From Symbiodinium natans (lineage: Eukaryota > Sar > Dinophyceae > Suessiales > Symbiodiniaceae), in assembly GCA_905221605.1 (NCBI GenBank), contig CAJNDS010002760.1:161501-225500 (forward strand): a stretch of DNA of 64,000 bases. Reading direction: 5' to 3'. This document shows, one piece after another, positions 1-64,000 of the stretch (its first letter is position 1; each line of letters begins with the position of its first letter). The notes under the pieces were generated by a model. The model saw nothing but the letters and a program-made list of their open reading frames with translations, ran no database searches and was not told the origin of the DNA. Position numbers and translations under genes: made by a program.

Positions 1-2193
1 ATGCAAGAACTGGAAAAGTGGAGGGAATCATTGTCAGACGAGGTGACGTCTTTGGTGAAAGAGTTGGAGGTGGTGGAACCAACAACTCAAGAAAAGCTGG
101 ACAAATTGGCGGAAGAGCCTAATGCACCGGTGATTGAGTACGTTCCCAGTCTGGTGGTGTTTACCCGGAAGCAAGGGACAGGGAGGCGACGAGCCCGTAT
201 CTGTGCATGTGGAAACTTCATTTCGTCAACGGCAGCTACAGAATATGAAGGGCCGAGGTCACTCAGTCGTCACTCGCTGTACGCTCCAGGTTTAGATTCA
301 ACTACATTCAGGTGTCAAGTGAGGCACGCAGCATATATGGTGTGGATCATCGCTGGCTTAGACATTTCCAAAGCTTTTCTGACGGCGCCGATGAATAGGG
401 CGCAAAGAGAAGGGCGTTTGGTGGTGGTGCAGCCGCCAAGGGCGGCGGTGAAATTGGGTCTTTGCACAAAAGAGGAGCGGTGGATTGAAAGGAAGGCCTT
501 GTATGGTTTGGCCGAAAGTCCTGCAGCATGGGTGGAGTGGCGAGACCAACGTCTTCAAGGGATGTCTTGGGTGTCAAAGGATGGACAAGCAATGAGCTTT
601 CAGAGGTCCAATGCAGACCCAAGCCTGTTCCTTATTATGGCACAAGAGAAGTTGGAAGGTGCAAGCAAGTTGGTAGGGACAATGGGTCTTTACGTGGATG
701 ATTTTTTGATGGCTGGGACTATGACAGTGCTCCGGGAGGCCTTGGAACAGATTAGGAAGGAGTGGAAAACTTCTGAACCCGAGTTCTGTGGTCCAGGCTG
801 TGGTGATGGATTCCTGAAGTTTTTGGGTGTCCAAATCTGGTATCGAAATGGCAGCTTCTTTCTCAACCAGGAGGACTTTGTGAGAGATTTGCTGAACCGA
901 CGAGGGTATCAGATCGATGAAACTGGAAAAGGGAGTAACCTGCCAATGGTGAAAGAAACTCCAGGTGAAGAAGAGGAGGTGGATATTCCTTCCTTGCGAG
1001 CGGCACAAGGTGCCGTAGGGGAGTTCCTCTGGGTGGCAATCAAAACTCGACCTGATTTGGCGTTCTGCACGAGCCAGTTGTCTTTGTGGACATCCCGAAG
1101 GCCGCGATTTGTGGTTAAAAAGGCTGAGGAAGTTTTCCGATATCTTGCTGCAACTCCAACGTTAGGCTTGACGTTCGGAGCAATCGCAACATGCGAAAAA
1201 GAAAGAAATGAGGTGTTGCGTTATGGACGAGGTGTTAAGGTGGTGGAGTCCTACGCGGATGCCAGCTTTGCAGCAGGTGAAAACGAAAAGAGCCACTCAG
1301 GAGCGGTGGTGGTGTGGGGTGACTGTCCAGTAATGTGGGCAACACAAAGACAATCAACGGTGGCTTTAAGTACAGCTGAAGCTGAATTACATGCGTCCAT
1401 AGAGGGAGCAACGATGATTCAGTCGTGCACCCCTATAATTGCCGCTTTGGTTGGAACAGGTGAAGAATCGCTGCAAAAAGTGCTGTATACAGATTCGGTT
1501 TCAACGTGCTCGATCATTCAATATCCTGCTGGAAGCTGGAGGACAAGACACCTGAGAATTCGAGCAGCCGGTGTCAGGTCTCTGGTGGACCGTGGTTATA
1601 TGGTGATAGCGCATCTTCGCGGTGAGTATATGATCGCTGACCTGTTGACTAAGTTGATGAGTGGACAGGTGTACGCAAAGCAAAAGGCACTTTGGGGTCT
1701 CCGACTGTTGGTTCAAGGAACTGACTTGAAAAAAGCCTCGCTTGCAATGGCGGTCATGATGGTGGCTGCATCTCTGCAAGGGATGGCAACTGGTGGCGAA
1801 GAAGTGTCCACAGCTGGATTCTTTTGCTCAGAAGAAGGGGTGTGCAAGGTTGCCAACACGTCTGCGGTGATGGTTCTGGCTCAAGGTATTGAAATGGTTG
1901 TCAACAATTCAGACCTTGTTGCATATTTGGTGGCAGCGATTATACTCTGGGAACTGGCATGGTGCCTCTTTCGACGGCTGTATAAATGGCTGTGGATCAA
2001 GAAAGCGGTGGTTATTCCTGCGAGTGCCACTTTGTATACAACAGTGGGTGGGAACTGTATGCACGCAAGCAGTGACTGTGATGTTCTGCGATATTCACAG
2101 CTCAGAGCTAAGACGCTTTGTAAGCATTGCCTCAAGGATGGCTGGGTGGTGAATGCTGAGTTCCTTGGTGAGGAACGAGCCGCTGGAACGTGA
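1..2193 (+). CDS. Ty1/copia retrotransposon polyprotein, 3' part (reverse transcriptase and RNase H)
   Basis: This is the C-terminal part of a copia-type Pol polyprotein; the frame is open at the left edge, so gag, protease and integrase would lie outside the window. Visible domains: the reverse transcriptase starts near residue 45; LDISKAFL has the first catalytic Asp at 121; YVDDFL (231-236) is the catalytic YxDD box; a TRPDLAF motif follows near residue 349. RNase H follows with YADASF (Asp420), STAEAE (Glu460/Glu462), YTDS (Asp498) and the ADLLTK stretch typical of copia. After RNase H there is an unusual tail of about 170 residues with hydrophobic segments near 590-605 and 640-660 and a Cys/His cluster, CMHASSDC...CKHC, at 687-713. 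The frame has no internal stop, so the copy may be young. The first Met at base 1 is probably internal. Confidence 0.93.
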   Translation: MQELEKWRESLSDEVTSLVKELEVVEPTTQEKLDKLAEEPNAPVIEYVPSLVVFTRKQGTGRRRARICACGNFISSTAATEYEGPRSLSRHSLYAPGLDSTTFRCQVRHAAYMVWIIAGLDISKAFLTAPMNRAQREGRLVVVQPPRAAVKLGLCTKEERWIERKALYGLAESPAAWVEWRDQRLQGMSWVSKDGQAMSFQRSNADPSLFLIMAQEKLEGASKLVGTMGLYVDDFLMAGTMTVLREALEQIRKEWKTSEPEFCGPGCGDGFLKFLGVQIWYRNGSFFLNQEDFVRDLLNRRGYQIDETGKGSNLPMVKETPGEEEEVDIPSLRAAQGAVGEFLWVAIKTRPDLAFCTSQLSLWTSRRPRFVVKKAEEVFRYLAATPTLGLTFGAIATCEKERNEVLRYGRGVKVVESYADASFAAGENEKSHSGAVVVWGDCPVMWATQRQSTVALSTAEAELHASIEGATMIQSCTPIIAALVGTGEESLQKVLYTDSVSTCSIIQYPAGSWRTRHLRIRAAGVRSLVDRGYMVIAHLRGEYMIADLLTKLMSGQVYAKQKALWGLRLLVQGTDLKKASLAMAVMMVAASLQGMATGGEEVSTAGFFCSEEGVCKVANTSAVMVLAQGIEMVVNNSDLVAYLVAAIILWELAWCLFRRLYKWLWIKKAVVIPASATLYTTVGGNCMHASSDCDVLRYSQLRAKTLCKHCLKDGWVVNAEFLGEERAAGT

Positions 2194-2605
2194 ATTTTCC
2201 AAGTGCGAGGTGAAGAAATCCTCAAAGGTAAAGGATTCAGCCAATGAGCTGAAGGTTCGTCCTGGAAGACGTTAAACCACAATGTGCATTTCAAGCAGCT
2301 GGCTGCTGCCTAAATGGCGGTTTTTGGCCAAAGATTTGCACCTCCAATGTGTCCTAGGAAATCCTAGGACAGGGGGTGCGGAGCTGCAATTGGTATTGTA
2401 GAAAGGAGTTGGTATTGAAAGTTCAAGGGTCAATGAACCCGATAATCGTTGGCTCAAGCCATGACCAAAGCGGTCGAAGGTTTCGTAAAAAGTGTGCCCT
2501 TGGTTTGGGGTCTTGCTGTTCGGTTGTTGGTTGTTCCAGGGGTATTAAGGGCTTCTGTTGGGGTTGACTGTTTTGTTCCCTGTCCTCCTTCGGTTGCCCC
2601 CGTAC
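2194..2605 (+). other. 3' flank of the copia element, possibly 3' UTR or LTR
   Basis: Non-coding sequence follows the polyprotein stop directly. It contains a short purine-rich stretch, GGACAGGGGGTGCGGAG, near 2367 that could be a polypurine tract, so an LTR may start just after it. The other LTR is outside the window, so the boundary cannot be confirmed. The stretch ends at the first CCCTAAA repeats near 2606. Confidence 0.35.
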
Positions 2606-2623
2606 CCTAAACCCTAAACCCTA

Positions 2624-2654
<31 letters not shown>

Positions 2655-2817
2655 AACCCCATTCCCACTTGGCTGCAGAGATGCGGAAGTTTCAGGGCCA
2701 GGAGGCCCCTTCAGGGTTTAGGTTTAGGATTTAGGGTTAGGGTTTAGGATTTAGGGTTTAGGGTTTAGGGTGTAGGGTTTAGGGTTTAGGGTTTAGGGTT
2801 GGGGGGGGGGGGGGGGG
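2606..2817. repeat. Telomere-type repeats bounded by poly(C) and poly(G)
   Basis: A few CCCTAAA units are followed by a run of about 30 C. After a small unique island (about 2653-2710, possible exon reading MRKFQGQEAPSG after a CTGCAG), TTTAGGG repeats run to a poly(G) tract ending near 2817. C and G homopolymers of this kind border many arrays in the window. Confidence 0.7.
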
Positions 2818-3075
2818 CCTTTGTTCGAGAAGCTCCGGTTTTATGGGGCTATGACGAACAGAAGTGTTATCGGCTTCATGAGGTTGTAGTATATTTTAGG
2901 GTTTAGGGTTTAATGTTTGGGGTTGGGGTTATCGGTTACTTATTTATTTATTTATTTTATTTTATTTATTTTTTTTGGGGGGGCAAGGTTTATATATAGG
3001 GCTTCTAGAGCTTTCAGGGCGCTGAGGGTTTCGGCTCACGGGCTTGTAGGGCTGGAGTTTCGGGCCTTGGGGGTC

Positions 3076-3120
3076 GAGTTTAGGGTTTAGGGTTTAGGGT
3101 TTAGGGTTTAGGGTTTAGGG
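3076..3120 (+). repeat. TTTAGGG array
   Basis: About six perfect TTTAGGG units. The surrounding 2818-3172 is T-rich, GTTTAGGG-rich sequence with no coding signal that I can see. Confidence 0.8.
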
Positions 3121-3172
3121 TTCCTTGTGGTGAAGGGGTGTTTGGCGCTTGTTGAAAAGGCTTCGGTGTGTA

Positions 3173-3274
3173 TTGGGATGCTCCCCCTTCTACTAACAGT
3201 CCTTGATAGGGACTATAATCGGGGGTACTATAATCCCTATTAAGGACTGTTAGTATACAGGGGAACATCCCAAG
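3173..3274. mobile_element. Family A hairpin element (MITE-like)
   Basis: An inverted-repeat element of about 100 bp with arms TACTAACAGTCCTT and AAGGACTGTTAGTA and ends TTGGGATG...CATCCCAAG. The arm contains TACTAAC, which matches the canonical intron branch-point sequence. A degenerate 50-bp direct repeat beginning TTCCTTGTGGTGAAGGG lies on both sides (3121 and 3284). Confidence 0.75.
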
Positions 3275-3366
3275 CCATATTCCTTGTGGTGAAGGGTTGC
3301 CTGGGGCTTGTTGGGAGGCGCCGGTGTGTACATCTTGCCTCAGATAGGGCGCCCGGAGCCTTCGTA

Positions 3367-3492
3367 CTTGGAGGTTCATGGGTACCTTTAGCCACAATAA
3401 AAAGCCTGCCTATAACCTACCTAGAGGGCTTAGGGGACATAGGGGCTTGTAAGTACAGTTCTAATTGGGGTTATAAGTACCCTACTTCCAAA
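3367..3492. mobile_element. Family D hairpin element
   Basis: Starts CTTGGAGGTTCATGGGTAC and ends in a diverged complementary arm (ATAAGTACCCTACTTCCAA). It resembles copies at 7145, 12003 and 14945. Confidence 0.6.
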
Positions 3493-3554
3493 TAGAGCTT
3501 GAATAGGACATCGACGCAGATACCCAAAGCCTAAACCCTTAGCCTCGGATTCCA

Positions 3555-3920
3555 GGGTTTGAGGGGCTTATGGGGTTTTAAGGGTTTATAGGGTTTAGGG
3601 TTTACAGTGTTTATAGGGTTTAAGGTTTATATAGGGTTTACAGGGTTTATAGGGTTCAAGGTTTAGGGTTTATGGGGTTTAGGTTACCGGGTTTTCAGGG
3701 TTTAAATGGTTTACAGGGCGTATGGGGTTCTATAGGGTTTATGGGGTTTATGGGGTTGATCGGGTTTAAAGGGTTTAGAGGGTTTTATGGGGTTCAAGGG
3801 TTCCGAGGGTTTGTAGGGTTGAGAGTTTACGTGGAAAAAGGGTTTCTGGGGTTTTATAGGGTTTATCGGGTTTACAGGGATGATGGTTTATAGGGTTTAG
3901 GGTTTAGGGTTTAGGGTTAG
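3555..3920 (+). repeat. Degenerate TTTAGGG / TTTATAGGG array
   Basis: A long imperfect array of GGGTTTA units mixed with TATAGGGTT and TACAGGGTT variants, ending in regular TTTAGGG. The open frame across it reads as a repeat-derived Gly/Phe-rich peptide and is not a gene. Confidence 0.75.
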
Positions 3921-4029
3921 ATCGTGGGTTTGCGTGCTGGAGGAAGAGCTGAGGTCGGTTTTGTTTTCTTGGGGTTCAAGGTTGAGGTGTCTTGTTTCTG
4001 AGAGTTTTCGAGTTTAGGACCCTAATTCC

Positions 4030-4084
4030 TAAACCCTAAACCCTAAACCCTAAACCCTAAACCCTAAACCCTAAACCCTAAACC
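4030..4084 (-). repeat. CCCTAAA array
   Basis: About eight CCCTAAA units, opposite in orientation to the array ending at 3920. Confidence 0.85.
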
Positions 4085-4136
4085 ATTCGGTTTAGGAAGT
4101 TTGGGGGCCAACCCCAGGTCAAAAACGCCTAATGAC

Positions 4137-4219
4137 TTGGTCGCCCCGTGGTACCCTTTTCCCTTTTTTTAGGGTTCTGGTTCCCTTATAAAGAAATAAA
4201 TATGGTTCCTGGGCTACTA
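4137..4219. mobile_element. Family B hairpin element carrying one TTTAGGG-like unit
   Basis: Diverged copy reading TTGGTCGCCCCGTGGTACCC...CCTGGGCTACTAAG. Its centre contains a single TTTTTTTAGGGTT motif, the position at which other family B copies carry whole TTTAGGG arrays. Confidence 0.6.
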
Positions 4220-4238
4220 AGATTATGTCCTGTCCTGA

Positions 4239-4380
4239 ACCCTAAACCCTAAACCCTAAACCCTAAACCCTAAACCCTGAACCCTGAACCCTGAACCCTG
4301 AACCCTGAACCCTGAACCCTGAACCCTGAACCCAAGGAACCCTGAACCCTGAACCCTGAACCCAAGGAACCCTGAACCCG
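4239..4380 (-). repeat. CCCTAAA array changing into CCCTGAA array
   Basis: A few CCCTAAA units are followed by about ten homogeneous CCCTGAA units and then CCCAAGGAA variants. The array lies immediately upstream of the first recognised UBA2-like exon. Confidence 0.85.
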
Positions 4381-4387
4381 ATCTCAG

Positions 4388-4456
4388 AAAGTGGACGGCG
4401 AAGACGTTGGGAAGCGAATCTTCACGCACCTGTTCCAAGAGGACATCAAGAAGCAG
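4388..4456 (+). CDS. UBA2: UBA2-like exon (FTHLFQEDIKKQ)
   Basis: Acceptor GATCTCAG|AAA. It encodes KVDGEDVGKRIFTHLFQEDI and KKQ, matching the family segment GKKVFTKLFKDDI. The donor is CAG|GC. The 13 bases CAAGAAGCAGGCG at 4447-4459 recur at the end of the intron (4841-4853). Confidence 0.78.
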
Positions 4457-7400
4457 GCGGGGTGTCTGCGGTCAGAGTTTCTTACTTCTCTAACAGCTGA
4501 ACTTTAAACTCTTTGGGTTCCCTTATTTAGTAGGAAGGAAAAAGGTTAATCTGTTCTTTTCCCTTGGTTATTGGAGAAGTAAGGTTTAGGGTTGAGGTCG
4601 ACCTCAGAACCCCAAAACGTAGCATCTGCAAGCTCCAAACCCTCCCATCCTAAACCCCCAAGCCCCTGTCAAACCCTCATGAGGCCCACCCACAAAAGTC
4701 AAGAACCCCTAAACCCTAAACCCAAAACCCCAAACCCTAAACCCTAAACCCTAAACCTCAAAGACACAACAAGCAAAGTCAAGAAACCCTAAACCCTAAA
4801 CCCCAAACCCTAAAACCCTAAACCCTAAACCTCAAAGACACAAGAAGCAGGCGCAGCTGGAAGACTTGTGGTCTGATTCGCGGCCCCCTCCGGGGCCGCT
4901 CAGCTTTGAGGAGGCCCTGTCGCGGGGGGCCTCAGAGGTTTAGGGTTTAGGGTTTAGGGTTTAGGGTTTAGGGTTTAGGGTTTACCTCTAATTGCTGAAG
5001 AACCCCGCAAAAAACGAAAAACGTTCCTCCTTACAAGGGCAATATAGGGATGCTCATTTCTTATATTTTTTGGGGAGGGGGGGGGTCTTAAGTAAATAGT
5101 ACTTTAGGGTTTAGGAATTTTGGGTTTAGGGTTTTAGGGATTGGTGTCCCGGACCGTGGCGGCTTGAGGGTTCAGAGGGCTTAGGGTGGTGTTCTGGCTC
5201 CAGGGTTTAGGGTTTAGGGTTTAGGGTTTAGGGTTGAGGGCTTCTCAGAGGCTCAGGGAGCCTTTACGGATGTTTTTTTATTTTTTTTGCGGGGGGGGTG
5301 GGGGGTGGGGGGTGGGCCGAACTCTTTAAAGGGGGGTTTGTAGGGGGCTTAAGGTTCATGGAATTGGGGTAGCTGCAAGAGTGTTGAAGGTTGTTGTTCA
5401 GGGCTTCTGGCGGTTTAGGGCTGAAACGCACAACAGTCCGACGTAAGTTCTATATGGCGGTTTGGGTAGGGGTCCACCCTAAACCTTCAGCCCTTAGCAC
5501 TGTACTATAGGTGCCGCGATAGTTAGAATAGGGGGCTCTTCTAGCATATTTATCTGGGGACCATAAGGTAATTCTATTTGTCTGTCGTCCCCGCCTTTGG
5601 CGCCACGGGCGCTTATACTCCGTGGTGCTTTACTGTAGCTTTAGATCCTTACCCTTTTTGGGGTTATTGGGTTTCTTAATAAGGCAGCTAAAAGTTTTGT
5701 TTATAGTTACCCTACTAAGTGCAGCCAAGTATACCTTCAAAGAACGCAAATGCTGAGGAAAACAGAGGCCACCGGCGACTCTGCCGACAAGGCCGGGGGA
5801 AGCACTAGGGTTTAGGGTTTTGGGGTTTAGGGTTTGGGGTTTAGGGTTTGGGGTTTAGGGTTTGGGGTTTAGGGTTTAGGGTTAACTCAAAGAGGGGCGG
5901 GGTGGCATCGATCAAGTTGCGGATGGTTTTGAACCTTTCCTTCGGGTACATGGTCCGATGCACCATGCGCATTAGGGTTTAGGGTTTAGGGTTGCGTTAC
6001 ATCAAACGTCAAGATCTTGCAGAGAAGGTCCTTGCAGAAAGGTTCCTACAGGGAATTGCCCTGAATCCTAAACTCCAAATACCTAAGCAAAGTTGTCAGC
6101 CTTACTTCGTTAAGACTCAGAGGGAATACGTGACAGAATTTACCCTTCACTCGGGTCAGTTTGGCGAGTTTCAACACGTGCCGGAGTCCAGCGACAACTA
6201 CCAATATCCGTCCCTAAACCCCAAACCCTAAACCCCAAAAACCCCTTAAACTTCCCTAAGCCCTAAACCCTAAACCCTACACCCTAAACCCTAAACCCTA
6301 AACCCTAAACGCCAGCCCTCGAGCCCGTTCGCAGGATAAGCTCGAGACGCAGAAAGTGCCCACCGTGGCCGCCGACGCGAAGGGCTTTGTAGCCAGCGCC
6401 GCTTTGGCTTAAGGAGCTAGGGTTTAGGGTTTAGGGTTGAGGGTTTAGGGTTTAGCGTTTAGGGGTCTAGGATTTAGGGTTCAGGGTTGAGGGGTGGGGG
6501 CAGTTAGGGTTTGGGATGCAGGGTTTAGGTTCAGGATTTAGAGTTTAGGGTTTAGGGTTTTCTTGAGCCCCGGAAAAACCATACTTACGACTCCCGACCA
6601 GTTTAAAATCTGATCCCAAAATGTCTTGAAGCGCCTTGTAGGGTCTACTTGAAGGCTCTCGGAACTCAGTAGGTTCGAAGCATAAGTGCACCCTACATTG
6701 GGTTATCCCAATTAGACGCGAGCTTTACTTACCATGATCTCCGAGCCCTCAAAGTCCCAACAACTAAGGGGCTAAGGTTGCTTATGTGCTTCGGGGCCCG
6801 ACAGGGGGGGTCTCAAGTTTGGAGCTTGTAGGGTTGAGGGTCCTAAACCCTAAACCCTAAACCCTGAACCCTGAACCCTGAACCCTGAACCCTGAACCCT
6901 GAACCCTAAACCCTAAACCCTAAACCCTAACATTACAAGTCTGCGGCATCCTATCAAGTCCCGCAAAAGGTTGCGAAGATGTACGGCGAGCGCAAGGACA
7001 TGCTTGGGCAGAGCTCGTTCAGCAAGGTGGGGGGGGGGGGGGGGGGTGGCTCCAGGGAGCCCCTACTTGGTTTAGGGTTTAGGGTTTAGGGTTTAGGGTT
7101 TAGGGTTTAGGGTTTAGGGTCTACGACCTCCAGAGAGCCCCTACTTTGGAGGTTGATGGGTACTTAGAACCCCAAGCATATGTCTACTCATAACCCACTT
7201 AGTTCATGGGTACTTGCAACCCCAATTTTTAAAGTCTACTTAGCACCTACTTAGAGAACTTAAGGGGGGCTTAGAATCTTAGAAGTACAGTTGTAGTTGC
7301 GGTTATAAGTTCCCTGAACCTCCAAGCAGGGTTCATGGATTGTGTTCTGAACAACCTACAAAAGCCCAAGCTCTCTCATGGGTGGAGTGTTGCCAACAAT

Positions 7401-10400
7401 CATGGGCAGGTTCTTCCTTGTCGGCTGCCGTCAGGGTTCGGGGAGTGCACAAGGTTTGCGGTCTCCAGAAAGCATGATGTCTCTCTTGTGTCCGAGGCTT
7501 TTTCTGTGTCTCGATATGTCCCCACCTGGGTTCAAGGTAAGGTTCAGGCTTGGGGTTGAGAGTTACAGAGAGCCAAAATTTGGGGAAGTTACCAGTTATT
7601 GCAATCCTTATAGAGCGCAGAATCCACGTGGAAGTTGACTACCGCAAGGGAAGCCTAAACCCTAAACCCTAAACCCTAAACCCGTTCTGCTTTTAAGGTT
7701 TCGGGCCCAGTGGCCATTACTTGGGGGGGCCAGAACCCCTGCACACCAAGCATTCAGGATTCCATTCTACACCCCAAGCTCTAAAGCAAATCCCTTCTAT
7801 AGCCCGGAACTCTAATCCAAACCCCGAAAGCCTAAACCCACCACCTGAAAACCTGAACCCTACAGTCAAAAGTTTCCAACCCTCAACCCCGAACCCCAAA
7901 CCCCAAACTCCCTTACTTCTCCAACAGCTGAACTTTAATTTTTTGGGTTCCCGTATATTTAGTAGGAATAGTAAAGTTTAACGTTTTTATTTCCTTGGTT
8001 CTTGGAGAAAGCCCCAACCCTTCGCAGCTCAACCCTAAACCCTTAACCCTAAACCCTAAACCCTAAACCCTAAACCCTAAACCCTTCGCAGCTCAAGCCC
8101 TCCTGGAGGATGACCCGGTGGCAATGGACTTCGTCCATTGTGCGGCCAACCTTCGAATGCAGAACTACCGCGTGCTGGCTCAGTTGGTCTGGGATTTAGG
8201 GTTTAGGGTTTAGGGTTTAGGGTTTAGGGTTTAGGGTTTAGGGTTTAGGGTTTAGGGTTTAGGGTTTAGGGTTTAGGGTTTAGGGGTTCACGGGATTGTT
8301 GGGCTGCAGGGTTTGGAGTTCGCAGGCTTTTGGGAAGGCCATAGACCCTAAGTGCAGCGACTTTGGGGGCTGAACCCTAAAGGGTTTAGGGTTTAGGGTT
8401 TAGGGCTTAGGGTTTAGGGTTTAGGGTTCAGGGTTCAGGGTTCAGGGTTTAGGGTTTAGGGAGTTGCTCGCAGCATCAGACACAGTCCACGATCTTCAGA
8501 ACTAGGCGCAAAAGAGCTCCGGCTTAGGGTAGTTCAGTGGTTTCCATACAAGCAAAGGATTAATTCAGCGGAACTCTTGGGAACTTGTCGCGGTGGCCCG
8601 CGCAGGCTTTAGGAATCAGGTGCGCCCTCGCCCGCGGTGCAGAGAATCGTCAATCCTAACCCCTCAGGCCCCACATCCCGGAGCTTCTAGGCCCTAGACC
8701 TCAAGTCCTGGAATCCTAGGTGCCTAAACCCCACAATATTCCGAAATCCCCCCCCCCCCCCCCCGAAAACCTAAACCCTAAACCCGCCTAAACCCTAAAC
8801 CCTAAACCCTAAACCCTAAACCCTAAACCCTAACCCCTAAACCCTTAACCCTAAACCCCCTCACACTGTTAAGAACCGGGCCATGCAACCTTGACACCCC
8901 TTCCACCTTTGACCTTGCGCATTCATGGCATGTTCAAGGTTGCCTTAACTAGGCTTCTCAGACTCCTGGGAGTACCCTATACTTCTTAGAAACCCTTAAA
9001 GGGACCTGTTTTTTTTGGATTTTCTCAGGGGGTCTGGGTTGTGCTTAGCCGAGGCATCTCCCGGCTATCAAGATGGGCAGCAACCTCGGGTAACCTCGGT
9101 GGTTGAGGGTTTAGGGTGTTAGGGCCTGCCCACCAATCCCTGTACAGGCCCGAAAAGTGTATACAGGGTACAAAGCCTCATTCCGCTATTCCTTACTGAG
9201 AACTCGTGCTCTTTCTGGGTCTTGGAGTACCATACTTTAATACTTTTTTTTGGTTCTGGGTTCCCATTATAGCTACTTCTACCTAAAAAGTATATACTTT
9301 TTTTCAGGGTTTACTCCAAAGCTAAGCTTTAGATCCTTCGATTTTCGGGATAGATGCAGGCAGCTCGAGGCAAGGAGTACTGCGGTCTTAGGTGGTTTGG
9401 AGATTGGGGTTGAGTTCCGCTGTCTAGTCCATTTGGGCTTTGGGCTCAGGCCTGAAGGCTATAACCCTAAAACCCTAAACCCTAAACCCTAAACCCTAAA
9501 CCCTAAACCCTAAACCAGCCTCAGAATCTATATACACTAAGGTTGTGTGGGAGCCGCGGCGCCCTTAAGAGCCCTAAACCCTACCTCAATAGGCTCCAAT
9601 GTGGTTCCTTTTTGGGTTTGCTATGGGGGGATTCTAGTATACTACCCCCAAAAAGGTACTACACAGGAGCCTTTGGTTTAGGGTTTAGGGTTTAGGGTTT
9701 AGGGTTTAGGGTTTGCTCGAACCGGTTTGCTTTGAATGTTTCGGGCTCAGGGCTCAGGGTTCTCTCTCGAGGCATGCCCCAAGAGCCCAGCACGCCTCAA
9801 TTAAGGAACAGACCTTTCAAATCATATGAAGGATCCCTATTATTAATTAAGAAATATTTTTCAATTAAGGAACATACCTTTCAAATCATATGAAGGATCC
9901 CTATTATAATTTTAGGAATAGTTCTTGGTGAAGGGGTATTGGTTGGGAGGTTCCCCCCTATACTAACAGTCCTTACTAAGGATTAGAGCACCCCCTATAA
10001 TCATCCCTATGAAATACTGTGAGTATAAGGGGGAAGATTTCAAGGTACTGGGCTCTTTGGGTGTAGGGTTACCCCCTTAATTTAGGAATATACCTTAAAC
10101 CATATAAAAGGATCCCAACTATAGATTATAGAATATTCCTTAATTCAGGCGTACTGGGCTCTTTGGGTGTAGGGTTAGGGTCTCCATGTCCGCTGGTCGG
10201 CCCAGGACGCGCAGTCCATCGCGGGTTCCATCATCCCTGCGGTAGCTCGCATCCCAGAGATGACGTCACGAAATCTGGCGCATGCGATGCATAAAAGGGT
10301 TAGTGTTTGGGGTTTTGTTTAGGGATTAGGGTTTAGGGTTTATAGGGTTTAGGGTTTTAGAGTTTAGAGACTTCAAACTTCTGGCCTAAAATTCCGAACC

Positions 10401-13400
10401 GCTCGACCCTAGAACGCGCATGAGGCCAGCACCAACGCCATCGTGGCAGGCTGGGGGCACGGGAGGGGGTTGCGGGGTTGGCTTAAACCCTTAACTTTGT
10501 CATAGTGATGTAAAATTATACATTTTTAAGGGTACGAAAACCCAGGGGAGGGGAGGGGGAGGGGAGGGGAGGGAGGGGAGGGGAGAGGGGAGGGGAGGGG
10601 AGGGGAGGGGAGGGGGGGAGGGGAGGGGGGGGAGGGGAGGGGGAGGGGAGGGGGAGGGGAGGGGGAGGGGGCACCAAGACTCCTTTGCATTACTTCTACG
10701 AGAGCATGAACAAGTCCCTGGAAGGGAAGGGAGCCAGCAGCAAGATGAAGACGCTTACAGAACAGGAGCGAAAAGTGTTTCAGGATCAGGCAGCACTGCA
10801 AATTGAGGCATCGCGCCAGAGGATGATTGGAGCCCAGCTTCACAAAATCTTTACCGCGCTTGGGCGATGAGGAGGGAGGTCTGGTTGAGGGGTTTTGGGG
10901 CCCCTAAAACCCAAGACCCTACGCCGAAGCTATGATAAGCCCTGAAACGCCCGAACACCCCAAGGTTCCACGTACTTCATTATGCTATACTTGGGCCCCA
11001 AAGTCCCCCTTAAAGGAGTTAGGCCCAGTATTCCCCAAACCCTAAACCCTAGACCCTAGACCCTAAACCCTAAACCCTAAACCCTAAACCCTAAACCCTA
11101 AACCCTAAACCCCCGCCTTAGGACTCGAGGTGGTGCAGCTGATGCACGTGCTCCGATCCCAGCATTCCCTTCATGACTTCGAGTCGAACTTAGCTTACGG
11201 CTGAGGGCTTATAGGGCTTGGGGTTCAGGGCTTGGGGCTGAGGGTGGAGGTAGGATATAGGGTATAGGGGTTAGGGCATAGGGTTTAGGGTTTCGGGTTT
11301 GGGGTTTAGGGTTTAGGGTTTAGGGGCTTAGGGTTTAGTCTTTAGGGAGGGCTTAGGGCTGAGGTTTGTTTTTTGTTTTTTTTCATTCTGGGCGTAGAGG
11401 CTTTTGGAGCTTGGGGCATCTCTCTAGAGCTTCGATCTGTGGGGCTTGTAGAGTTTAGGGTTTAGGGTTTAGAGCTTAGGGCTTAGGGCTTAGTTGGGGT
11501 TTAGGGTTTGGGGTTTAGGGTTTAGGGTTTAGAGCTTAGGGCTTAGGGCTTAGGGCTTAGGGCTTAGGGCTTAGGGCTTAGGGCTTAGGGCTTAGGGCTT
11601 AGGGCTTAGGGCTTAGGGCTTAGGGCTTAGTTAGGGTTTTGGGTTGCTGTGATCTTTGGAGGGCAACCTTCCCGAAAGGATTTACAATTTAGGGTTTCAG
11701 GACCCCCCCCCCCCCCCCCCCCATAAGTGGAACACTGAAGGGGTTTACATTTAGGGTTTAGGACCCCCCCCCCCCCCCCCCCCCCTTCCCCCCCCCAGAA
11801 GTGGACACTGAAACGTCGAAGGGTATGTAGCAGGTTTAGTTCTTAGGGTTTAGGTTTAGGGGTTTTAGGGGGTTTAGGGTTTTTAGGGTGCAGTCCCGAG
11901 GCTGCAATGGCACGCAACAATGAAAGCCCCTGAGAGAAAGTCGTGTGCTCGAGGGCTTCTTGACGGTTAAACGAGTTCTTAACCCCTTAATTTTTGCTTG
12001 ATTGAAGGTTCATGGTACTTATGAACCAATTATTTGCACTTATGGCCCACTTATACATGCCCTAATATGGTTTCTAAGTACACTTAAAGTAACAATTAGA
12101 ATTGGTGAATAACGTACCATGAACCTCCAATTAACTCCTGAACCTAGTTTTAACCTCTTGGGGTAGTTACATGGTCCTTAAATATAGGCCCTCAAAGGAC
12201 CCCCCCCCCCCCCCCCCCCTATGGATACCCCTTCTATACCCTTAAGGGCTCATACATCAGAGAACCCCTTTTAAGGGGGGGCACGGGACCCTAATATTAT
12301 GGGCCCATGTAAACTACCCTTCGATAACCCTTGTGCCTAAACCCTAAACCCTAAACCCTCAACCCTAACCCCCTAGACCCTAACCCGAACCCTAAACCCT
12401 ACAGCCCACTCCCTGTAGCCACCCTGGGATCCGAAGCTTCAGTTTTTGCATGCGTGGGCTCTGGGGCACCGAGTAGGATCGAAAATGCCCTGGAGACCTT
12501 ACAGGGTTTAGGGTTTAGGGCTAGGGTCCTGGGTCGGTATGCACCCAGAACCCCTAAACCCTCAAGAAGAACAGTGAGCCGCTCCCCCTCCCCCAACCCC
12601 AACCGCCCCTCCCCCCCACCCCCCCAAAAAAAAAAAAAAACCCCCCCCCCCCCCCAAAAAAAAAAAAAAAAAAAAACAATAAAAAACCATAGGGCATCAA
12701 TAGTACACTTAAGGCCCGAAACCTCAAAACCCTCTGGAACTTCCCCCCCCCCTCATCCTAAACCCTGAAACCCGAAACCCTAAACCCTAAACCCTAAGCC
12801 CTAAGCCCTAAACCCTAAACCTAGCGATCTCTGGGGCGGTATTGCTGCAGATGGGGGTTTCCAAAAATAGGGATAGTCCTTTAGGTGATTCTATTCTTTT
12901 TTGGGGGTGTAAAACGGGTACCCCTATTTTGGGAAATGCCCATATGCATTGAAAGCCTGACCCAGAAATCCCTGAACCCTAAACCCGAAGCACTAAGCCC
13001 ATACGTATTGAAAGCCTGACCCAGAAATCCCAGGCCAGGACCGTTTGGGTCAGATACCCCGAGCCCTCCAGAAAGAAGATCTTGCAGCCCAGCCCCTCGG
13101 CAGTGCCCAAGTTCTTGTTAAGGTTTAGGGTTTAGGGTTTAGGGTTTAGGGTTTAGGGTTTAGGGTTTAGGGTTTAGGGTTTTGCGTTTAGGGTTTAGGG
13201 TTTAGGGTTTAGGGTCAGTGTCTGGGGCGGTTTGGGGTTATCTGTGTTGATCAAGCGTTGCACGGTGTTTTTTGTTGCGGGCTTATGGGGAACACACGGC
13301 TTATTGGCAAGTCATGGGGTTTGTAGGCCTTGATTGTCCACCCGCAAGACCCGAAGGTCTTCCCCTAAATCCTATAAACAAACCCTAAACCCCGTAAACC

Positions 13401-16311
13401 CCTAAGCTTCCTGGGGTTAGCATCAGGAGGAGCAGAGCTACTCCCGGCTCTCATGGCTATGCACGTTCGAACCCCCGAACCCCAACCCTTAAACCTGACT
13501 TGAGGCTTAATTAGAGCGGCCACCTTGGGCAAGAGGATTTGATGATCGCATTTGCTGCCCTTTTCGGCATGTTCAACTTCGACGTGGGTGACCTGCGCAA
13601 AATGGGACGAGCGAAGCAAGCGTGCTGGAGAAGGTGCGCCAGGCTTTGCAGGCGGCGTCCTTCATGACGACAGAGTCGCCGTGAGGAAAGCCTCAGGCTG
13701 CGGCCATAGCATTGTCGAGATGCGCAAGAGCATGAAGGCTGATGGTGAGTTCGATCGAAGTGACTGGGCCAATCCTTCGAGACCGAGCCCGAGCCATCAT
13801 CATCGCTAAATCAGTGTCAGGGATCCTTCTTACTTTTTGGGTTTATGGGCTTTCTTATAATAAGAAAGCCCAAGACCCAAAAAGTAAGAAGGATCCCTAT
13901 TATATACAAACAAAAAGGATCCTTTTTTCTTCCTAGGGGAACAGGGATTAAGATCGCCTGGGCGCCTGGAGGTTACAAACCCAGCGGTCTATCGGCGGCG
14001 GGGGCCTCTTTTCAAGCTGGTGTTTGGGGCTTAGGGCTTAGGGTTTAGGGTTTAGGGTTTAGGGCTTACCTCAGCTAATCGATTCAAGGTGCCCTGAACC
14101 CGAAGCATGGTTGAGAGTTTAGGTATTTTCTCATGATTTTTTCGGACTTAAGGGAATTTTGTTTTTATTTGTTGGATTTGTTGGGGGAGTTTTGTTTGGT
14201 TTTTGGGGGATGTTATAGGGTCTTTAGGATTTAGGTTGCCCTTTGGCTACCCCGAAACCCGCAACCGCTGCCCTAAACCCTGTCTTTCTTCGCCAAAATC
14301 ATCTTTGGGAGACCCTATACTAAGCCTCGATAGAGCCCTGAAGCCCCGACCCGAAGCCTTCAACCCTACCTAGCCCTGTTAAACCTGGGGGCGGTGGTCT
14401 AGGGTTTAGGGTTGAAAGGGTTTTTTGGAAACCCTCCTGAACCTCTTCTCTGAAGCTGTGAGGCACGCTCCAGCCGCCGAACCCGGACTGCTTCGCAGCA
14501 CGCCGGCATTCACACCCCAAACCCTATTCAACCCGATTAGGCCCCATTAAACCCTAGGAAGCCCTGGAGATCAGTCCTCTTCGTCCTAACCCCTAGGGCC
14601 CCCCAACCCTATAGCCCTGATCCCACAACCATATTTGGTTGTGGGATCAAAGCTGTCGGGGCCCTTGAAACCCCATAGCCCTAAGCCCTAAACCCTAAAC
14701 CCTAAACCCTAATAAGCCCAAAGCATCTTGCTCCAGGTGTGTGGGGCTCGGACAGCCAGGGTGGTGGTCAAGAGCCTCAAGGACTGCAAGATTGCCGCCT
14801 TCGCGAAGGCCCCACCCCGACTAAAGTTCAGGGTTTGTCTTGGGGTTGGGGCTTCATGGGTTTTTGGTTTTTGTTGGTACCTTTGGGGTGTCATGGGGAT
14901 TTGGAGGGCGTCATAGGATTTAGAGTATAGGGTCTTCCGTTTATATGGAGGCTCATGGTACTCGTTAACCAACTCTAACTGCACTTTTCACCCACTTATA
15001 AGCACCCCTAAGTCCCCTAATATGGTTGTATATAAGTAGATTATAAGTGCAGTTCTAATTGGTTAATAAGTACCATGAACCTTCAAGTATAGGTTTCCTT
15101 GTAATTTAAGCAAAAAAGGCACCCTGTCTTATTGTACGTTACTGGGCAGCCTAGGCCCCAGAGGTGTTCAGGGAGTAGGGCTCTGGTGAATTCCAGGTAG
15201 GACCCGGGCCATGTGGTGGTTTAGGGTTTCGGGTTTAGGGTTTAGGGTTTATGGTGCTGTTTTTTCGATTTTCCTTCGGGGTTCGGTGCCCTGTGTCACC
15301 CCAAGAAATAGAAAAGGGCCCCCCCCATTTTTTCCTCGGTTGCAGGTCGTTTACTGGCTTGAAGGGGCACGAGCCTGTTCCCTACTAACCAAGGGATTCA
15401 GGGCTTCGAGGGTACGTTTAAAAACTGCCTTACAACCTGCCGCTTCTGTTCAGGGCAAACCCTTATTTGGAGGGGTTAGGATTCTGATTCTATGGGCCCC
15501 TGGACCCTAAACCCTAAACCCTAAAAAGCCTAAAAGCCTAAAAGCCTAACATACGCGTCTGGGTACTGTAGCACCTCGGCCAGGCGTGCCTCCAAACGCA
15601 ACTGGGGGCCCACCGCCCTGCGATCTACGTCAACGGCTCCTGCATTTTTGACCCTGAGTGCCCTGGCAACACAGAGGGTTCGGGGCAGTCTTAAAAGTGC
15701 AATCTTTACAGGCTTTGGCGTGTTGAGCCTAGAGGATTAGGTCTCAGGCGTCATAGGCGATTTCAGGGCAAAGGACGCTCGTGGGGTCTGAAAGGAAGTC
15801 ACGGGGGTGTGCATTCGCATTAGATTTATGCGTGTCGCGCCAGAGCAGACTGGCGGCGCTGCCGTATCCATACACAAGCTTGCAGCTTCTGTCGTCATAT
15901 CCTTATATCATATCCTTATAAGGACCAAATGAACCCGAAAAGGGTTTATGGGTCAGATACCCTGATAAGGATGATAGTAGCATAATTAGGGTCTATGACC
16001 CCAATGCTCGGGTTCATTTACAGTAGCAGAAGAGGCTATATGACCCAAATGTTGGGTTCATTTGGTCTTTAAGGAAGGCACTTGGTTCTTCGACGCGGCA
16101 GTTCTGTCAGAAGGTGATCTTAACTGAGTTAGGGTTTGGGTCTATGGGCTAGGATGCCGATTTTTTACAACTTTTCCTAAACTCTAAACCCCAAACCCCA
16201 AACCCTAAACCCTAACCCCTAGTCTTTGAGCCTACAAGAAGCCCTCCCAGGTACCCCGAGCCAGGCGAAGACGCCGAGGAGGAGGGGCATGATGCGCTTG
16301 AGTTTATCTAG
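4388..16311 (+). CDS. UBA2: SUMO-activating enzyme subunit 2-like gene, C-terminal half, multi-exon
   Basis: UBA2/SAE2 is the catalytic subunit of the heterodimeric SUMO E1, which adenylates SUMO and passes it to the E2. The exons, read in order, reproduce the family's C-terminal half: FTHLFQEDI, LEDLWSDSRPPPGPLSF, SFSK-DDPVAMDFV with AANLRM, IAGSIIPA, STNAIVAG, a helix resembling the family VLEGLKIL helix, PEPSRKK, VCGARTARVVV, and LGAHRPAIYVNG followed by IFDPE. Reading frame is kept across most proposed junctions (intron 4457-4850 GC-AG; 8193-10205 GA-AG; 10245-10424 GC-AG; 14809-15583 GC-AG). The N-terminal ThiF and catalytic-Cys region is not in the window and may lie upstream of the copia element. 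Of the CxxC pair that normally precedes this region only the second Cys is seen. Most introns carry telomere-type repeats. Junction phases at 11174, 13122 and after 15670 are uncertain. Confidence 0.8.
4851..4937 (+). CDS. UBA2: UBA2-like exon (LEDLWSDSRPPPGPLSF)
   Basis: It encodes AQLEDLWSDSRPPPGPLSFE followed by EALSRGASE and matches the UBA2 stretch DKLWRKRKPPVPL. Joined to the preceding exon, the spacing between the DI and LW motifs equals that in the human protein as I recall it. The exon ends GAG|GTTTAG, so the TTTAGGG array itself would supply the donor. Confidence 0.78.
4937..4984 (+). repeat. TTTAGGG array starting at an exon end
   Basis: About seven TTTAGGG units begin at the last base of the preceding exon. 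Further shorter arrays of the same orientation occur at 5104 and 5200-5235 in the same intron, with an AT/G-rich stretch between them. Confidence 0.85.
5622..5729. mobile_element. Family C introner-like element, copy 1
   Basis: Begins GTGGTGCTTTACTGTA and ends CTAAGTGCAGCCAAG. Three other copies (16489, 19541, 30946) share about 105 bp. It starts GT and contains GCAG and CCAAG at its end, so it can be spliced as an intron. Here GCAG| lets GGCGCTTATACTCC continue in frame into the next exon. Confidence 0.7.
5725..5809 (+). CDS. Probable UBA2-like linker exon (KTEATGDSADKAGG)
   Basis: Open frame QVYLQRTQMLRKTEATGDSA continuing DKAGGSTR. It is hydrophilic like the linker in this part of UBA2, and phase 0 at its end fits the next exon. 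The donor would be AGG|GTTTAG, again from the telomere-type array. No conserved motif, so assignment rests on position and frame. Confidence 0.38.
5809..5883 (+). repeat. TTTAGGG/TTTGGGG array
   Basis: Regular alternation of GGGTTTA and GGGTTTG units directly after an exon-like island. The following 5884-5975 is GC-rich and unassigned. Confidence 0.8.
6257..6311 (-). repeat. CCCTAAA array
   Basis: About seven units just upstream of the exon at 6335. The segment 5976-6256 before it has an open frame (RYIKRQDLAEKVLAERFLQ) without recognised homology. Confidence 0.8.
6335..6406 (+). CDS. UBA2: UBA2-like exon (DKLETQKVPTVAADAKGFVA)
   Basis: Acceptor GTTCGCAG|GAT. The peptide ends SAAL before a GC donor (TTG|GCTTAAG). 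It fits the family stretch DQQVLDVKSYARLF weakly but in the right place, and keeps phase 0 on both sides. If the exon were not spliced here, TAA would follow one codon later. Confidence 0.5.
6417..6565 (+). repeat. Degenerate TTTAGGG array
   Basis: GGGTTTAGGG units with many single-base variants. The following 6566-6840 is unique sequence in which I see no gene. Confidence 0.7.
6841..6930 (-). repeat. CCCTAAA array with a CCCTGAA core
   Basis: CCCTAAA units enclose six successive CCCTGAA units. It is immediately upstream of the exon at 6940. Confidence 0.85.
6940..7026 (+). CDS. UBA2: UBA2-like exon ending SSFSK
   Basis: Acceptor TTACAAG|TCT and donor AGCAAG|GTGGGG. It encodes 29 residues (SAASYQVPQKVAKMYGERKD, then MLGQSSFSK). 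Joined to the exon at 8109 it gives SFSK-DDPVAMDFV, which aligns with the family DKDDPSAMDFV without a gap. Confidence 0.65.
7069..7120 (+). repeat. TTTAGGG array
   Basis: About seven units near the start of the 7027-8108 intron, after a G homopolymer. Confidence 0.85.
7145..7326. mobile_element. Family D hairpin element, long or nested copy
   Basis: Starts TTTGGAGGTTGATGGGTAC and ends TTCCCTGAACCTCCAAG. It contains a second GTTCATGGGTACTTGCAACC motif at 7203, so one copy may sit inside another. Confidence 0.55.
7335..7536 (+). other. Exon-like island with a good splice donor, not recognised
   Basis: An open frame runs from 7335 and ends HDVSLVSEAFSVSRYVPTWV just before CAAG|GTAAGG. It is not needed by the UBA2-like model, which joins 7026 to 8109 in frame, so it may be a fragment of another gene inside that intron. 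The segment 7537-7655 holds no clear coding signal. Confidence 0.3.
8016..8096 (-). repeat. CCCTAAA array flanked by a 17-bp direct repeat
   Basis: The sequence AACCCTTCGCAGCTCAA occurs at 8016-8032 and again at 8080-8096, with about seven CCCTAAA units between. It looks like an insertion with target duplication or an array bounded by a slipped copy. Confidence 0.8.
8109..8192 (+). CDS. UBA2: UBA2-like exon (DDPVAMDFV...AANLRM)
   Basis: Acceptor CCTGGAG|GAT. It encodes DDPVAMDFVHCAANLRMQNY followed by RVLAQLVW. DDPxAMDFVxxAANLRM is diagnostic of UBA2-type E1 subunits. With a GA donor (TGG|GATTTAG), the 16-residue spacing to IAGSIIPA matches known family members as I recall them, and phase 0 is kept. 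Confidence 0.85.
8194..8285 (+). repeat. Long TTTAGGG array at an exon end
   Basis: About 12 near-perfect units directly follow the exon, the first being GATTTAGGG. A second sense array with a few TTCAGGG units lies at 8382-8460. Confidence 0.9.
8461..8745. other. Unique intronic stretch, nothing identified
   Basis: About 285 bp of mixed sequence between arrays within the 8193-10205 intron. CTCGCAG at 8466 and GGTGCAG at 8636 resemble acceptors but no convincing coding frame follows. Confidence 0.4.
8751..8862 (-). repeat. Poly(C) and CCCTAAA array
   Basis: A C homopolymer is followed by CCCTAAA units with a few CCCCTAA variants. Confidence 0.8.
9221..9321. mobile_element. Family E hairpin element, copy 1
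   Basis: Starts CTTGGAGTACCATACTTTAA and ends TTTACTCCAAAG; the second copy is at 58116. The centre reads GGTTCTGGGTTCCCATTATAG in this copy. Confidence 0.6.
9462..9515 (-). repeat. CCCTAAA array
   Basis: About seven units. The region 8863-9220 before the family E element has no recognisable gene. Confidence 0.8.
9673..9714 (+). repeat. TTTAGGG array
   Basis: Six units after a short inverted repeat (CCTTTTTGGG...CCCCAAAAAGG). Confidence 0.8.
9778..9915. mobile_element. Family H element with an internal tandem duplication
   Basis: A segment of about 70 bp containing TTTCAAATCATATGAAGGAT occurs twice in tandem (about 9799 and 9869). CCAAGAGCCCAG at the left end matches the complement of the GGGCTCTTTGG ends of other copies. 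Confidence 0.55.
9943..10044. mobile_element. Family A hairpin element
   Basis: TTGGGAGGTTCCCCCC, TACTAACAGTCCTTA and the diverged right arm TACTGTGAGTATAAGGGGGA. It directly follows the family H copy. Confidence 0.65.
10072..10168. mobile_element. Family H element
   Basis: TTAATTTAGGAATATACC...GAATATTCCTTAATTCAGG, followed by TACTGGGCTCTTTGGG. Confidence 0.55.
10206..10244 (+). CDS. UBA2: UBA2-like exon (DAQSIAGSIIPAV)
   Basis: Acceptor CGGCCCAG|GAC. It encodes 13 residues matching the E1 motif IAGxIIPA. A GC donor (GTA|GCTCGC) keeps frame with the next 25-nt exon. Confidence 0.72.
10425..10449 (+). CDS. UBA2: UBA2-like microexon (ASTNAIVAG)
   Basis: A 25-nt exon between CATGAG| and |GCTGGG. 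ASTNAIVAG corresponds to the highly conserved ATTNAVIAG of UBA2, and its phase fits both neighbours: PAV before, and GL completed by GA of the next exon. Confidence 0.7.
10543..10672. repeat. GGGGA polypurine tract
   Basis: About 130 bp of GGGGAGGGGAGGG repeats on the + strand. The proline/serine-rich open frame on the minus strand is a by-product of this tract. Confidence 0.9.
10674..10870 (+). other. Coding-like fragment, HMG-box-like, nested in a UBA2 intron
   Basis: The frame reads KTPLHYFYESMNKSLEGKG, then KTLTEQERKVFQDQAALQIE, ending TALGR and a TGA stop at 10868-10870. LTEQERKVFQDQAA resembles the second half of an HMG box. The UBA2-like model joins 10449 to 11122 in frame across it, so this appears to be a terminal exon or retrocopied fragment of another gene. 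Confidence 0.45.
11036..11112 (-). repeat. CCCTAAA array with CCCTAGA variants
   Basis: About ten units directly upstream of the exon at 11122. Confidence 0.85.
11122..11174 (+). CDS. UBA2: UBA2-like exon (LEVVQLMHVL)
   Basis: Acceptor GCCTTAG|GA. With the preceding G it reads GLEVVQLMHVLRSQ, aligning residue for residue with the family helix GLIVLEGLKIL. The 3' end is uncertain; CAT|GACTTC, a GA donor, is in frame with the next exon. Confidence 0.6.
11450..11637 (+). repeat. TTAGGGC variant array
   Basis: After short TTTAGGG tracts (11280-11340 and 11456-11530), about fifteen consecutive TTAGGGC units run to 11633. The unit is homogeneous, implying local amplification of a variant. Confidence 0.88.
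11700..11795. repeat. Duplicated poly(C) segments
   Basis: Two related copies of TTTAGG(A)CC followed by 20-25 C and then AGTGGA(A)CACTGAA. The rest of 11640-12000 is GGTTTAG-rich with no coding signal. Confidence 0.65.
12003..12130. mobile_element. Family D hairpin element
   Basis: Clear inverted repeat: GGTTCATGGTACTTATGAACC at the left (12008) and GTACCATGAACCTCCAA at the right. Confidence 0.75.
12160..12325. mobile_element. Inverted-repeat element GGGTAGTTACATGG...CCATGTAAACTACCC
   Basis: Ends match in inverted orientation and the centre holds poly(C). A relative with ATGGGCC and CCATGTAACTACCC lies at 27775-27915. Confidence 0.5.
12330..12415 (-). repeat. Short CCCTAAA array with variants
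   Basis: CCCTAAA, CCCTCAA and CCCTAGA units. The segment 12416-12760 downstream holds poly(C)/poly(A) low-complexity sequence at 12600-12680 and no credible gene. Confidence 0.6.
12755..12820 (-). repeat. CCCTAAA array
   Basis: About nine units including two CCCTAAG variants. Confidence 0.75.
12852..12945. mobile_element. Family G hairpin element
   Basis: Starts GTTTCCAAAAATAGGGATAG and ends CCCCTATTTTGGGAAA. Confidence 0.6.
12938..13031 (+). repeat. 34-bp tandem duplication just before an exon
   Basis: GCCCATA, three mismatched bases, then a perfect 25-bp copy beginning ATTGAAAGCCTGACCC occurs at 12938-12972 and 12997-13031. The second copy ends at the acceptor AG. Confidence 0.75.
13034..13122 (+). 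CDS. UBA2: UBA2-like exon (ARTVWVRYPEPSRKKILQP)
   Basis: Acceptor AATCCCAG|GCC. ARTVWVRYPEPSRKKIL matches the family stretch CRTIFLxxxPxPRKKLL. The frame stays open to TTAAG|GTTTAG, a donor made by the following TTTAGGG array; other donors inside the exon are possible. Confidence 0.7.
13121..13216 (+). repeat. TTTAGGG array starting at an exon end
   Basis: About thirteen units, one changed to TTTTGCG. Confidence 0.9.
13500..13744 (+). other. Exon-like islands inside a UBA2 intron
   Basis: Three coding-like stretches: FAALFGMFNFDVGDLRKMGR at about 13547-13607, VLEKVRQALQAASFMTTES in a shifted frame from about 13620, and CGHSIVEMRKSMKAD at 13697-13744 between CCTCAG| and G|GTGAGT. The last has both splice sites. 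None matches UBA2; no family recognised. Confidence 0.35.
13820..13897. repeat. Near-perfect hairpin
   Basis: Two arms of about 38 bp: GGGATCCTTCTTACTTTTTG and its complement CAAAAAGTAAGAAGGATCCC, with only small mismatches near the loop. Confidence 0.85.
14098..14700. other. Intronic sequence without recognised genes
   Basis: Unique sequence mixed with scattered CCCTAAA-like words and an imperfect hairpin CCACAACCATATTTGGTTG near 14625. Sense TTTAGGG units lie at 14037-14067 and CCCTAAA units at 14685-14712. Confidence 0.5.
14737..14808 (+). CDS. UBA2: UBA2-like exon (VCGARTARVVVKSLKDCKIA)
   Basis: Acceptor TGCTCCAG|GTG and GC donor AAG|GCCCCA. It matches the family segment CYVCxxxxxVTVRLN; the second Cys of the CxxC is present, the first is not visible. 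An alternative acceptor at 14723 would keep phase with an exon ending at 13122. Confidence 0.68.
14945..15087. mobile_element. Family D hairpin element
   Basis: GGCTCATGGTACTCGTTAACC at the left and AATAAGTACCATGAACCTTC at the right, closing with CAAG. Confidence 0.7.
15088..15540. other. Intronic sequence with short arrays
   Basis: TTTAGGG units at 15222-15250, CCCTAAA at 15503-15525, then AAAAGCCT repeats. A 99-codon open frame covers 15211-15510 but starts in repeat sequence and has no recognisable motif. Confidence 0.45.
15584..15670 (+). CDS. UBA2: UBA2-like exon (LGAHRPAIYVNGSCIFDPE)
   Basis: Acceptor CGGCCAG|GCG. Joined to the previous exon it reads AFAK-ACLQTQLGAHRPAIYV, aligning with the ubiquitin-like domain segment around KEKFAMVAPDV. 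The 3' end is uncertain; the frame meets TAA at 15691. Confidence 0.62.
15834..15895 (+). CDS. Possible UBA2-like exon (RLAALPYPYTSLQLL)
   Basis: After CGCGCCAG|. The peptide resembles the plant family stretch EKYLSELPSPILNGSIL and is in the right order, but is short and frame-dependent. Confidence 0.28.
15895..16080. mobile_element. Inverted-repeat element ACCAAATGAACCC...GGGTTCATTTGGT
   Basis: Contains three copies of GGTTCATTT or its complement and two related inner segments (GGTCTATGACCC and GGCTATATGACCC). A relative with ACCAAATGAACC lies at 26126. Confidence 0.6.
16251..16311 (+). CDS. UBA2: Probable UBA2-like terminal exon (acidic tail, TAG stop)
   Basis: Acceptor CCCTCCCAG|G. It encodes YPEPGEDAEEEGHDALEFI and stops; the TAG overlaps the start of the following TTTAGGG array. 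UBA2 proteins end in an acidic tail, which agrees, but there is no sequence motif. Confidence 0.4.
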
Positions 16312-16376
16312 GGTTTAGGGTTTAGGGTTTGGGGTTTAGGGTTTGGGGTTTGGGGTTTAGGGTTTAGGGTAGGTGA
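16309..16376 (+). repeat. TTTAGGG/TTTGGGG array
   Basis: Nine units with some TTTGGGG. It is followed by a tandem duplication of GTTTAGGGTAGGTGACGACC (near 16367 and 16384). Confidence 0.85.
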
Positions 16377-16392
16377 CGACCGTTTAGGGTAG

Positions 16393-16488
16393 GTGACGAC
16401 CGTGCGTGGAGGGCGCGGGGAGGGCCGGAACAGGAGTGGGGGAGGTGCACCTGCTTACGTTTCTGACATTCCCGCAAGAGGAACCTTT
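16393..16488 (+). other. Exon-like island interrupted by a family C element
   Basis: The frame reads GGAPAYVSDIPARGTF and, if the family C copy at 16489-16591 is spliced with GCAG as acceptor, continues PRNYHKRFRFLPILS. No homology recognised. Confidence 0.35.
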
Positions 16489-16596
16489 GTGGTGCTTTAC
16501 TGTAACTTTAGATCCTTAGCCTTTTTGGGTTTATTGGGTTCCCTAGTAAGGCAGCTAAAAATTGGATTTATAGCTACCCTCCTAAGTGCAGCCAAG
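16489..16596. mobile_element. Family C introner-like element, copy 2
   Basis: GTGGTGCTTTACTGTAAC...CCTAAGTGCAGCCAAG, flanked by coding-like sequence on both sides. Confidence 0.72.
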
Positions 16597-16599
16597 GAA

Positions 16600-17085
16600 C
16601 TATCATAAGAGGTTTAGGTTCTTGCCGATTCTTAGCAAACTTAGCTCGGGTTTCTTTACCTGGCTTTGTGGGTTGAGGGTTGAGGGCTGAAAGGGAACCT
16701 TATACATGCACCGATGGTACCTTTCGGGGTTGGGCCGTACTATTGACAAGGGGAGCCTATCCGAACGACTGCAGTTTAATGACCCGACCGTGCGGACAGG
16801 ATAGGGTTTGAAGTTTCGAGTTAAGGGCTATATAGGATTTAGGGCTCAGGGTTTAGAGCTTAGGGCTTAGGGTTTAGGATTCCTACTTGAGTTCAGGCTC
16901 CGAGTTTGTTTGCTCGTCGGTTCTTTTTTCGGCTGGCTTCTCTGATTTTCCCCTGCACCCACCCCTGATCCCTAAACCCTAAACCCCTTTTTTGGAGGAA
17001 GGCTTGCATCCTGACTGGAGCCTGGAGCAATGGGGCGGCTTTGGCCGCATTATGGTTCGCATTATGACTGTGCGGGCATGAAGCA
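16600..17085. other. No gene identified
   Basis: Mixed sequence with scattered TTTAGGG words (16840-16880) leading into the minisatellite. Confidence 0.45.
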
Positions 17086-17089
17086 GCGT

Positions 17090-18905
17090 GAGCATCAGCT
17101 GCCAAGCCCTTTCCAAGCCGCCGAAAACCAGGGAGCATCATGAGCATCAGCTGCCAAGCCCTTTCCAAGCCGCCAAAAACCAGGGAGCATCATGAGCATC
17201 AGCTGCCAAGCCCTTTTCAAGCCGCCGAAAACCAGGGAGCATCATGAGCATCAGTGCCAAGCCCTTTTCAAGCCGCCGAAAACCAGGGAGAATCATGAGC
17301 ATCAGCTGCCAAGCCCTTTCCAAGCCCCCAAAAACCAGGGAGCATCATGAGCATCAGCTGCCAAGCCCTTTCCAAGCCGCCGAAAACCAGGGAGCATCAT
17401 GAGCATCAGTTGCCAAGCCCGTTCCAAGCCGCCGAGAACTTGGGAGCATCATGAGCATCAGCTGCCAAGCCCTTTCGAAGCCGCCGAAAACCAGGGAGCA
17501 TCATGAGCATCAGCTGCCAAGCCCTTTCCAAGCCGCCAAAAACCAGCGAGCATCATGAGCACCAGCTGCCAAGCCCTTTTCGAGCCGCCGAAAACCAGGG
17601 AGCATCATGAGCATCAGTGCCGAGCCCTTTCCAAGCCGCCGAAAACCAGGGAGAATCATGAGCATCAGCTGCCAAGCCCTTTCCAAGCCCCCAAAAACCA
17701 GGGAGCATCATGAGCATCAGCTGCCAAGCCCTTTCCAAGCTGCCGAAAACCAGGGAGCATCATGAGCATCAGCTGCCAGGCCCTTTCCAAGCCGCCGAAA
17801 ACCAGGGAGCATCATGAGCATCAGCTGCCAAGCCCTTTCAAGCCGCCGACAACCAGGGAGCATCATGAGCATCAGCTGCCAAGCCCTTTCCAAGCCGCCA
17901 AAAACCAGGGAGCATCATGAGCATCAGCTGCCAAGCCCTTTCCAAGCCGCCAAAAACCAGGGAGCATCATGAGCATCAGCTGCCAAGCCCTTTTCAAGCC
18001 GCCGAAAACAAGGGAGCATCATGAGCATCAGCTGCCAGGCCCTTTCCAAGCCGCCGAAAACCAGGGAGCATCATGAGCATCAGCTGCCAAGCCCTTTCCA
18101 AGCCGCCGAAAACCAGGGAGCATCATGAGCATCAGCTGCCAAGCCCTTTCCAAGCCGCCGAAAACCAGGGAGCATCATGAGCATCAGCTGCCAAGCCCTT
18201 TCCAAGCCGCCGAAAACCAGGCATCATGAGCATCATGAGCATCATGAGCATCAGCTGCCAAGCCCTTTCCAAGCCGCCGAAAACCAGGGAGCATCATGAG
18301 CATCAGCTGCCAAGCCCTTTCCAAGCCGCCAAAAACCAGGGAGCATCATGAGCATCAGCTGCCAAGCCCTTTCCAAGCCACCGAAATCCAGCGCGCATCA
18401 TGAGCATCAGCTGCCATCCCTCTCCAAGCCGCCGAAAAGCAGGAAGCATCATGAGCATCAGCTGCCAAGCCCTTTCCAAGCCCCCGAAAACAAGGGAGCA
18501 TCATGAGGATCAGTTGCCAAGCCCTTTCCAAGCCGCCGAAAACCAGGGAGCATCATGAGCATCAGCTGCCAAGCCCTTTCCAAGCCACCGAAATCCAGCG
18601 CGCATCATGAGCATCAGCTGCCATCCCTCTCCAAGCCGCCGAAATGCAGGAAGCATCATGAGCATCAGCTGCCAAGCCCTTTCCAAGCCGCCGAAGAGCC
18701 AGGGAGCATCATGAGCATCAGCTGCCAAGCCATTTCCAGCCCCCCGAAGAGCCAGGGAGCATCATGAGCATCAGCTGCCAGCCCTTTCCAAGCCACAGCA
18801 AACCAGCGCGCATCATGAGCATCAGCTGCCAAGCCCTTTCCACCGCCGAAAACCAGGGAGCATCATGAGCAGCAGCTGCCCAGCCCTTGGCAAGCAGCCC
18901 GAAAA
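17090..18905 (+). repeat. 52-bp minisatellite, about 35 copies
   Basis: Unit: GAGCATCATGAGCATCAG, then CTGCCAAGCCCTTTCCAAGC, then CGCCGAAAACCAGG. Copies differ by single bases and small indels, and become more diverged near 18370-18905. Short open frames on either strand (ADAHDAPWF repeats) follow the unit and lack other coding evidence. No recognised function. Confidence 0.93.
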
Positions 18906-19540
18906 CACGCGAGCATTGTTTATGTCTATGTCCTTTTGCAGGCGTGTCTTTCCTTGCGAGGACTATAACTCAACAGCGTTCGGGTTTAGGTTTTAGGGCA
19001 ATCGGGGAGGTGGTTTTAGGATGATTCCTGCAGCATATTTCTTCTTTTTTGAGACGCATTGGGGCAGTAAAGGCAAAACAGGCTGACGCCATCCCGGCAT
19101 TTGCTAGGTCCTCTTCCATCGATGCTATAAGCCCTCAAACCTGAAGCCCTCGAATTCAACCCTTCCCACAAAGCCCCTTGATCCTTAACCCCTAAGCCCC
19201 GTAACCCCTGAACCTTAATCCCGAAACCCTAAACCCCTTACCATACCTGGACCCCTGAACCCTTAACTCCCTCCTGACCCTTGGCACGCGATCTCAGGCT
19301 TGACGAGCGGCTCCCTTCTCCAGGCGATCCCCAGGGCGAGGGATAGACTCGGATAGGCCATCAAGTAATTGAGGCTGGGGTTTAGGGTTTATGGTTTAGG
19401 GATTAGGGTTTAGAGTTTAGAGTTTAGGGTTTAGGGGTTTAGGGTTTAGGGGATTGAGGTTAAGGCTTGATGGTTTAAGGTCTGGGGCTTAAGCTTTTTC
19501 ATGGTTTGGGGTATAGGCGGCTTAGGGCTATCTATCCTCT
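18906..19540. other. No gene identified
   Basis: Unique sequence with CCTAAACCC-like words (19140-19270) and degenerate TTTAGGG repeats (19378-19455). Confidence 0.45.
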
Positions 19541-19649
19541 GTGGTGCTTTTACTGTAACTTTAGATCCTTAGCCTTTTTGGGTTTATTGGGTTTCTTAAT
19601 AAGGCAGCTAAAAATTGAGTTTATAGCTACCCTACTAAGTGCAGCCAAG
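19541..19649. mobile_element. Family C introner-like element, copy 3
   Basis: GTGGTGCTTTTACTGTAAC...CTACTAAGTGCAGCCAAG, with one extra T relative to the other copies. Confidence 0.72.
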
Positions 19650-20440
19650 TATCTTTATTTGTATCCAATATCTAACATCTACCACCCGATATCGAATATC
19701 AAATATCTGACAGCTGTTGCTTTTGTTCTCTCTCATGGGCTTGCTGTAGTCAGCAGCCAGATCACTTTCGGGTGGGAAGGCGCATAGCGGACAGGTAGAC
19801 AACGCAAAAACATATTCCTCAGTGAACTCATCTTCCGGCTGTGTGGAGTAGCGCGCAAGCCCAGGACCTTACCCCAAACCCATCGTACATCCTGAACCCT
19901 ACCAAGGCCCTCATTGCAATTCCGATTTTGGGGGTCTTTTTTTGGTGGTTAGCATGATGTGCAATTACGCATCCAGGCGCCCATCAGAACGGAACTGCAA
20001 TGCATTTCCAGCAAATGCCGAGACCTCTACACTCCCAAAGACCACACCCCCCAGATCCTTAAACCGCCAAACCCTAAACTCCGAAAGCTCTGAACCCTTG
20101 ATCCCCTAAGCCGTGAAGCTTGAAAACCTCAAAGCTCTAAACCCTCAAAATCCTTAAAGCCCCGAAACATGCAGCCCATAGCATCCTCTACCCATGCACC
20201 CCTAAGCCCCACCCTAAACGCCTGAAACCCTACAACCCCCAAAGCCCTTAAGCCTTAAACCCGTAAACCCCTACACCCTAAAACATCCAAAGCCTCTAGA
20301 GCCCTAAACCCCCAGAAGCCCCAAAAGTGGAGGATCCGAAGCCCTAGACTCCAACCCTAAACCCTAAACCCTAAACCCTAAACCCCAAACCCCATAAGCC
20401 CTAAACCCTATTGCCCAAACCCTAAACCCTAAACCCCCAA
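19650..20440. other. CCCTAAA-like degenerate sequence, no gene identified
   Basis: Unique sequence to about 20040, then diffuse CCTAAACCC and CTGAACCC words with regular CCCTAAA units at 20350-20430. AAGTGGAGG occurs at 20326 and 20441, on either side of an array. Confidence 0.5.
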
Positions 20441-20448
20441 AAAGTGGA

Positions 20449-20500
20449 GGTGGAGGATGAAGGACAGGGCTGGTCCATCAACTTGGGCCTGCGCGAGGAC
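20449..20500 (+). other. Exon-like island (VEDEGQGWSINLGLRED)
   Basis: Follows GTGGAG| and runs into a poly(C) tract at 20500-20520. Flanked by CCCTAAA upstream and TTTAGGG downstream. Not recognised. Confidence 0.35.
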
Positions 20501-20536
20501 CCCCCCCCCCCCCCCCCCCCGGGAACTTGACAGGAG

Positions 20537-20705
20537 GGTTTAGGGGTTTAGGGTTTAGGGTTTAGGGTTCAGGGTTCAGGGTTTAAGGTTTCGGGGTTTA
20601 GGGGTTTAGGGGTTTTGGGGTTTTGGGGTTTTGGGGTTTTGGGGTTTTGGGGTTTTGGGGTTTTGGGGTTAGGGGTTTAGGGGTTTAGGGGTTGAGGGGT
20701 TTAGC
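20537..20705 (+). repeat. TTTAGGG array changing into TTTTGGGG
   Basis: TTTAGGG and TTTAGGGG units enclose eight consecutive TTTTGGGG units at about 20608-20672. TTTTGGGG is the telomere repeat of spirotrich ciliates; here it is a homogeneous variant block inside a TTTAGGG array. Confidence 0.9.
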
Positions 20706-20907
20706 GGTTTAAGGGTGCAAGGGTTCAGGGTTCAGAAGTTCTAAGTGTTGAGGGGTTCCATAGGTTTTGGGTTCTTCAGGTAGGAACCCCATATGGTATC
20801 TACCTACTGTGTCTTGCTGGGACTCATAGAGGATCCCTTGAGTTGACAGTCCTGGGTTTGTAGGGTTTCCGGTTTTGGGTTAAGGTGGCTGAGGGTTTTT
20901 TAAGCGA

Positions 20908-21022
20908 GAAGGACCCAAGGAGCCCAATACCGCATAATTAAGAAGTAGACCTCAATTTATAAAGAGATACTTAGTCTGATTTAAGGTATATTCCTTAATT
21001 AAGTGGTATTGAGCTCTTTGGG
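20908..21022. mobile_element. Family H element
   Basis: Inverted ends CCCAAGGAGCCCAATACC and GGTATTGAGCTCTTTGGG (one mismatch class), with AATTAAGAAG and TTCCTTAATTAAG inside. Confidence 0.7.
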
Positions 21023-21030
21023 GACTTCAG

Positions 21031-21107
21031 AGGATCAGACAGCAAGGGCAGCCGAGCAGGAAGAAAGCGCTGGAACTGCAACCGGGCCTACCTGCAAGGA
21101 CAGATAG
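21031..21107 (+). other. Exon-like island between two elements
   Basis: After ACTTCAG|. The frame DQTARAAEQEESAGTATGPT ends at TAG immediately before a family A element. Hydrophilic; not recognised. Confidence 0.33.
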
Positions 21108-21237
21108 CTTGGGAGGTTCCCCCTTATAGGGTTTAGGGTTTAGGGTTTAGGGTTTAGGGTTTAGGGTTTAGGGTTTAGGGGATTGTACTATGATTCCTAT
21201 TAAGGACTGTTAGTACAAGCGGGGACCATCCCAACAG
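21108..21237. mobile_element. Family A element with its left arm replaced by a TTTAGGG array
   Basis: The left end CTTGGGAGGTTCCCCCTTATA passes directly into eight TTTAGGG units (21126-21180), then resumes ATTGTACTATGATTCC...AAGGACTGTTAGTAC. About 30 bp of element including TACTAACAG is missing. The right end reads CATCCCAACAG| and an exon-like island follows. Confidence 0.8.
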
Positions 21238-21303
21238 ATCGCCGAAAAGGAGCACATGGAGTGCAAGAGCCGTCGCAGATCGCACGTTCACCGATATGTG
21301 GAT
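21238..21303 (+). CDS. Candidate exon, joins in frame to 21407-21494
   Basis: 22 codons beginning IAEKEHMECKSRRRSHVHRY. The donor is GAT|GTTTACG, the first bases of a family G element. Removing 21304-21406 joins this exon in phase 0 to the next. Product not recognised. Confidence 0.5.
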
Positions 21304-21406
21304 GTTTACGAAAATAGGGGACCCCCAATATAGATCCTCAAATAGTAGGATCCCCTATAGTAAAGACTCCAATAAGGTACACCCAATATCGTAAACCCCC
21401 ATGCAG
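21304..21406. mobile_element. Family G element occupying a whole intron
   Basis: Starts GTTTACGAAAATAGGGGACC, contains ATCGTAAACCCCC near its end and stops at CATGCAG|. It has GT-AG ends and open in-frame sequence on both sides. Confidence 0.65.
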
Positions 21407-21494
21407 TTCCGCGGTGCAGCAGGATTCCCCACGGAAGAATTTCGCTCGGCAGGCCGTGCTCGCGAGCACGATCCCATATGGCTGCCGATCTGGG
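21407..21494 (+). CDS. Candidate exon (GFPTEEFRSAGRAREHDPIW)
   Basis: 29 codons, FRGAAGFPTEEFRSAGRARE then HDPIWLPIWG. It ends ATCTGGG|GTTTCC at the start of a second family G copy. Not recognised. Confidence 0.5.
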
Positions 21495-21598
21495 GTTTCC
21501 GACATGAAGGGTACGGTATTTTGGGCCCCTCCTACAAGGGACTCCGATTATTTAGGTGGGGTGTATTTTGGGGATCCCCTATTTTCGTAAACCCCCGC
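21495..21598. mobile_element. Second family G element
   Basis: GTTTCCGACATGAAGGG...GATCCCCTATTTTCGTAAAC. The downstream acceptor is not clear; RFVRFLSAHAIPTQLRKPLL can be read at 21600-21655. Confidence 0.6.
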
Positions 21599-21734
21599 TT
21601 CGTCCGGTTTTTGTCTGCCCACGCCATTCCTACACAGCTGCGTAAACCTCTTCTGGGTTTAGGGTTTAGGCTAGGGTTTAGGTTTAGGGTTTAGGATTTA
21701 GGGCTGTAATCCTTTTGAGCGCTTTTGAAATGTC

Positions 21735-21806
21735 CCTGCCGACCTCCCGGGGGAGGAGCCGGATCTCGATGAGCAGCACCACCCTTCCGGCATCAAGGCC
21801 ACCGAC
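21735..21806 (+). other. Exon-like island (PADLPGEEPDLDEQHHPSG)
   Basis: Acidic open stretch between a TTTAGGG array (21658-21700) and a CCCTAAA array (21812-21905), the reverse of the usual arrangement. Not recognised. Confidence 0.33.
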
Positions 21807-21921
21807 ATACCCCAAACCCTAAACCCTAAACCCTAACCCCTAACCCCTAAACCCCTAAACCCCTAAACCCTAAACCCTAAAAACCCTAAACCCTAAACCC
21901 TAAACCCGAAGCTGTAAACAG

Positions 21922-21980
21922 GAAGGCTTCGGCCCAAGGAGGGGCGGGAATTGCTGGGGCTACTGGAGGGAGAACAACCC
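21922..21980 (+). other. Exon-like island (RLRPKEGRELLGLLEGEQ)
   Basis: After GTAAACAG|; CCCTAAA upstream and TTTAGGG downstream (21990-22035). Not recognised. Confidence 0.33.
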
Positions 21981-22059
21981 CCCATTCATGGTTTAGGATT
22001 TGGGGTTTAGGGTTTGGGGCTTAGGGTTTAGGTTAGGCTTTTGGGTTTAGGGCTGAGTA

Positions 22060-22395
22060 TCTAGGATCCAGAGAAGGCCCTTATTCCCTTTGAGGGCTCC
22101 CTTAAGCGTCCCTTTAAACCAAAAAGGACACCCTTTTTATTCCTCGGTTCCTCCTGGGCCTAGGTTCTGTACATGTATATTGCACAGTCGGATCTAGTGT
22201 AATGTCGTAACCATGCAAACAATGCAAATGAAGCACACATCAAGCAAGCGAGACCATGCTTACCAATGATACAGTACATATTTACAAATACCTGGACCCC
22301 CAAAGTATGTACAAAAAGACTAGGCCCAAAACCCGTAAAAGGGCCAGTATCTTGCATACCTTAGGGGTTTAGTTAATAAACATGAAACAATAAAC
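22060..22395. other. Unique stretch with AT-rich sequence, no gene identified
   Basis: Contains a motif group CCAAAAAGGACACCCTTTTTATTCCT (two parts) near 22120 that recurs at 32223, probably an undefined element family. A 65-codon minus-strand open frame at 22160-22357 has no support. Confidence 0.4.
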
Positions 22396-22400
22396 AACAG

Positions 22401-22486
22401 TTTCCTCCTTCCGGGAGCGACTACTGGTCCCTGAGATACTGCGGGTAGCTGAAGACGGCAATGTCGGGGAGAGGAGCTGGGGACCG
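22401..22486 (+). CDS. Candidate exon (RERLLVPEILRVAEDGNVGE)
   Basis: Both splice sites are good: AACAACAG| before and GGACCG|GTAACA after. 28 codons. Not recognised. Confidence 0.45.
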
Positions 22487-22564
22487 GTAACAGCCCTAAA
22501 CCCTAAACCCTAAACCCTAAACCCTAAACCCTATAAACCCTAAACCCATCCGCGCGCAAGACAG

Positions 22565-22628
22565 CACGAGCTGCCGGACATCTGCCTTCCCATCCGAACT
22601 GGCAGCACACGCAACCTTGGAACCCTGA
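22565..22628 (+). other. Exon-like island (HELPDICLPIRTGSTRNLG)
   Basis: After AAGACAG|; CCCTAAA array upstream (22494-22550) and TTTAGGG array downstream (22635-22714). Not recognised. Confidence 0.38.
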
Positions 22629-22899
22629 ACCTTTAGGGTTTAGGGTTTAGAGTTTAGGGTCTAGGGTTTAGGGTTTAGGGTTTAGGGTTTAGCGTTTAGG
22701 GTTTAGGGTTTAGGGTTCCAAAACCTCTGAAGAACCCTTGAGCTCTTGAATTAAAGGCCCAGACCCACAACAAACCCTGAACCCTAAACCCTAAACCCGA
22801 AACCCTAAACCCGAAACCCTAAACCCTAAACCCCCCAACAAATCCCGTAACCGGAAGGTCGAAGCGGGAGCTGACGCAGGTGAGGCAGCTGCCAAGGCT

Positions 22900-23330
22900 G
22901 GGGTTTGGGGCCTGGGGCTTGGGTCTTGGCGGGTCTTGGGGCTTGGGGTTTAGGGTTTCGGGTTTGGGGCCTGGGGCTTGGGTCTTGGCGTTTAGGGTCT
23001 TGGGGCTTGGGGCTTAGGGCTTGGCGTTTGGGGCTTAGGGTTTAGGGTTTGGGGCTTGGGGTTTCGGGTTTAGGGTTTAGGGGTTAGGGTTTCGGGTTTG
23101 GGGCTTGGGGCTTGGGGCTTGAGGTTTGGGGTTTAGGGTTTGGTTTGGGGTTTAGGGTTTGGGGGTTTAGAGGTTTGGGGTTTTGGGTTTAGGGCCAGTT
23201 TAGGGTTTGGAGTTTAGGGTTTAGGGTTTGGGGTCTGGGGTCTGGGGTTTAGGGTTTGGGCTTCAGGGATATAGGGTCTAGGGTTCGGGGCTTAGGGTTT
23301 GGGGTTTAGGGTTCGGGGTTTAGGGTTTAG
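22900..23330 (+). repeat. Degenerate GGGGTTT/GGGGCTT array
   Basis: About 430 bp of mixed GGGTTTA, GGGGCTT and GGGTCTT units without a fixed period. A possible donor ACGCAG|GTGAGG precedes it at 22880. Confidence 0.75.
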
Positions 23331-23564
23331 TGGAGTGCCAATCATAGACAGGTGCACTATCATTCGGACCCATGTGCTTTCTTCAGCTTCAACGTGCAAC
23401 CATTTGCTCCCAGTTCTTTACCAAACCTCAGACCCTAAACCCTAAAACCTTTTATACATCCTCGCCAAGAAGCTTACTCCCCTAAACATTAAACCCTAAA
23501 CCCTAAACCCCCCTATTCCCTAAACCCTAAACCCCTACGCCTCCAAACCGCATCGACTGGCCAG

Positions 23565-23624
23565 GACATGGCTGACAAGAAGCGGAAGGCAGATGAAGAG
23601 GCTGCAGAGGCTCCTATGCTGTAG
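23565..23624 (+). CDS. Candidate terminal exon (DMADKKRKADEEAAEAPML, TAG)
   Basis: After CTGGCCAG|. Lysine/glutamate-rich tail followed by a stop; could be the C-terminus of a gene whose upstream exons are among the islands at 21.2-22.6 kb. Not recognised. Confidence 0.4.
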   Translation, partial: DMADKKRKADEEAAEAPML

Positions 23625-23719
23625 CTATACACCTTTCCACCCCGACCCCCTACAGTACCCTAAACCCCCCCCCCCCCTAAACCCCCAAACCTTCAAACGC
23701 CCTCGACCGGCTCAAGAAT

Positions 23720-23800
23720 TCCCTGGGCCCTAAACCCTAAACCCTAAACCCTAAACCCGAAACCTTAATCCCTAAACCCTAAACCCTAAACCCTAAACCG
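23720..23800 (-). repeat. CCCTAAA array
   Basis: About nine units with one TTAATCC interruption. 23801-23920 has a possible donor CTCAG|GTAAGC at 23893. Confidence 0.75.
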
Positions 23801-24044
23801 GTATAAGTATGCTTGCCATCCTCGGAACCCTTACCCATGAAACCTCCAAGTTGCGTCGGCTCCTTCCCCCTTGGGGTTTCTCAGGTAAGCAAACCACAGT
23901 AGCCTAGCAATAAAAGGGGTTTAGGGTGTAGGGTGTAGGGTGTAGGGTTTAGGGTTTAGGGTTTCTATCTGATGGTTCAGCCAATGACACAGTGTTTAGG
24001 GGTGCGCCATGTGCCCATTTTGGGGTCCTTGTTCCTTCCATATT

Positions 24045-24142
24045 ATGGTGGTTTCCGAAATCGGGGTGCCTTGTTGGGGTCCTTATCTTAAGAGAATCCG
24101 ACTATTGGGGGTCTATTTTAGGGGTTCCCAATTTTCGTAAAC
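24045..24142. mobile_element. Family G element
   Basis: GTTTCCGAAATCGGGGTGCC...CCAATTTTCGTAAACC. Confidence 0.55.
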
Positions 24143-24171
24143 CGTGAAAACTGTAGGCCCCCAAGGGTCCG

Positions 24172-24312
24172 CCCCCCCCCCCCCCCCCCCCCCAAACCCT
24201 AAACCCTAAACCCTAAACCTTAAACCCTAAACCTTAAACCCTAAACCCTAAACTCTAAACCCTGAACCCTGAACCCTGAACCCTAAACCCTAAACCCTAA
24301 ACCAAAAACCCT
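24172..24312 (-). repeat. Poly(C) and CCCTAAA array with CCCTTAAA and CCCTGAA variants
   Basis: About fifteen units after a 20-bp C run. Lies upstream of the candidate exon at 24351. Confidence 0.85.
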
Positions 24313-24350
24313 AAGCCCTGGCACGCCCGAAACCCGGGAACCCTCACCAG

Positions 24351-24407
24351 GCCACGGCCGCGAAGAAGGCGGTTCTGGATGCCAACACCGTCTCTCTGGA
24401 TGCTTGG
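24351..24407 (+). CDS. Candidate exon (ATAAKKAVLDANTVSLDAW)
   Basis: Acceptor CTCACCAG|GCC and donor TGG|GTAGGG. If the family B element behind it is removed, it joins GAC GAC TGA at 24600, giving the C-terminus SLDAWDD. Not recognised. Confidence 0.5.
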
Positions 24408-24599
24408 GTAGGGCACTGGTATACCCTTTTGGGTTTAGGGTTTAGGATTTAGGATTTAGGGTTTAGGGTTTAGGGTTTAGGGCTTGTTTGGGGGTTCTAG
24501 GTTCCCTTAGAAAGTCACACCCCCTTCCCCCCCCCCCCCAAACAAAAAGAAGCAAAACACATATTGTGGCCACTGGGCTACCCCTGGGCTCCTACCAAG
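24408..24599. mobile_element. Family B element with TTTAGGG array inside, occupying an intron
   Basis: Starts GTAGGGCACTGGTATACCC (family: GTAGCCCAGTGGTACCC) and ends CCACTGGGCTACC...CTACCAAG|. Between them lie seven TTTAGGG-type units (24430-24485) and a poly(C) run. The ends GT and AG coincide with the intron predicted from the flanking frame. Confidence 0.72.
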
Positions 24600-24718
24600 G
24601 ACGACTGATCTGCGCTCTGAGTGGTGCCGACATCACCTCCGAAAGTGCCTCACAAGCCCCGCGGTCCGAACTCAAGCCCTAAAACATCGTACCCGAAGGC
24701 CCGAAAGGAAGATTCCTC

Positions 24719-24785
24719 CATCTATATAGGGATCCTTTATATGATTTGAGCTATATTCCTTAATTAAAGGGTATTGGGCTCGTGG
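24719..24785. mobile_element. Family H element, short
   Basis: GGGATCCTTTATATGATTTG...TTCCTTAATTAAAGGGTATTGGGCTC. Confidence 0.45.
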
Positions 24786-24981
24786 CCCCAACCCCTGTAA
24801 GCGTCATATTGGTGCTTCTACGGCCAGTTCGGAGTGGACCCTAAACCCTAAGCCCTAAACTCTGTGGCACAAGTACGCTTTGGGGTTGTATTTTGGAGAC
24901 GCTGCTGAACCCTAAACTCTAAACCCTAAATTCAGCAATGTCCTGTAAAGGCAAGCTATACCGCCAATGCCTGATCCCTGT

Positions 24982-25063
24982 TAGGGTTTCGGGTTTAGGG
25001 GGTTAGGGTTTAGGGTTTAGGGTTTAGGGTTTAGGGTTTAGGGTTTAGGGTTTAGGGTTTAGG
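24982..25063 (+). repeat. TTTAGGG array
   Basis: About ten units. 24786-24981 holds a few CCCTAAA-like words and no gene. Confidence 0.85.
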
Positions 25064-25088
25064 AGCCTCAGCCCTAAACGCTACCAAG

Positions 25089-25186
25089 CCCGGAAAAAGG
25101 GCACCCAGCTGTTTGACCTCGTATACGCCCACAACAACGAGCACGTGGAGGGGTCCCACTGCACTGTCTGGAGCATCGCAGTGAAA
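25089..25186 (+). CDS. Candidate exon (GTQLFDLVYAHNNEHVEG)
   Basis: Acceptor TACCAAG|CC and donor GTGAAA|GTCTCT. About 32 codons, RKKGTQLFDLVYAHNNEHVE then GSHCTVWSIAVK; globular composition. Not recognised. Confidence 0.5.
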
Positions 25187-25202
25187 GTCTCTCTGGGACC
25201 CA

Positions 25203-25282
25203 GGGTTTAGGGTTTAGGGTTTAGGGTTTAGGGTTTAGGGTTTAGGGTTTAGGGTTTAGGGTTTAGGGTTTAGGGTTTCGGA
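25203..25282 (+). repeat. TTTAGGG array
   Basis: Eleven near-perfect units soon after the exon. Confidence 0.92.
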
Positions 25283-26640
25283 CAAGGAGGTAACATGTTT
25301 GATAGGGAACGAGGTTGGTTCTTTATGCTCCCGGATTACGTTTTTGGTTTAGGGTGTGGGCTGTGCGGGTTTAGGGCTTTGGAGTTTGTAGTGTTTAGGG
25401 CAACCTTCCCGGTCGAAATGTGTCTGCATGCATTCGATTTCAGGACTTTGGGGTTTTGGAGTGTAGGGTTTTGGAGGTAGCCAGGGGCCCCAGGGGCTGC
25501 CTTTGCAGGCAGGCGTATGCTTTGTATGGGGCGAGCCTCTGACTCTGTGCAGGTGAGCGGGCAAAAAAAAGGGCGCAGCCGGCAGGCATTCAGCTGCCCT
25601 ATCTGATATCTTAGTCGGACGGAAGGAAGGTCGATTAACCCTAACACCCACTCTTAGATTTGGGTTCAGACTTTAGGGTTTAGGGGTTGGGTCTTAGGGT
25701 TTAGGGTTAGGGGTTTGGGGTTTAGGGTTTAGGGTTTAGGTTTTAGGGTTTAGGGTTTGGCCTGGAGGTGCAACCGTGGGGATTTGTAATCCTGAAGCGC
25801 TTCTCTCGAGCAGGCTACTTACACTTTTGACCCAGGTTGCTCGTTTGGGGTTCGGGGTGTAGGGTTTAGGGTTGAGGATTTCGCGTTTGGGGTTTTGGGG
25901 TTTGGGGTTTACGGCCTCTGGGTTCTGGTTCTGAATATGAATCCAGAGACTGGGGTACCATCATTTAGTCCCTGAAAGTGCGATATTTAGGAGGATTTAA
26001 GGTACCCAGCTTCCTAACTCCTTATGAAGAACTCGTAAGTTAAGGAACTGGAACTTAACATGTATCTTTCCGGAATAGCAAGGAATGTCAAATCTTTCTA
26101 TATATATATATATACCCACATTCCCTTGGGAACCAAATGAACCAAAAACTTGGGACCGCGTGCCCTACACTACTCGAATCCTTATTAGGGTATATGAACC
26201 ATACACCCTTTTGGGGCTCACTCGGTTCTCAGGGTATAGTCATGGGTTTAGGGTTTAGGGTTTAGGGTTTTAGGGTTTTAGGGTTTAGGTTTAGGGTTTA
26301 GGGTTCAGGGTTCAGGGTTCAGGGTTCAGGGTTCAGGGTTCAAAGTCATGTTATAGCAGTTTTGGGAGGAATGCAGCTGGAAGGGAGAAGCATGCCTTGC
26401 ATCTATTCCGGGGTACAGGGTCACTGTCCAGAATCACAGATTTTAGGGTTTTAGGGTTTAGGGTTTAGGGTTTAGGGTTTGGGGTTTAGGGTTTAGGGTT
26501 TAGGGTTTAGGGGATGTAAGACCCCAAACCCTCAACCCCAACACCCTGCGACCCTAGAATCCCAAAGGCCCCCCGGACCACCATCCCGATCTTCAAAGAC
26601 CCCTCAAGCTCCAAACCCCAAGAAGCTCTGAGGCATATAG
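25283..26640. other. Arrays and unique sequence, no gene established
   Basis: TTTAGGG tracts at 25670-25765, 26244-26300 (with six TTCAGGG at 26297-26340) and 26440-26515; an (AT)n run at 26098-26115; a possible donor TGTGCAG|GTGAGC at 25554; a possible short exon MQLEGRSMPCIYSG at 26369-26415 between GGGAG| and GGG|GTACAG. Confidence 0.45.
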
Positions 26641-27700
26641 GGTTTAGGGTTTAGGGTTTAGGGTTTAGGGGTTTAGGGCTTAGGGCATTTCTGAAAGCAA
26701 AGCCTCTTTTGGGGTCCTTTTTATGAGGCGGCCCTTGGCACCAAAAGGGACCATAATTTAGAGAACTGACCATGTAGGATTTATAGGGGTTAAGGTTCAG
26801 AGCTTTGGGAGCTTTGGGTGTGAGAGTTTAAGGCTTCGGGGTTCGGACTGTGATTTTTCGGCTTGGAGTTTAGGGTTTAGGGTTTAGGGTTTAGGGTTTA
26901 GGGTTTAGGGTTTGGGGTTTGGGGTTTAGGGCTCACGGTTTAGAAAATCTGCAAACTCTTGTAGGATTTGAACCCAGGCCTGAACCCGAAATGTGCTCTG
27001 ACAGCAGCCCACGGTGGCTTGCAAGTCTCTTTGCGTACGGGTGCCACAGCAGCTCCTATCATGGAGGCCGCAGAGGGTTTTTTTGTTGGGTTTTGAGGCT
27101 TTGGGGTTTCAGGGTTGAGGGCTTAGGACCCTGAACCCTAAAGCCCGAACCCTAAACTCTAAACCCTAACCCTAAACCCTAAACGCTAAACCCTAAACCC
27201 TAAACCCCAAACCCTAAACCGCCCGTATTCTAGAGTTTTGAGTTTCGGGCTCAAGGTCGGGTTCGAATTTTTGGGGGCGCAGGGTGTGGGGAAATAGTGG
27301 TTTACTTTGTCATAGTTGGGTAACCTTTTACATTTTTAAGGGTACTTAAACCCAATAAGGAATATAAATTTAAAAGTTTTAATACTATCCCAACCATGAA
27401 CTAGTTTAGGGTTCAGGGCTTAGGGAGTCAGGGGTTTAGGATTCAGGGACATCGGGTTTAGGGAGTTCCGGGTTCAGGGTTGAAGGTTTGGGGTTCAGGA
27501 CCTCTTTGTCGGCTTAGATTCCTGATTCCTGACGGTATGTTCTTACTTGTCCACCATCATGATTTGCATGAGTGTTCTTGTGATTCTTTCGCAGCCCCAA
27601 ACCCTAGGCCCTAGACCCTAAACCCCGAACCCCAAACCCTAAACCCGAAACCCTAAACCCTAAATCAGAAACCCTAAATCCTACACTGTATCAGCTCTTA
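26640..27700. other. Arrays and unique sequence, no gene established
   Basis: TTTAGGG at 26640-26680 and 26872-26925, CCCTAAA at 27128-27220 and 27596-27665. The stretch 26935-27100 is open (WLASLFAYGCHSSSYHGG) but lacks splice signals. Confidence 0.45.
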
Positions 27701-27713
27701 TTGGTGTTGTCAG

Positions 27714-27760
27714 GGACGCCAAGTTCTGTGTTGAATATGCCAGACCTTTAGGATGCGCAG
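27714..27760 (+). other. Exon-like island (DAKFCVEYARPLGCAG)
   Basis: After TGTTGTCAG|G. Short, not recognised; followed by an inverted-repeat element (27775-27915). Confidence 0.33.
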
Positions 27761-28053
27761 GGCTTCGGAACTAAGTGTAGTTTCATGGGCCTTAATTTGG
27801 GCCCTTGCCTCCTTGAAAGGGTTCTGAAGTATGGGCCCTTGAGTTGTATAGGGTATATCAAGGGGTCTCTTTTTAAGGGCCCATACGAAGGGACCATGTA
27901 ACTACCCTGAGACGTGAAGCAGGATGCTCCCCATGAAAGCCTCAAACGCTGTGCCAGGTTTAGGGTTTAGGGTTTAGGGCTAGGGTTTCGGTTTGGGGTT
28001 ATGGTTTAGGGATTAGGGCTTAGGGTTTAGGGCTTAGGAGTACGGTTTACCAG

Positions 28054-28134
28054 GATGCCGTGTCGAAAATGGCCAACGTCGACGTCAACGACGTCTTCGC
28101 AAAGCGCATGGCCGAGGCACGTGGACGCAGACTG
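28054..28134 (+). CDS. Candidate exon (VNDVFAKRMAEARGRRL)
   Basis: 27 codons with strong splice sites, TTTACCAG|GAT and CTG|GTGAGT: DAVSKMANVDVNDVFAKRMA, EARGRRL. TTTAGGG-type arrays lie on both sides (27958-28045 and 28153-28190). Not recognised. Confidence 0.55.
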
Positions 28135-28575
28135 GTGAGTTGCTGGGTGGCTAGGGTTTAGGGTTTAGGGTTTAGGGTTTAGGGTTTAGGGCTTCGCAAA
28201 GCATAGGGTTGAGGGAGCCAGAGTGGCCTACCAGGCGTGTGTAGAATATCAATCTTTTCCAAAGCCTCCGGGTTTATTAGGGTTTAGGGTTTAGTGTTTA
28301 GGGTTTAGGGTATAGGGTTTAGGGTTGTTATGGCTACATGACTATATCCATGTCGTTACGTGCAGTATAGACAGACAGGGTATGGAGCTGCTAGGTGTGC
28401 TCATCTTGGCTGCAGCTCAGGAACTTAGGTTACCCCCCCTCTCCCCAACAGGGTATGTCGTTCATGAAACCTGAACCCTGAACCCGAAACCCTAAACCCT
28501 AAACCCTGAACCCTACACCTTCAACCCTAAACCCTCTTGCTTAGGGTGACTTACCCGCAAGCTCCTTCACTGCAG

Positions 28576-28610
28576 CCAAGTCAAGCTCCAAAGCATTTGT
28601 AAAGGATTTT
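28576..28610 (+). other. Exon-like island (AKSSSKAFVKDF)
   Basis: After TTCACTGCAG|. The preceding 28190-28560 holds short TTTAGGG and CCCTAAA tracts only. Confidence 0.28.
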
Positions 28611-28839
28611 CGGGTTTGGGGATCAGGATTTTCGGGTTTAGGATGTTAGGGTTTAGGGTGCTCATGGGCCCAGGCCACTACAGACACAGACACCGACACA
28701 GTGTAGGGTTTGGGGTTTAGTGTTTAGGGTTTGGGGTTTAGGGTTTCAGGTTCGGGGTTTAGCGTTTAGGGTTTGGGGTTTCTGGTTCGGGGTGTGGGGT
28801 TTGGGGTTTTGGGATTGGGATTCAGAGACACACAAGCCC

Positions 28840-28893
28840 CAAGACAGGAGCACTGCGGCTACCAGCGGCAAGCATGAATGCCTGTTTCAAGTA
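28840..28893 (+). other. Exon-like island (STAATSGKHECLFQ)
   Basis: Between AAGACAG| and CAA|GTATAC, after a GGGTTTGG-rich array (28705-28815). Confidence 0.3.
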
Positions 28894-28954
28894 TACCCAC
28901 CCTCTCAGACTCCAACTACCCCCCCCCCCCCCCAAAAAATAAAAATAAAAAAAA

Positions 28955-29210
28955 TAAAGTCGGAATAATTACTAGTATAGGGTTTAGGGTTTAGGTTTTA
29001 GGGGTTTAGGGGTTTAGGGGTTTTGGGGTTTAGGGGTTTAGGGGTTTAGGGGTTTCGGGGTTTCGGGGTTTAGGGGTTTAAGGGTTTTAGGGCTTAGGGT
29101 TTAGGGTTTAGGGTGTAGGGTAGTATTCTCTTATGGCCCCTGTACAAAAATTTACTAGAAGAACCTCCCCAGAACCCTGTTTTTGATTATTGCCCCCATG
29201 TAGTAGATCC
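28955..29210. mobile_element. Family F element split by a TTTAGGG array
   Basis: AATAATTACTAGTAT is followed by about 130 bp of TTTAGGG/TTTAGGGG repeats and then TAGTATTCTCTTATGGCCCC. Uninterrupted relatives read AATAATTACGAGTAATATTC (57680), so the array splits the element; TAGTAT stands on both sides of it. Confidence 0.68.
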
Positions 29211-29254
29211 CTCTCCTAGGGCCTGAACTAGATCGCACAGGGAGCCATTCTGGC

Positions 29255-29340
29255 TTAGGGCTTGGGGCTTGGGGCTTGGGGCTTAGGGCTTGGGGTTTAG
29301 GGTTTGGGGTTTGGGGTTTGGGGTTTAGATCCGAAACCCT
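29255..29340 (+). repeat. GGGGCTT/GGGGTTT array
   Basis: Four GGGGCTT units followed by GGGTTTG units. Confidence 0.7.
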
Positions 29341-29372
29341 CAATCCTGAAACCTTTGCCGGCCCCCTTTCAG

Positions 29373-29435
29373 GTCCAAGCAGAACTTCAGCAGATGCAGA
29401 AAGTCCAGACGGAGCTAAAGGGCGACCTGTTGACG
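29373..29435 (+). CDS. Candidate exon (VQAELQQMQKVQTELKGDLL)
   Basis: Acceptor CCCCCTTTCAG|GTC. The heptad-like composition suggests a coiled coil. A donor is not certain. Not recognised. Confidence 0.5.
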
Positions 29436-29469
29436 ACACGTTTTGGGGGTTCAGGGTAGGGTTTTTGGG

Positions 29470-29545
29470 TTGAGGGTTTAGGGTTTGGGGTTTAGGGTTT
29501 AGGGTTTAGGGTGTAGGACAATTTAGGGTTCGGGGTTTAGGGCTT
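29470..29545 (+). repeat. TTTAGGG array
   Basis: About eight units with variants; a C run follows at 29579-29597 and degenerate CCCTAAA/CCCTGAA words at 29600-29795. Confidence 0.75.
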
Positions 29546-29802
29546 AATCCACCATTATGGGCCCGTCCCTTCTGCTAGCCCCCCCCCCCCCCCCCCCAAC
29601 CCCTAAACCTAAACCGACACGCCCTAAACTCCAACGCCAACTCTCAGTCCCGATGCCTGACCCTGCAAGCCCGACGCCCTAAAGCCTCGAAGCCCCGAAC
29701 CCCTGAACCCCAAACCCTAAACCCTGAACCCCTGAACCCTTGAATCCCTGAACCCTAAACCATAAACCCTCAACCCTCGAAACCCTGAACCCTATAGGCA
29801 AG

Positions 29803-29858
29803 CCACCCACATGAGCCCCAATGTGTCCCAGCAGACCCTCCGGCAACTTAGAAGCTTG
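29803..29858 (+). CDS. Candidate exon (ATHMSPNVSQQTLRQLRSL)
   Basis: TAGGCAAG| before and AGCTTG|GTAACT after. CCCTAAA-type repeats upstream, TTTAGGG downstream (29880-30035). Not recognised. Confidence 0.48.
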
Positions 29859-30064
29859 GTAACTTGAGCATAGGTTTAGGCTTTGGGTTTAAGGGTTTAG
29901 GGGTTTAGGGTTTAGGGTTTAGGGTTTAGGGTTTAGTGTTTAGTGTTTAGTGGTTTAGGGTTTAAGGTTTAGGGTTTAGGGTCTAGGGTCCAGGGTTTAG
30001 GGTTCAGGGTTTAGGGTTTAGGGTTTAGGGCAGGGTTTTGTTGTTTGGGTGCTTTGGGTCTCAG

Positions 30065-30088
30065 GAGCTGAGGGAGCGTGGCAAGTAG
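30065..30088 (+). other. Possible terminal exon (ELRERGK, TAG)
   Basis: After GGTCTCAG|. Too short to identify; could end the gene containing the exons at 28-29.9 kb. Confidence 0.25.
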
Positions 30089-30141
30089 CTTTCGAGTAGG
30101 GATGCAACATTTGGCCCTAATTGGGGTTATGCTTCTTTTAG

Positions 30142-30200
30142 CCCTAAACCCTAAACCCTAAACCCTAAACCCTAAACCCTAAACCCTAAACCCTAAACCC
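30142..30200 (-). repeat. CCCTAAA array
   Basis: Eight units. 30201-30660 has short arrays of both orientations and no established gene. Confidence 0.85.
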
Positions 30201-30661
30201 CCTACCTGCTAAGTTTTCTCAGCCCTTGGGGCTTAGGGTTTAGGGTTCCCAGCCGAGGTGAGGAGCAAAGATTCCTGAAATCCATCCAAGGTTTCTCGGC
30301 CTGCTGATAGGTTTAGGGTATAGGGTTTAGGGTATAGGGTTTAGGGTTTAGGGTTTAGGTTGAGGGTTTGGGGCTCATGGTTTATAAGGTTTACGTAGGG
30401 TGCAGGGTGCAGGACTTGGTCCCAGGGGCGTTGGGTCTGTGTTCTGGGCTCTTAGTGGCCTCCTGAGGTGCAAAAAGCGCAGTGGGGAGTGTCAGGGTCC
30501 ACAAACCCTAAACCCAAAGCCCCAAACCTTAAACCCTAAACCCTAAACCCGAATTAAACCCTAAACCCGCCCTTCTTGGGTTAGGTTGGTTGGGTTTAGG
30601 ATTTAATTAGCGTTGAGGGGGTTTAGGCCGTGTGTTTCTACGGTTGTTTCAACTCATTCAG

Positions 30662-30720
30662 AATCCCTGCACGTCATTGTGGCCTCGCTGGCGCTGAAGC
30701 ACGCTTTCGGGGGGCTTTGG
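30662..30720 (+). other. Exon-like island (SLHVIVASLALKHAFGGLW)
   Basis: After ACTCATTCAG|. Hydrophobic, possibly membrane-associated; a TTTAGGG tract follows. Not recognised. Confidence 0.38.
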
Positions 30721-30870
30721 GGTTTAGGGTTTAGGGCTCAGGGTTTTCTACCTCCAGTGCCCCCTTACTCCTGTGTCTAAGCAAGAGCCTCTAAACCCGA
30801 AACACTACACCCTAAACCCTAAACCCTGTAACCCTGTAACCTTGTAACCCTGAAGCCTTTGCATCTGCAG

Positions 30871-30945
30871 CCTCCGCACAAGAGACTCGCACGCTGGAGT
30901 TGGCATGTTGGAGACTCCCTGCCATCCTACACGGGACCAAACTCT
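30871..30945 (+). CDS. Candidate exon (TLELACWRLPAILHGTKL)
   Basis: Acceptor GCATCTGCAG|. SAQETRTLELACWRLPAILH then GTKL, ending CTCT|GTGGTG at a family C element. Removing that element joins the frame to 31050-31093. Not recognised. Confidence 0.45.
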
Positions 30946-31054
30946 GTGGTGCTTTACTGTAACTTTAGATCCTTACCCTTTTGGGGTTCATTGGGTTTCT
31001 TAGTAAGGCAGCTAAAAAATTTCATTTATAGCTACCCTACTAAGTGCAGCCAAG
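30946..31054. mobile_element. Family C introner-like element, copy 4
   Basis: GTGGTGCTTTACTGTAAC...CTACTAAGTGCAGCCAAG between two exon-like stretches. Confidence 0.75.
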
Positions 31055-31093
31055 CCTACAGGGAGACCCAAGGAACCCTCCAATTGGGGCTTG
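31050..31093 (+). CDS. Candidate 44-nt exon between two elements
   Basis: With GCAG| as acceptor it reads KPTGRPKEPSNWGL and ends TTG|GTAGCC at a family B element. With CCAAG| as acceptor another frame (YRETQGTLQLGL) is open. So two adjacent elements would delimit one exon. Confidence 0.4.
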
Positions 31094-31128
31094 GTAGCCC
31101 AGTGGTACCCTTTACCCTTTTTTGTTTT

Positions 31129-31166
<38 letters not shown>

Positions 31167-31233
31167 GGGGGGGGGGGGGGTGTTTCCGGTTTCCCTTCTA
31201 AAATGACCAACCCAAGAAAGGGTGGCTGCCAAG
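31092..31233. mobile_element. Family B element with a long poly(G) centre
   Basis: TGGTAGCCCAGTGGTACCC at the left, about 60 bp of nearly pure G at 31127-31181, and AGAAAGGGTGGCTGCCAAG at the right. Confidence 0.65.
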
Positions 31234-31392
31234 GGTGGGGGGGGGGGGGCGGGTCATATGAAGCAGGGTTATGATTACTGTTATTGGTGAGTGTATGTAA
31301 GGTTCCTTTTTAATATTGGTGAGTGTATATATTTTGTGTCCTTTTGGGGATACAAGGAATACAAACCGTACTTCATATACCCTTTGCTACTG

Positions 31393-31503
31393 TTGGTAGC
31401 CCAATGGTACCCTTTTTACCATTTTTTGGTTCAAGGCTCCCTTATAAAGTAGCCAACCCAAACCAGGGTGCCCTTATTGCAATATGGCTACTGGGCTACC
31501 AAG
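31393..31503. mobile_element. Family B element, intact
   Basis: TTGGTAGCCCAATGGTACCC...GGCTACTGGGCTACCAAG. It shows the uninterrupted family structure: TTTTTTGGTTCAAGGCTCCC in the centre. Confidence 0.78.
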
Positions 31504-31809
31504 TACTACAATCCCTAAAAAGGCACATGGACCATGAACCTTTTCAGGGTTCATTCAGTTCCCCAGGATCTGAGAAGGCTGGTAGGTATAGACGTGATCA
31601 TGAGCATTATTCGTGCACAATCTTCATATAGGTCCGCGTCGCACGACTTACGCACTTGCCTGAATAGAGTTAATCCCCCTGGTTCTTAGTAGAGAATGGG
31701 GGAGTTAGGTACCATATATTAAATAATCCCTGAAAGGGAAAAAACGGGGAATATGGGGCCAATATGGGGTGCCTTAAATCCTTCAGTCCCTACTAAGAAC
31801 GAGCAAGTT

Positions 31810-32110
31810 ATGTCCCTAAACCCTAAACCCTGAACCCTGAACCTTGAACCCAGAACCCTGAACCCTGAACCCTACACACACAGACACTAACTTAAGATGG
31901 CCTATCCCAAACCCTATACTTGCACAGCTCCTTGAGCCCTGAGCTTCGGGGCTGAACCCTAAAGACCTAGACCCTGCAGCCGGTAGGGTTTAGGGTTTAG
32001 GGTCTAGGGTCTAGGGTCTAGGGTTTAGGGTTTAGGGTTTAGGGTTTAGGGCTTAACCCCAGTTTGCAACCCCACATGTACAGCACAAACCTAACAGGTT
32101 TCCATATGGG
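31810..32110. other. Short arrays and unique sequence, no gene identified
   Basis: CCCTAAA/CCCTGAA at 31816-31875 and TTTAGGG/TCTAGGG at 31985-32055. 31504-31809 includes an imperfect inverted repeat around 31690-31800 (GTTCTTAGTAG...CTACTAAGAAC). Confidence 0.45.
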
Positions 32111-32457
32111 CCTTAGCAAGTGGGCCTTCTACCCCTAAACCCAAAACCCTGAACCTGATCCGGAGTAGGGCCTTATTACCTTGTTTACTGCTTGGTTTTG
32201 CCTTTTTGGCGCCTTTATTTTAACCAAAAGGCACCCTTTTTATTCCTACGTTGCTCTTGGGTCTAAGATGTCAGGGTTCCAGGCTTCGGGTTTCGGGTGA
32301 GAGGCTTGTGGAGCTTGGAAATTGTACAGGTCCAGCGGTTTGGAGTTTTGAGTTTTCAGTGAGCCAGGTCTTTTCGACCCCTAAACCCTACACCCTAACC
32401 CCTAAACCCTGAGCCCTGAGCCCTGAACCATTTTTTTGAGTTGCCTGAGGCTACCAG

Positions 32458-32502
32458 AAGGAGCTGGAGAACATTGCGAAGCAGCAAGGCCCTCCTTCCT
32501 GA
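32458..32502 (+). CDS. Candidate terminal exon (KELENIAKQQGPPS, TGA)
   Basis: After GGCTACCAG|. Short hydrophilic C-terminus; upstream exons not identified. Confidence 0.38.
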   Translation, partial: KELENIAKQQGPPS

Positions 32503-32559
32503 GGGCTCTGAAGCTTTGGAGGGGAGTTGAAGAGGGCTTGATCCCCGATACAATAAACA

Positions 32560-32635
32560 GTCCCTAAGCCCTAAAACCCTAAGCCCTAAGCCCTAAGCCC
32601 TAAGCCCCAAGCCCCAAGCCCGAAGCCCCCTCAAT
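32560..32635 (-). repeat. CCCTAAG/CCCCAAG variant array
   Basis: Homogeneous CCCTAAG units followed by CCCCAAG units. Confidence 0.8.
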
Positions 32636-32665
32636 AGGGCTTAGGGTTTAGGATGTCGAGCCTAG

Positions 32666-32710
32666 GTGGGCTATGAAGAGTTCCTGGGGGGCATCGAAGA
32701 AATGGTGTTA
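32666..32710 (+). other. Exon-like island (VGYEEFLGGIEEMVL)
   Basis: After CGAGCCTAG|. Not recognised. Confidence 0.35.
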
Positions 32711-32816
32711 GGCTTCTGGGGTTGGGTTCAAGAGCTTGGAATGGTTAAGGGAGTGCAGAGTTGAGGCCTCGGGAGCTTAGGGCTGAGATTTGATTATGTC
32801 GGCTCCGGGTGTATGC

Positions 32817-32912
32817 CCAGATCTTCCAAAAACCCCTTAATTTAGGAATATCCCCTAATTTATACTAAGGATAGTTATTTTAAATTAGGGTTTTGGGAGA
32901 TCTGGGTGGGCT
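32817..32912. mobile_element. Inverted-repeat element GCCCAGATCTTCC...GGGAGATCTGGGTGGGC
   Basis: About 95 bp, AT-rich centre (AATTTAGGAATAT), with matching inverted ends. Confidence 0.65.
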
Positions 32913-33018
32913 TTGGTTTAAAAATGGGCTTAATGGTGTGAGGGCGGCTTACCCCTCCGGCAGGTTGCACCGCCTGGCCGTTGCTTCCATGTTAGGATTT
33001 AGGGTTTAGGGTTTAGGG

Positions 33019-33088
33019 TACACCATTGCCCACATCGCCACAGCATTTGATCCTCCAGAAAGTCGCTCCGTGGCTGGCACGATCAGTG
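33019..33088 (+). CDS. Candidate exon (YTIAHIATAFDPPESRSVAG)
   Basis: Open 23 codons preceded by TTTAGGGTAC and ending ATCAGTG|GTTTAG, where the next TTTAGGG array starts. Not recognised. Confidence 0.38.
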
Positions 33089-33172
33089 GTTTAGGGTTTA
33101 GGGTTTAGGGTTTAAGGGTTTAAGGGTTTAAGGGTTTAAGGGTTTAAGGGTTTAAGGGTTTAAGGGTTTAGG
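33088..33172 (+). repeat. TTTAGGG array changing into TTTAAGGG
   Basis: Three TTTAGGG units then about eight uniform TTTAAGGG units. Confidence 0.88.
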
Positions 33173-33444
33173 GCTTAGTGTTTTAGGGTTTCGGGATCAG
33201 TCATCACACCGGAAACCTAGTAGTAGAGTAGGTAACCTTCAACCCGTTTGGGGTAATAGAATCCCCTTATAATCCCAAAGGTTAACCTTTAGTTCCCCCA
33301 GGTTACTGGACACCTAAGGAAAAGGTCTAGAGAACTTGCCGTACATCTTGAACAACTTTAGGCTTCCGGCGAGTCTCAAACCAGGCTCGTTTAGGGCTCA
33401 TGAGTGCCCAGGGTTGAGTGTTGGTTTACGAGGATAGGCTCAAG

Positions 33445-33560
33445 GAACCCTAAACCCTAAACCCTCCTAAACCCTAAGCCCTAAACCCTAAACCCTAAAC
33501 CCTAAGCCCTAAACCCTAAACCCTAAACCCTAAACCCTAAACCCTAAACTCTAAACCCTA
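33445..33560 (-). repeat. CCCTAAA array
   Basis: About sixteen units with some CCCTAAG. 33173-33444 contains an imperfect inverted repeat (GGTAACCTTCAACC...GGTTAACC near 33228-33290). Confidence 0.88.
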
Positions 33561-33632
33561 ACTCGTGCCACAAGCGAGATTGAAGACTCCTTGGCAAGAG
33601 GGGTGTTGGAGTCGACGGGCATGCGGCTGTGT
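33560..33632 (+). other. Exon-like island (ATSEIEDSLARGVLESTGMR)
   Basis: CCCTAAA upstream and a long TTTAGGG array (33640-33805) downstream. Not recognised. Confidence 0.38.
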
Positions 33633-33633
33633 T

Positions 33634-33808
33634 TAGGGTTTTGGTTTAAGGTTTAGGGTTTAGGGTTTAGGGTTTGGGGTTTAGGGTTTAGGGTTTAGGG
33701 TTTAGGGTATAGGGTTTAGGGTTTAGGGTTTAGGGTTTAGGGTTTAGGGTTTAGGGTTTAGGGTTGGGAGTTTAGGGTTTAGGGTTTAGGGTTTAGGGTT
33801 TAGAATTT
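33634..33808 (+). repeat. Long TTTAGGG array
   Basis: About 22 units with few variants, one of the longest tracts in the window. Confidence 0.92.
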
Positions 33809-34112
33809 AGGGAGCGTGTATAGGATTGTTGGCATTGAAACGGCTTGTAGGGCTTACAGGGGCTTGCAGGCTTCAGGGCTTGAACTTTAGATGAGGTTTG
33901 GGCTTGAACTTTAGATGAGGTTTTGGAAGGTGTTGTTTCAAGAGGTTCTTTTTCTTAAACCCTAAACCCTAAACCCTAAACGAGGATTTTTTTTTGTTGA
34001 GGGGGGGGTGGGGGGGGGGGGGTGTAGAGGTCAACGTGGCCACCAGGGTTTCCTAAACCCTGGGCCCTGAACCCTAAACCCTAAACGCCAAACCCTAAAC
34101 CCTAAACTCTAC

Positions 34113-34425
34113 AGCAAGAATGTTGGCGTGAAATCGTCCCCGGCACGAGAAAGAAGTATTTTTGCGGCAGGCCGTCGAGCTGGACAAAGCCAACAGACGC
34201 CACGACCAGCTGTACGCGCGGAGAGGAGCGAGATGTTGAGGACCTTCGTCACCTCCATAGCCAGATCTCGAGGAGTGTGGGACGCTCTGGTCAATGCCTC
34301 TCGATCGTACTACACAATTCTCCAAGATCGGAAGTATGGCCCGTGAAGCTCATGAACGGCTTCGACACGAGGCTTGCTATGGCCCCGGAGACCCCTCGCA
34401 ACGAGGCGGAAGCCGAAGAAACCCT
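34113..34425 (+). other. Long open stretch, coding-like in several frames
   Basis: After CTCTACAG|, one frame stays open about 104 codons (starts QECWREIVPGTRKKYF, ends ETPRNEAEAEE). Another contains VELDKANRRHDQLYAR, which looks more protein-like but is followed by a stop; a third (34128-34346) is open 72 codons. It may be a real exon or a frame-shifted pseudogene fragment. CCCTAAA arrays lie on both sides. Not recognised. Confidence 0.35.
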
Positions 34426-34562
34426 AAACCCTAAACCTAAACCCTAAACCCTAAACCCTAAACCCTATACCCTATACCCTATACCCTAAACCCTAAACCC
34501 TAAACCCTAAACCCTAAACCCTAAACCCTAAACCCTAAACCCTAAACCCTAAACCCGAACCC
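34423..34562 (-). repeat. Long CCCTAAA array
   Basis: About 19 units including three CCCTATA. Confidence 0.93.
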
Positions 34563-34845
34563 TAAAACCTACCTTTGCTTGTTCTCTGTTTTTTGGTTTC
34601 GGTCTGCGTAACTAGGCCAAGAAGGGCAACCAAAATCCTACAACCAACCCTAGACCCCAAAAAACCCTAGACCCTATCCTTCAGGGTTTAGGGAGAAAGG
34701 CAATCTTTGGAGTTCATTGAGCCCTAAAAAGGGTTTATGGTCCATTTGCTTCGGTTGAGTTTGTGTAGTACGAGGTAGATGATCGCGATTCGCGATCATT
34801 GCGTCCTAAAGAACTATTTCGGGCTTAGGGTTTCACAATGAGTGG

Positions 34846-34902
34846 CCGCGAGGTCATGCCGTCGCACGCAAGCAGAAGCTGCTCAAGGATCTGGGATCTT
34901 AG
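34846..34902 (+). other. Possible terminal exon (VARKQKLLKDLGS, TAG)
   Basis: Basic open stretch with a stop, followed by the TTTAGGC array. No confident acceptor. Confidence 0.28.
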
Positions 34903-34909
34903 TCAGTGA

Positions 34910-34988
34910 GGGTTTAGGGTTTAGGCTTTAGGCTTTAGGCTTTAGGCTTTAGGCTTTAGGCTTTAGGCTTTAGGCTTTAGGCTTTAGG
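34910..34988 (+). repeat. TTTAGGC variant array
   Basis: One or two TTTAGGG units followed by about nine uniform TTTAGGC units, one base from the nematode telomere repeat TTAGGC. Confidence 0.92.
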
Positions 34989-35169
34989 GCCAGGGAGGTT
35001 GAGGGTTTGGTGGTCTGTTCGGCTTGTTTCTGGGACATCCCAAGTCACGAAAGCTAGCTCCTTGGAGCTCGCGAGAGTTGTCGTTTACATGAACTCTCTC
35101 CAGTGTTCAGCTGGGTCAACAAGCGACCCCGACCCTTAAGTGGTATGAAAATCAAAGGGATAAAGGGCT

Positions 35170-35320
35170 GTGGAGGGGGGAGGGGGGGGGGGGGGGGCCC
35201 CCCCCCCCTTATATAGGATTGACAGAATCAATCTAAGGTGTCCCCACCCCCTCCCCCCCCCCCTTTCAGGGTCGCCCTTAATTGATTTCTGGGAGGGGGG
35301 GGGGGGCCCCCCCCCCCCCG
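35170..35320. repeat. G/C homopolymer-rich segment
   Basis: Two G-run/C-run pairs (35177-35208 and 35293-35320) that are self-complementary. It forms the left border of the satellite block. Confidence 0.75.
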
Positions 35321-35404
35321 TGGGTGGCTTAAATAGGGTCTATTTGGAAGCTGGGACTCGGGTTTTCTTATAGCCATACACGTTTCCACGAGGGTACGCT
35401 GCTG

Positions 35405-38040
35405 TCACGTCAGTCGTACTATGGAGGCCTCAGGAACAAGAACCAGGTAGTTCCTCTTTTCTCTTCTCTTTTTCTCCTCAATCCTAAAGTCGAAGGCTCT
35501 CGTGAGGAGAAGAGAAGGGAGAGAAGGAGGGAAAGATAAGAGGAACACGATTTTCATGGGAAGAGCCAAGAAAAGAATAGAAGAGAGATAAAACAAGGCG
35601 CAAAGAAGATGGTACTCTTCTTTATCTATCCTCTCTCCCTTATCTCTCCGTTCCCTCTGTCTTTTCGAAATGAGAAAAACAAAAAGAAAGATGAAAAGAA
35701 GAAGGGTTAGGAAAAGAGCCGAAGAGATAGGCCGAAAAGAGGGGTATGGTGAAGTACGGCAAAGGTCCACGCACAAGGAGTCACCTTCTGCTTACCCTTC
35801 CACTGCTTGATTTTACAAGCTCCTTTCTTGTGTTTTATCAGTTAAAATTAAAAGGAAACAGAAGGAGAGAAGGGAAAGGGAAGTGAGAGAGGAGAGACAA
35901 CAAGGAGGCCATTTTAATTTCCTGTGAGTTATCAAAAGGAATGCAATATTATGGGAAGAGCAATGGAAAAAAAGAGTGGAAGAGAAATTAAGACAGGAGA
36001 GGGAGGTGCAAAAATAAGGCAAAGAGAAGATGGTGCCGTTTTCATCTCACCTCTCGTTCTTATCTTCCTCTTCTCTGGTTCTTTTCCCTGTGAAATAAAA
36101 AAACAAAAGGAAGGACAATGAACATATAAAGGAACCCGTTTTCGTTTTCCGTTTGGGCACAAGGAAAAAAACAGAGGCGATAGGGCGAGAGGAGGGGTTT
36201 GCTGAAGCATGGGGAGGGTGTACGGGCAAGGGGCCAACTCCGCCCACTTCCCCCATCCATTGAAAGAGGAAAAGGAACAGGGCCTCCATTCCCCTCTTAT
36301 TCTTCCTTTCTTGCGTTTTTGTCGTTTAGAAGGGAACAGGAGAAGAGGAGGGAGAGAGAAGGAGAGAGGAGACATAAAAAGGGTTGCATTTTTAATGGGA
36401 AGAGCAAAGAAAAGACCAGAAGAGAGATGATGGGAGAAGAGGGGGAGAACAAAACAAGGCGCACAGAAAATGGGCAGATAAGAAGAGAGGAAAGGGAATG
36501 ACCAAGTACAATGAGGAGTTCTTCAATTTCCCTCCCTATCTCTTATGTTACTTTTCCTTCTTGTGGGGTGTCCCTTTTTCTCTTGAAGATGCAGAAAACG
36601 ATTGAAAAGGACACCCGTTCCATCGCCCATATGTAGGGAAAGAGAGAGAATCATGAGCATCAGCTGGGCTTGCTGCCAATCCAACATGGGCGTCCCTTTT
36701 AATCGCATTCTGTGTCCTTTTTCTCGCTTGAAGATGCAGAAAACGATCCAAAAGCACATCTGTTGGAGGAAGAGAGAAGGAGAGAGGAGAGATACCAAGG
36801 ATTGCATATTTAATGGGAAGAGCAAGGAAGAGAATAGAAGACAGATGAATAGAGAAGATGGCGCTCTTCTTTATCTATTCTCTCTCCCTTGTTTCTCCCT
36901 TCCCTCTCTCTTTTCGAAATGAGAAAAACAAAAAGGAAGAACTATGAGAAGGAGAAGAGTAAGGAAAGGAACAGAAGAGATAGGCCGAGAGGATGAATAT
37001 GATGGAGTATTATGGAAAGGCTCACGCGCAAGGAGTCACCCTCTGCTTACCTTTTCACTGCTTTATCATATGAGTTCCTTTCTTGTGTTTTATCAGTTAA
37101 AAGGAAGCGGAAGAAGAGAAGGGAAAGGGAAGTGAGAGAGGAAAGATAACAAGGATGCTATGTTTCCCGAAGCGTGCTGCAAGGAATAGAAGAGACAGGA
37201 AGCAAGGAGACGGAATCACAAAATAAGGCGCAAAGCTGTACATATCATCTCTCCCTTGTCTCTCCCTATTCCCTAAAAAAAAAAAAAAAACCATTCTTGC
37301 TTTTCACAGATAGGTTCCCTCTCTCCTCTTCAGGAAATCCCCTTTCCCTTATGTTGCTTGTTGAAGCGAATAAGAAAAATAGCAGATAAGAAGAGAGGAA
37401 AGGGTCAATTTCCCTCCCTATCTCTTATGTTGCTTTTCCTTCTTGTGGGGTGTCCCTGTTTCTCTTGAAGATGCAGAAAACGATTGAAAAGGACACCCGT
37501 TCCATCGCCCATGTGTAGGGAAAGAGAGAGAATCATGAGCATCAGCTGGGCTTGCTGCCAATCCAACATGGGCGTCCCTTTTAATCGCAGTCTGTGTCCT
37601 TTTTCTCGCTTGAAGATGCAGAAAACGATCCAAAAGCACATCTGTTGGAGGAAGAGAGAAGGAGAGAGGAGAGATACCAAGGATTGCATATTTAATGGGA
37701 AGAGCAAGGAAGAGAATAGAGGACAGATGAATAGAGAAGAGGGAGAGACAAAACAAGGCGCAGAGAAGATGGCACTCTTCTTTATCTATTCTCTCTCCCT
37801 TGTTTCTCCCTTCCCTCTTTCTTTTCGAAATGAGAAAAACAAAAAGGAAGAACTATGAGAAGGAGAAGAGTAAGGAAAGGAACAGAAGAGATAGGCCGAG
37901 AGGATGAATATGATGGAGTATTATGGAAAGGCTCACGCGCAAGGAGTCACCCTCTGCTTACCTTTCCACTGCTTTATCATATGAGTTCCTTTCTTGCGTT
38001 TTATCAGTTAAAAGGAAGCAGAAGAGAAGGGAAAAGCAAA
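35405..38040. repeat. Purine/pyrimidine-rich segment with internal ~882-bp repeat
   Basis: GGAGAAGAGAAGG and CTCTCTCCCTT tracts alternate. A segment at about 36524-37135 recurs at 37407-38030. Both contain ATCATGAGCATCAGCTG, a motif of the 17-19 kb minisatellite. Confidence 0.8.
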
Positions 38041-40075
38041 AATTGAGCCCAACATTTTAGGACCAGGGCTTGCGATCTGACTCTTTGGAGCAAAAATCGA
38101 TTCCAAAATCTTAGGGAACAGGGCTTGCGATGTTACTCTTTGGAGCAAGAAATGAGCCCAAAATCTTAAAGACCGGGGCTTGCGATTTCACCTTTTGGAG
38201 CAAATACTGGGCCCAAAATCTTAGGGACCAGGGCTTGCAATTTGACTCCGTGGAGCACAAATCGACCCGAAATCTTAGGGACCAGGGCTTGCGATTTGAC
38301 TCTGTGGAGCACAAATCGACCCCGAAAACTTAGGGACCAGGGCTTTCCATTTGACTCTTTGGAGCAAAAATCGACCCAAAAATCTAAGGGACCAGGGCTT
38401 GCAAAACCCCCCCCCAGTTTTCTTCTCCAAACACTCAAATCGCAAGCCCTGGTCCCTAAGATTTTGTGTTCATTTTTTGCTCCAAAGAGTGACATCGCAA
38501 GCCCTTGTCCCTAAGATTTTGGGCCCAGTTTTTGGTTCAAAGAGTCAAATCGCAAGCCCTGGTCCCTAAGATTTGGGGCCCAGTTTTTGCTCCAAAGAGT
38601 CAAACGGAGCAAAAATTGAACCCAAAATCTTAGGGACCAGGGCTTGCGATTTGACTCTTCGGAGCAAAAACTGGGCCCAAGATCTTAGGGACCAGGGCTT
38701 GCGATGTCACTCTTTGGAGCAACAATGAATGCAAAATCTTAGGGACCAGGGCCTGCGATTTGACTGTTTGGAGCAAAAATTGAACCCAAAATCTTAGGGA
38801 CCAGGGCTTGCGATTTGACTCTTTGGAGCAAAAACTGGGCCCCAGATCTTAGGGACCAGGGCTTGCGATGTCACTCTTTGGAGCAAAAAATGAACCCAAA
38901 ATCTTAGGGACCAGGGCTTGCGATTTGACTCTTTGGAGCAAAAACTGGGCCCCAATTCTTAGGGACCAGGGCTTGCGATGTCACTCTTTGGAGCAAAAAA
39001 CGAACCCAAAATCTTAAGGACCAGGGCTTGCGATGTCACTCTTTGGAGCAAAAATTAAACCCAAAATCTTAGGGACCAGGACTTGCGATGTCACTCTTTG
39101 GAGCAAAAACTGGGCCCCAAATCTTAGGGACCAGGGCTTGCGATTTGACTCTTTGGAGCAAAAACTGGGCCCAAAATCTTAGGGACCAGGGCTTGCGATG
39201 TTACTTTTTGGAGCAAAAACTGGGCCCCAAATCTTAGGGACCAGGGCTTGCGATGTCACTCTTTGGAGCAAAAATTGAACCCAAAATCTTAGGGACCAGG
39301 ACTTGCGATGTCACTCTTTGGAGCAAAAACTGGGCCCCCAATCTTAGGGACCAGAGCTTGCGATGTCACTCTTTGGAGCAAAAATTGAACCCAAAATCTT
39401 AGGGACCAGGGCTTGCGATTTGACTCTTCGGAGCAAAAACTGGGCCCCAAGCGATGTTACTCTTTGGAGCAAAGATTGAACCCAAAATCTTAGGGACCAG
39501 GGCTTGCGATTTGACCCTTTGGAGCAAAAACTGGGCCCAAAATCTTAGGGACCAGGGCTTGCGATTTGACTCTTTGGAGCAACTGGGCCCAAGATCTTAG
39601 GGACCAGGGCTTGCGATGTCACTCTTTTGGGCAACAAATGAGCCCAAAATCTTAGGGAGCAGGGCTTGCGATTTGACCCTTTGGAGCAAAAACTGTGCCC
39701 AAAATCTTAGGGACCAGGGCTTGCGGTTTGACTCTGTGGAGCAAAAATTGAACCCGAAATCTTCGGGACCAGGGCTTGCGATTTGACTCTTCGGAGCAAG
39801 AAATGAGCCCAAAATCTTAAGGGCCAGGGCTTGCTTTGGAGCAAAAAACTGAGTCCAAAATCTTAGGGACCAGGGCTTGCGATTTGACTCTTTGGAGCAA
39901 AAACGGGGCCCCAAATAATAGGGACCAGGGCTTGCGATGTTACTCTTTGGGGCAAGAAATGAGCCCAAAATCTTAGGGACCAGGGCTTGCGATGTTACTC
40001 TTTGGGGCAAGAAATGAGCTCAAAATCTTAGGGACCAGGGCTTGCGATGTCACTTTTGGAGCAAAAACTGTGCCC
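38041..40075 (+). repeat. 55-bp satellite, about 37 copies
   Basis: Unit: TTAGGGACCAGGGCTTGCGA, TTTGACTCTTTGGAGCAAAA, ACTGGGCCCCAAATC, alternating with versions having ATTGAACCCA. About 200 bp (38405-38604) is inverted. The CTTAGGGACCAGGG part resembles TTTAGGG only superficially. Confidence 0.93.
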
Positions 40076-40436
40076 TAGTATTGGGGGGAGGAGGGCTCGT
40101 GATTTAGTATTGGGAGGAGGCCCGGGCTCGTAAATTAGTATTGGGGGGAGGCCCGGGCTCGTGATTTAGTATTGCGGGAGGCCCGGGCTCGTGATTTAGT
40201 ATTGGGGGGAGGCCCGGGCTCGTGATTTAGTATTGGGGGGAGGCCCGGCCTCGTAATTTGGAGGCGCGGGCTCGTGATTTAGCCCGGGCTCGTGATTTAG
40301 TATTGGGGGGAGGCCCGGGCTCGTGATTTAGTATTGCGGGAAGGCCCGGGCTCGTAATTTAGTATTGGGGGGAGGCCCGGGCTCGTGATTTCGTATTGGG
40401 GGGAGGCCCGGCTCGTGGTTTAGTGTTGGGGGGAGG
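40076..40436 (+). repeat. 31-bp satellite, about 11 copies
   Basis: Unit: CTCGTGATTTAGTATTGGGG then GGAGGCCCGGG. Confidence 0.9.
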
Positions 40437-40449
40437 AGGATGCCCCAGC

Positions 40450-40892
40450 CCCCACCCCCCATTTGGAAATAAATGAATTACTTGAATTAATTGAAATAAT
40501 TGAATTAATTCAATTAATTCAATTAATTGATTTATTTCCAAAGGGGAGGTGGAATTAATTTAATTAATTGAATTATTTCAATTATTTCAATTAATTCAAG
40601 TAATTCCATTTATTGTCAAATGGGGGGGTCCCCCAGCCCCCACCCCCCCTTTGGAATAAATGAATATTGATTAATTGAATTTTAATGAATTAATTGAATT
40701 AATTGAATTAATTGAATTAATTTGAATTAATTGGAATTAATTCAATTAATTCAATTAATTCCACCTCCCCTTTGGAAATAAATGAATTAATTGAATTAAT
40801 TGAATTAGTTGAATTATTTCGATTAATTCAATTAATTCAATTAATTAATTTATTTCCAAATGGGGGGGATTCCCCAGCCCCCACCCCTCCCC
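40450..40892. repeat. AATTGAATT palindromic array
   Basis: Modules of the form CCCCTTTGGAAATAAATG, (AATTAATTG)n, (AATTCAATT)n, CATTTATTTCCAAAGGGG, each a hairpin, separated by G/C tracts. Cut by the gap. Confidence 0.9.
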
Positions 40893-40992
40893 NNNNNNNN
40901 NNNNNNNNNNNNNNNNNNNNNNNNNNNNNNNNNNNNNNNNNNNNNNNNNNNNNNNNNNNNNNNNNNNNNNNNNNNNNNNNNNNNNNNNNNNN
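40893..40992. other. Assembly gap (100 N)
   Basis: Exactly 100 N, a common placeholder for a gap of unknown size. It lies inside the palindromic array, so the true right end of block copy 1 is missing. Confidence 0.99.
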
Positions 40993-41010
40993 ATAAGGGG
41001 GAACATCCCA
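40993..41010. mobile_element. Right end of a family A element
   Basis: ATAAGGGGGAACATCCCAG directly after the gap; the rest of the element is in the gap. Confidence 0.5.
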
Positions 41011-41097
41011 GGGTACATCCTCTAAACCCCCCCTTAAACCCTAAACCCTAAACCCTAAACCCTAAACCCTAAACCCTAAGCCCATCCGGGTCTGGAG

Positions 41098-41206
41098 GAT
41101 GTGCCGCGCGGAGGCGGCGACCCGGTCGAATGCGGTGGCGAGCTGGGTGCAGCAGCGCTTTCAGGCGAATCTATACGGCTGTGGGCATCGTTCAGTCGCC
41201 ACCCTG
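41098..41206 (+). other. Exon-like island
   Basis: CCCTAAA array upstream (41034-41075), then GGTCTGGAG|. Two frames are open; one (ASWVQQRFQANLYG) looks more protein-like, the other fits the acceptor. It ends CACCCTG|GTTTAG at a TTTAGGG array (41207-41262). It could be a 5' exon of the downstream glycosyltransferase gene. Confidence 0.38.
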
Positions 41207-41524
41207 GTTTAGGGTTTAGGGTTTAGGGTTTAGGGTTTAGGGTTTAGGGTTTAGGGTTTCAGTTTAGGGTTGCAAGCTAGAAACCCGAAAGCCCCTGCCT
41301 GTCCCCTGCCTCGGGACCGCTAACCTTCGATAGCACTCCCTGCCAGGCATCGCACTCTCGCCCTTAATCTATTCTTGGTTTTTTTTTTGGGGGGGGAACC
41401 TGATCCTCAGGGTTGTTTAGGGTTTGAGGGTTTTCGGGTTTTAGGGTTTAGGGTTTAGGGGTTGGGTAGTCCCTTCTCACGCCTAGGACCCATACGTCGC
41501 CTAAGCCCTGAGCGTGTTTGCCAG

Positions 41525-41600
41525 GCGCTCGGCGTTGCCGGAGACAACAGCTTGCCACGCGGCGATGCAGAATCAAAGCTTGGCGAACTGCCCGAGGAGA
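41525..41600 (+). CDS. Candidate exon upstream of the glycosyltransferase exons
   Basis: GTTTGCCAG| before and GAGGAGA|GTGAGT after, both strong. It encodes ALGVAGDNSLPRGDAESKLG followed by ELPEE. The phase does not fit the next exon directly, so an exon may be missing or it belongs elsewhere. Confidence 0.48.
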
Positions 41601-41835
41601 GTGAGTGATGCAGCAGTTTCGGGACCCTAAACATCCCTAAACCCTATAAACTTGGGGTGTAGGGTTATAAGCCCTTAAGCCTTTCAAAAGGCGGAGCAAG
41701 GTTTTTACTAGGGGATGTTCTGGGGCCGCCATTGGGGTCTTGACTGGAGTTTTCATTTCTTCGGGTTTAGGGCTTTAGGGTTTGAGGCTGGCAGCAGCAG
41801 CTACAATCAAGTTATCCATGGTCCAATTTTTTCAG

Positions 41836-41898
41836 CCGGAGGACCTCCAGAATCTGGGAAATGCGCTGACAGAGCTGCTTTCACGAACGCAGACAAAG
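41836..41898 (+). CDS. GT77-like exon (PEDLQNLGNALTELLSRTQT)
   Basis: Acceptor CCAATTTTTTCAG| with a clear pyrimidine tract; donor AAAG|GCCATGG, a GC donor. 21 codons in phase 0 with the next exon. Confidence 0.65.
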
Positions 41899-44800
41899 GC
41901 CATGGAGTTCCCCCTAAACCCTAAACCCTAAACCCTAACCCCTAAGCCCCTAAACCCCTAAACCCCTAAACCCCTAAACCCCTAAACCCCTAAACCCCTA
42001 AACCCCTAAACCCCTAAACCCCTAAACCCCTAAACCCCTAAACCCCTAAACCCCTAAACCCCTAAACCCTAAACCCTAAACCCTAAACCCTAACCCCTAA
42101 ACCCTAAACCCTAAACCAGGCCATGGATTTCCAACCTCTGCTGGTGACCTGGACCACCGGTGAGAAGAGCTTCGTGCAACAGGCCATGCATGGTGTGCAC
42201 CGCAGTCGTGCACTTAGGGTTTAGGGTTTAGGGTTTAGGGTTTAGGGTTTAGGGTTGTGGGTTGTGGGTTGTGGGGTTCGGAAGAATTACTCATGGTATT
42301 TTCTTATGGTCCCTATATCAATATACCATAACAACCCCCAAAAATCCAATTCTGATTGTTATTAAGGCCCCTAAATTAGTACCTGTGGCTTGCTTTCAGT
42401 CATGCTCCTCTTGATGGCATGCACTGACCCGGCTTGTGCGTTTCATGGCGTTCGCGTTCAGGCCCTCAACCTTGCATTGTCCATCCGACGCAACGTGCCG
42501 CATCTGGAGCATCGTTTTGTCGTCGTGGCAATGGACGCACGGGCCTACAAGGAGTTGAAGGACGAAGGCTTCCACTCACTTCTGTACTCAAGCGGCACGT
42601 CCGACCTGTCTGACTTGATTTGGAAATTTCGTTGGTGGCTCTTGCTTGTAGCGGTGAGATATGGTTTACGCCTGGCCGTGGTGGACTCCGACGTTGTTGC
42701 GTTTCGAGATCCATTTCCTCTTCTGGGCCATGATGCTGACATGGAGATTGCTACTGAGCATTTCTGGCCACAGAAGCATCTGTGGAAAGGCTGGGGGGCC
42801 CAGAAATAGCTACGTTGGCCTTGGCTGGCAAGAATGCCTATAGGCCTTTATCCGCACTTGTGGCACATGAACTGACTGAGGGCTGAGCCTCAAAACCTGA
42901 ATCTTACCCCCAAACCCTGAACCCTGAACCCTAAACCCTAAACCCCAAAGCCTAATGGTCATTCCTCTTGGAGGCTGGGTACGGCCTGAGGACGATCTTA
43001 GCACTGGCTTCATCTACGTCCAACCATCTCGAAAATTGGGGGCCTTTCTGGATGCCTTTCTTTCGGACCCTCGCACTTGTTTTGGCCTTGCCCTAAACCC
43101 TAAACCGTAAACCTTAAACCCTAAACCCTAAAGACCTAAAGCCAAAAGCCTAAAGAGCCTAAAGAGCCTAAAGAGCCTAAAGAGCCTAAAGAGCCTAAAG
43201 AGCCTAAAGAGCCTAAAGAGCCTAAAGAGCCTAAAGAGCCTAAAGCCTAAAGCCTAAAGAGCCTAAAGCCTAAAGCCAGCAGCCAAAAGCCAAAAGCCAA
43301 AAGCCAAAAGGCCCAGCAGCTGCGGGCTTCCTCTTTCCTCTTTCGCGCGCATCGGGCATCTGGGGCGCTGCTGAACTCAGGCCAACGCCGATGAAGTACT
43401 GCCTGGCAGACTCTTGCGCGACCCGTTCGACCAGAGGGTCTTCAACAAGCAGGGGGCTTGGTTGGAACCCTAAACCCTAAACCCCAAACCCCAAGCCCTA
43501 AAGCCCTACGTACGACCCCAATCTCCCCTAAGCCGACCCAGTGGCACGCTGCAACAACCCTAAGCCCACAACACTCTAGACCCGAGGCTTTTAGGATTCT
43601 GAGCTCAGGGTTTCGACCTTTCGCTCCATCCATGTTGCACCGCTTGCACACGAGTTATACATCGTATCAGCCCCATGGAACCCCATAGTACGGCCTCAAG
43701 CCCGACAGGCCGTGTAAGCCCTTCAGCGCCTATTGTAAGCCAAAACCCCAGACCCTACAAGCCCTATCAGCCTGAACCCTAACCCTTCCAACTCTCGACC
43801 CGATAACCCTGATGTTGCCCAAAACCCTACACGTCCCATAAGACCAGACCATATACACCCTAAAACCCTAAATTTAAAGATCCTCAACCCTAAACAAACC
43901 CTCAGCCATCTACCCTGAATCCAACCCTCAGCCCCCGAACCCTCACCCTAAACCCTAAACCCTAAACCCTAAACCCCAAACCCCAAACCCCAAACCCTAA
44001 ACCCTAAACCCTAAACCCTAAACCCATCCGCAGGTTCGTGCGACGCGTGGCGGCTCGCTGCTCGCCCTGCGTGCAAGGCCTGTACGAGGACCTGGCGCTG
44101 GTGGTGGCGTCAGGCCAGAGCCGGAGCCCGCAAGTTGAGTTTGGGGTTTAGGTTTAGGGTTTAGGGTTTAGGGTTTAGGGTTTAGGGCTTAGTACGGTTT
44201 AGGGTTTAGCTTTTATAAGTTTGCATGCAATCTGCCCTAAATGGGGAGGCTTCGGGCCTTGCCTGGATCTGCGACCTCATTCATCATTTCATATCTTGTG
44301 GCACCAAGTAGAGCCCGTCATGAGACCAACCGCACGTTGAAGTCTTGCAGCAACGTTTGGCCTACGACTGTGCATACGTTGATCATGGGCACCCCTCTCT
44401 AGACTACCTTGGTTCCCCCCTTAGATGACTTTAATTAAGCGTAATTGTCCCCCAAACAGGCCTAAACCCTAAACCCTAAACCCTATACCCTAAACCCTAA
44501 ACCCTAAACCCTAAACCCTAAACCCTAGGGGTAGTATAGAGGGGGATAGTAGGGGGACCCATGAGTTGAGTAGGCGAGGCTGGCCCGGTTGCTGGAGATG
44601 CCCTGCGCGTGCGAGTCCTGGATCCCAGAGAGGCCGCTTTCTGCACGTTTAGGGTTTAGGGTTTAGGGTTTAGGGTTTAGGGTTTAGGGTTCAGGGTTTA
44701 GGGTTTAGGGTTGCCCAAAACCCCAAAATCCCCTGAAGCACCTAAACCCTAAACCCTAAGTCCCCTCAAGGCACTCCTCCCCCCCAAAAACCCTAAAGGG

Positions 44801-45334
44801 GGCCTTCCGTCGAGTGCCTTAGGTCGTGGCCAATGGGGTGAATTTCTTCTGGCGAAAAGCTCATCTTCAAGGCCTTCGGAACGCAGGGGATTGAGGATTC
44901 AGGGATTGTAGGGTATATGGGCTTTAGGGTTTAGGAGCTTGTCTCGGGGCTTTAGGGTTTAGGGATTTTGGGTTTAGGGGCTTTATTTGTAATTTTAGGG
45001 TCAAGGGGCTTTAGGGTTTAATTAGAGGTTTCAGACAATCAGGGGCTTCGTGCTCCTATTCTATTTTTCCGGGGAAGCTGTTTTCTTCTCCCCAGATGTC
45101 GTCCGAAAGTATGCTTCCCCACATTTTTCGCAGTCGCATCCTCAAGGCCCGCGGACCATGCCTGCCTTGGCTCACGCGAACGGCGTTGGGCCGAAAGAAT
45201 ATTTCCTCCAAGATCGGGGCGTCTGGTTCCTGGATGACCTCCGCGACTCCCGGGCGCATATGTGGGATGTCTTGGGGCTCTTCGCCCTGTACACCCCTGA
45301 ACCCCAAATTCAGCTCCGGAACCCTAAACCCTGA
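41836..45334 (+). CDS. Glycosyltransferase family 77-like nucleotide-sugar transferase, multi-exon
   Basis: The exons encode motifs of the nucleotide-diphospho-sugar transferase domain (GT77, Pfam PF03407 type): PLLVTW near the start, FVVVAMDARAYKEL, the DxD-type sugar-nucleotide/metal site VVDSDVVAFRDPF, DLSTGFIYVQPS, DPFDQRVFN, NGVNFF, and AHANGVGPKEYF with WFLDD. Enzymes of this family transfer sugars from nucleotide donors, usually in the Golgi; the acceptor here cannot be inferred. Exons: 41836-41898, 42120-42204, 42400-42789, 42974-43089, 43381-~43455, 44823-~44886, 45096-~45334. Introns 41899-42119, 42790-42973 and 43090-43380 are GC-AG, 42205-42399 GT-AG, all phase-consistent. The join from DQRVFN to 44823 and the N-terminus are unresolved. 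The last frame ends in telomere-type repeat (NPKP, TGA). Confidence 0.78.
41899..42119 (-). repeat. Intron made almost entirely of CCCCTAAA/CCCTAAA repeat
   Basis: After GCCATGGAGTTCC, about 205 of the 221 bp are telomere-type repeat, seventeen or so of the units being uniform CCCCTAAA (41937-42062). AGGCCATGGA-G/T-TTCC stands at both ends (41898-41912 and 42119-42133), so the intron is flanked by a 15-nt direct repeat with one mismatch. Confidence 0.88.
42120..42204 (+). CDS. GT77-like exon (AMDFQPLLVTWTTGEKSFVQ)
   Basis: AACCAG| before; CGCA|GTCGTG after joins in frame to 42400 (ATC ATG CTC). The acceptor lies directly at the end of the repeat array. Confidence 0.62.
42215..42258 (+). repeat. 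TTTAGGG array
   Basis: Six units and three GGGTTGT units near the start of the 42205-42399 intron. Confidence 0.88.
42283..42388. mobile_element. Family F element near an acceptor
   Basis: GAATTACTCATGGTATTTTC, TTATGGTCCC, ending TTAAGGCCCCTAAATTAGTAC. It lies 12 bp before the exon at 42400. Confidence 0.55.
42400..42789 (+). CDS. GT77-like main exon with DxD motif
   Basis: Acceptor TTGCTTTCAG|TC. About 130 codons including HLEHRFVVVAMDARAYKEL, LAVVDSDVVAFRDPFPL and MEIATEHFWPQ. The GC donor AAAG|GCTGGG gives GGC TGG GTA across the junction; without splicing a TAG follows at 42807. Confidence 0.85.
42790..42973 (-). other. GC-AG intron with CCCTGAA/CCCTAAA array
   Basis: 184 bp. AGGCTGGG occurs at both ends (42788-42795 and 42972-42979). 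The array is at 42908-42950. Confidence 0.72.
42974..43089 (+). CDS. GT77-like exon (DLSTGFIYVQPSRKLGAF)
   Basis: GWVRPEDDLSTGFIYVQPSR then KLGAFLDAFLSDPRTCFGL. STGFIYV corresponds to the conserved NTGFxYV. The donor CTT|GCCCTAAACC is the first base pair of a telomere-type array. Confidence 0.82.
43090..43310 (-). repeat. CCCTAAA units and CCTAAAGAG array in an intron
   Basis: The intron begins with CCCTAAA units, then about eleven uniform 9-bp CCTAAAGAG units (43152-43245), then AGCCAAA repeats. Confidence 0.9.
43381..43455 (+). CDS. GT77-like exon (DPFDQRVFN)
   Basis: Acceptor TGAACTCAG|GCC, phase 0 with the preceding exon (FGL-ANADEVLPGRLLRDPFDQ). DQxVFN is a hallmark of GT77-like domains. 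The 3' end is uncertain. Confidence 0.75.
43456..44822. other. Long intron or unresolved exon region
   Basis: CCCTAAA arrays at 43467-43500, 43948-44025 and 44461-44527; TTTAGGG at 44152-44185 and 44647-44712. Exon-like islands: about 43608 (FRSIHVAPLAHELYIV), 44034-44132 (QGLYEDLALVVASGQS), about 44352 (RLAYDCAYVDHGHPSLDYL), 44574-44646 (ARLARLLEMPCACESWIPER, ending GCAC|GTTTAG). Some may be real exons; their order could not be resolved. Confidence 0.45.
44823..44886 (+). CDS. GT77-like exon (VVANGVNFFWRKAHLQGLRN)
   Basis: Acceptor TGCCTTAG|GTC. NGVNFF is typical of the family. Ending at GCAG it joins AT|GTC of the next exon in frame (NA-DVVRKY), but the donor would be GG and is doubtful. 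Confidence 0.58.
44887..45095 (+). other. Intron with TTTAGGG-like sequence
   Basis: Degenerate GGGTTTAGG units throughout, ending in TTTTCTTCTCCCCAG|. Confidence 0.55.
45096..45334 (+). CDS. GT77-like C-terminal exon (AHANGVGPKEYFLQDRGVWF)
   Basis: Acceptor TTCTCCCCAG|. DVVRKYASPHFSQSHPQGPR continues TMPALAHANGVGPKEYF and FLDDLRDSRAHMWDVLGLF. HANxxxGxKE matches the C-terminal end of GT77-like domains. The frame runs into CCCTAAA repeat and stops at TGA (45332-45334), so the true end may be upstream or downstream. Confidence 0.72.
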
Positions 45335-45390
45335 ACCCTCCTAAACCCTAAACCACTCTTTCATATATAATATAAATGTTAATGACTTTG

Positions 45391-45970
45391 CGGGCAAGGT
45401 CCTATATTTAGCGGGCAAGGTCCTATATTTAGCGGGCAAGGTCATATATTTAGCGGGCAAGGTCATATATTTAGCGGGCAAGGTCATATATTTAGCGGGC
45501 AAGGTCATATATTTAGTGGGCAAGGTCCATTGGCTAAAAAAAGACCTTGCCCACTAAATATATGACCTTGCCCGCTAAAGGGCGACCTTGCCCACTAAAT
45601 ATAGGACCTTGCCCGCTAAATATAGGACCTTGCCCGCTAAATATAGGACCTTGCCCGCTAAATATATGACCTTGCCCGCTAAATATATGGCCCGGGCCAG
45701 GTCATATATTTAGCGGGCAAGGTCATATATTTAGCGGGCAAGGTCCTATATTTAGCGGGCCAGGTCATATATTTAGCGGGCAAGGTCATATATTTAGCGG
45801 GCAAGGTCCTATATTTAGCGGGCAAGGTCCTATATTTAGCGGGCAAGGTCCTATATTTAGCGGGCAAGGTCCTATATTTAGCGGGCAAGGTCCTATATTT
45901 AGTGGGCAAGGTCATATATTTAGCGGGCAAGGTCATATATTTAGCGGGCAAGGTCATATATTTAGCGGCC
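45391..45970. repeat. 21-bp satellite with an inverted middle section
   Basis: Unit: GCGGGCAAGGTCATATATTT plus A. Forward at 45391-45528, reversed at 45541-45690, forward again at 45698-45967. As 21 is a multiple of 3 the unit reads as a repeating LPAKYMT heptapeptide on the minus strand; I see no other evidence of coding. Confidence 0.93.
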
Positions 45971-46136
45971 ACCCCCCACCCCCGCCCCCCACAACCCACC
46001 TACCCCCCCCCCACCCTCCCACCCCCCCCCCCCCCACCCCCCCCCCCACCCCCCAACCGCCCCCCCCCCTAAAAAAAAAACCCAACACCACTCCCCTCCC
46101 CGGCCCCGGACCCCCCCCCCCCCCCGCCCCCCCCCC
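45971..46136. repeat. C-rich low-complexity segment
   Basis: Mostly C with A and a few G; borders block copy 2. Confidence 0.85.
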
Positions 46137-46221
46137 GTGGGTGGCTTAAATAGGGTCTATTTGGAAGCTGGGACTCGGGTTTTCTTATAGCCATACACGT
46201 TTCCACGAGGGTACGCTGCTG

Positions 46222-48848
46222 TCACGTCAGTCGTACTATGGAGGCCTCAGGAACAAGAACCAGGTAGTTCCTCTTTTCTCTTCTCTTTTTCTCCTCAATC
46301 CTAAAGTCGAAGGCTCTCGTGAGGAGAAGAGAAGGGAGAGAAGGAGGGAAAGATAAGAGGAACACAATTTTCATGGGAAGAGCCAAGAAAAGAATAGAAG
46401 AGAGATAAAACAAGGCGCAAAGAAGATGGTACTCTTCTTTATCTATCCTCTCTCCCTTATCTCTCCGTTCCCTCTGTCTTTTCAAAATGAGAAAAACAAA
46501 AAGAAAGATGAAAAGAAGAAGGGTTAGGAAAAGAGCCGAAGAGATAGGCCGAAAAGAGGGGTATGGTGAAGTACGGCAAAGGTCCACGCACAAGGAGTCA
46601 CCTTCTGCTTACCCTTCCCCTGCTTGATTTTACAAGCTCCTTTCTTGTGTTTTATCAGTTAAAATTAAAAGGAAACAGAAGGAGAGAAGGGAAAGGGAAG
46701 TGAGAGAGGAGAGACAACAAGGAGGCCATTTTAATTTCATGTGAGTTATCAAAAGGAATGCAATATTATGGGAAGAGCAATGGAAAAAAAGAGTGGAAGA
46801 GAAATTAAGACAGGAGAGGGAGGTGCAAAAATAAGGCAAAGAGAAGATGGTGCCGTGTTCATCTCACCTCTCGTTCTTATCTTCCTCTTCTCTGGTTCTT
46901 TTCCCTGTGAAATAAAAAAACAAAAGGAAGGACAATGAACATATAAAGGAACCCGTTTTCGTTTTCCGTTTGGGCACAAGGAAAAACAGAGGCGATAGGG
47001 CGAGAGGAGGGGTTTGCTGAAGCATGGGGAGGGTGTACGGGCAAGGGGCCAACTCCGCCCACTTCCCCCATCCATTGAAAGAGGAAAAGGAACAGGGCCT
47101 CCATTCCCCTCTTATTCTTCCTTTCTTGCGTTTTTTTCGTTTAGAAGGGAACAGGAGAAGAGGAGGGAGAGAGAAGGAGAGAGGAGACATAAAAAGGGTT
47201 GCATTTTTAATGGGAAGAGCAAAGAAAAGACCAGAAGAGAGATGATGGGAGAAGAGGAGGAGACAAAACAAGGCGCACAGAAAATGGGCAGATAAGAAGA
47301 GAGGAAAGGGAATGACCAAGTACAATGAGGAGTTCTTCAATTTCCCTCCCTATCTCTTATGTTACTTTTCCTTCTTGTGGGGTGTCCCTTTTCTCTTGAA
47401 GATGCAGAAAACGATTGAACAGGACACCCGTTCCATCGCCCATATGTAGGGAAAGAGAGAGAATCATGAGCATCAGCTGGGCTTGCTGCCAATCCAACAT
47501 GGGCGTCCCTTTTAATCGCATTATGTGTCCTTTTTTCTCGCTTGAAGATGCAGAAAACGATCCAAAAGCACATCTGTTGGAGGAAGAGAGAAGGAGAGAG
47601 GAGAGATACCAAGGATTGCATATTTAATGGGAAGAGCAAGGAAGAGAATAGAAGACAGATGAATAGAGAAGATGGCGCTCTTCTTTGTCTATTCTCTCTC
47701 CCTTGTTTCTCCCTTCCCTCTTTCTTTTCGAAATGAGAAAAACAAAAAGGAAGAACTATGAGAAGGAGAAGAATAAGGAAAGGAACAGAAGAGATAGGCC
47801 GAGAGGATGAATATGATGGAGTATTATGGAAAGGCTCACGCGCAAGGAGTCACCCTCTGCTTACCTTTTCACTGCTTTATCATATGAGTTCCTTTCTTGT
47901 GTTTTATCAGTTAAAAGGAAGCGGAAGAAGAGAAGGGAAAGGGAAGTGAGAGAGGAAAGATAACAAGGATGCTATGTTTCCCGAAGCGTGCTGCAAGGAA
48001 TAGAAGAGACAGGAAGCAAGGAGACGGAATCACAAAATAAGGCGCAAAGCTGTACATATCATCTCTCCCTTGTCTCTCCCTATTCCCTTTCGAACTAGAA
48101 AAAACCATTCTTGCTTTTCACAGATAGGTTCCCTCTCTCCTCTTCAGGAAATCCCCTTTCCCTTATGTTGCTTTTTGAAGCGAATAAGAAAAATAGCAGA
48201 TAAGAAGAGAGGAAAGGGTCAATTTCCCTCCCTATCTCTTATGTTGCTTTTCCTTCTTGTGGGGTGTCCCTGTTTCTCTTGAAGATGCAGAAAACGATTG
48301 AAAAGGACACCCGTTCCATCGCCCATGTGTAGGGAAAGAGAGAGAATCATGAGCATCAGCTGGGCTTGCTGCCAATCCAACATGGGCGTCCCTTTTAATC
48401 GCAGTCTGTGTCCTTTTTTCTCGCTTGAAGATGCAGAAAACGATCCAAAAGCACATCTGTTGGAGGAAGAGAGAAGGAGAGAGGAGAGATACCAAGGATT
48501 GCATATTTAATGGGAAGAGCAAGGAAGAGAATAGAAGACAGATGAATAGAGAAGAGGGAGAGACAAAACAAGGCGCAGAGAAGATGGCACTCTTCTTTAT
48601 CTATTCTCTCTCCCTTGTTTCTCCCTTCCCTCTTTCTTTTCGAAATGAGAAAAACAAAAAGGAAGAACTATGAGAAGGAGAAGAGTAAGGAAAGGAACAG
48701 AAGAGATAGGCCGAGAGGATGAATATGATGGAGTATTATGGAAAGGCTCACGCGCAAGGAGTCACCCTCTGCTTACCTTTCCACTGCTTTATCATATGAG
48801 TTCCTTTCTTGTGTCTTATCAGCAGAAGAGAAGGGAAAAGCAAAAATT
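46222..48848. repeat. Purine/pyrimidine-rich segment, copy 2
   Basis: Counterpart of 35405-38040, with the same internal repeat (47340 and 48223) and ATCATGAGCATCAGCTG motifs at 47463 and 48347. Confidence 0.85.
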
Positions 48849-50993
48849 GAGCCCAACATTTTAGGACCAGGGCTTGCGATCTGACTCTTTGGAGCAAAAA
48901 TCGATTCCAAAATCTTAGGGACCAGGGCTTGCGATGTTACTCTTTGGAGCAAGAAATGAGCCCAAAATCTTAAAGACCGGGGCTTGCGATTTCACCTTTT
49001 GGAGCAAATACTGGGCCCAAAATCTTAGGGACCAGGGCTTGCAATTTGACTCCGTGGAGCACAAATTGACCCCGAAATCTTAGGGACCAGGGCTTGCGAT
49101 TTGACTCTGTGGAGCACAAATCGACCCCGAAAACTTAGGGACCAGGGCTTGCGATTTGACTCTTTGGAGCAAAAATCGACCCAAAAATCTGAGGGACCAG
49201 GGCTTGCGATTTTACTCTTTGGCGCAAAAACTGGGCCCCAAATCTTAGGGACCAGGGCTTGCGATGTCACTCTTTGGAGCAAAATTGAACCCAAAGTCTT
49301 AGGGACCAGGGCTTGCGATTTGACTTTTTGGAGCAAAAACTGGGCCCAAAATCTTAGGGACAAGGGCTTGCGATGTCACTCTTTGGAGCAAAAAATGAAC
49401 CCAAAATCTTAGGGGCCAGGGCTTGCGATTTGACTCTTTGGAGCAAAAACTGGGCCCCAAATCTTAGGGACCAGGGCTTGCGATTTGACTCTTTGGAGCA
49501 AAAATTGAACCCAAAATCTTAGGGACCAGGGCTTGCGATTTGACTTTTCGGAGCAAAAACTGGGCCCAAGATCTTAGGGACCAGGGCTTGCGATGTCACT
49601 CTTTGGAGCAACAATGAATGCAAAATCTTAGGGACCAGGGCCTGCGATTTGACTCTTTGGAGCAAAAATTGAACCCAAAATCTTAGGGACCAGGGCTTGC
49701 GATTTGACTCTTTGGAGCAAAAACTGGGCCCAAGATCTTAGGGACCAAGGGCTTGCGATGTCACTCTTTGGAGCAAAAAATGAACCCAAAATCTTAGGGA
49801 CCAGGGCTTGCGATTTGACTCTTTGGAGCAAAAACTGGGCCCCAAATCTTAGGGACCAGGGCTTGCGATGTCACTCTTTGGAGCAAAAAACGAACCCAAA
49901 ATCTTAAGGACCAGGGCTTGCGATGTCACTCTTTGGAGCAAAAATTGAACCCAAAATCTTAGGGACCAGGGCTTGCGATTTGAATCTTTGGAGCAAAAAC
50001 TGGGCCCCAAATCTTAGGGACCAGGGCTTGCGATGTCACTCTTTGGAGCAAAAAATGAACCCAAAATCTTAGGGACCAGGGCTTGCGATGTTACTCTTTG
50101 GAGCAAAAACTGGGCCCCAAATCTTAGGGACCAGGGCTTGCGATGTCACTCTTTGGAGCAAAAATTGAACCCAAAATCTTAGGGACCAGGGCTTGCGATT
50201 TCACTCTTTGGAGCAAAAACTGGGCCCCAAATCTTAGGGACCAGGGCTTGCGATTTGACTCTTTGGAGCAAAAATTGAACCCAAAATCTTAGGGACCAGG
50301 GCTTGCGATTTGACTCTTCGGAGCAAAAACTGGGCCCCAAATCTTAGGGACCAGGGCTTGCGATGTTACTCTTTGGAGCAAAGATTGAACCCAAAATCTT
50401 AGGGACTAGGGCTTGCGATTTGACCCTTTGGAGCAAAAACTGGGCCCAAAATCTTAGGGACCAGGGCTTGCGATTTGACTCTTTGGAGCAACTGGTCCCA
50501 AGATCTTAGGGACCAGGGCTTGCGATGTCACTCTTTTGGGCAAGAAATGAGCCCAAAATCTTAGGGAGCAGGGCTTGCGATTTGACCCTTTGGAGCAAAA
50601 ACTGTGCCCCAAATCTTAGGGACCAGGGCTTGCGGTTTGACTCTGTGGAGCAAAAATTGAACCCGAAATCTTCGGGGCCAGGGCTTGCGATTTGACTCTT
50701 CGGAGCAAGAAATGAGCCCAAACTCTTAAGGACCAGGGCTTGCTTTGGAGCAAAAAACTGAGTCCAAAATCTTAGGGACCAGGGCTTGCGATTTGACTCT
50801 TTGGAGCAAAAACTGGGCCCCAAATAATAGGGACCAGGGCTTGCGATGTTACTCTTTGGGGCAAGAAATGAGCCCAAAATCTTAGGGACCAGGGCTTGCG
50901 ATGTTACTCTTTGGGGCAAGAACTGAGCTCAAAATCTTAGGGACCAGGGCTTGCGATGTCACTTTTTGGAGCAAAAACTGTGCCCTAGTATTG
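48849..50993 (+). repeat. 55-bp satellite, copy 2, about 39 units
   Basis: Same unit as 38041-40075. The stretch corresponding to the inverted part of copy 1 is in forward orientation here. Confidence 0.93.
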
Positions 50994-51350
50994 GGGGGAG
51001 GAGGGCTCGTGATTTAGTATTGGGAGGAGGCCCGGGCTCGTAAATTAGTATTGCGGGGAGGCCCGGCTCGTGATTTAGTATTGCGGGAGGCCCGGGCTCG
51101 TGATTTAGTATTGGGGGGAGGCCCGGGCTCGTGATTTAGTATTGGGGGGAGGCCCGGCCTCGTAATTTGGAGGCCCGGGCTCGGGATTTAGCCCGGGCTC
51201 GTGATTTAGTATTGGGGGGAGGCCCGGGCTCGTGATTTAGTATTGCGGGAAGGCCCGGGCTCGTAATTTAGTATTGGGGGGAGGCCCGGGCTCGTGATGT
51301 AGTATTGGGGGGAGGCCCGGGCTCGTGGTTTAGTATTGGGGGGAGGAGGA
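50994..51350 (+). repeat. 31-bp satellite, copy 2
   Basis: Same unit and nearly the same series of variants as 40076-40436. Confidence 0.9.
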
Positions 51351-51359
51351 TGCCCCAGC

Positions 51360-52290
51360 CCCCACCCCCCATTTGGAAATAGATGAATTAATTGAATTAA
51401 TTGAAATAGTTGAATTAATTCAATTAATTCAATTAATTGATTTATTTCCAAAGGGGAGGTGCAAATTAATTGAATTAATTGAATTAATTCAGTTATTTCA
51501 ATTAATTCAAGTAATTCATTTATTTCCAAATGGGGGGGATTCCCCAGCCCCCACCCCCCCCCCTTGGAAATAAATGAATTAGTTGAATTAATTGAATTAA
51601 TTGAATTAATTCAATTAATTCAATTAATTCAATTAATTCATTTATTTCCAAAGGGGAGGTGGAATTAATTGAATTAATTGAATTAATTAAATGATTTTTA
51701 TTAATTCAATTAATTCAATTAATTCAATTAATTCAATTAATTCAATTAATTCAATTAATTCAATTAATTCAATTAATTCAATTAATTCATTTATTTCCAA
51801 ATGGGGGGGATTCCCCAGCCCCCACCCCCCCGCTTTGGAAATAAATGAATTAATTGAATTAATTGAATGAATTCAATTAATTCAATTAATTCAATTAATT
51901 CAATTAATTCAATTAATTCAATTAATTCATGTATTTCCAAAGGGGGGGTGGAATTAATTGAATTAACTGAATTAATTCAATTATTTCAATTAATTCAATT
52001 AATTCAATTAATTCATTTATTTCCAAAGGGGGGGGAGGGGTGGGGGCTGGTGAATCCCCCCATTTGGAAATAATTGAATTAATTGAATTAATTGAATTAA
52101 TTGAATTAATTGAATCAATTCAATTCATTCAATTAATTCAATTAATTCCACCCCCCCCTTTGGAAATAAATGAATTAATTGAACTAATTCAATTAATTCA
52201 ATTAATTCAATTAATTCAATTAATTCAATTAATTCAATTAATTCATTGATTTCCAAAGGGGGGGGGGTGGGGGCTGGGGAATCCCCCCCA
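51360..52290. repeat. AATTGAATT palindromic array
   Basis: Several hairpin modules (TTTGGAAATAAATGAATTAA...TTAATTCATTTATTTCCAAA) separated by G/C tracts with GGGGATTCCCCAGCCCCCAC. Confidence 0.92.
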
Positions 52291-52319
52291 TTTGGAAATG
52301 AATGAACTAATTGAACGAA

Positions 52320-53040
52320 ACTATTTAAACTATCGCGGCTCGATTTGGCCAAATTTTGCCGGGCAGCCTGCGGGCAAAATTTGGCCAAATCGGGCTGCTC
52401 TTCGTATGCCATGAGAAATGCGCGGCTCGATTTGGCCAAATTTTGCCCGGAGGCTGCCCGGCAAAATTTGGCCAAATCGAGCCACGCATTTCTCAGCGCG
52501 TACGACGAGCAGCCCGATTTGGCCAAATTTTGCCCGCAGACTTCCCGGCAAATTTTGGCCAAATCGAGCCGCGATAGTTTAAATAATTTCGGGCCTCCAG
52601 AAAGGCGCGGTTCGATTTGGCCAGATTTTGCCGGGCAGTCTGCGGGCAAAATTTGGCCAAATCGGGCTGCTCGTCGAACGCGATGAGAAATGCGCGGCTC
52701 GATTTGGCCAAATTTTGCCGGGCAGCCTCCGGGCAAAATTTGGCCAAATCGAGCCCGCCTTTCTGAAGGCCCGAAATTTTAACTTCGCGGCTCGATTTGG
52801 CCAAAATTTTGCCGGGCGCTTCAGGGCAAAATTGGCAATCGGGTCCCTTCGTTATGCGAATGAGAAATGCGTGGCTCGATTTGGCCAAATTTTGCCCGGA
52901 GGCTGCCCGGCAAAATTTGGCACATCGAGCCGCGATAGTTTACATAATTTCGGCGCCTCCAGAAAAGGCCCGGCTCGAGTGGCAAATTGGCGTGCAGACC
53001 GGGCAAAATTGGCCAAATCGAGCTGGGGGGTGGGGTTCTG
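52320..53040. repeat. GGCCAAATTTTGCC palindromic satellite
   Basis: CTCGATTTGGCCAAATTTTG-CCGGGCAGCC and its complement GGCAAAATTTGGCCAAATCG alternate, giving hairpins spaced by AGAAATGCG and TTTAAATAATTTCGGGCC linkers. Open frames here (KFGQIEPR, LAKFCR repeats) follow the repeat on both strands and are not credible genes. Confidence 0.92.
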
Positions 53041-53049
53041 GGGAATCCC

Positions 53050-53725
53050 CCCAATTTGGAAACTAAATGAATTAATGAATATTAGGGCAATTAATGAATT
53101 AATGAAATAATTGAATTAATTGGCAGTATTGCATAAGCAATTAATTAATTAAGTCCAATTAATTCCACCCAACTTTGGAAAATAATTGAATTAATTCAAT
53201 TAATTCAATTAATTCAATTAATTCAATTAATTCAATTAATTCATTTATTTCCAAAGGGGGGGAGGGGTGGGGGCTGGGGAATCCCCCCCATTTGGAAATA
53301 AATGAATTAATTGAATTAATCGAAATAATTCAACTAATTCAACTAATTCAATTAATTCAATTAATTCATTTATTTCCAAAGGGGAGGTGGAATTAATTGA
53401 ATTAATTGAATTAATTCCAATTAATTCAATTAATTCAATTAATTCAATTAATTCAATTAATTCAATTAATTCAATTAATTCAATTAATTCAATGAATTCA
53501 ATTAATTCAATTAATTCAATTAATTCAATTAATTCAATTAATTCAATTAATTCATTTATTTCCAAAGGGGGGGGTTCAATTAATTCAATTAATTCAATTA
53601 ATTCAACTAATTCAATTAATTCCACCCCCCCCTTTGGAAATAAATGAATTAATTGAATTAATTGATTAAATTCAATAAATTTCAGGGGGAAAGTGGAAAT
53701 TAAGGAATTTAATGAATTAAATTCT
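53050..53725. repeat. AATTGAATT palindromic array
   Basis: Same modules as 51360-52290; includes a long (AATTCAATT)n run at 53415-53555. Confidence 0.9.
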
Positions 53726-53742
53726 GTCTGTGCAACCCTACA

Positions 53743-53856
53743 GGACCTAAAATAGGGTCTATTTGGAACATGGCTCTTGTGAATAAGTATACGTTTTGGG
53801 GCCTGTTTTCCTCTTGTAAATACGATTCCCAGCTTCCAAATAGACCCTATTTAAGC
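53743..53856. mobile_element. Hairpin element AATAGGGTCTATTTGGAA...TTCCAAATAGACCCTATT
   Basis: About 114 bp with matching inverted ends; a nearly identical copy is at 56287-56400. Both follow the same GTGCAACCCTACAGGACC sequence and mark the end of each 2.5-kb unit. Confidence 0.8.
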
Positions 53857-53865
53857 TGCACACGC

Positions 53866-54745
53866 CCCCACCCCCCATTTGGAAATAAATTAATTACTTG
53901 AATTAATTGAAATAATTGAATTAATTCAATTAATTCAATTAATTGATTTATTTCCAAAGGGGAGGTGGAATTAGTTGAATTAATTGAATTAATTCAATTA
54001 TTTCAATTAATTCAAGTAATTCATTTATTTCCAAATGGGGGGGATTCCCCAGCCCCCACCCCCCCCCTTTGGAAATAAATGAATTAATTGAATTAATTGA
54101 ATTAATTGAGCTAATTGAATTAATTGAATTAATTCAACTAATTCAATTAATTCATTTATTTCCAAAGGGGAGGTGGAATTAATTGAATTAATTGAATTAA
54201 TTCAATTATTTCAATTAATTCAATTAATTCAATTAATTCATTTATTTCCAAATGGGGGGGATTCCCCATCCCCCACCCCCCCCCCCCCTTTGGAAATAAA
54301 TGAATTAATTGAATTAATTGAATTAATTGAATTAATTGAATTTCAATTAATGGATTTATTTCCAAAGGGGAGGTGGAATTAATTGAATTAATTGAATTAA
54401 TTCAATTATTTCAATTAATTCAATTAATTCATTTATTTCCAAAGGGGGGGGAGGGGTGGGGGCTGGGGAATCCCCCCATTTGGAAATAATTGAATTAATT
54501 GAATTAATTGAATTAATTGAATTAATTGAACTAATTGACTCAATTCAATTAATTCAATTAACTAAATTAAATTAATTAATTCCACCCCCCCTTTGGAAAT
54601 AAATTAATTAATTGAATTAATTGAATTAATTGAATTAATTGAATTAATTCAATTAATTCAATTAATGCAATTAATTCAATTAATTCATTTATTTCCAAAG
54701 GGGGGGGGGGTGGGGTCTGGGGAATCCCCCCCATTTGGAAATGAA
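53866..54745. repeat. AATTGAATT palindromic array, second 2.5-kb unit
   Basis: Repeats the structure of 51360-52290. Confidence 0.9.
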
Positions 54746-54759
54746 TGAACTAATTGAAC

Positions 54760-55485
54760 GAAATTATTTAAACTATCGCGGCTCGATTTGGCCAAATTTT
54801 GCCGGGCAGCCTGCGGGCAAAATTTGGCCAAATCGGGCTGCTTCTCGTATGCCATGAGAAATGCGCGGCTCGATTTGGCCAAATTTTGCCCGGAGGCTGC
54901 CCGGCAAAATTTGGCCAAATCGAGCCGCGCATTTCTCAGCGCGTACGACGAGCAGCCCGATTTAGCCAAATTTTGCCCGCAGACTTCCCGGCAAAATTTG
55001 GCCAAACCGAGCCGCGATAGTTTAAATAATTTCGGGCCTCCAGAAAGGCGCGGCTCGATTTGGCCAGATTTTGCCGGGCAGTCTGCGGGCAAAATTTGGC
55101 CAAATCGGGCTGCTCGTCGAACGCGATGAGAAATGCGCGGCTCGATTTGGCCAAATTTTGCCGGGCAGCCTGGCAAAATTTGGCCAAATCGAGCCGCGCC
55201 TTTCTGAAGGCCCGAAAGTTTTAAACTATCGCGGCTCGATTTGGCCAAATTTTGCCGGGCAGCTTCCGGGCAAAATTTGGCCAAATCGGGCTGCCCTTCG
55301 TATGCGATGAGAAATGCGTGGCTCGATTTGGCCAAATTTTGCCCGGAGGCTGCCCGGCAAAACTTGGCCAAATCGAGCCGCGATAGTTTAAATAATTTCG
55401 GGCCTCCAGAAAGGCGCGGCTCGATTTGGCCAAATTTTGCCGGGCAGCCTCCGGGCAAAATTTGGCCAAATCGAGCTGGGGGGGT
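54760..55485. repeat. GGCCAAATTTTGCC palindromic satellite, second unit
   Basis: Nearly identical to 52320-53040 with fewer deletions. Confidence 0.92.
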
Positions 55486-55489
55486 GGGC

Positions 55490-56235
55490 TCTGGGGAATC
55501 CCCCCCATTTGGAAATTAATTGAATTAATTGAATTAATTGAATTAATTCAATTAATTCAATTAATTCAATTAATCCAACTAATTCAATTAATTCCACCCC
55601 CCCTTTGGAAATAAATGAATTAATTGAATGAATTGAATTAATTGAATTAATTGAATTAATTGAATTAATTGAATTAATTGAATTAATTGAATTAATTCAA
55701 TTAATTCAATTAATTCAATTAATTCAATTAATTCAATTAATTCATTTATTTCCAAAGGGGGGGGAGGGGTGGGGGCTGGGGAATCCCCCCCATTTGGAAA
55801 TAAATGAATTAATTGAATTAATTGAATTAATCGAAATAATTCAACTAATTCAATTAATTCAATTAATTCATTTATTTCCAAAGGGGAGGTGGAATTAATT
55901 GAATTAATTGAATTAATTCCAATTAATTCAATTAATTCAATTAATTCAATTAATTCAATTAATTCAATTAATTCTAATTCAATTAATTCAATTAATTCAA
56001 TTAATTCAATTAATTCAATTAATTCAATTAATTCAATTAATTCAATTAATTCAATTAATTCAATTAATTCAATTAATTCATTTATTTCCAATTCAATTAA
56101 TTCAATTAATTCAATTAATTCAATTAATTCAATTAATTCAATTAATTCAACTAATTCAATTAATTCCACCCCCCCCTTTGGAAATAAATGAATTAATTGA
56201 ATTAATTGATTAAATTCATTAAATTCCAGGGGGAA
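55490..56235. repeat. AATTGAATT palindromic array
   Basis: Closes the second unit; long (AATTCAATT)n run at 55915-56165. Confidence 0.9.
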
Positions 56236-56286
56236 AGTGGAAATTAAGGAATTTAATGAATTAAATTCTGTCTGTGCAACCCTACA

Positions 56287-56400
56287 GGACCTAAAATAGG
56301 GTCTATTTGGAACATGGCTCTTGTGAATAAGTATACGTTTTGGGGCCTGTTTTCCTCTTGTAAATACGATTCCCAGCTTCCAAATAGACCCTATTTAAGC
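56287..56400. mobile_element. Hairpin element at the right end of the block
   Basis: Copy of 53743-53856. Its right arm is the complement of the left end of the block at 46144. Confidence 0.8.
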
Positions 56401-56405
56401 TGCAC

Positions 56406-56460
56406 ACCCCCCCCCCCCCCCCCCCCCCCCCTTTTGGCCCCCCCCCCCCTCCCCCTTTTC
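56406..56460. repeat. Poly(C) tract
   Basis: C-runs interrupted by TTTTGG; right border of the block. 56461-56680 beyond it has no identified gene. Confidence 0.85.
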
Positions 56461-56680
56461 AGGCCCTGCTGTCGACCTGTACTGCGCCCGCACTTCTCCT
56501 GCCTGACTCAAAAAAAGCTTGCTTGTCAGCCGCGCTTCTAGCTTTCGTGGCCCCGATCTCAAGTATTCTAGTTGCCACTAGTGCATCGACTGGACTAGTG
56601 CAGGAGTGACTTAGATATGTTGTGGTGATGCCAGGCGTCGTCATCTTAGCTTGCCGTACATGAAGTGGTCTTCAGCTACT

Positions 56681-56757
56681 AAACCCTAAACCCTAAACCC
56701 TAAACCCTAAACCCTAAACCCTAAACCCTAAACCCTAAACCCTAAACCCTAAACCGT
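56681..56757 (-). repeat. CCCTAAA array
   Basis: Eleven units directly upstream of exon-like sequence. Confidence 0.92.
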
Positions 56758-56763
56758 TCTCAG

Positions 56764-56964
56764 CGAAGAAGCCTGGGACACGGAGCTGTGGCACCGGGTT
56801 TAGCTATGACTTGGGGTGGCTTTCATGGCTTCGGTGGCTTCTTCCAGCCGCCAAGCCCGCCGGAAGAGCAGCGAGTTCACCGCACACGACACGGGTAGGA
56901 GGATATGCTCAAGTCAAGAGGCCTGTTTGGAACAGGGGGGCCTCATGATACTGCTGATCCACAG
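56764..56964 (+). CDS. Three candidate short exons
   Basis: 56764-56797 (EEAWDTELWHR, TTCTCAG| and CACCGG|GTTTAG); 56848-56894 (CTTCCAG| and ACACGG|GTAGGA); 56936-56964 (GLMILLIH, GAACAG| and CACAG|GTGAGA). The splice sites are good, the products not recognised. Confidence 0.42.
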
Positions 56965-57094
56965 GTGAGAAGCATTTTTGTTTGCCTTCCTATGGTGTAC
57001 GGTCCTTGACTAGATCGTAATGGGCCCTGTTCCCCCTTTTTAGGGGGCCCTTGGTTCCTTAACTTCTACCCAAACCCCAGACCCGAACCCAAAA

Positions 57095-57172
57095 CCCTAA
57101 ACCCTAGACCCTAGACCCTAAACCCTAAACCCTAAACCCTATACCCTAAACCCTAAACCCTAAACCCTAAAC
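57095..57172 (-). repeat. CCCTAAA array
   Basis: About eleven units including CCCTAGA and CCCTATA variants. Confidence 0.88.
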
Positions 57173-57216
57173 CCAACGCTAGAAGGGAGCCCTTTTGTAA
57201 TCCCTAAACCATAAAC

Positions 57217-57276
57217 ACGACGAAGGAGTTGGAGGCGTGCAACGAGGAGATAGCTTCACTGGAGAAGCGAAAGCAG
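57217..57276 (+). CDS. Candidate exon (TTKELEACNEEIASLEKRKQ)
   Basis: 20 codons with coiled-coil character ending CAG|GCGGGGTGTC, a GC donor. The same GCAGGCGGGGTGTC stands at the first UBA2-like donor (4453). Not recognised. Confidence 0.5.
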
Positions 57277-57299
57277 GCGGGGTGTCGGTGTGGTTTAGG

Positions 57300-57670
57300 G
57301 TTTAGGGCTTGCGGGCGTTTTGTGGTTCAGAGTTTAACTAGATAGGTTGTGGTTGCATTTTCGGGAGATGTACTACAAATGCTCCTGATAGTTTGTGGGC
57401 TTCGGGCTAATTAGGGCCATTCTTGAGGATGTGCATTTGGGCATTTGGGGGCCAATCGAGGGGGGGGGGGGGACGGGAGGGAGGGGAAGGAATTCAGGTA
57501 TACAAGTTCTCCACACCCGAAGCCCTAAACGCCCAATCTGGAACAACCGCCCAAACCCCAAACACCAAAGCACCACATCAACCCTAAAAGAGCACACAAC
57601 CTGTGTAAACCCTGGGGGTGCAGTCCGTGCTAAGTTTCCAGCTTTCCAGGAGTCGTTTAAGGGTGTAAAT
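57300..57670. other. No gene identified
   Basis: Unique sequence with a G-rich run (57461-57490). Overlapping open frames on both strands (57373-57694) have no splice or homology support. Confidence 0.4.
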
Positions 57671-57671
57671 C

Positions 57672-57778
57672 AGGGTCGAAATAATTACGAGTAATATTCC
57701 CTTATGGCCGCTTGAAATTGCACTAGAAAAGTCTCCCACAACACTGTTCTATTTTTTCAGGCCCCTATATTACGTGGG
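57672..57778. mobile_element. Family F element, uninterrupted
   Basis: AATAATTACGAGTAATATTCCCTTATGGCC...TTTCAGGCCCCTATATTACG in pieces; reference for the split copy at 28955. Confidence 0.58.
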
Positions 57779-57995
57779 GCTCGCCTGTTCCCCTTGTTCC
57801 CCTAAACCCTAAAGTTAAAGCCTTTGGACCCTAAACCCTAAAGCCTAAACTTCATGCCCTAAACCCTAAACCCTCAACCCTAAACTTCAAGCCTTGAGGG
57901 GCCCTAATTTGTAGCCCTTTAAACCCTAAACCCTAAACCCTAATTTGCCGGGTGTGGGGCCGCAGGTAAGGCCAAAAAATATTCACGATTCCCAG

Positions 57996-58050
57996 GAGAC
58001 GGCTGGAAAGATGTGCGAGCTGGCAGCCCAGATTTGTTGTTGGCTGTTGC
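57996..58050 (+). CDS. Candidate exon (DGWKDVRAGSPDLLLAVA)
   Basis: Acceptor GATTCCCAG|GA and TTGC|GTTTAG at its end, with TTTAGGG following to 58100. Not recognised. Confidence 0.42.
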
Positions 58051-58115
58051 GTTTAGGGGTTTACGGTTTAGGGTTTAGGGTTTAGGGTTTAGGGTTTAAC
58101 GGTCGGAGGAGCTGG

Positions 58116-58219
58116 GTTTTGGAGTACTCTACTTTAACACCTTTGCTGGTTTTGGGTTCCTATCATAGCTACTTGTACCTAGAAAAGTATATACTTCTTT
58201 CCAGGGCCTTACTCCAAAG
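58116..58219. mobile_element. Family E hairpin element, copy 2
   Basis: TTTGGAGTACTCTACTTTAA...CTTACTCCAAAG. Confidence 0.62.
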
Positions 58220-58312
58220 TAGGGGGGAGCGTCCAGCATGAGAAGACGCGGACCTGCCGCTTATCGAGCTCCGAGGGGACGGCATGGTGTCAATCTGACA
58301 GTTGTAGAAGGT

Positions 58313-58370
58313 CAGGGTTTAGGGTTTAGGGTTTGGGGTTTAGGGTTTAGGGTTTAGGGTTTAGGGTTTA
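58313..58370 (+). repeat. TTTAGGG array
   Basis: About eight units. The 58226-58312 stretch before it is open (YRAPRGRHGVNLTVVEG) but unsupported. Confidence 0.85.
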
Positions 58371-58429
58371 ATCTGGCTGAGACCCGCGAAAGGCCCTGAA
58401 CCCTTGCATTCCATGAGCTCTACATGAGC

Positions 58430-58625
58430 CCTAAACCCTAGACCCGAAACCCTTAAACCCTAAATCCTAAACCCTTAAACCCTTAAACCCTTAAACCCTT
58501 AAACCCATAAACCCTAAACCCCAAAACCCTTAAGCCCTAAAACCCTTAAACCCTTAAACCCTTAAAACCCTAAACCCCAAACCCCTAAACCCTAAAGCCC
58601 TAAAGCCCTAAAACCCTAATCCTTG
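58430..58625 (-). repeat. CCCTTAAA/CCCTAAA degenerate array
   Basis: Several uniform CCCTTAAA units (58470-58505) among variants. Confidence 0.82.
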
Positions 58626-58785
58626 ACCCTTACATGGACCCCAACTCGAAGCCGTACATGAAACCGAAGACCCCAAGCTGTAAATGAACCGCCAAGCCCT
58701 CTTCTTAACCCTAACCCCCAAACCCCAAACCCCAAACCCTAAACCCTCAACCTTAGCCCTAAATAAGACCTCATACCTGCCAAGC

Positions 58786-58843
58786 AAGCCAGTGCTTCTT
58801 CCGAGGGTCACCGCAGAAGCAGAGCGGCCGGGAAACCCAGCGC
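58786..58843 (+). other. Exon-like island ending at a TTTAGGG array
   Basis: CAAGCAAG| before; GCGCG|GTTTAG after. Two frames are open (CFFRGSPQKQSGRETQR; VLLPRVTAEAERPGNPAR). Confidence 0.33.
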
Positions 58844-58975
58844 GGTTTAGGGTTTAGGGTTTATTTGGGGTTCACGGTTTAGGTTCGGGTTTAGGGTTTA
58901 GGGTTTAGGGTTTAGGGTTCAGGGTTCAGTGTTCAGGGTTGAGGGTTGAGGGTTTAGGGTTTAGGGTTGACGGTT
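58844..58975 (+). repeat. TTTAGGG array with TTCAGGG and TTGAGGG variants
   Basis: Starts at the exon-like end and runs with variants for about 130 bp. Confidence 0.82.
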
Positions 58976-58984
58976 TGTTCTTGT

Positions 58985-59355
58985 CATTGATATCCTGCAT
59001 TGGTTTTAGGGGTATAGGTTCATTGTTATCCGCCTTTGGTTGGTTTTAGGAGCATATGTTCATTGTTTTCCTGTGTTGCTCAGCTGCTTGGTTTTCGGGT
59101 CATATGTTCATTCTCGGCGTGTTTTTGTTGGTTAAACGGTTATATGGTCACTGTTATCCTGTTTTGGTTGGTTTAAGGGGTATGTGTTCTCCTGTTTTGG
59201 TTGGTTTTCGGGGCCTGCTATCCTGTTGTGGTTGGTTTTCGGGCTATATGTTCACTGTTATGCTGTTTGGTTGGTTTTAGGGGTACACGTTCACTTTTAT
59301 CCTGTTTTGGTTCGTTTTCGGGGTATTTGCTCAGTGTTTTCCCTGGTTGGTTTAG
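58985..59355 (+). repeat. ~45-bp imperfect tandem repeat
   Basis: About eight diverged units with TTGGTTGGTTTTCGGGGTAT, ATGTTCACTGTTATCCTG. The open frames across it are repeat by-products. Confidence 0.75.
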
Positions 59356-59618
59356 GGTTACGTGATTCCGTTTAGGGTTTAGGGCTTGGGGTTGCAAGGT
59401 TGACCAGTGACCCAGGGTTTAGGGTTTAGGGTTTGCTGTTTCCTTGCTGTGGCTTGAATAAGGGCTCCCCGCCCTCTAAATCCCTCAAAGGACTGAAGTT
59501 TTGATCTTCCGAAAACTTCCCCGGGAGCCCAGGACCCCCCTACTATCCCTTACTTAGGGAAGAGTCCTAGTTATTGCCTTAAACCCCAAACACCTCAAAC
59601 AACTGGCTATTCCCGAAA

Positions 59619-59727
59619 CTTGGGATGTTCCCCCCTTACACTCGCAGTCCTTAAGAGGGATTCTACTCTGGGTTTCCATTAATCCCTATTCATTACAGTG
59701 ACTGTGAGTATAAGGGGCAACCTCCCC
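59619..59727. mobile_element. Family A hairpin element
   Basis: CTTGGGATGTTCCCCCCTTA...CTGTGAGTATAAGGGGCAAC. 59356-59618 before it shows nothing identifiable. Confidence 0.65.
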
Positions 59728-59766
59728 ACCCTAAACCCTACCCAAAAAACCTAAAGTTGGGGAGTT

Positions 59767-59948
59767 GCCCGGGGGGGGGGGGGGGGGGCTAAACCCTAAA
59801 CCCTAAACCCTAAACCCTAAACCCTGCAACCCTAAACCCTAAACCCTAAACCCTAAACCCTAAACCCTAAACCCTAAACCCTAAACCCTAAACCCTAAGC
59901 CCTAAGCCCTAAACCCTAAACCCTAAACCCTAAACCCTACCCTAAAAA
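59767..59948 (-). repeat. Poly(G) and long CCCTAAA array
   Basis: A 20-bp G run then about 20 CCCTAAA units. Confidence 0.92.
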
Positions 59949-60059
59949 ACCCTAAAGTTGGGGAGCGGGGAGTTGGGGACGGACCTTAGCCTTTTTCAGA
60001 GCTTCCAGGGTGCGCGCCGAGAAGCTCAACGCTGCTTCCGGCCCGGCGCTGATTGAGCG

Positions 60060-60205
60060 CTTAGGTTTAGGCTTCAGGGTTTCGGGTTTCGGGATTTAGG
60101 GTCAGCGTTTTTGGTTTAGGGTTTAGGGGTTTAGGGTTTTTGGTTTAGGTTTTTTAGGGTTAGGGTTTAGGGTTTCGGGTTTATGTTTAGGGTTTAGGGT
60201 GTAGG
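60060..60205 (+). repeat. Degenerate TTTAGGG array
   Basis: GGGTTTAGG and TTTTTGG variants leading into a family A element. Confidence 0.75.
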
Positions 60206-60313
60206 TTGGTTCCCCCTTATACTAACAGTCCTTAATAGTTAACTAGGGATTGTAGTACCCCCTATGATAATCCCGACTAAGGACTGTTAGTACAAGGGGG
60301 GGAACATCCCAAG
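60206..60313. mobile_element. Family A hairpin element, best preserved
   Basis: TTGGTTCCCCCTTATACTAACAGTCC... and its complement GGACTGTTAGTACAAGGGGG, ending AACATCCCAAG. Confidence 0.8.
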
Positions 60314-60342
60314 TTTAACCGATCAATCCGTGCATCCCGCAG

Positions 60343-60455
60343 AGAAGGATCCTCCATACAGTAGCCCTTGTTTTCGCTTCTGGCGTTTCAAAATGAAAGG
60401 GTCGAGGGTATATAGACACTTTTTGAATATGAAGAAGCAGCTGTGCTTCATTTGG
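60343..60455 (+). other. Exon-like island
   Basis: After CATCCCGCAG|. The frame reads KDPPYSSPCFRFWRFKMKG then SRVYRHFLNMKKQLCFIW and a TAG; a 71-codon frame is also open on the minus strand (60315-60530). Not recognised. Confidence 0.33.
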
Positions 60456-60655
60456 TAGCATCTCACAAAGATGGCTCGAAAGAAAGAAAGGTCCTGGAAA
60501 GAGGGCAGTTGGCATTTGCGCAGTTGACAACTTGATTTCCTACCTTATAATCCAAAGGACTGCGCTTTAGTTGGGGTCCCCAAACCTCCCCAAACGGCAT
60601 CCATACCTATTCCCTACCACTGGGGAGGGGGGGGGGGGGAGGGGTTCTACATGAG

Positions 60656-60832
60656 ATGCGTGGGTGTGTGTGTGTGTGTGTAGTCAAACCCACGAACTTG
60701 CCTGGTTTTGTGGTTGACTACAGGCCACCTTGGACTGACCCGGGTTTTGGGTTGACAAGTCTTCGGAGGGTGGCCGCAATCGGCGCTCTGAGTGGTGTGC
60801 AAGCGCCTTCACGTGGGGGGTCGGAACATTTA
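60656..60832 (+). other. (GT)n microsatellite and open stretch
   Basis: A short TG run at 60660-60681 is followed by an open frame (FVVDYRPPWTDPGFGLTSLR, RVAAIGALSGVQA). No splice sites chosen; not recognised. Confidence 0.3.
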
Positions 60833-60945
60833 CTAACAGTTCCCCTTATGGTCCCTTTATACACATACTATCTTAACACCCCCCCCCCCAAACAACAAAA
60901 GAAAAACAAGTCTGTTCTCATTGTTAGGCCCCTGAATTACGCACA
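60832..60945. mobile_element. Family F element
   Basis: AGTTCCCCTTATGGTCCC...TGTTAGGCCCCTGAATTACG with a poly(C) centre. Confidence 0.5.
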
Positions 60946-60998
60946 TCCTTTCAGTGCAGGGTTTTTGCCCGGACGCGGTTTTTCCCTGCACCCAAGAC

Positions 60999-61199
60999 TT
61001 GCTAGACCAGTGGTGCCTTGCACCCTTTTTTGGTTCTGGGTTGAAGGGTTTAGGGTTTTAGGGTTTAGGCTTTAGGGTTTTGGGTTTAGGGTTAAGGATT
61101 TAGGGTTTGGGGTTTAGGGTTAGGGTTTAGGGTTCCCTGCTAAAGTAACCAACCGAAAAAAGGTGCCCTGATTTTCAATATGGTTCTTGGGCTACCAAG
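60999..61199. mobile_element. Family B element split by a TTTAGGG array
   Basis: TTGCTAGACCAGTGGTGCC...TTTTTTGGTTCTGGGTT, then about 90 bp of TTTAGGG/TTTTAGGG repeats (61046-61133), then CCCTGCTAAAGTAACC...TTGGGCTACCAAG. GGGTT stands on both sides of the array. Confidence 0.75.
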
Positions 61200-61298
61200 A
61201 ACTACAACCCCCCTAGGAATTATTTTCTATGTGAATGTATACAAAACTTTAGGGAATATTGAACGTGTTATTGCGATTAAGGTTCTAAGGGGAATGTA

Positions 61299-61420
61299 GA
61301 GAAGCAGATCCTCCAGGATGTACATCCAAAGCACATGGTTCACTGCTCCGCAAGGAATCTGTTGCCTTGCACAAGATCAGATGCGTATGCTTTTCAGAGC
61401 TGTGCGAGCGGCAACTTGCA
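61299..61420 (+). CDS. Candidate exon (EKQILQDVHPKHMVHCSARN)
   Basis: About 40 open codons, continuing LLPCTRSDAYAFQSCASGN, preceded by GAATGTAG|. Another frame with an ATG (61318) is also open. Not recognised. Confidence 0.38.
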
Positions 61421-61489
61421 CCTCCCCCCCTCCCCCCCCTGAAAAAAAAAGGAACCGCAATTGGGGCGTGGGGTCTGTAGGGACACCCG

Positions 61490-62050
61490 AAACCCTAAAT
61501 CATGAACCCCCCCTAAACCCTAAACCCTAAACCTTAAACCCAAAACCCTATTGACATCCGAAGGCGCCCTACACCTGCCGCCTGCGGCACCCGCGGGCCC
61601 TGCGGCCCCTGCGGCCCAGGCCCTCTGCATGCGCAACCTGTAGCGCGCGAGCCTAGGTCATTACCTAAACTACTATTTGCTTAAGAACCCCAAGAGAATC
61701 AGAAAATAACAATCCCCATCTTACCCTTTATGAGGAAGAATGTTTTTGTATTCTTTGGGGAGTTCTTAAGCAGTTCGTAGTAAAGGAGTTAGCTGAAGGC
61801 TCCAAGGTAGTTAGTTTTTGGGTAGTTTGTAGGGGATTCTGTAGCGTACGACCCCAAAAAAGGTACAAAGGAGTCTTTGGGTAGAGGATCATCCCAGGAT
61901 GGGCGATTCAGCCTTACAATCCCCACAATCAACCCTATATGGTTTTGGGTTTAGGGTTTAGGGTTTAGGGGTTCTCGGGCATAACTCGCCCATCCTGGTT
62001 GCCTAAGGGAGTTAGAAGGGTGCGGTGCGGGGGCCACCTCCTGGACCCCT
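61490..62050. other. Short arrays and unique sequence, no gene identified
   Basis: CCCTAAA at 61508-61545, a GC-rich TGCGGCCC low-complexity stretch at 61585-61625, an imperfect hairpin around 61670-61770 (TTGCTTAAGAACCCC...GGGGAGTTCTTAAGCAG) and TTTAGGG at 61946-61972. Confidence 0.45.
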
Positions 62051-62053
62051 TGC

Positions 62054-62141
62054 TTGGTAGCCCAGTGGTACCCTTTTCCCCCTTCTGAAGCAACCAACCC
62101 AAAAAAGGGTGCCCTTATTGTTTTATGGTTACTGGGCTACT
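62054..62141. mobile_element. Family B element, short intact copy
   Basis: TTGGTAGCCCAGTGGTACCC...GGTTACTGGGCTACTCAG. No array inside. Confidence 0.75.
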
Positions 62142-62535
62142 CAGACAGTCTTAGCCATCGAACGTACCCCCCCATATTGCTTCTGTTGACGTACAGTCTG
62201 TTAGCAATGCTTGACTTTATCTACTACTTGCTTAGGAACCCCCCAATAGAAGAGAACCTATATTGCCCGTGAAAAGAAAAAATGGGGGGCAGGGGGGTGG
62301 GGTTCTTCAGACAGTAGTGATTAGCAGGTACATCCCCAAAGCCTATGGCTTGGTTTAGGGTTTAGGGTTTGGATTTAGGGTTTAGGGTATAGGGTCATTG
62401 ACAGTTACAGGGTAGTTGTATACCCTGAACTTAAAACCCGAAACCCGAAGCTCTGTATTCGGCAAGCTAGGCTGAAATGGTGGTTTCTGGTGTTGGGGTT
62501 TTGGAGGTTTAAGGGCTTAGGTTGAAGGTTTGCGG

Positions 62536-62634
62536 TTTGGATGTTGCCCTTATACTAACAGTCCTTAATCGGGCTAAGAGTACCTACTATAATCCCGTTT
62601 AAGGAGCTGTGAGTATAAGGGGGAATATCCCAAG
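62536..62634. mobile_element. Family A hairpin element
   Basis: TTTGGATGTTGCCCTTATAC, TAACAGTCCTTAATC, ending AAGGGGGAATATCCCAAG. Confidence 0.7.
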
Positions 62635-62689
62635 CCGTCAATAAGGCCAAAACCCCGCACCCTAAACCTCAAACCTCAAACCTCAAACC

Positions 62690-62724
62690 TCCAACCCTAC
62701 ACCCTAAACCCTAAACCCTAAACC

Positions 62725-62791
<67 letters not shown>

Positions 62792-62910
62792 ACCCTAAAC
62801 CCTAAACCCTAAACCCTAAACCCTAAACCCTAAACCCTAAACCCTAAACCCTAAACCCTAAACCCTAAACCCTAAACCCTAACCCTAAACCCTAATCCCT
62901 AAACCCAAGT
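62690..62910 (-). repeat. CCCTCAA array embedded in CCCTAAA array
   Basis: CCCTAAA, then about ten uniform CCCTCAA units (62723-62793), then about fifteen CCCTAAA units; more than 200 bp in all. Confidence 0.93.
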
Positions 62911-62943
62911 TTACGGTTTTTTGCTGTTCCTCTCTGCCTCCAG

Positions 62944-62999
62944 ATGTCGCCCAGCAATGCGGGCGTCAACCTTTGCGATCTCCTAGCGGTGCCTTGACA
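62944..62999 (+). other. Possible terminal exon
   Basis: After TGCCTCCAG|. One frame reads MSPSNAGVNLCDLLAVP and TGA; a second frame is also open. Confidence 0.3.
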
Positions 63000-63389
63000 G
63001 CATCTGCCCTAAACCCTCAACCCTAAACCCTAAACCCTCACAGACCCTGTACCCTAGATTCCTCCCAGAGGTTTGAACAACCTCTGCACTCCAAATTCCT
63101 TACCTGTAAACCCTAAACCCTCAACTCTAGGCCGTAGACCCTAAACCCTATGGGTGTGCCAGCCCCAATAGAAGCTCAGCTAGCTGGCATCGAAATGTGC
63201 TCCCCTTCCTCTCTTCCTTTGCCGGGTTTAGGGTGCAAGTGTTGAGTAATTGTCAGTGTTGTCCTCTTAAGAATCCCCTGGATACGTAAAGCATATGCTA
63301 CCCAAAGTCCCAATTCCGTTATCAAGTCCGTCGGAATCGGCCCCGAAACCCTCAACCCTAAACCCCAAATCCTAAACCCTTCATATATT

Positions 63390-63496
63390 CGGGTGTGCCA
63401 CAAGCTGGAAGCCATAAATAACGCCGCAGAACTGTCCTCAGGCCTTAGGTTGTCAGCATCTTGGATCTTCTTGGGAAGCTCTTGCAGAAACTTAGG
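63390..63496 (-). CDS. Candidate exon on the minus strand (KFLQELPKKIQDADNLRPED)
   Basis: Reads KFLQELPKKIQDADNLRPED then SSAALFMASSLWHT. It is the most protein-like minus-strand stretch in the window. CCCTAAG| is a possible acceptor; TTTAGGG/CCCTAAA tracts lie on both sides. Not recognised. Confidence 0.45.
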
Positions 63497-63604
63497 GTTT
63501 AGGGTTCAGGGTTTAAGGTTTAAGGTTTTGGGTTTAGGGTTTAGGGTGTTGCTCGTGGAAGAACCTCCTGGGCAGGTGCTTGGCAGACATACCCACACCT
63601 GACG

Positions 63605-63735
63605 CTGAAAACCCCAAACCCCAAACCCCAAACCCTAAACCCTACACCCTAAACCCCAAGCCCCAAACCCTAAACAAACCCTAAAACCCTAAACCCTAAA
63701 ACCCTAAACCCCAAACCCTCAACCCTAAAGCCCTT
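63605..63735 (-). repeat. CCCCAAA/CCCTAAA array
   Basis: Mixed units with no single variant dominating. Confidence 0.82.
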
Positions 63736-63756
63736 GAAGACTGAAGGCGCATCCCG

Positions 63757-63843
63757 GCTCTCAGCCTCTAGACTGGCGATTGCAAACCAGCTTGGGGTGG
63801 GGCGGACAGCCTACAACAAAATGTGCAAGGGGAGGATTGCGGG
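63757..63843 (+). CDS. Candidate exon (LAIANQLGVGRTAYNKMCKG)
   Basis: After GGCTCTCAG|. ASRLAIANQLGVGRTAYNKM then CKGRIAG. Not recognised; CCCTAAA arrays on both sides. Confidence 0.42.
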
Positions 63844-63980
63844 GCTAAACCCTAAACCCTAAACCCTAGACCCTAGACCCTAGACCCTAGACCCTAGACC
63901 CTAAACCCTAAACCCTAAACCCTAGACCCTAGACCCTAAACCCTAAACCCTAAACCCGAGGGGGGGGGGGGGGGGGGGGG
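63844..63980 (-). repeat. CCCTAAA/CCCTAGA array and poly(G)
   Basis: Blocks of uniform CCCTAGA alternate with CCCTAAA and end in a G run near the window edge. Confidence 0.92.
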
Positions 63981-64000
63981 TGTGGGGTAGTTTTGGCTTG

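Follow-up and report, generated by a model that had tools for sequence, protein, structure and literature searches.

A predicted intron composed almost entirely of telomere-type repeat in a GT77-type gene of Symbiodinium natans

The GT77-type gene and its introns

Symbiodinium natans is a free-living dinoflagellate (PMC11114475). The 64-kb stretch of its DNA analysed here (the window) carries a gene with five exons and four defined introns (Table 1), whose exon-joined protein matched profile PF03407 with 38.5 bits (cut-off 22). This profile is Nucleotid_trans, and the name GT77 is that of the preliminary description. The match covers residues 59-205, beyond the part encoded by exons A and B. 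Two DUF matches and one DOP1 match in the profile searches stayed below the cut-off.

An annotated S. natans protein, P0001, matches the window gene at 99% over the aligned columns, and the donors of introns 3 and 4 were placed by its junctions (HLWKG|WVRPEDD in the case of intron 3). Its gene model (42402-43473) begins within intron 2, at an ATG, and stops at the TAA of a CCCTAAA unit; the site of intron 1 is outside its coverage. The model is truncated by telomere array, and the same may apply elsewhere in the S. natans genome. All four introns contain telomere arrays (Table 1), and a single array base, at the end of exon E, falls within the five exons. At the borders of introns 2 and 3 there are also short direct repeats, CAGGCC and AGGCTGGG, respectively.

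Table 1. Features of the GT77-type gene and other arrays discussed in the text (window positions)
Feature	Position	Strand	Remarks
Second array with a long direct repeat	7050..7146	.	CTCCAGGGAGCCCCTACTT, 18/19; array 7069-7123
Third repeat-bracketed array	8016..8096	.	AACCCTTCGCAGCTCAA at 8016 and 8080; overlaps E1/UBA2-like exon start
Exon A	41836..41898	+	PEDLQNLGNALTELLSRTQTK, preceded by TTTTTTCAG; in-phase join; similar to P0002 N-terminus
Direct repeat, copy 1	41897..41911	+	AGGCCATGGAGTTCC; supplies GC donor (AAAG|GCC)
Predicted intron 1	41899..42119	+	GC-AG; 206 of 221 nt telomeric
Telomere-type array	41912..42117	-	TTTAGGG on minus strand; 7-mer ends, 16-unit 8-mer core
Direct repeat, copy 2	42118..42132	+	AGGCCATGGATTTCC; supplies AG acceptor (CCAG|GCC)
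Exon B	42120..42182	+	AMDFQPLLVTWTTGEKSFVQQ; QPLLVTWTTGE(K/R)SFVQQ common to P0002
Intron 2	42183..42461	+	GC-AG, CAG|GCC at both ends; 57 of 279 nt telomeric (array 42214-42270); 63 nt in P0002
Exon C	42462..42789	+	ALNLALSIRRN...HLWKG; GT77 core with DSD motif; PF03407, P0001
Intron 3	42790..42973	+	GC-AG, AG|GCTGGG at both ends; 48 of 184 nt telomeric (array 42908-42955); 59 nt in P0002
Exon D	42974..43065	+	WVRPEDDLSTGFIYVQPSRKLGAFLDAFLS; P0001
Intron 4	43066..43380	+	GA-AG; 135 of 315 nt telomeric; P0001 junction FLS|ANADEV
Exon E	43381..43470	+	ANADEVLPGRLLRDPFDQRVFNKQ...; P0001, sequence; annotated end runs into next array
Array in dispersed repeat	61032..61134	+	copies 62040-62145 and 31385-31520 array-free; 74% identity, 109 columns

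The preliminary description of this DNA had pointed to a segment, 41899-42119, made up to about 93% of telomere-type repeat, with a direct repeat at both boundaries, whose removal joins two GT77-like coding stretches in phase 0. All of this was borne out; the end of the coding stretch that follows, set at 42204, had to be corrected, as exon B ends at 42182. A segmentation HMM delimited a 206-nt CCCTAAA/CCCCTAAA telomere-type array, which runs from three CCCTAAA units, a CCCTAA and a CCCCTAAG through fifteen CCCCTAAA into mostly CCCTAAA units; its core thus consists of 16 8-mers, with the 7-mers mostly at both ends. Perfect 7- and 8-mers alone make up 185 of the 221 nt of the predicted intron. 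The two repeat copies, AGGCCATGGAGTTCC and AGGCCATGGATTTCC, agree at 14/15 positions and lie directly against the array on each side, so that no non-telomeric base lies between them.

The boundaries AAAG|GCC...CCAG|GCC give a GC donor, an AG acceptor and a restored phase 0, as in dinoflagellate spliceosomal introns: 41836-41898 joined to 42120-42182 reads PEDLQNLGNALTELLSRTQTK-AMDFQPLLVTWTTGEKSFVQQ across the predicted junction of ACAAAG with GCCATGGATTTC, and the presumed ancestral, uninterrupted site would be CAGACAAAGGCCATGGATTTCCAA-like. GC-AG and GA-AG introns are common in Symbiodiniaceae (PMC11453091, PMC7789003), and the GC-AG borders and boundary repeats of introns 1-3 and the GA-AG borders of intron 4 agree with what these sources describe. 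Unlike the introns described there, intron 1 is nearly all telomere array and has a 15-bp repeat. Its peculiarity lies in the combination: almost the whole predicted intron is an array, it is surrounded by a long flush repeat, and it is located inside a coding exon. The observation of array, repeat and in-phase join is sound, and judging from the sequence the splicing of 41899-42119 is probable.

Several other features of the window were noted. Positions 41000-44900 recur on contig C1816 (G000:C1816:270435-274342), identical at 3901/3901 aligned bases, with a single 7-nt difference within an AGCCTAA repeat; upstream of the 100-N gap of the window (40893-40992) a wider alignment gave no match to C1816. 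Either redundant assembly or a misjoin at this gap is the probable cause of the duplicate. A long open frame without telomere arrays occupies 1-2190; by eye it resembles a retrotransposon polyprotein with a reverse transcriptase motif. Satellites of 52 bp and 55 bp, together with other repeats, form blocks at 17082-18906, 38035-40075 and 45355-56678, in which the HMM found no telomere arrays.

Telomere-type arrays in the window and the assembly

The HMM found 148 arrays of at least 18 nt in the window, arrays making up 25.7% of its non-satellite part, and exact telomeric 21-mers occur in it 236 times (0 in 100 shuffles). In the 759,417,921-bp assembly the telomeric 21-mer has 1,184,385 + 1,185,204 = 2,369,589 overlapping matches, compared with 33 + 41 = 74 for a reversed control 21-mer. 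The 148 window arrays and these 2.37 million matches rule out that array 41912-42117 is a unique oddity. Boundaries and lengths vary from array to array, and the register departs weakly from uniformity (70 starts, p = 0.03; 61 ends, p = 0.06). Fifteen further stretches, one of them on the same contig as the window and together 146,990 bp long (including 5,000 N), had telomeric fractions of 0 to 17%. Array density in these stretches (L018-L032) is very uneven, reaching 15-17% in some 10-kb stretches and near zero in others. Nine IMG/VR contigs (L001-L009) contain (CCCTAAA)4; they may derive from eukaryotes or algal viruses that have telomere-type repeats.

Direct repeats lying flush with the arrays were scored against mismatched flanks taken from other arrays. 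The score of array 41912-42117 (11) was reached by 1 of 1360 mismatched flank pairs. Scores of at least 8 were found for 5/136 arrays of the window (148 found, 12 dropped) versus 4/1360 controls, and for 6/141 arrays of the further stretches (150 found, 9 dropped because of edges, homopolymers or N) versus 1/846 controls. Some of these rows are doubtful: 4784-4831 belongs to a 74-bp tandem duplication, and 11212-11347 and L022:8061 match through telomere-like letters. Once they are dropped, the counts are 3/134 vs 4/1360 (Fisher, p = 0.019) and 5/140 vs 1/846 (p = 0.0003), the controls in these reduced counts not being cleaned in the same way as the arrays. Of the three window cases left, 12967-13000 lies within a longer repeat of 35 bp and is perhaps also a tandem duplication; the same could hold for L019:8131, whose second copy is followed by AGGGTTT. 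The L019 stretch has flush repeats of 16/16 and 19/19. A direct repeat as a general feature of arrays was rejected, as most of them lack one.

A comparison of clean 15-mer pairs located 60-599 bp apart in the window showed a match of at least 14/15 for 618 of 11.57 million, most of them in tandem or low-complexity DNA. Of the clusters outside such DNA, two (7050 and 41897) flank telomere arrays, and four (3123, 10044, 31091 and 61677) have little or no array between their copies. Non-telomeric inserts lie between long direct repeats at 3121-3313, 10045-10177 (a 27/27 repeat at 10045/10151) and 31091-31415; some of them overlap dispersed palindromic elements of ~100 bp, and they possibly constitute another mobile family with long duplications.

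Two more arrays of the window are bracketed by long repeats (Table 1). The one at 7069-7123 has a 4-nt filler on its right side (7124-7127). The one at 8028-8085 scores 17, but 6 in a stricter test, because the AACCCT of AACCCTTCGCAGCTCAA is itself telomere-like. Its right AACCCTTCGCAGCTCAA copy overlaps 8088-8183, an exon-like piece with similarity to ubiquitin/SUMO-activating E1 (best E 2.4e-4 by itself, 2.4e-5 together with downstream pieces). As the acceptor region itself seems to lie within the repeat, the array would have lengthened an intron rather than created one. Exon-like E1 (UBA2-like) pieces lie at 8088-8183, 10194-10289 and 11121-11186, with arrays between them. The first two have PDB sequence matches and the third is a guess; an E1 motif scan gave nothing informative.

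Array-free counterparts were sought among 58 junction-spanning matches, which were mostly due to telomere-like similarity or to duplicate or overlapping loci; three informative cases were chosen by eye. In addition to the dispersed repeat at 61032 (Table 1), the array L018:8068-8143 lies in a dispersed repeat that has an array-free copy elsewhere (76% over 82 columns), and two L019 arrays lie at one position of one dispersed repeat with array-free copies elsewhere. The L018 array has a 7-bp ATACGTA on both sides, 4 nt away on the left; TACGTA occurs once in the L018 array-free copy and is absent from the array-free copy of the window. With array-free copies of repeats, and with flush repeats above control, the arrays behave like insertions.

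Origin of intron 1

One homologue is P0002, a 206-aa protein from 'ena' that is 61% identical and not a close relative. Apparently it represents unspliced genomic DNA, with introns 2 and 3 of 63 and 59 nt: it continues from FVQQ through 21 aa to ALN, and from HLWKG through 19 residues to AGCGLKTI, whose codons read in frame +1 could give WVRPEDD (0/2000 random peptides could). No telomere-like peptide was seen by eye in these two read-through introns. P0002 has introns 2 and 3 in the same places, and in the window both carry arrays, which thus appear to have entered old introns there. At site 1 the alignment has 16 residues of P0002 against 17 of the window protein, which leaves no room for an intron, and the array thus appears to sit where P0002 has plain open sequence. 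This array-free counterpart is at the protein level only and, as P0002 is not a close relative, it may have lost an intron. Structure prediction for P0002 was uninformative (mean pLDDT 35), and tblastn found no GT77 relatives in the genome-contig and viral-contig collections.

A paralogue on contig C1887 has a single 294-aa open frame that spans the positions of introns 2 and 3 and extends upstream; being without these introns, it may be a retrocopy. Because its similarity begins at query residue 26-28, after junction 1 (21/22), it is no more than compatible with an uninterrupted site 1 and adds little.

Based on these observations, we suggest, with rather more confidence than doubt, that a telomere array was inserted into an exon of the GT77-type gene in the S. 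natans lineage through repair of a staggered break, and that a duplicated AGGC provided both splice sites. Insertion of the array into the exon is in itself likely. A staggered double-strand break in the exon would, most likely, have been under repair when telomerase extended a 3' end, or telomeric DNA or RNA was captured, and filling in of the staggered ends would have duplicated 15 bp. Because the duplicated target contains AGGC, both splice sites would have been supplied, copy 1 giving the AG|GC donor and copy 2 the AG|GC acceptor, and removal from the first GC to the second AG would restore the presumed ancestral coding sequence. The motifs CUAAC and CUAAA resemble the branch-point consensus. 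As the C-rich RNA (CCCUAAA/CCCUAAC) is pyrimidine-rich and has many such branch-point-like motifs, the insert could be spliceable from the start. The 8-mer core would have grown later, probably by slippage. Splicing, timing, slippage and telomerase as the agent are parts of this scheme that we infer. Inspection of the junctions by eye revealed no clear in-register microhomology at the 3' ends of 41912; it is possible at 8028 and L019:8131. Break repair accounts for the pure telomere insert, the minority of arrays with a duplication, the filler and the array-free counterparts.

It is rather unlikely that the array lies in a 5' leader, CAG|GCCATGG being a spliced-leader acceptor together with the true start, exon A non-coding and no intron present. 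GCCATGG is a good start-codon context, P0002 has a Met at the same position as its ATG, and the similarity of C1887 too begins only past this point. Dinoflagellate mRNAs are, moreover, trans-spliced (PMC7789003). However, exon A resembles the N-terminus of P0002 (a local protein similarity score reached by 10/5000 shuffles) and joins exon B in phase, and the C1887 frame is open for ~145 codons upstream of its similarity, which is not by itself proof of coding.

Introns 2 and 3, with positions common to P0002, arrays in the window and short direct repeats at their edges, raise the question of whether intron 1 is likewise an ordinary older intron later overrun by telomere repeats. We regard this as unlikely, given that no non-telomeric base is left between the repeat copies and that the residues of P0002 at this site leave no space for an intron.

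The longest flush repeats, of 15-19 bp, would also fit target-primed reverse transcription. Intron 1 could be a true introner, i.e. a member of a mobile family with a telomere-like payload, moved by a transposase or by target-primed reverse transcription (e.g. of telomeric-repeat RNA); we consider this improbable. Introners, which have been reported in dinoflagellates, resemble intron 1 in inserting into exons, in carrying duplications in many families, in taking splice sites that may come from the insertion site and in usually leaving mRNA length unchanged (Gozashti et al. 2022, PMC9860276; Farhat et al. 2021, PMC7789003). Where characterised introners carry a duplication, it is 3-9 bp long (4 bp, with terminal inverted repeats, in S. 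microadriaticum), whereas the duplication here is 15 bp and the other repeats taken as real are 7-19 bp. An inverted-repeat scan of 41850-42180 found no terminal inverted repeats, its one 9-nt pair being located in exons, and membership in an introner family of that kind is therefore rejected. Moreover, the body of intron 1 has no family sequence besides a simple telomere repeat like that of the 148 window arrays; array ends and lengths vary, and most arrays lack long repeats. Terminal inverted repeats occur in 72/177 scorable introner families and target-site duplications in 49/130 (PMC9860276), and membership keeps a small chance because some families have neither. The preliminary description had seen here an introner-like insertion into an exon, spliced out as a GC-AG intron. 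Insertion into an exon is supported by the flush 15-bp duplication, the restored phase, P0002 and the three array-free repeat cases; the likeness to introners gains no support as membership.

Finally, an assembly artefact or pseudogene, in which the array or its flanking DNA is misassembled or the gene is dead, is very improbable: the gap at 40893-40992 and the identical C1816 copy of the post-gap sequence, suggestive of redundant assembly, speak for it, but the intron is identical on both contigs (which would not count as independent if they are redundant), the exons have open frames and are conserved, and gene model P0001 exists.

Interstitial telomeric insertions as a possible source of introns

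Interstitial telomeric insertion at repaired breaks appears to be a better family than introners for intron 1. In the mammalian loci of Nergadze et al. (2007, PMC2246262), as here, short internal arrays have array-free counterparts (in S. natans at the protein level in P0002 and at the DNA level for other arrays). The junctions of the mammalian loci are clean, deleted, with filler or duplicated, a target duplication occurring in a minority (6/130 rodent and 4/25 primate loci); in S. natans, flush repeats at a minority of arrays and one 4-nt filler may reflect a similar mixture. On the other hand, species-specific mammalian loci number in tens, compared with the ~2.37 million overlapping 21-mer matches of the S. 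natans assembly. In-register microhomology, which points to telomerase, is strong in mammals, whereas in S. natans the register bias is weak and microhomology is possible at two sites. Another mark of such insertions is the presence, at some junctions, of telomerase RNA fragments. The available text of PMC2246262 does not report an insert becoming an intron.

The repeat that flanks intron 1 also has a parallel in intron gain. In Daphnia, introns were reportedly gained by repair of staggered double-strand breaks, with a short flanking direct repeat arising from end fill-in, as Li et al. are said to have described in 2009. The fill-in repeat is alike; at intron 1 the filler is telomere repeat, and thus of recognisable source.

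The literature consulted on dinoflagellate introns, introners and interstitial telomeric intron gain, as far as available, yielded no telomere-repeat intron; that on interstitial telomeric sequences and intron gain yielded a fungal study. In the text available, 'telomer' and 'TTTAGGG' are absent from PMC10666404 and 'telomer' from PMC9860276 and PMC11114475, and telomeric introns are not described in the available parts of PMC11508785, PMC7023079 and PMC11453091.

As a tentative and somewhat doubtful extension, telomere insertion at breaks on a genome scale, probably by telomerase, might be a standing source of new and lengthened introns in S. natans. On this genome-scale reading telomere arrays would be preadapted as introns, because their C-rich strand reads as a pyrimidine tract with branch points. 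If true, introns would be made by an endogenous repair reaction and not by a transposon. The birth of introns independently of transposons is still an unsettled matter, since the inserted DNA can seldom be recognised. The insert of intron 1 is self-labelled by its telomere repeat, its flanking repeat is intact at 14/15, and an uninterrupted site exists in a homologue. With more than 2 million telomeric 21-mer matches, and with duplications or array-free counterparts for some arrays, intron birth by break repair would become countable and datable. A telomere array becoming an intron would be a new route of intron birth, and dinoflagellates would lend themselves to testing whether telomerase acts at sites other than chromosome ends.
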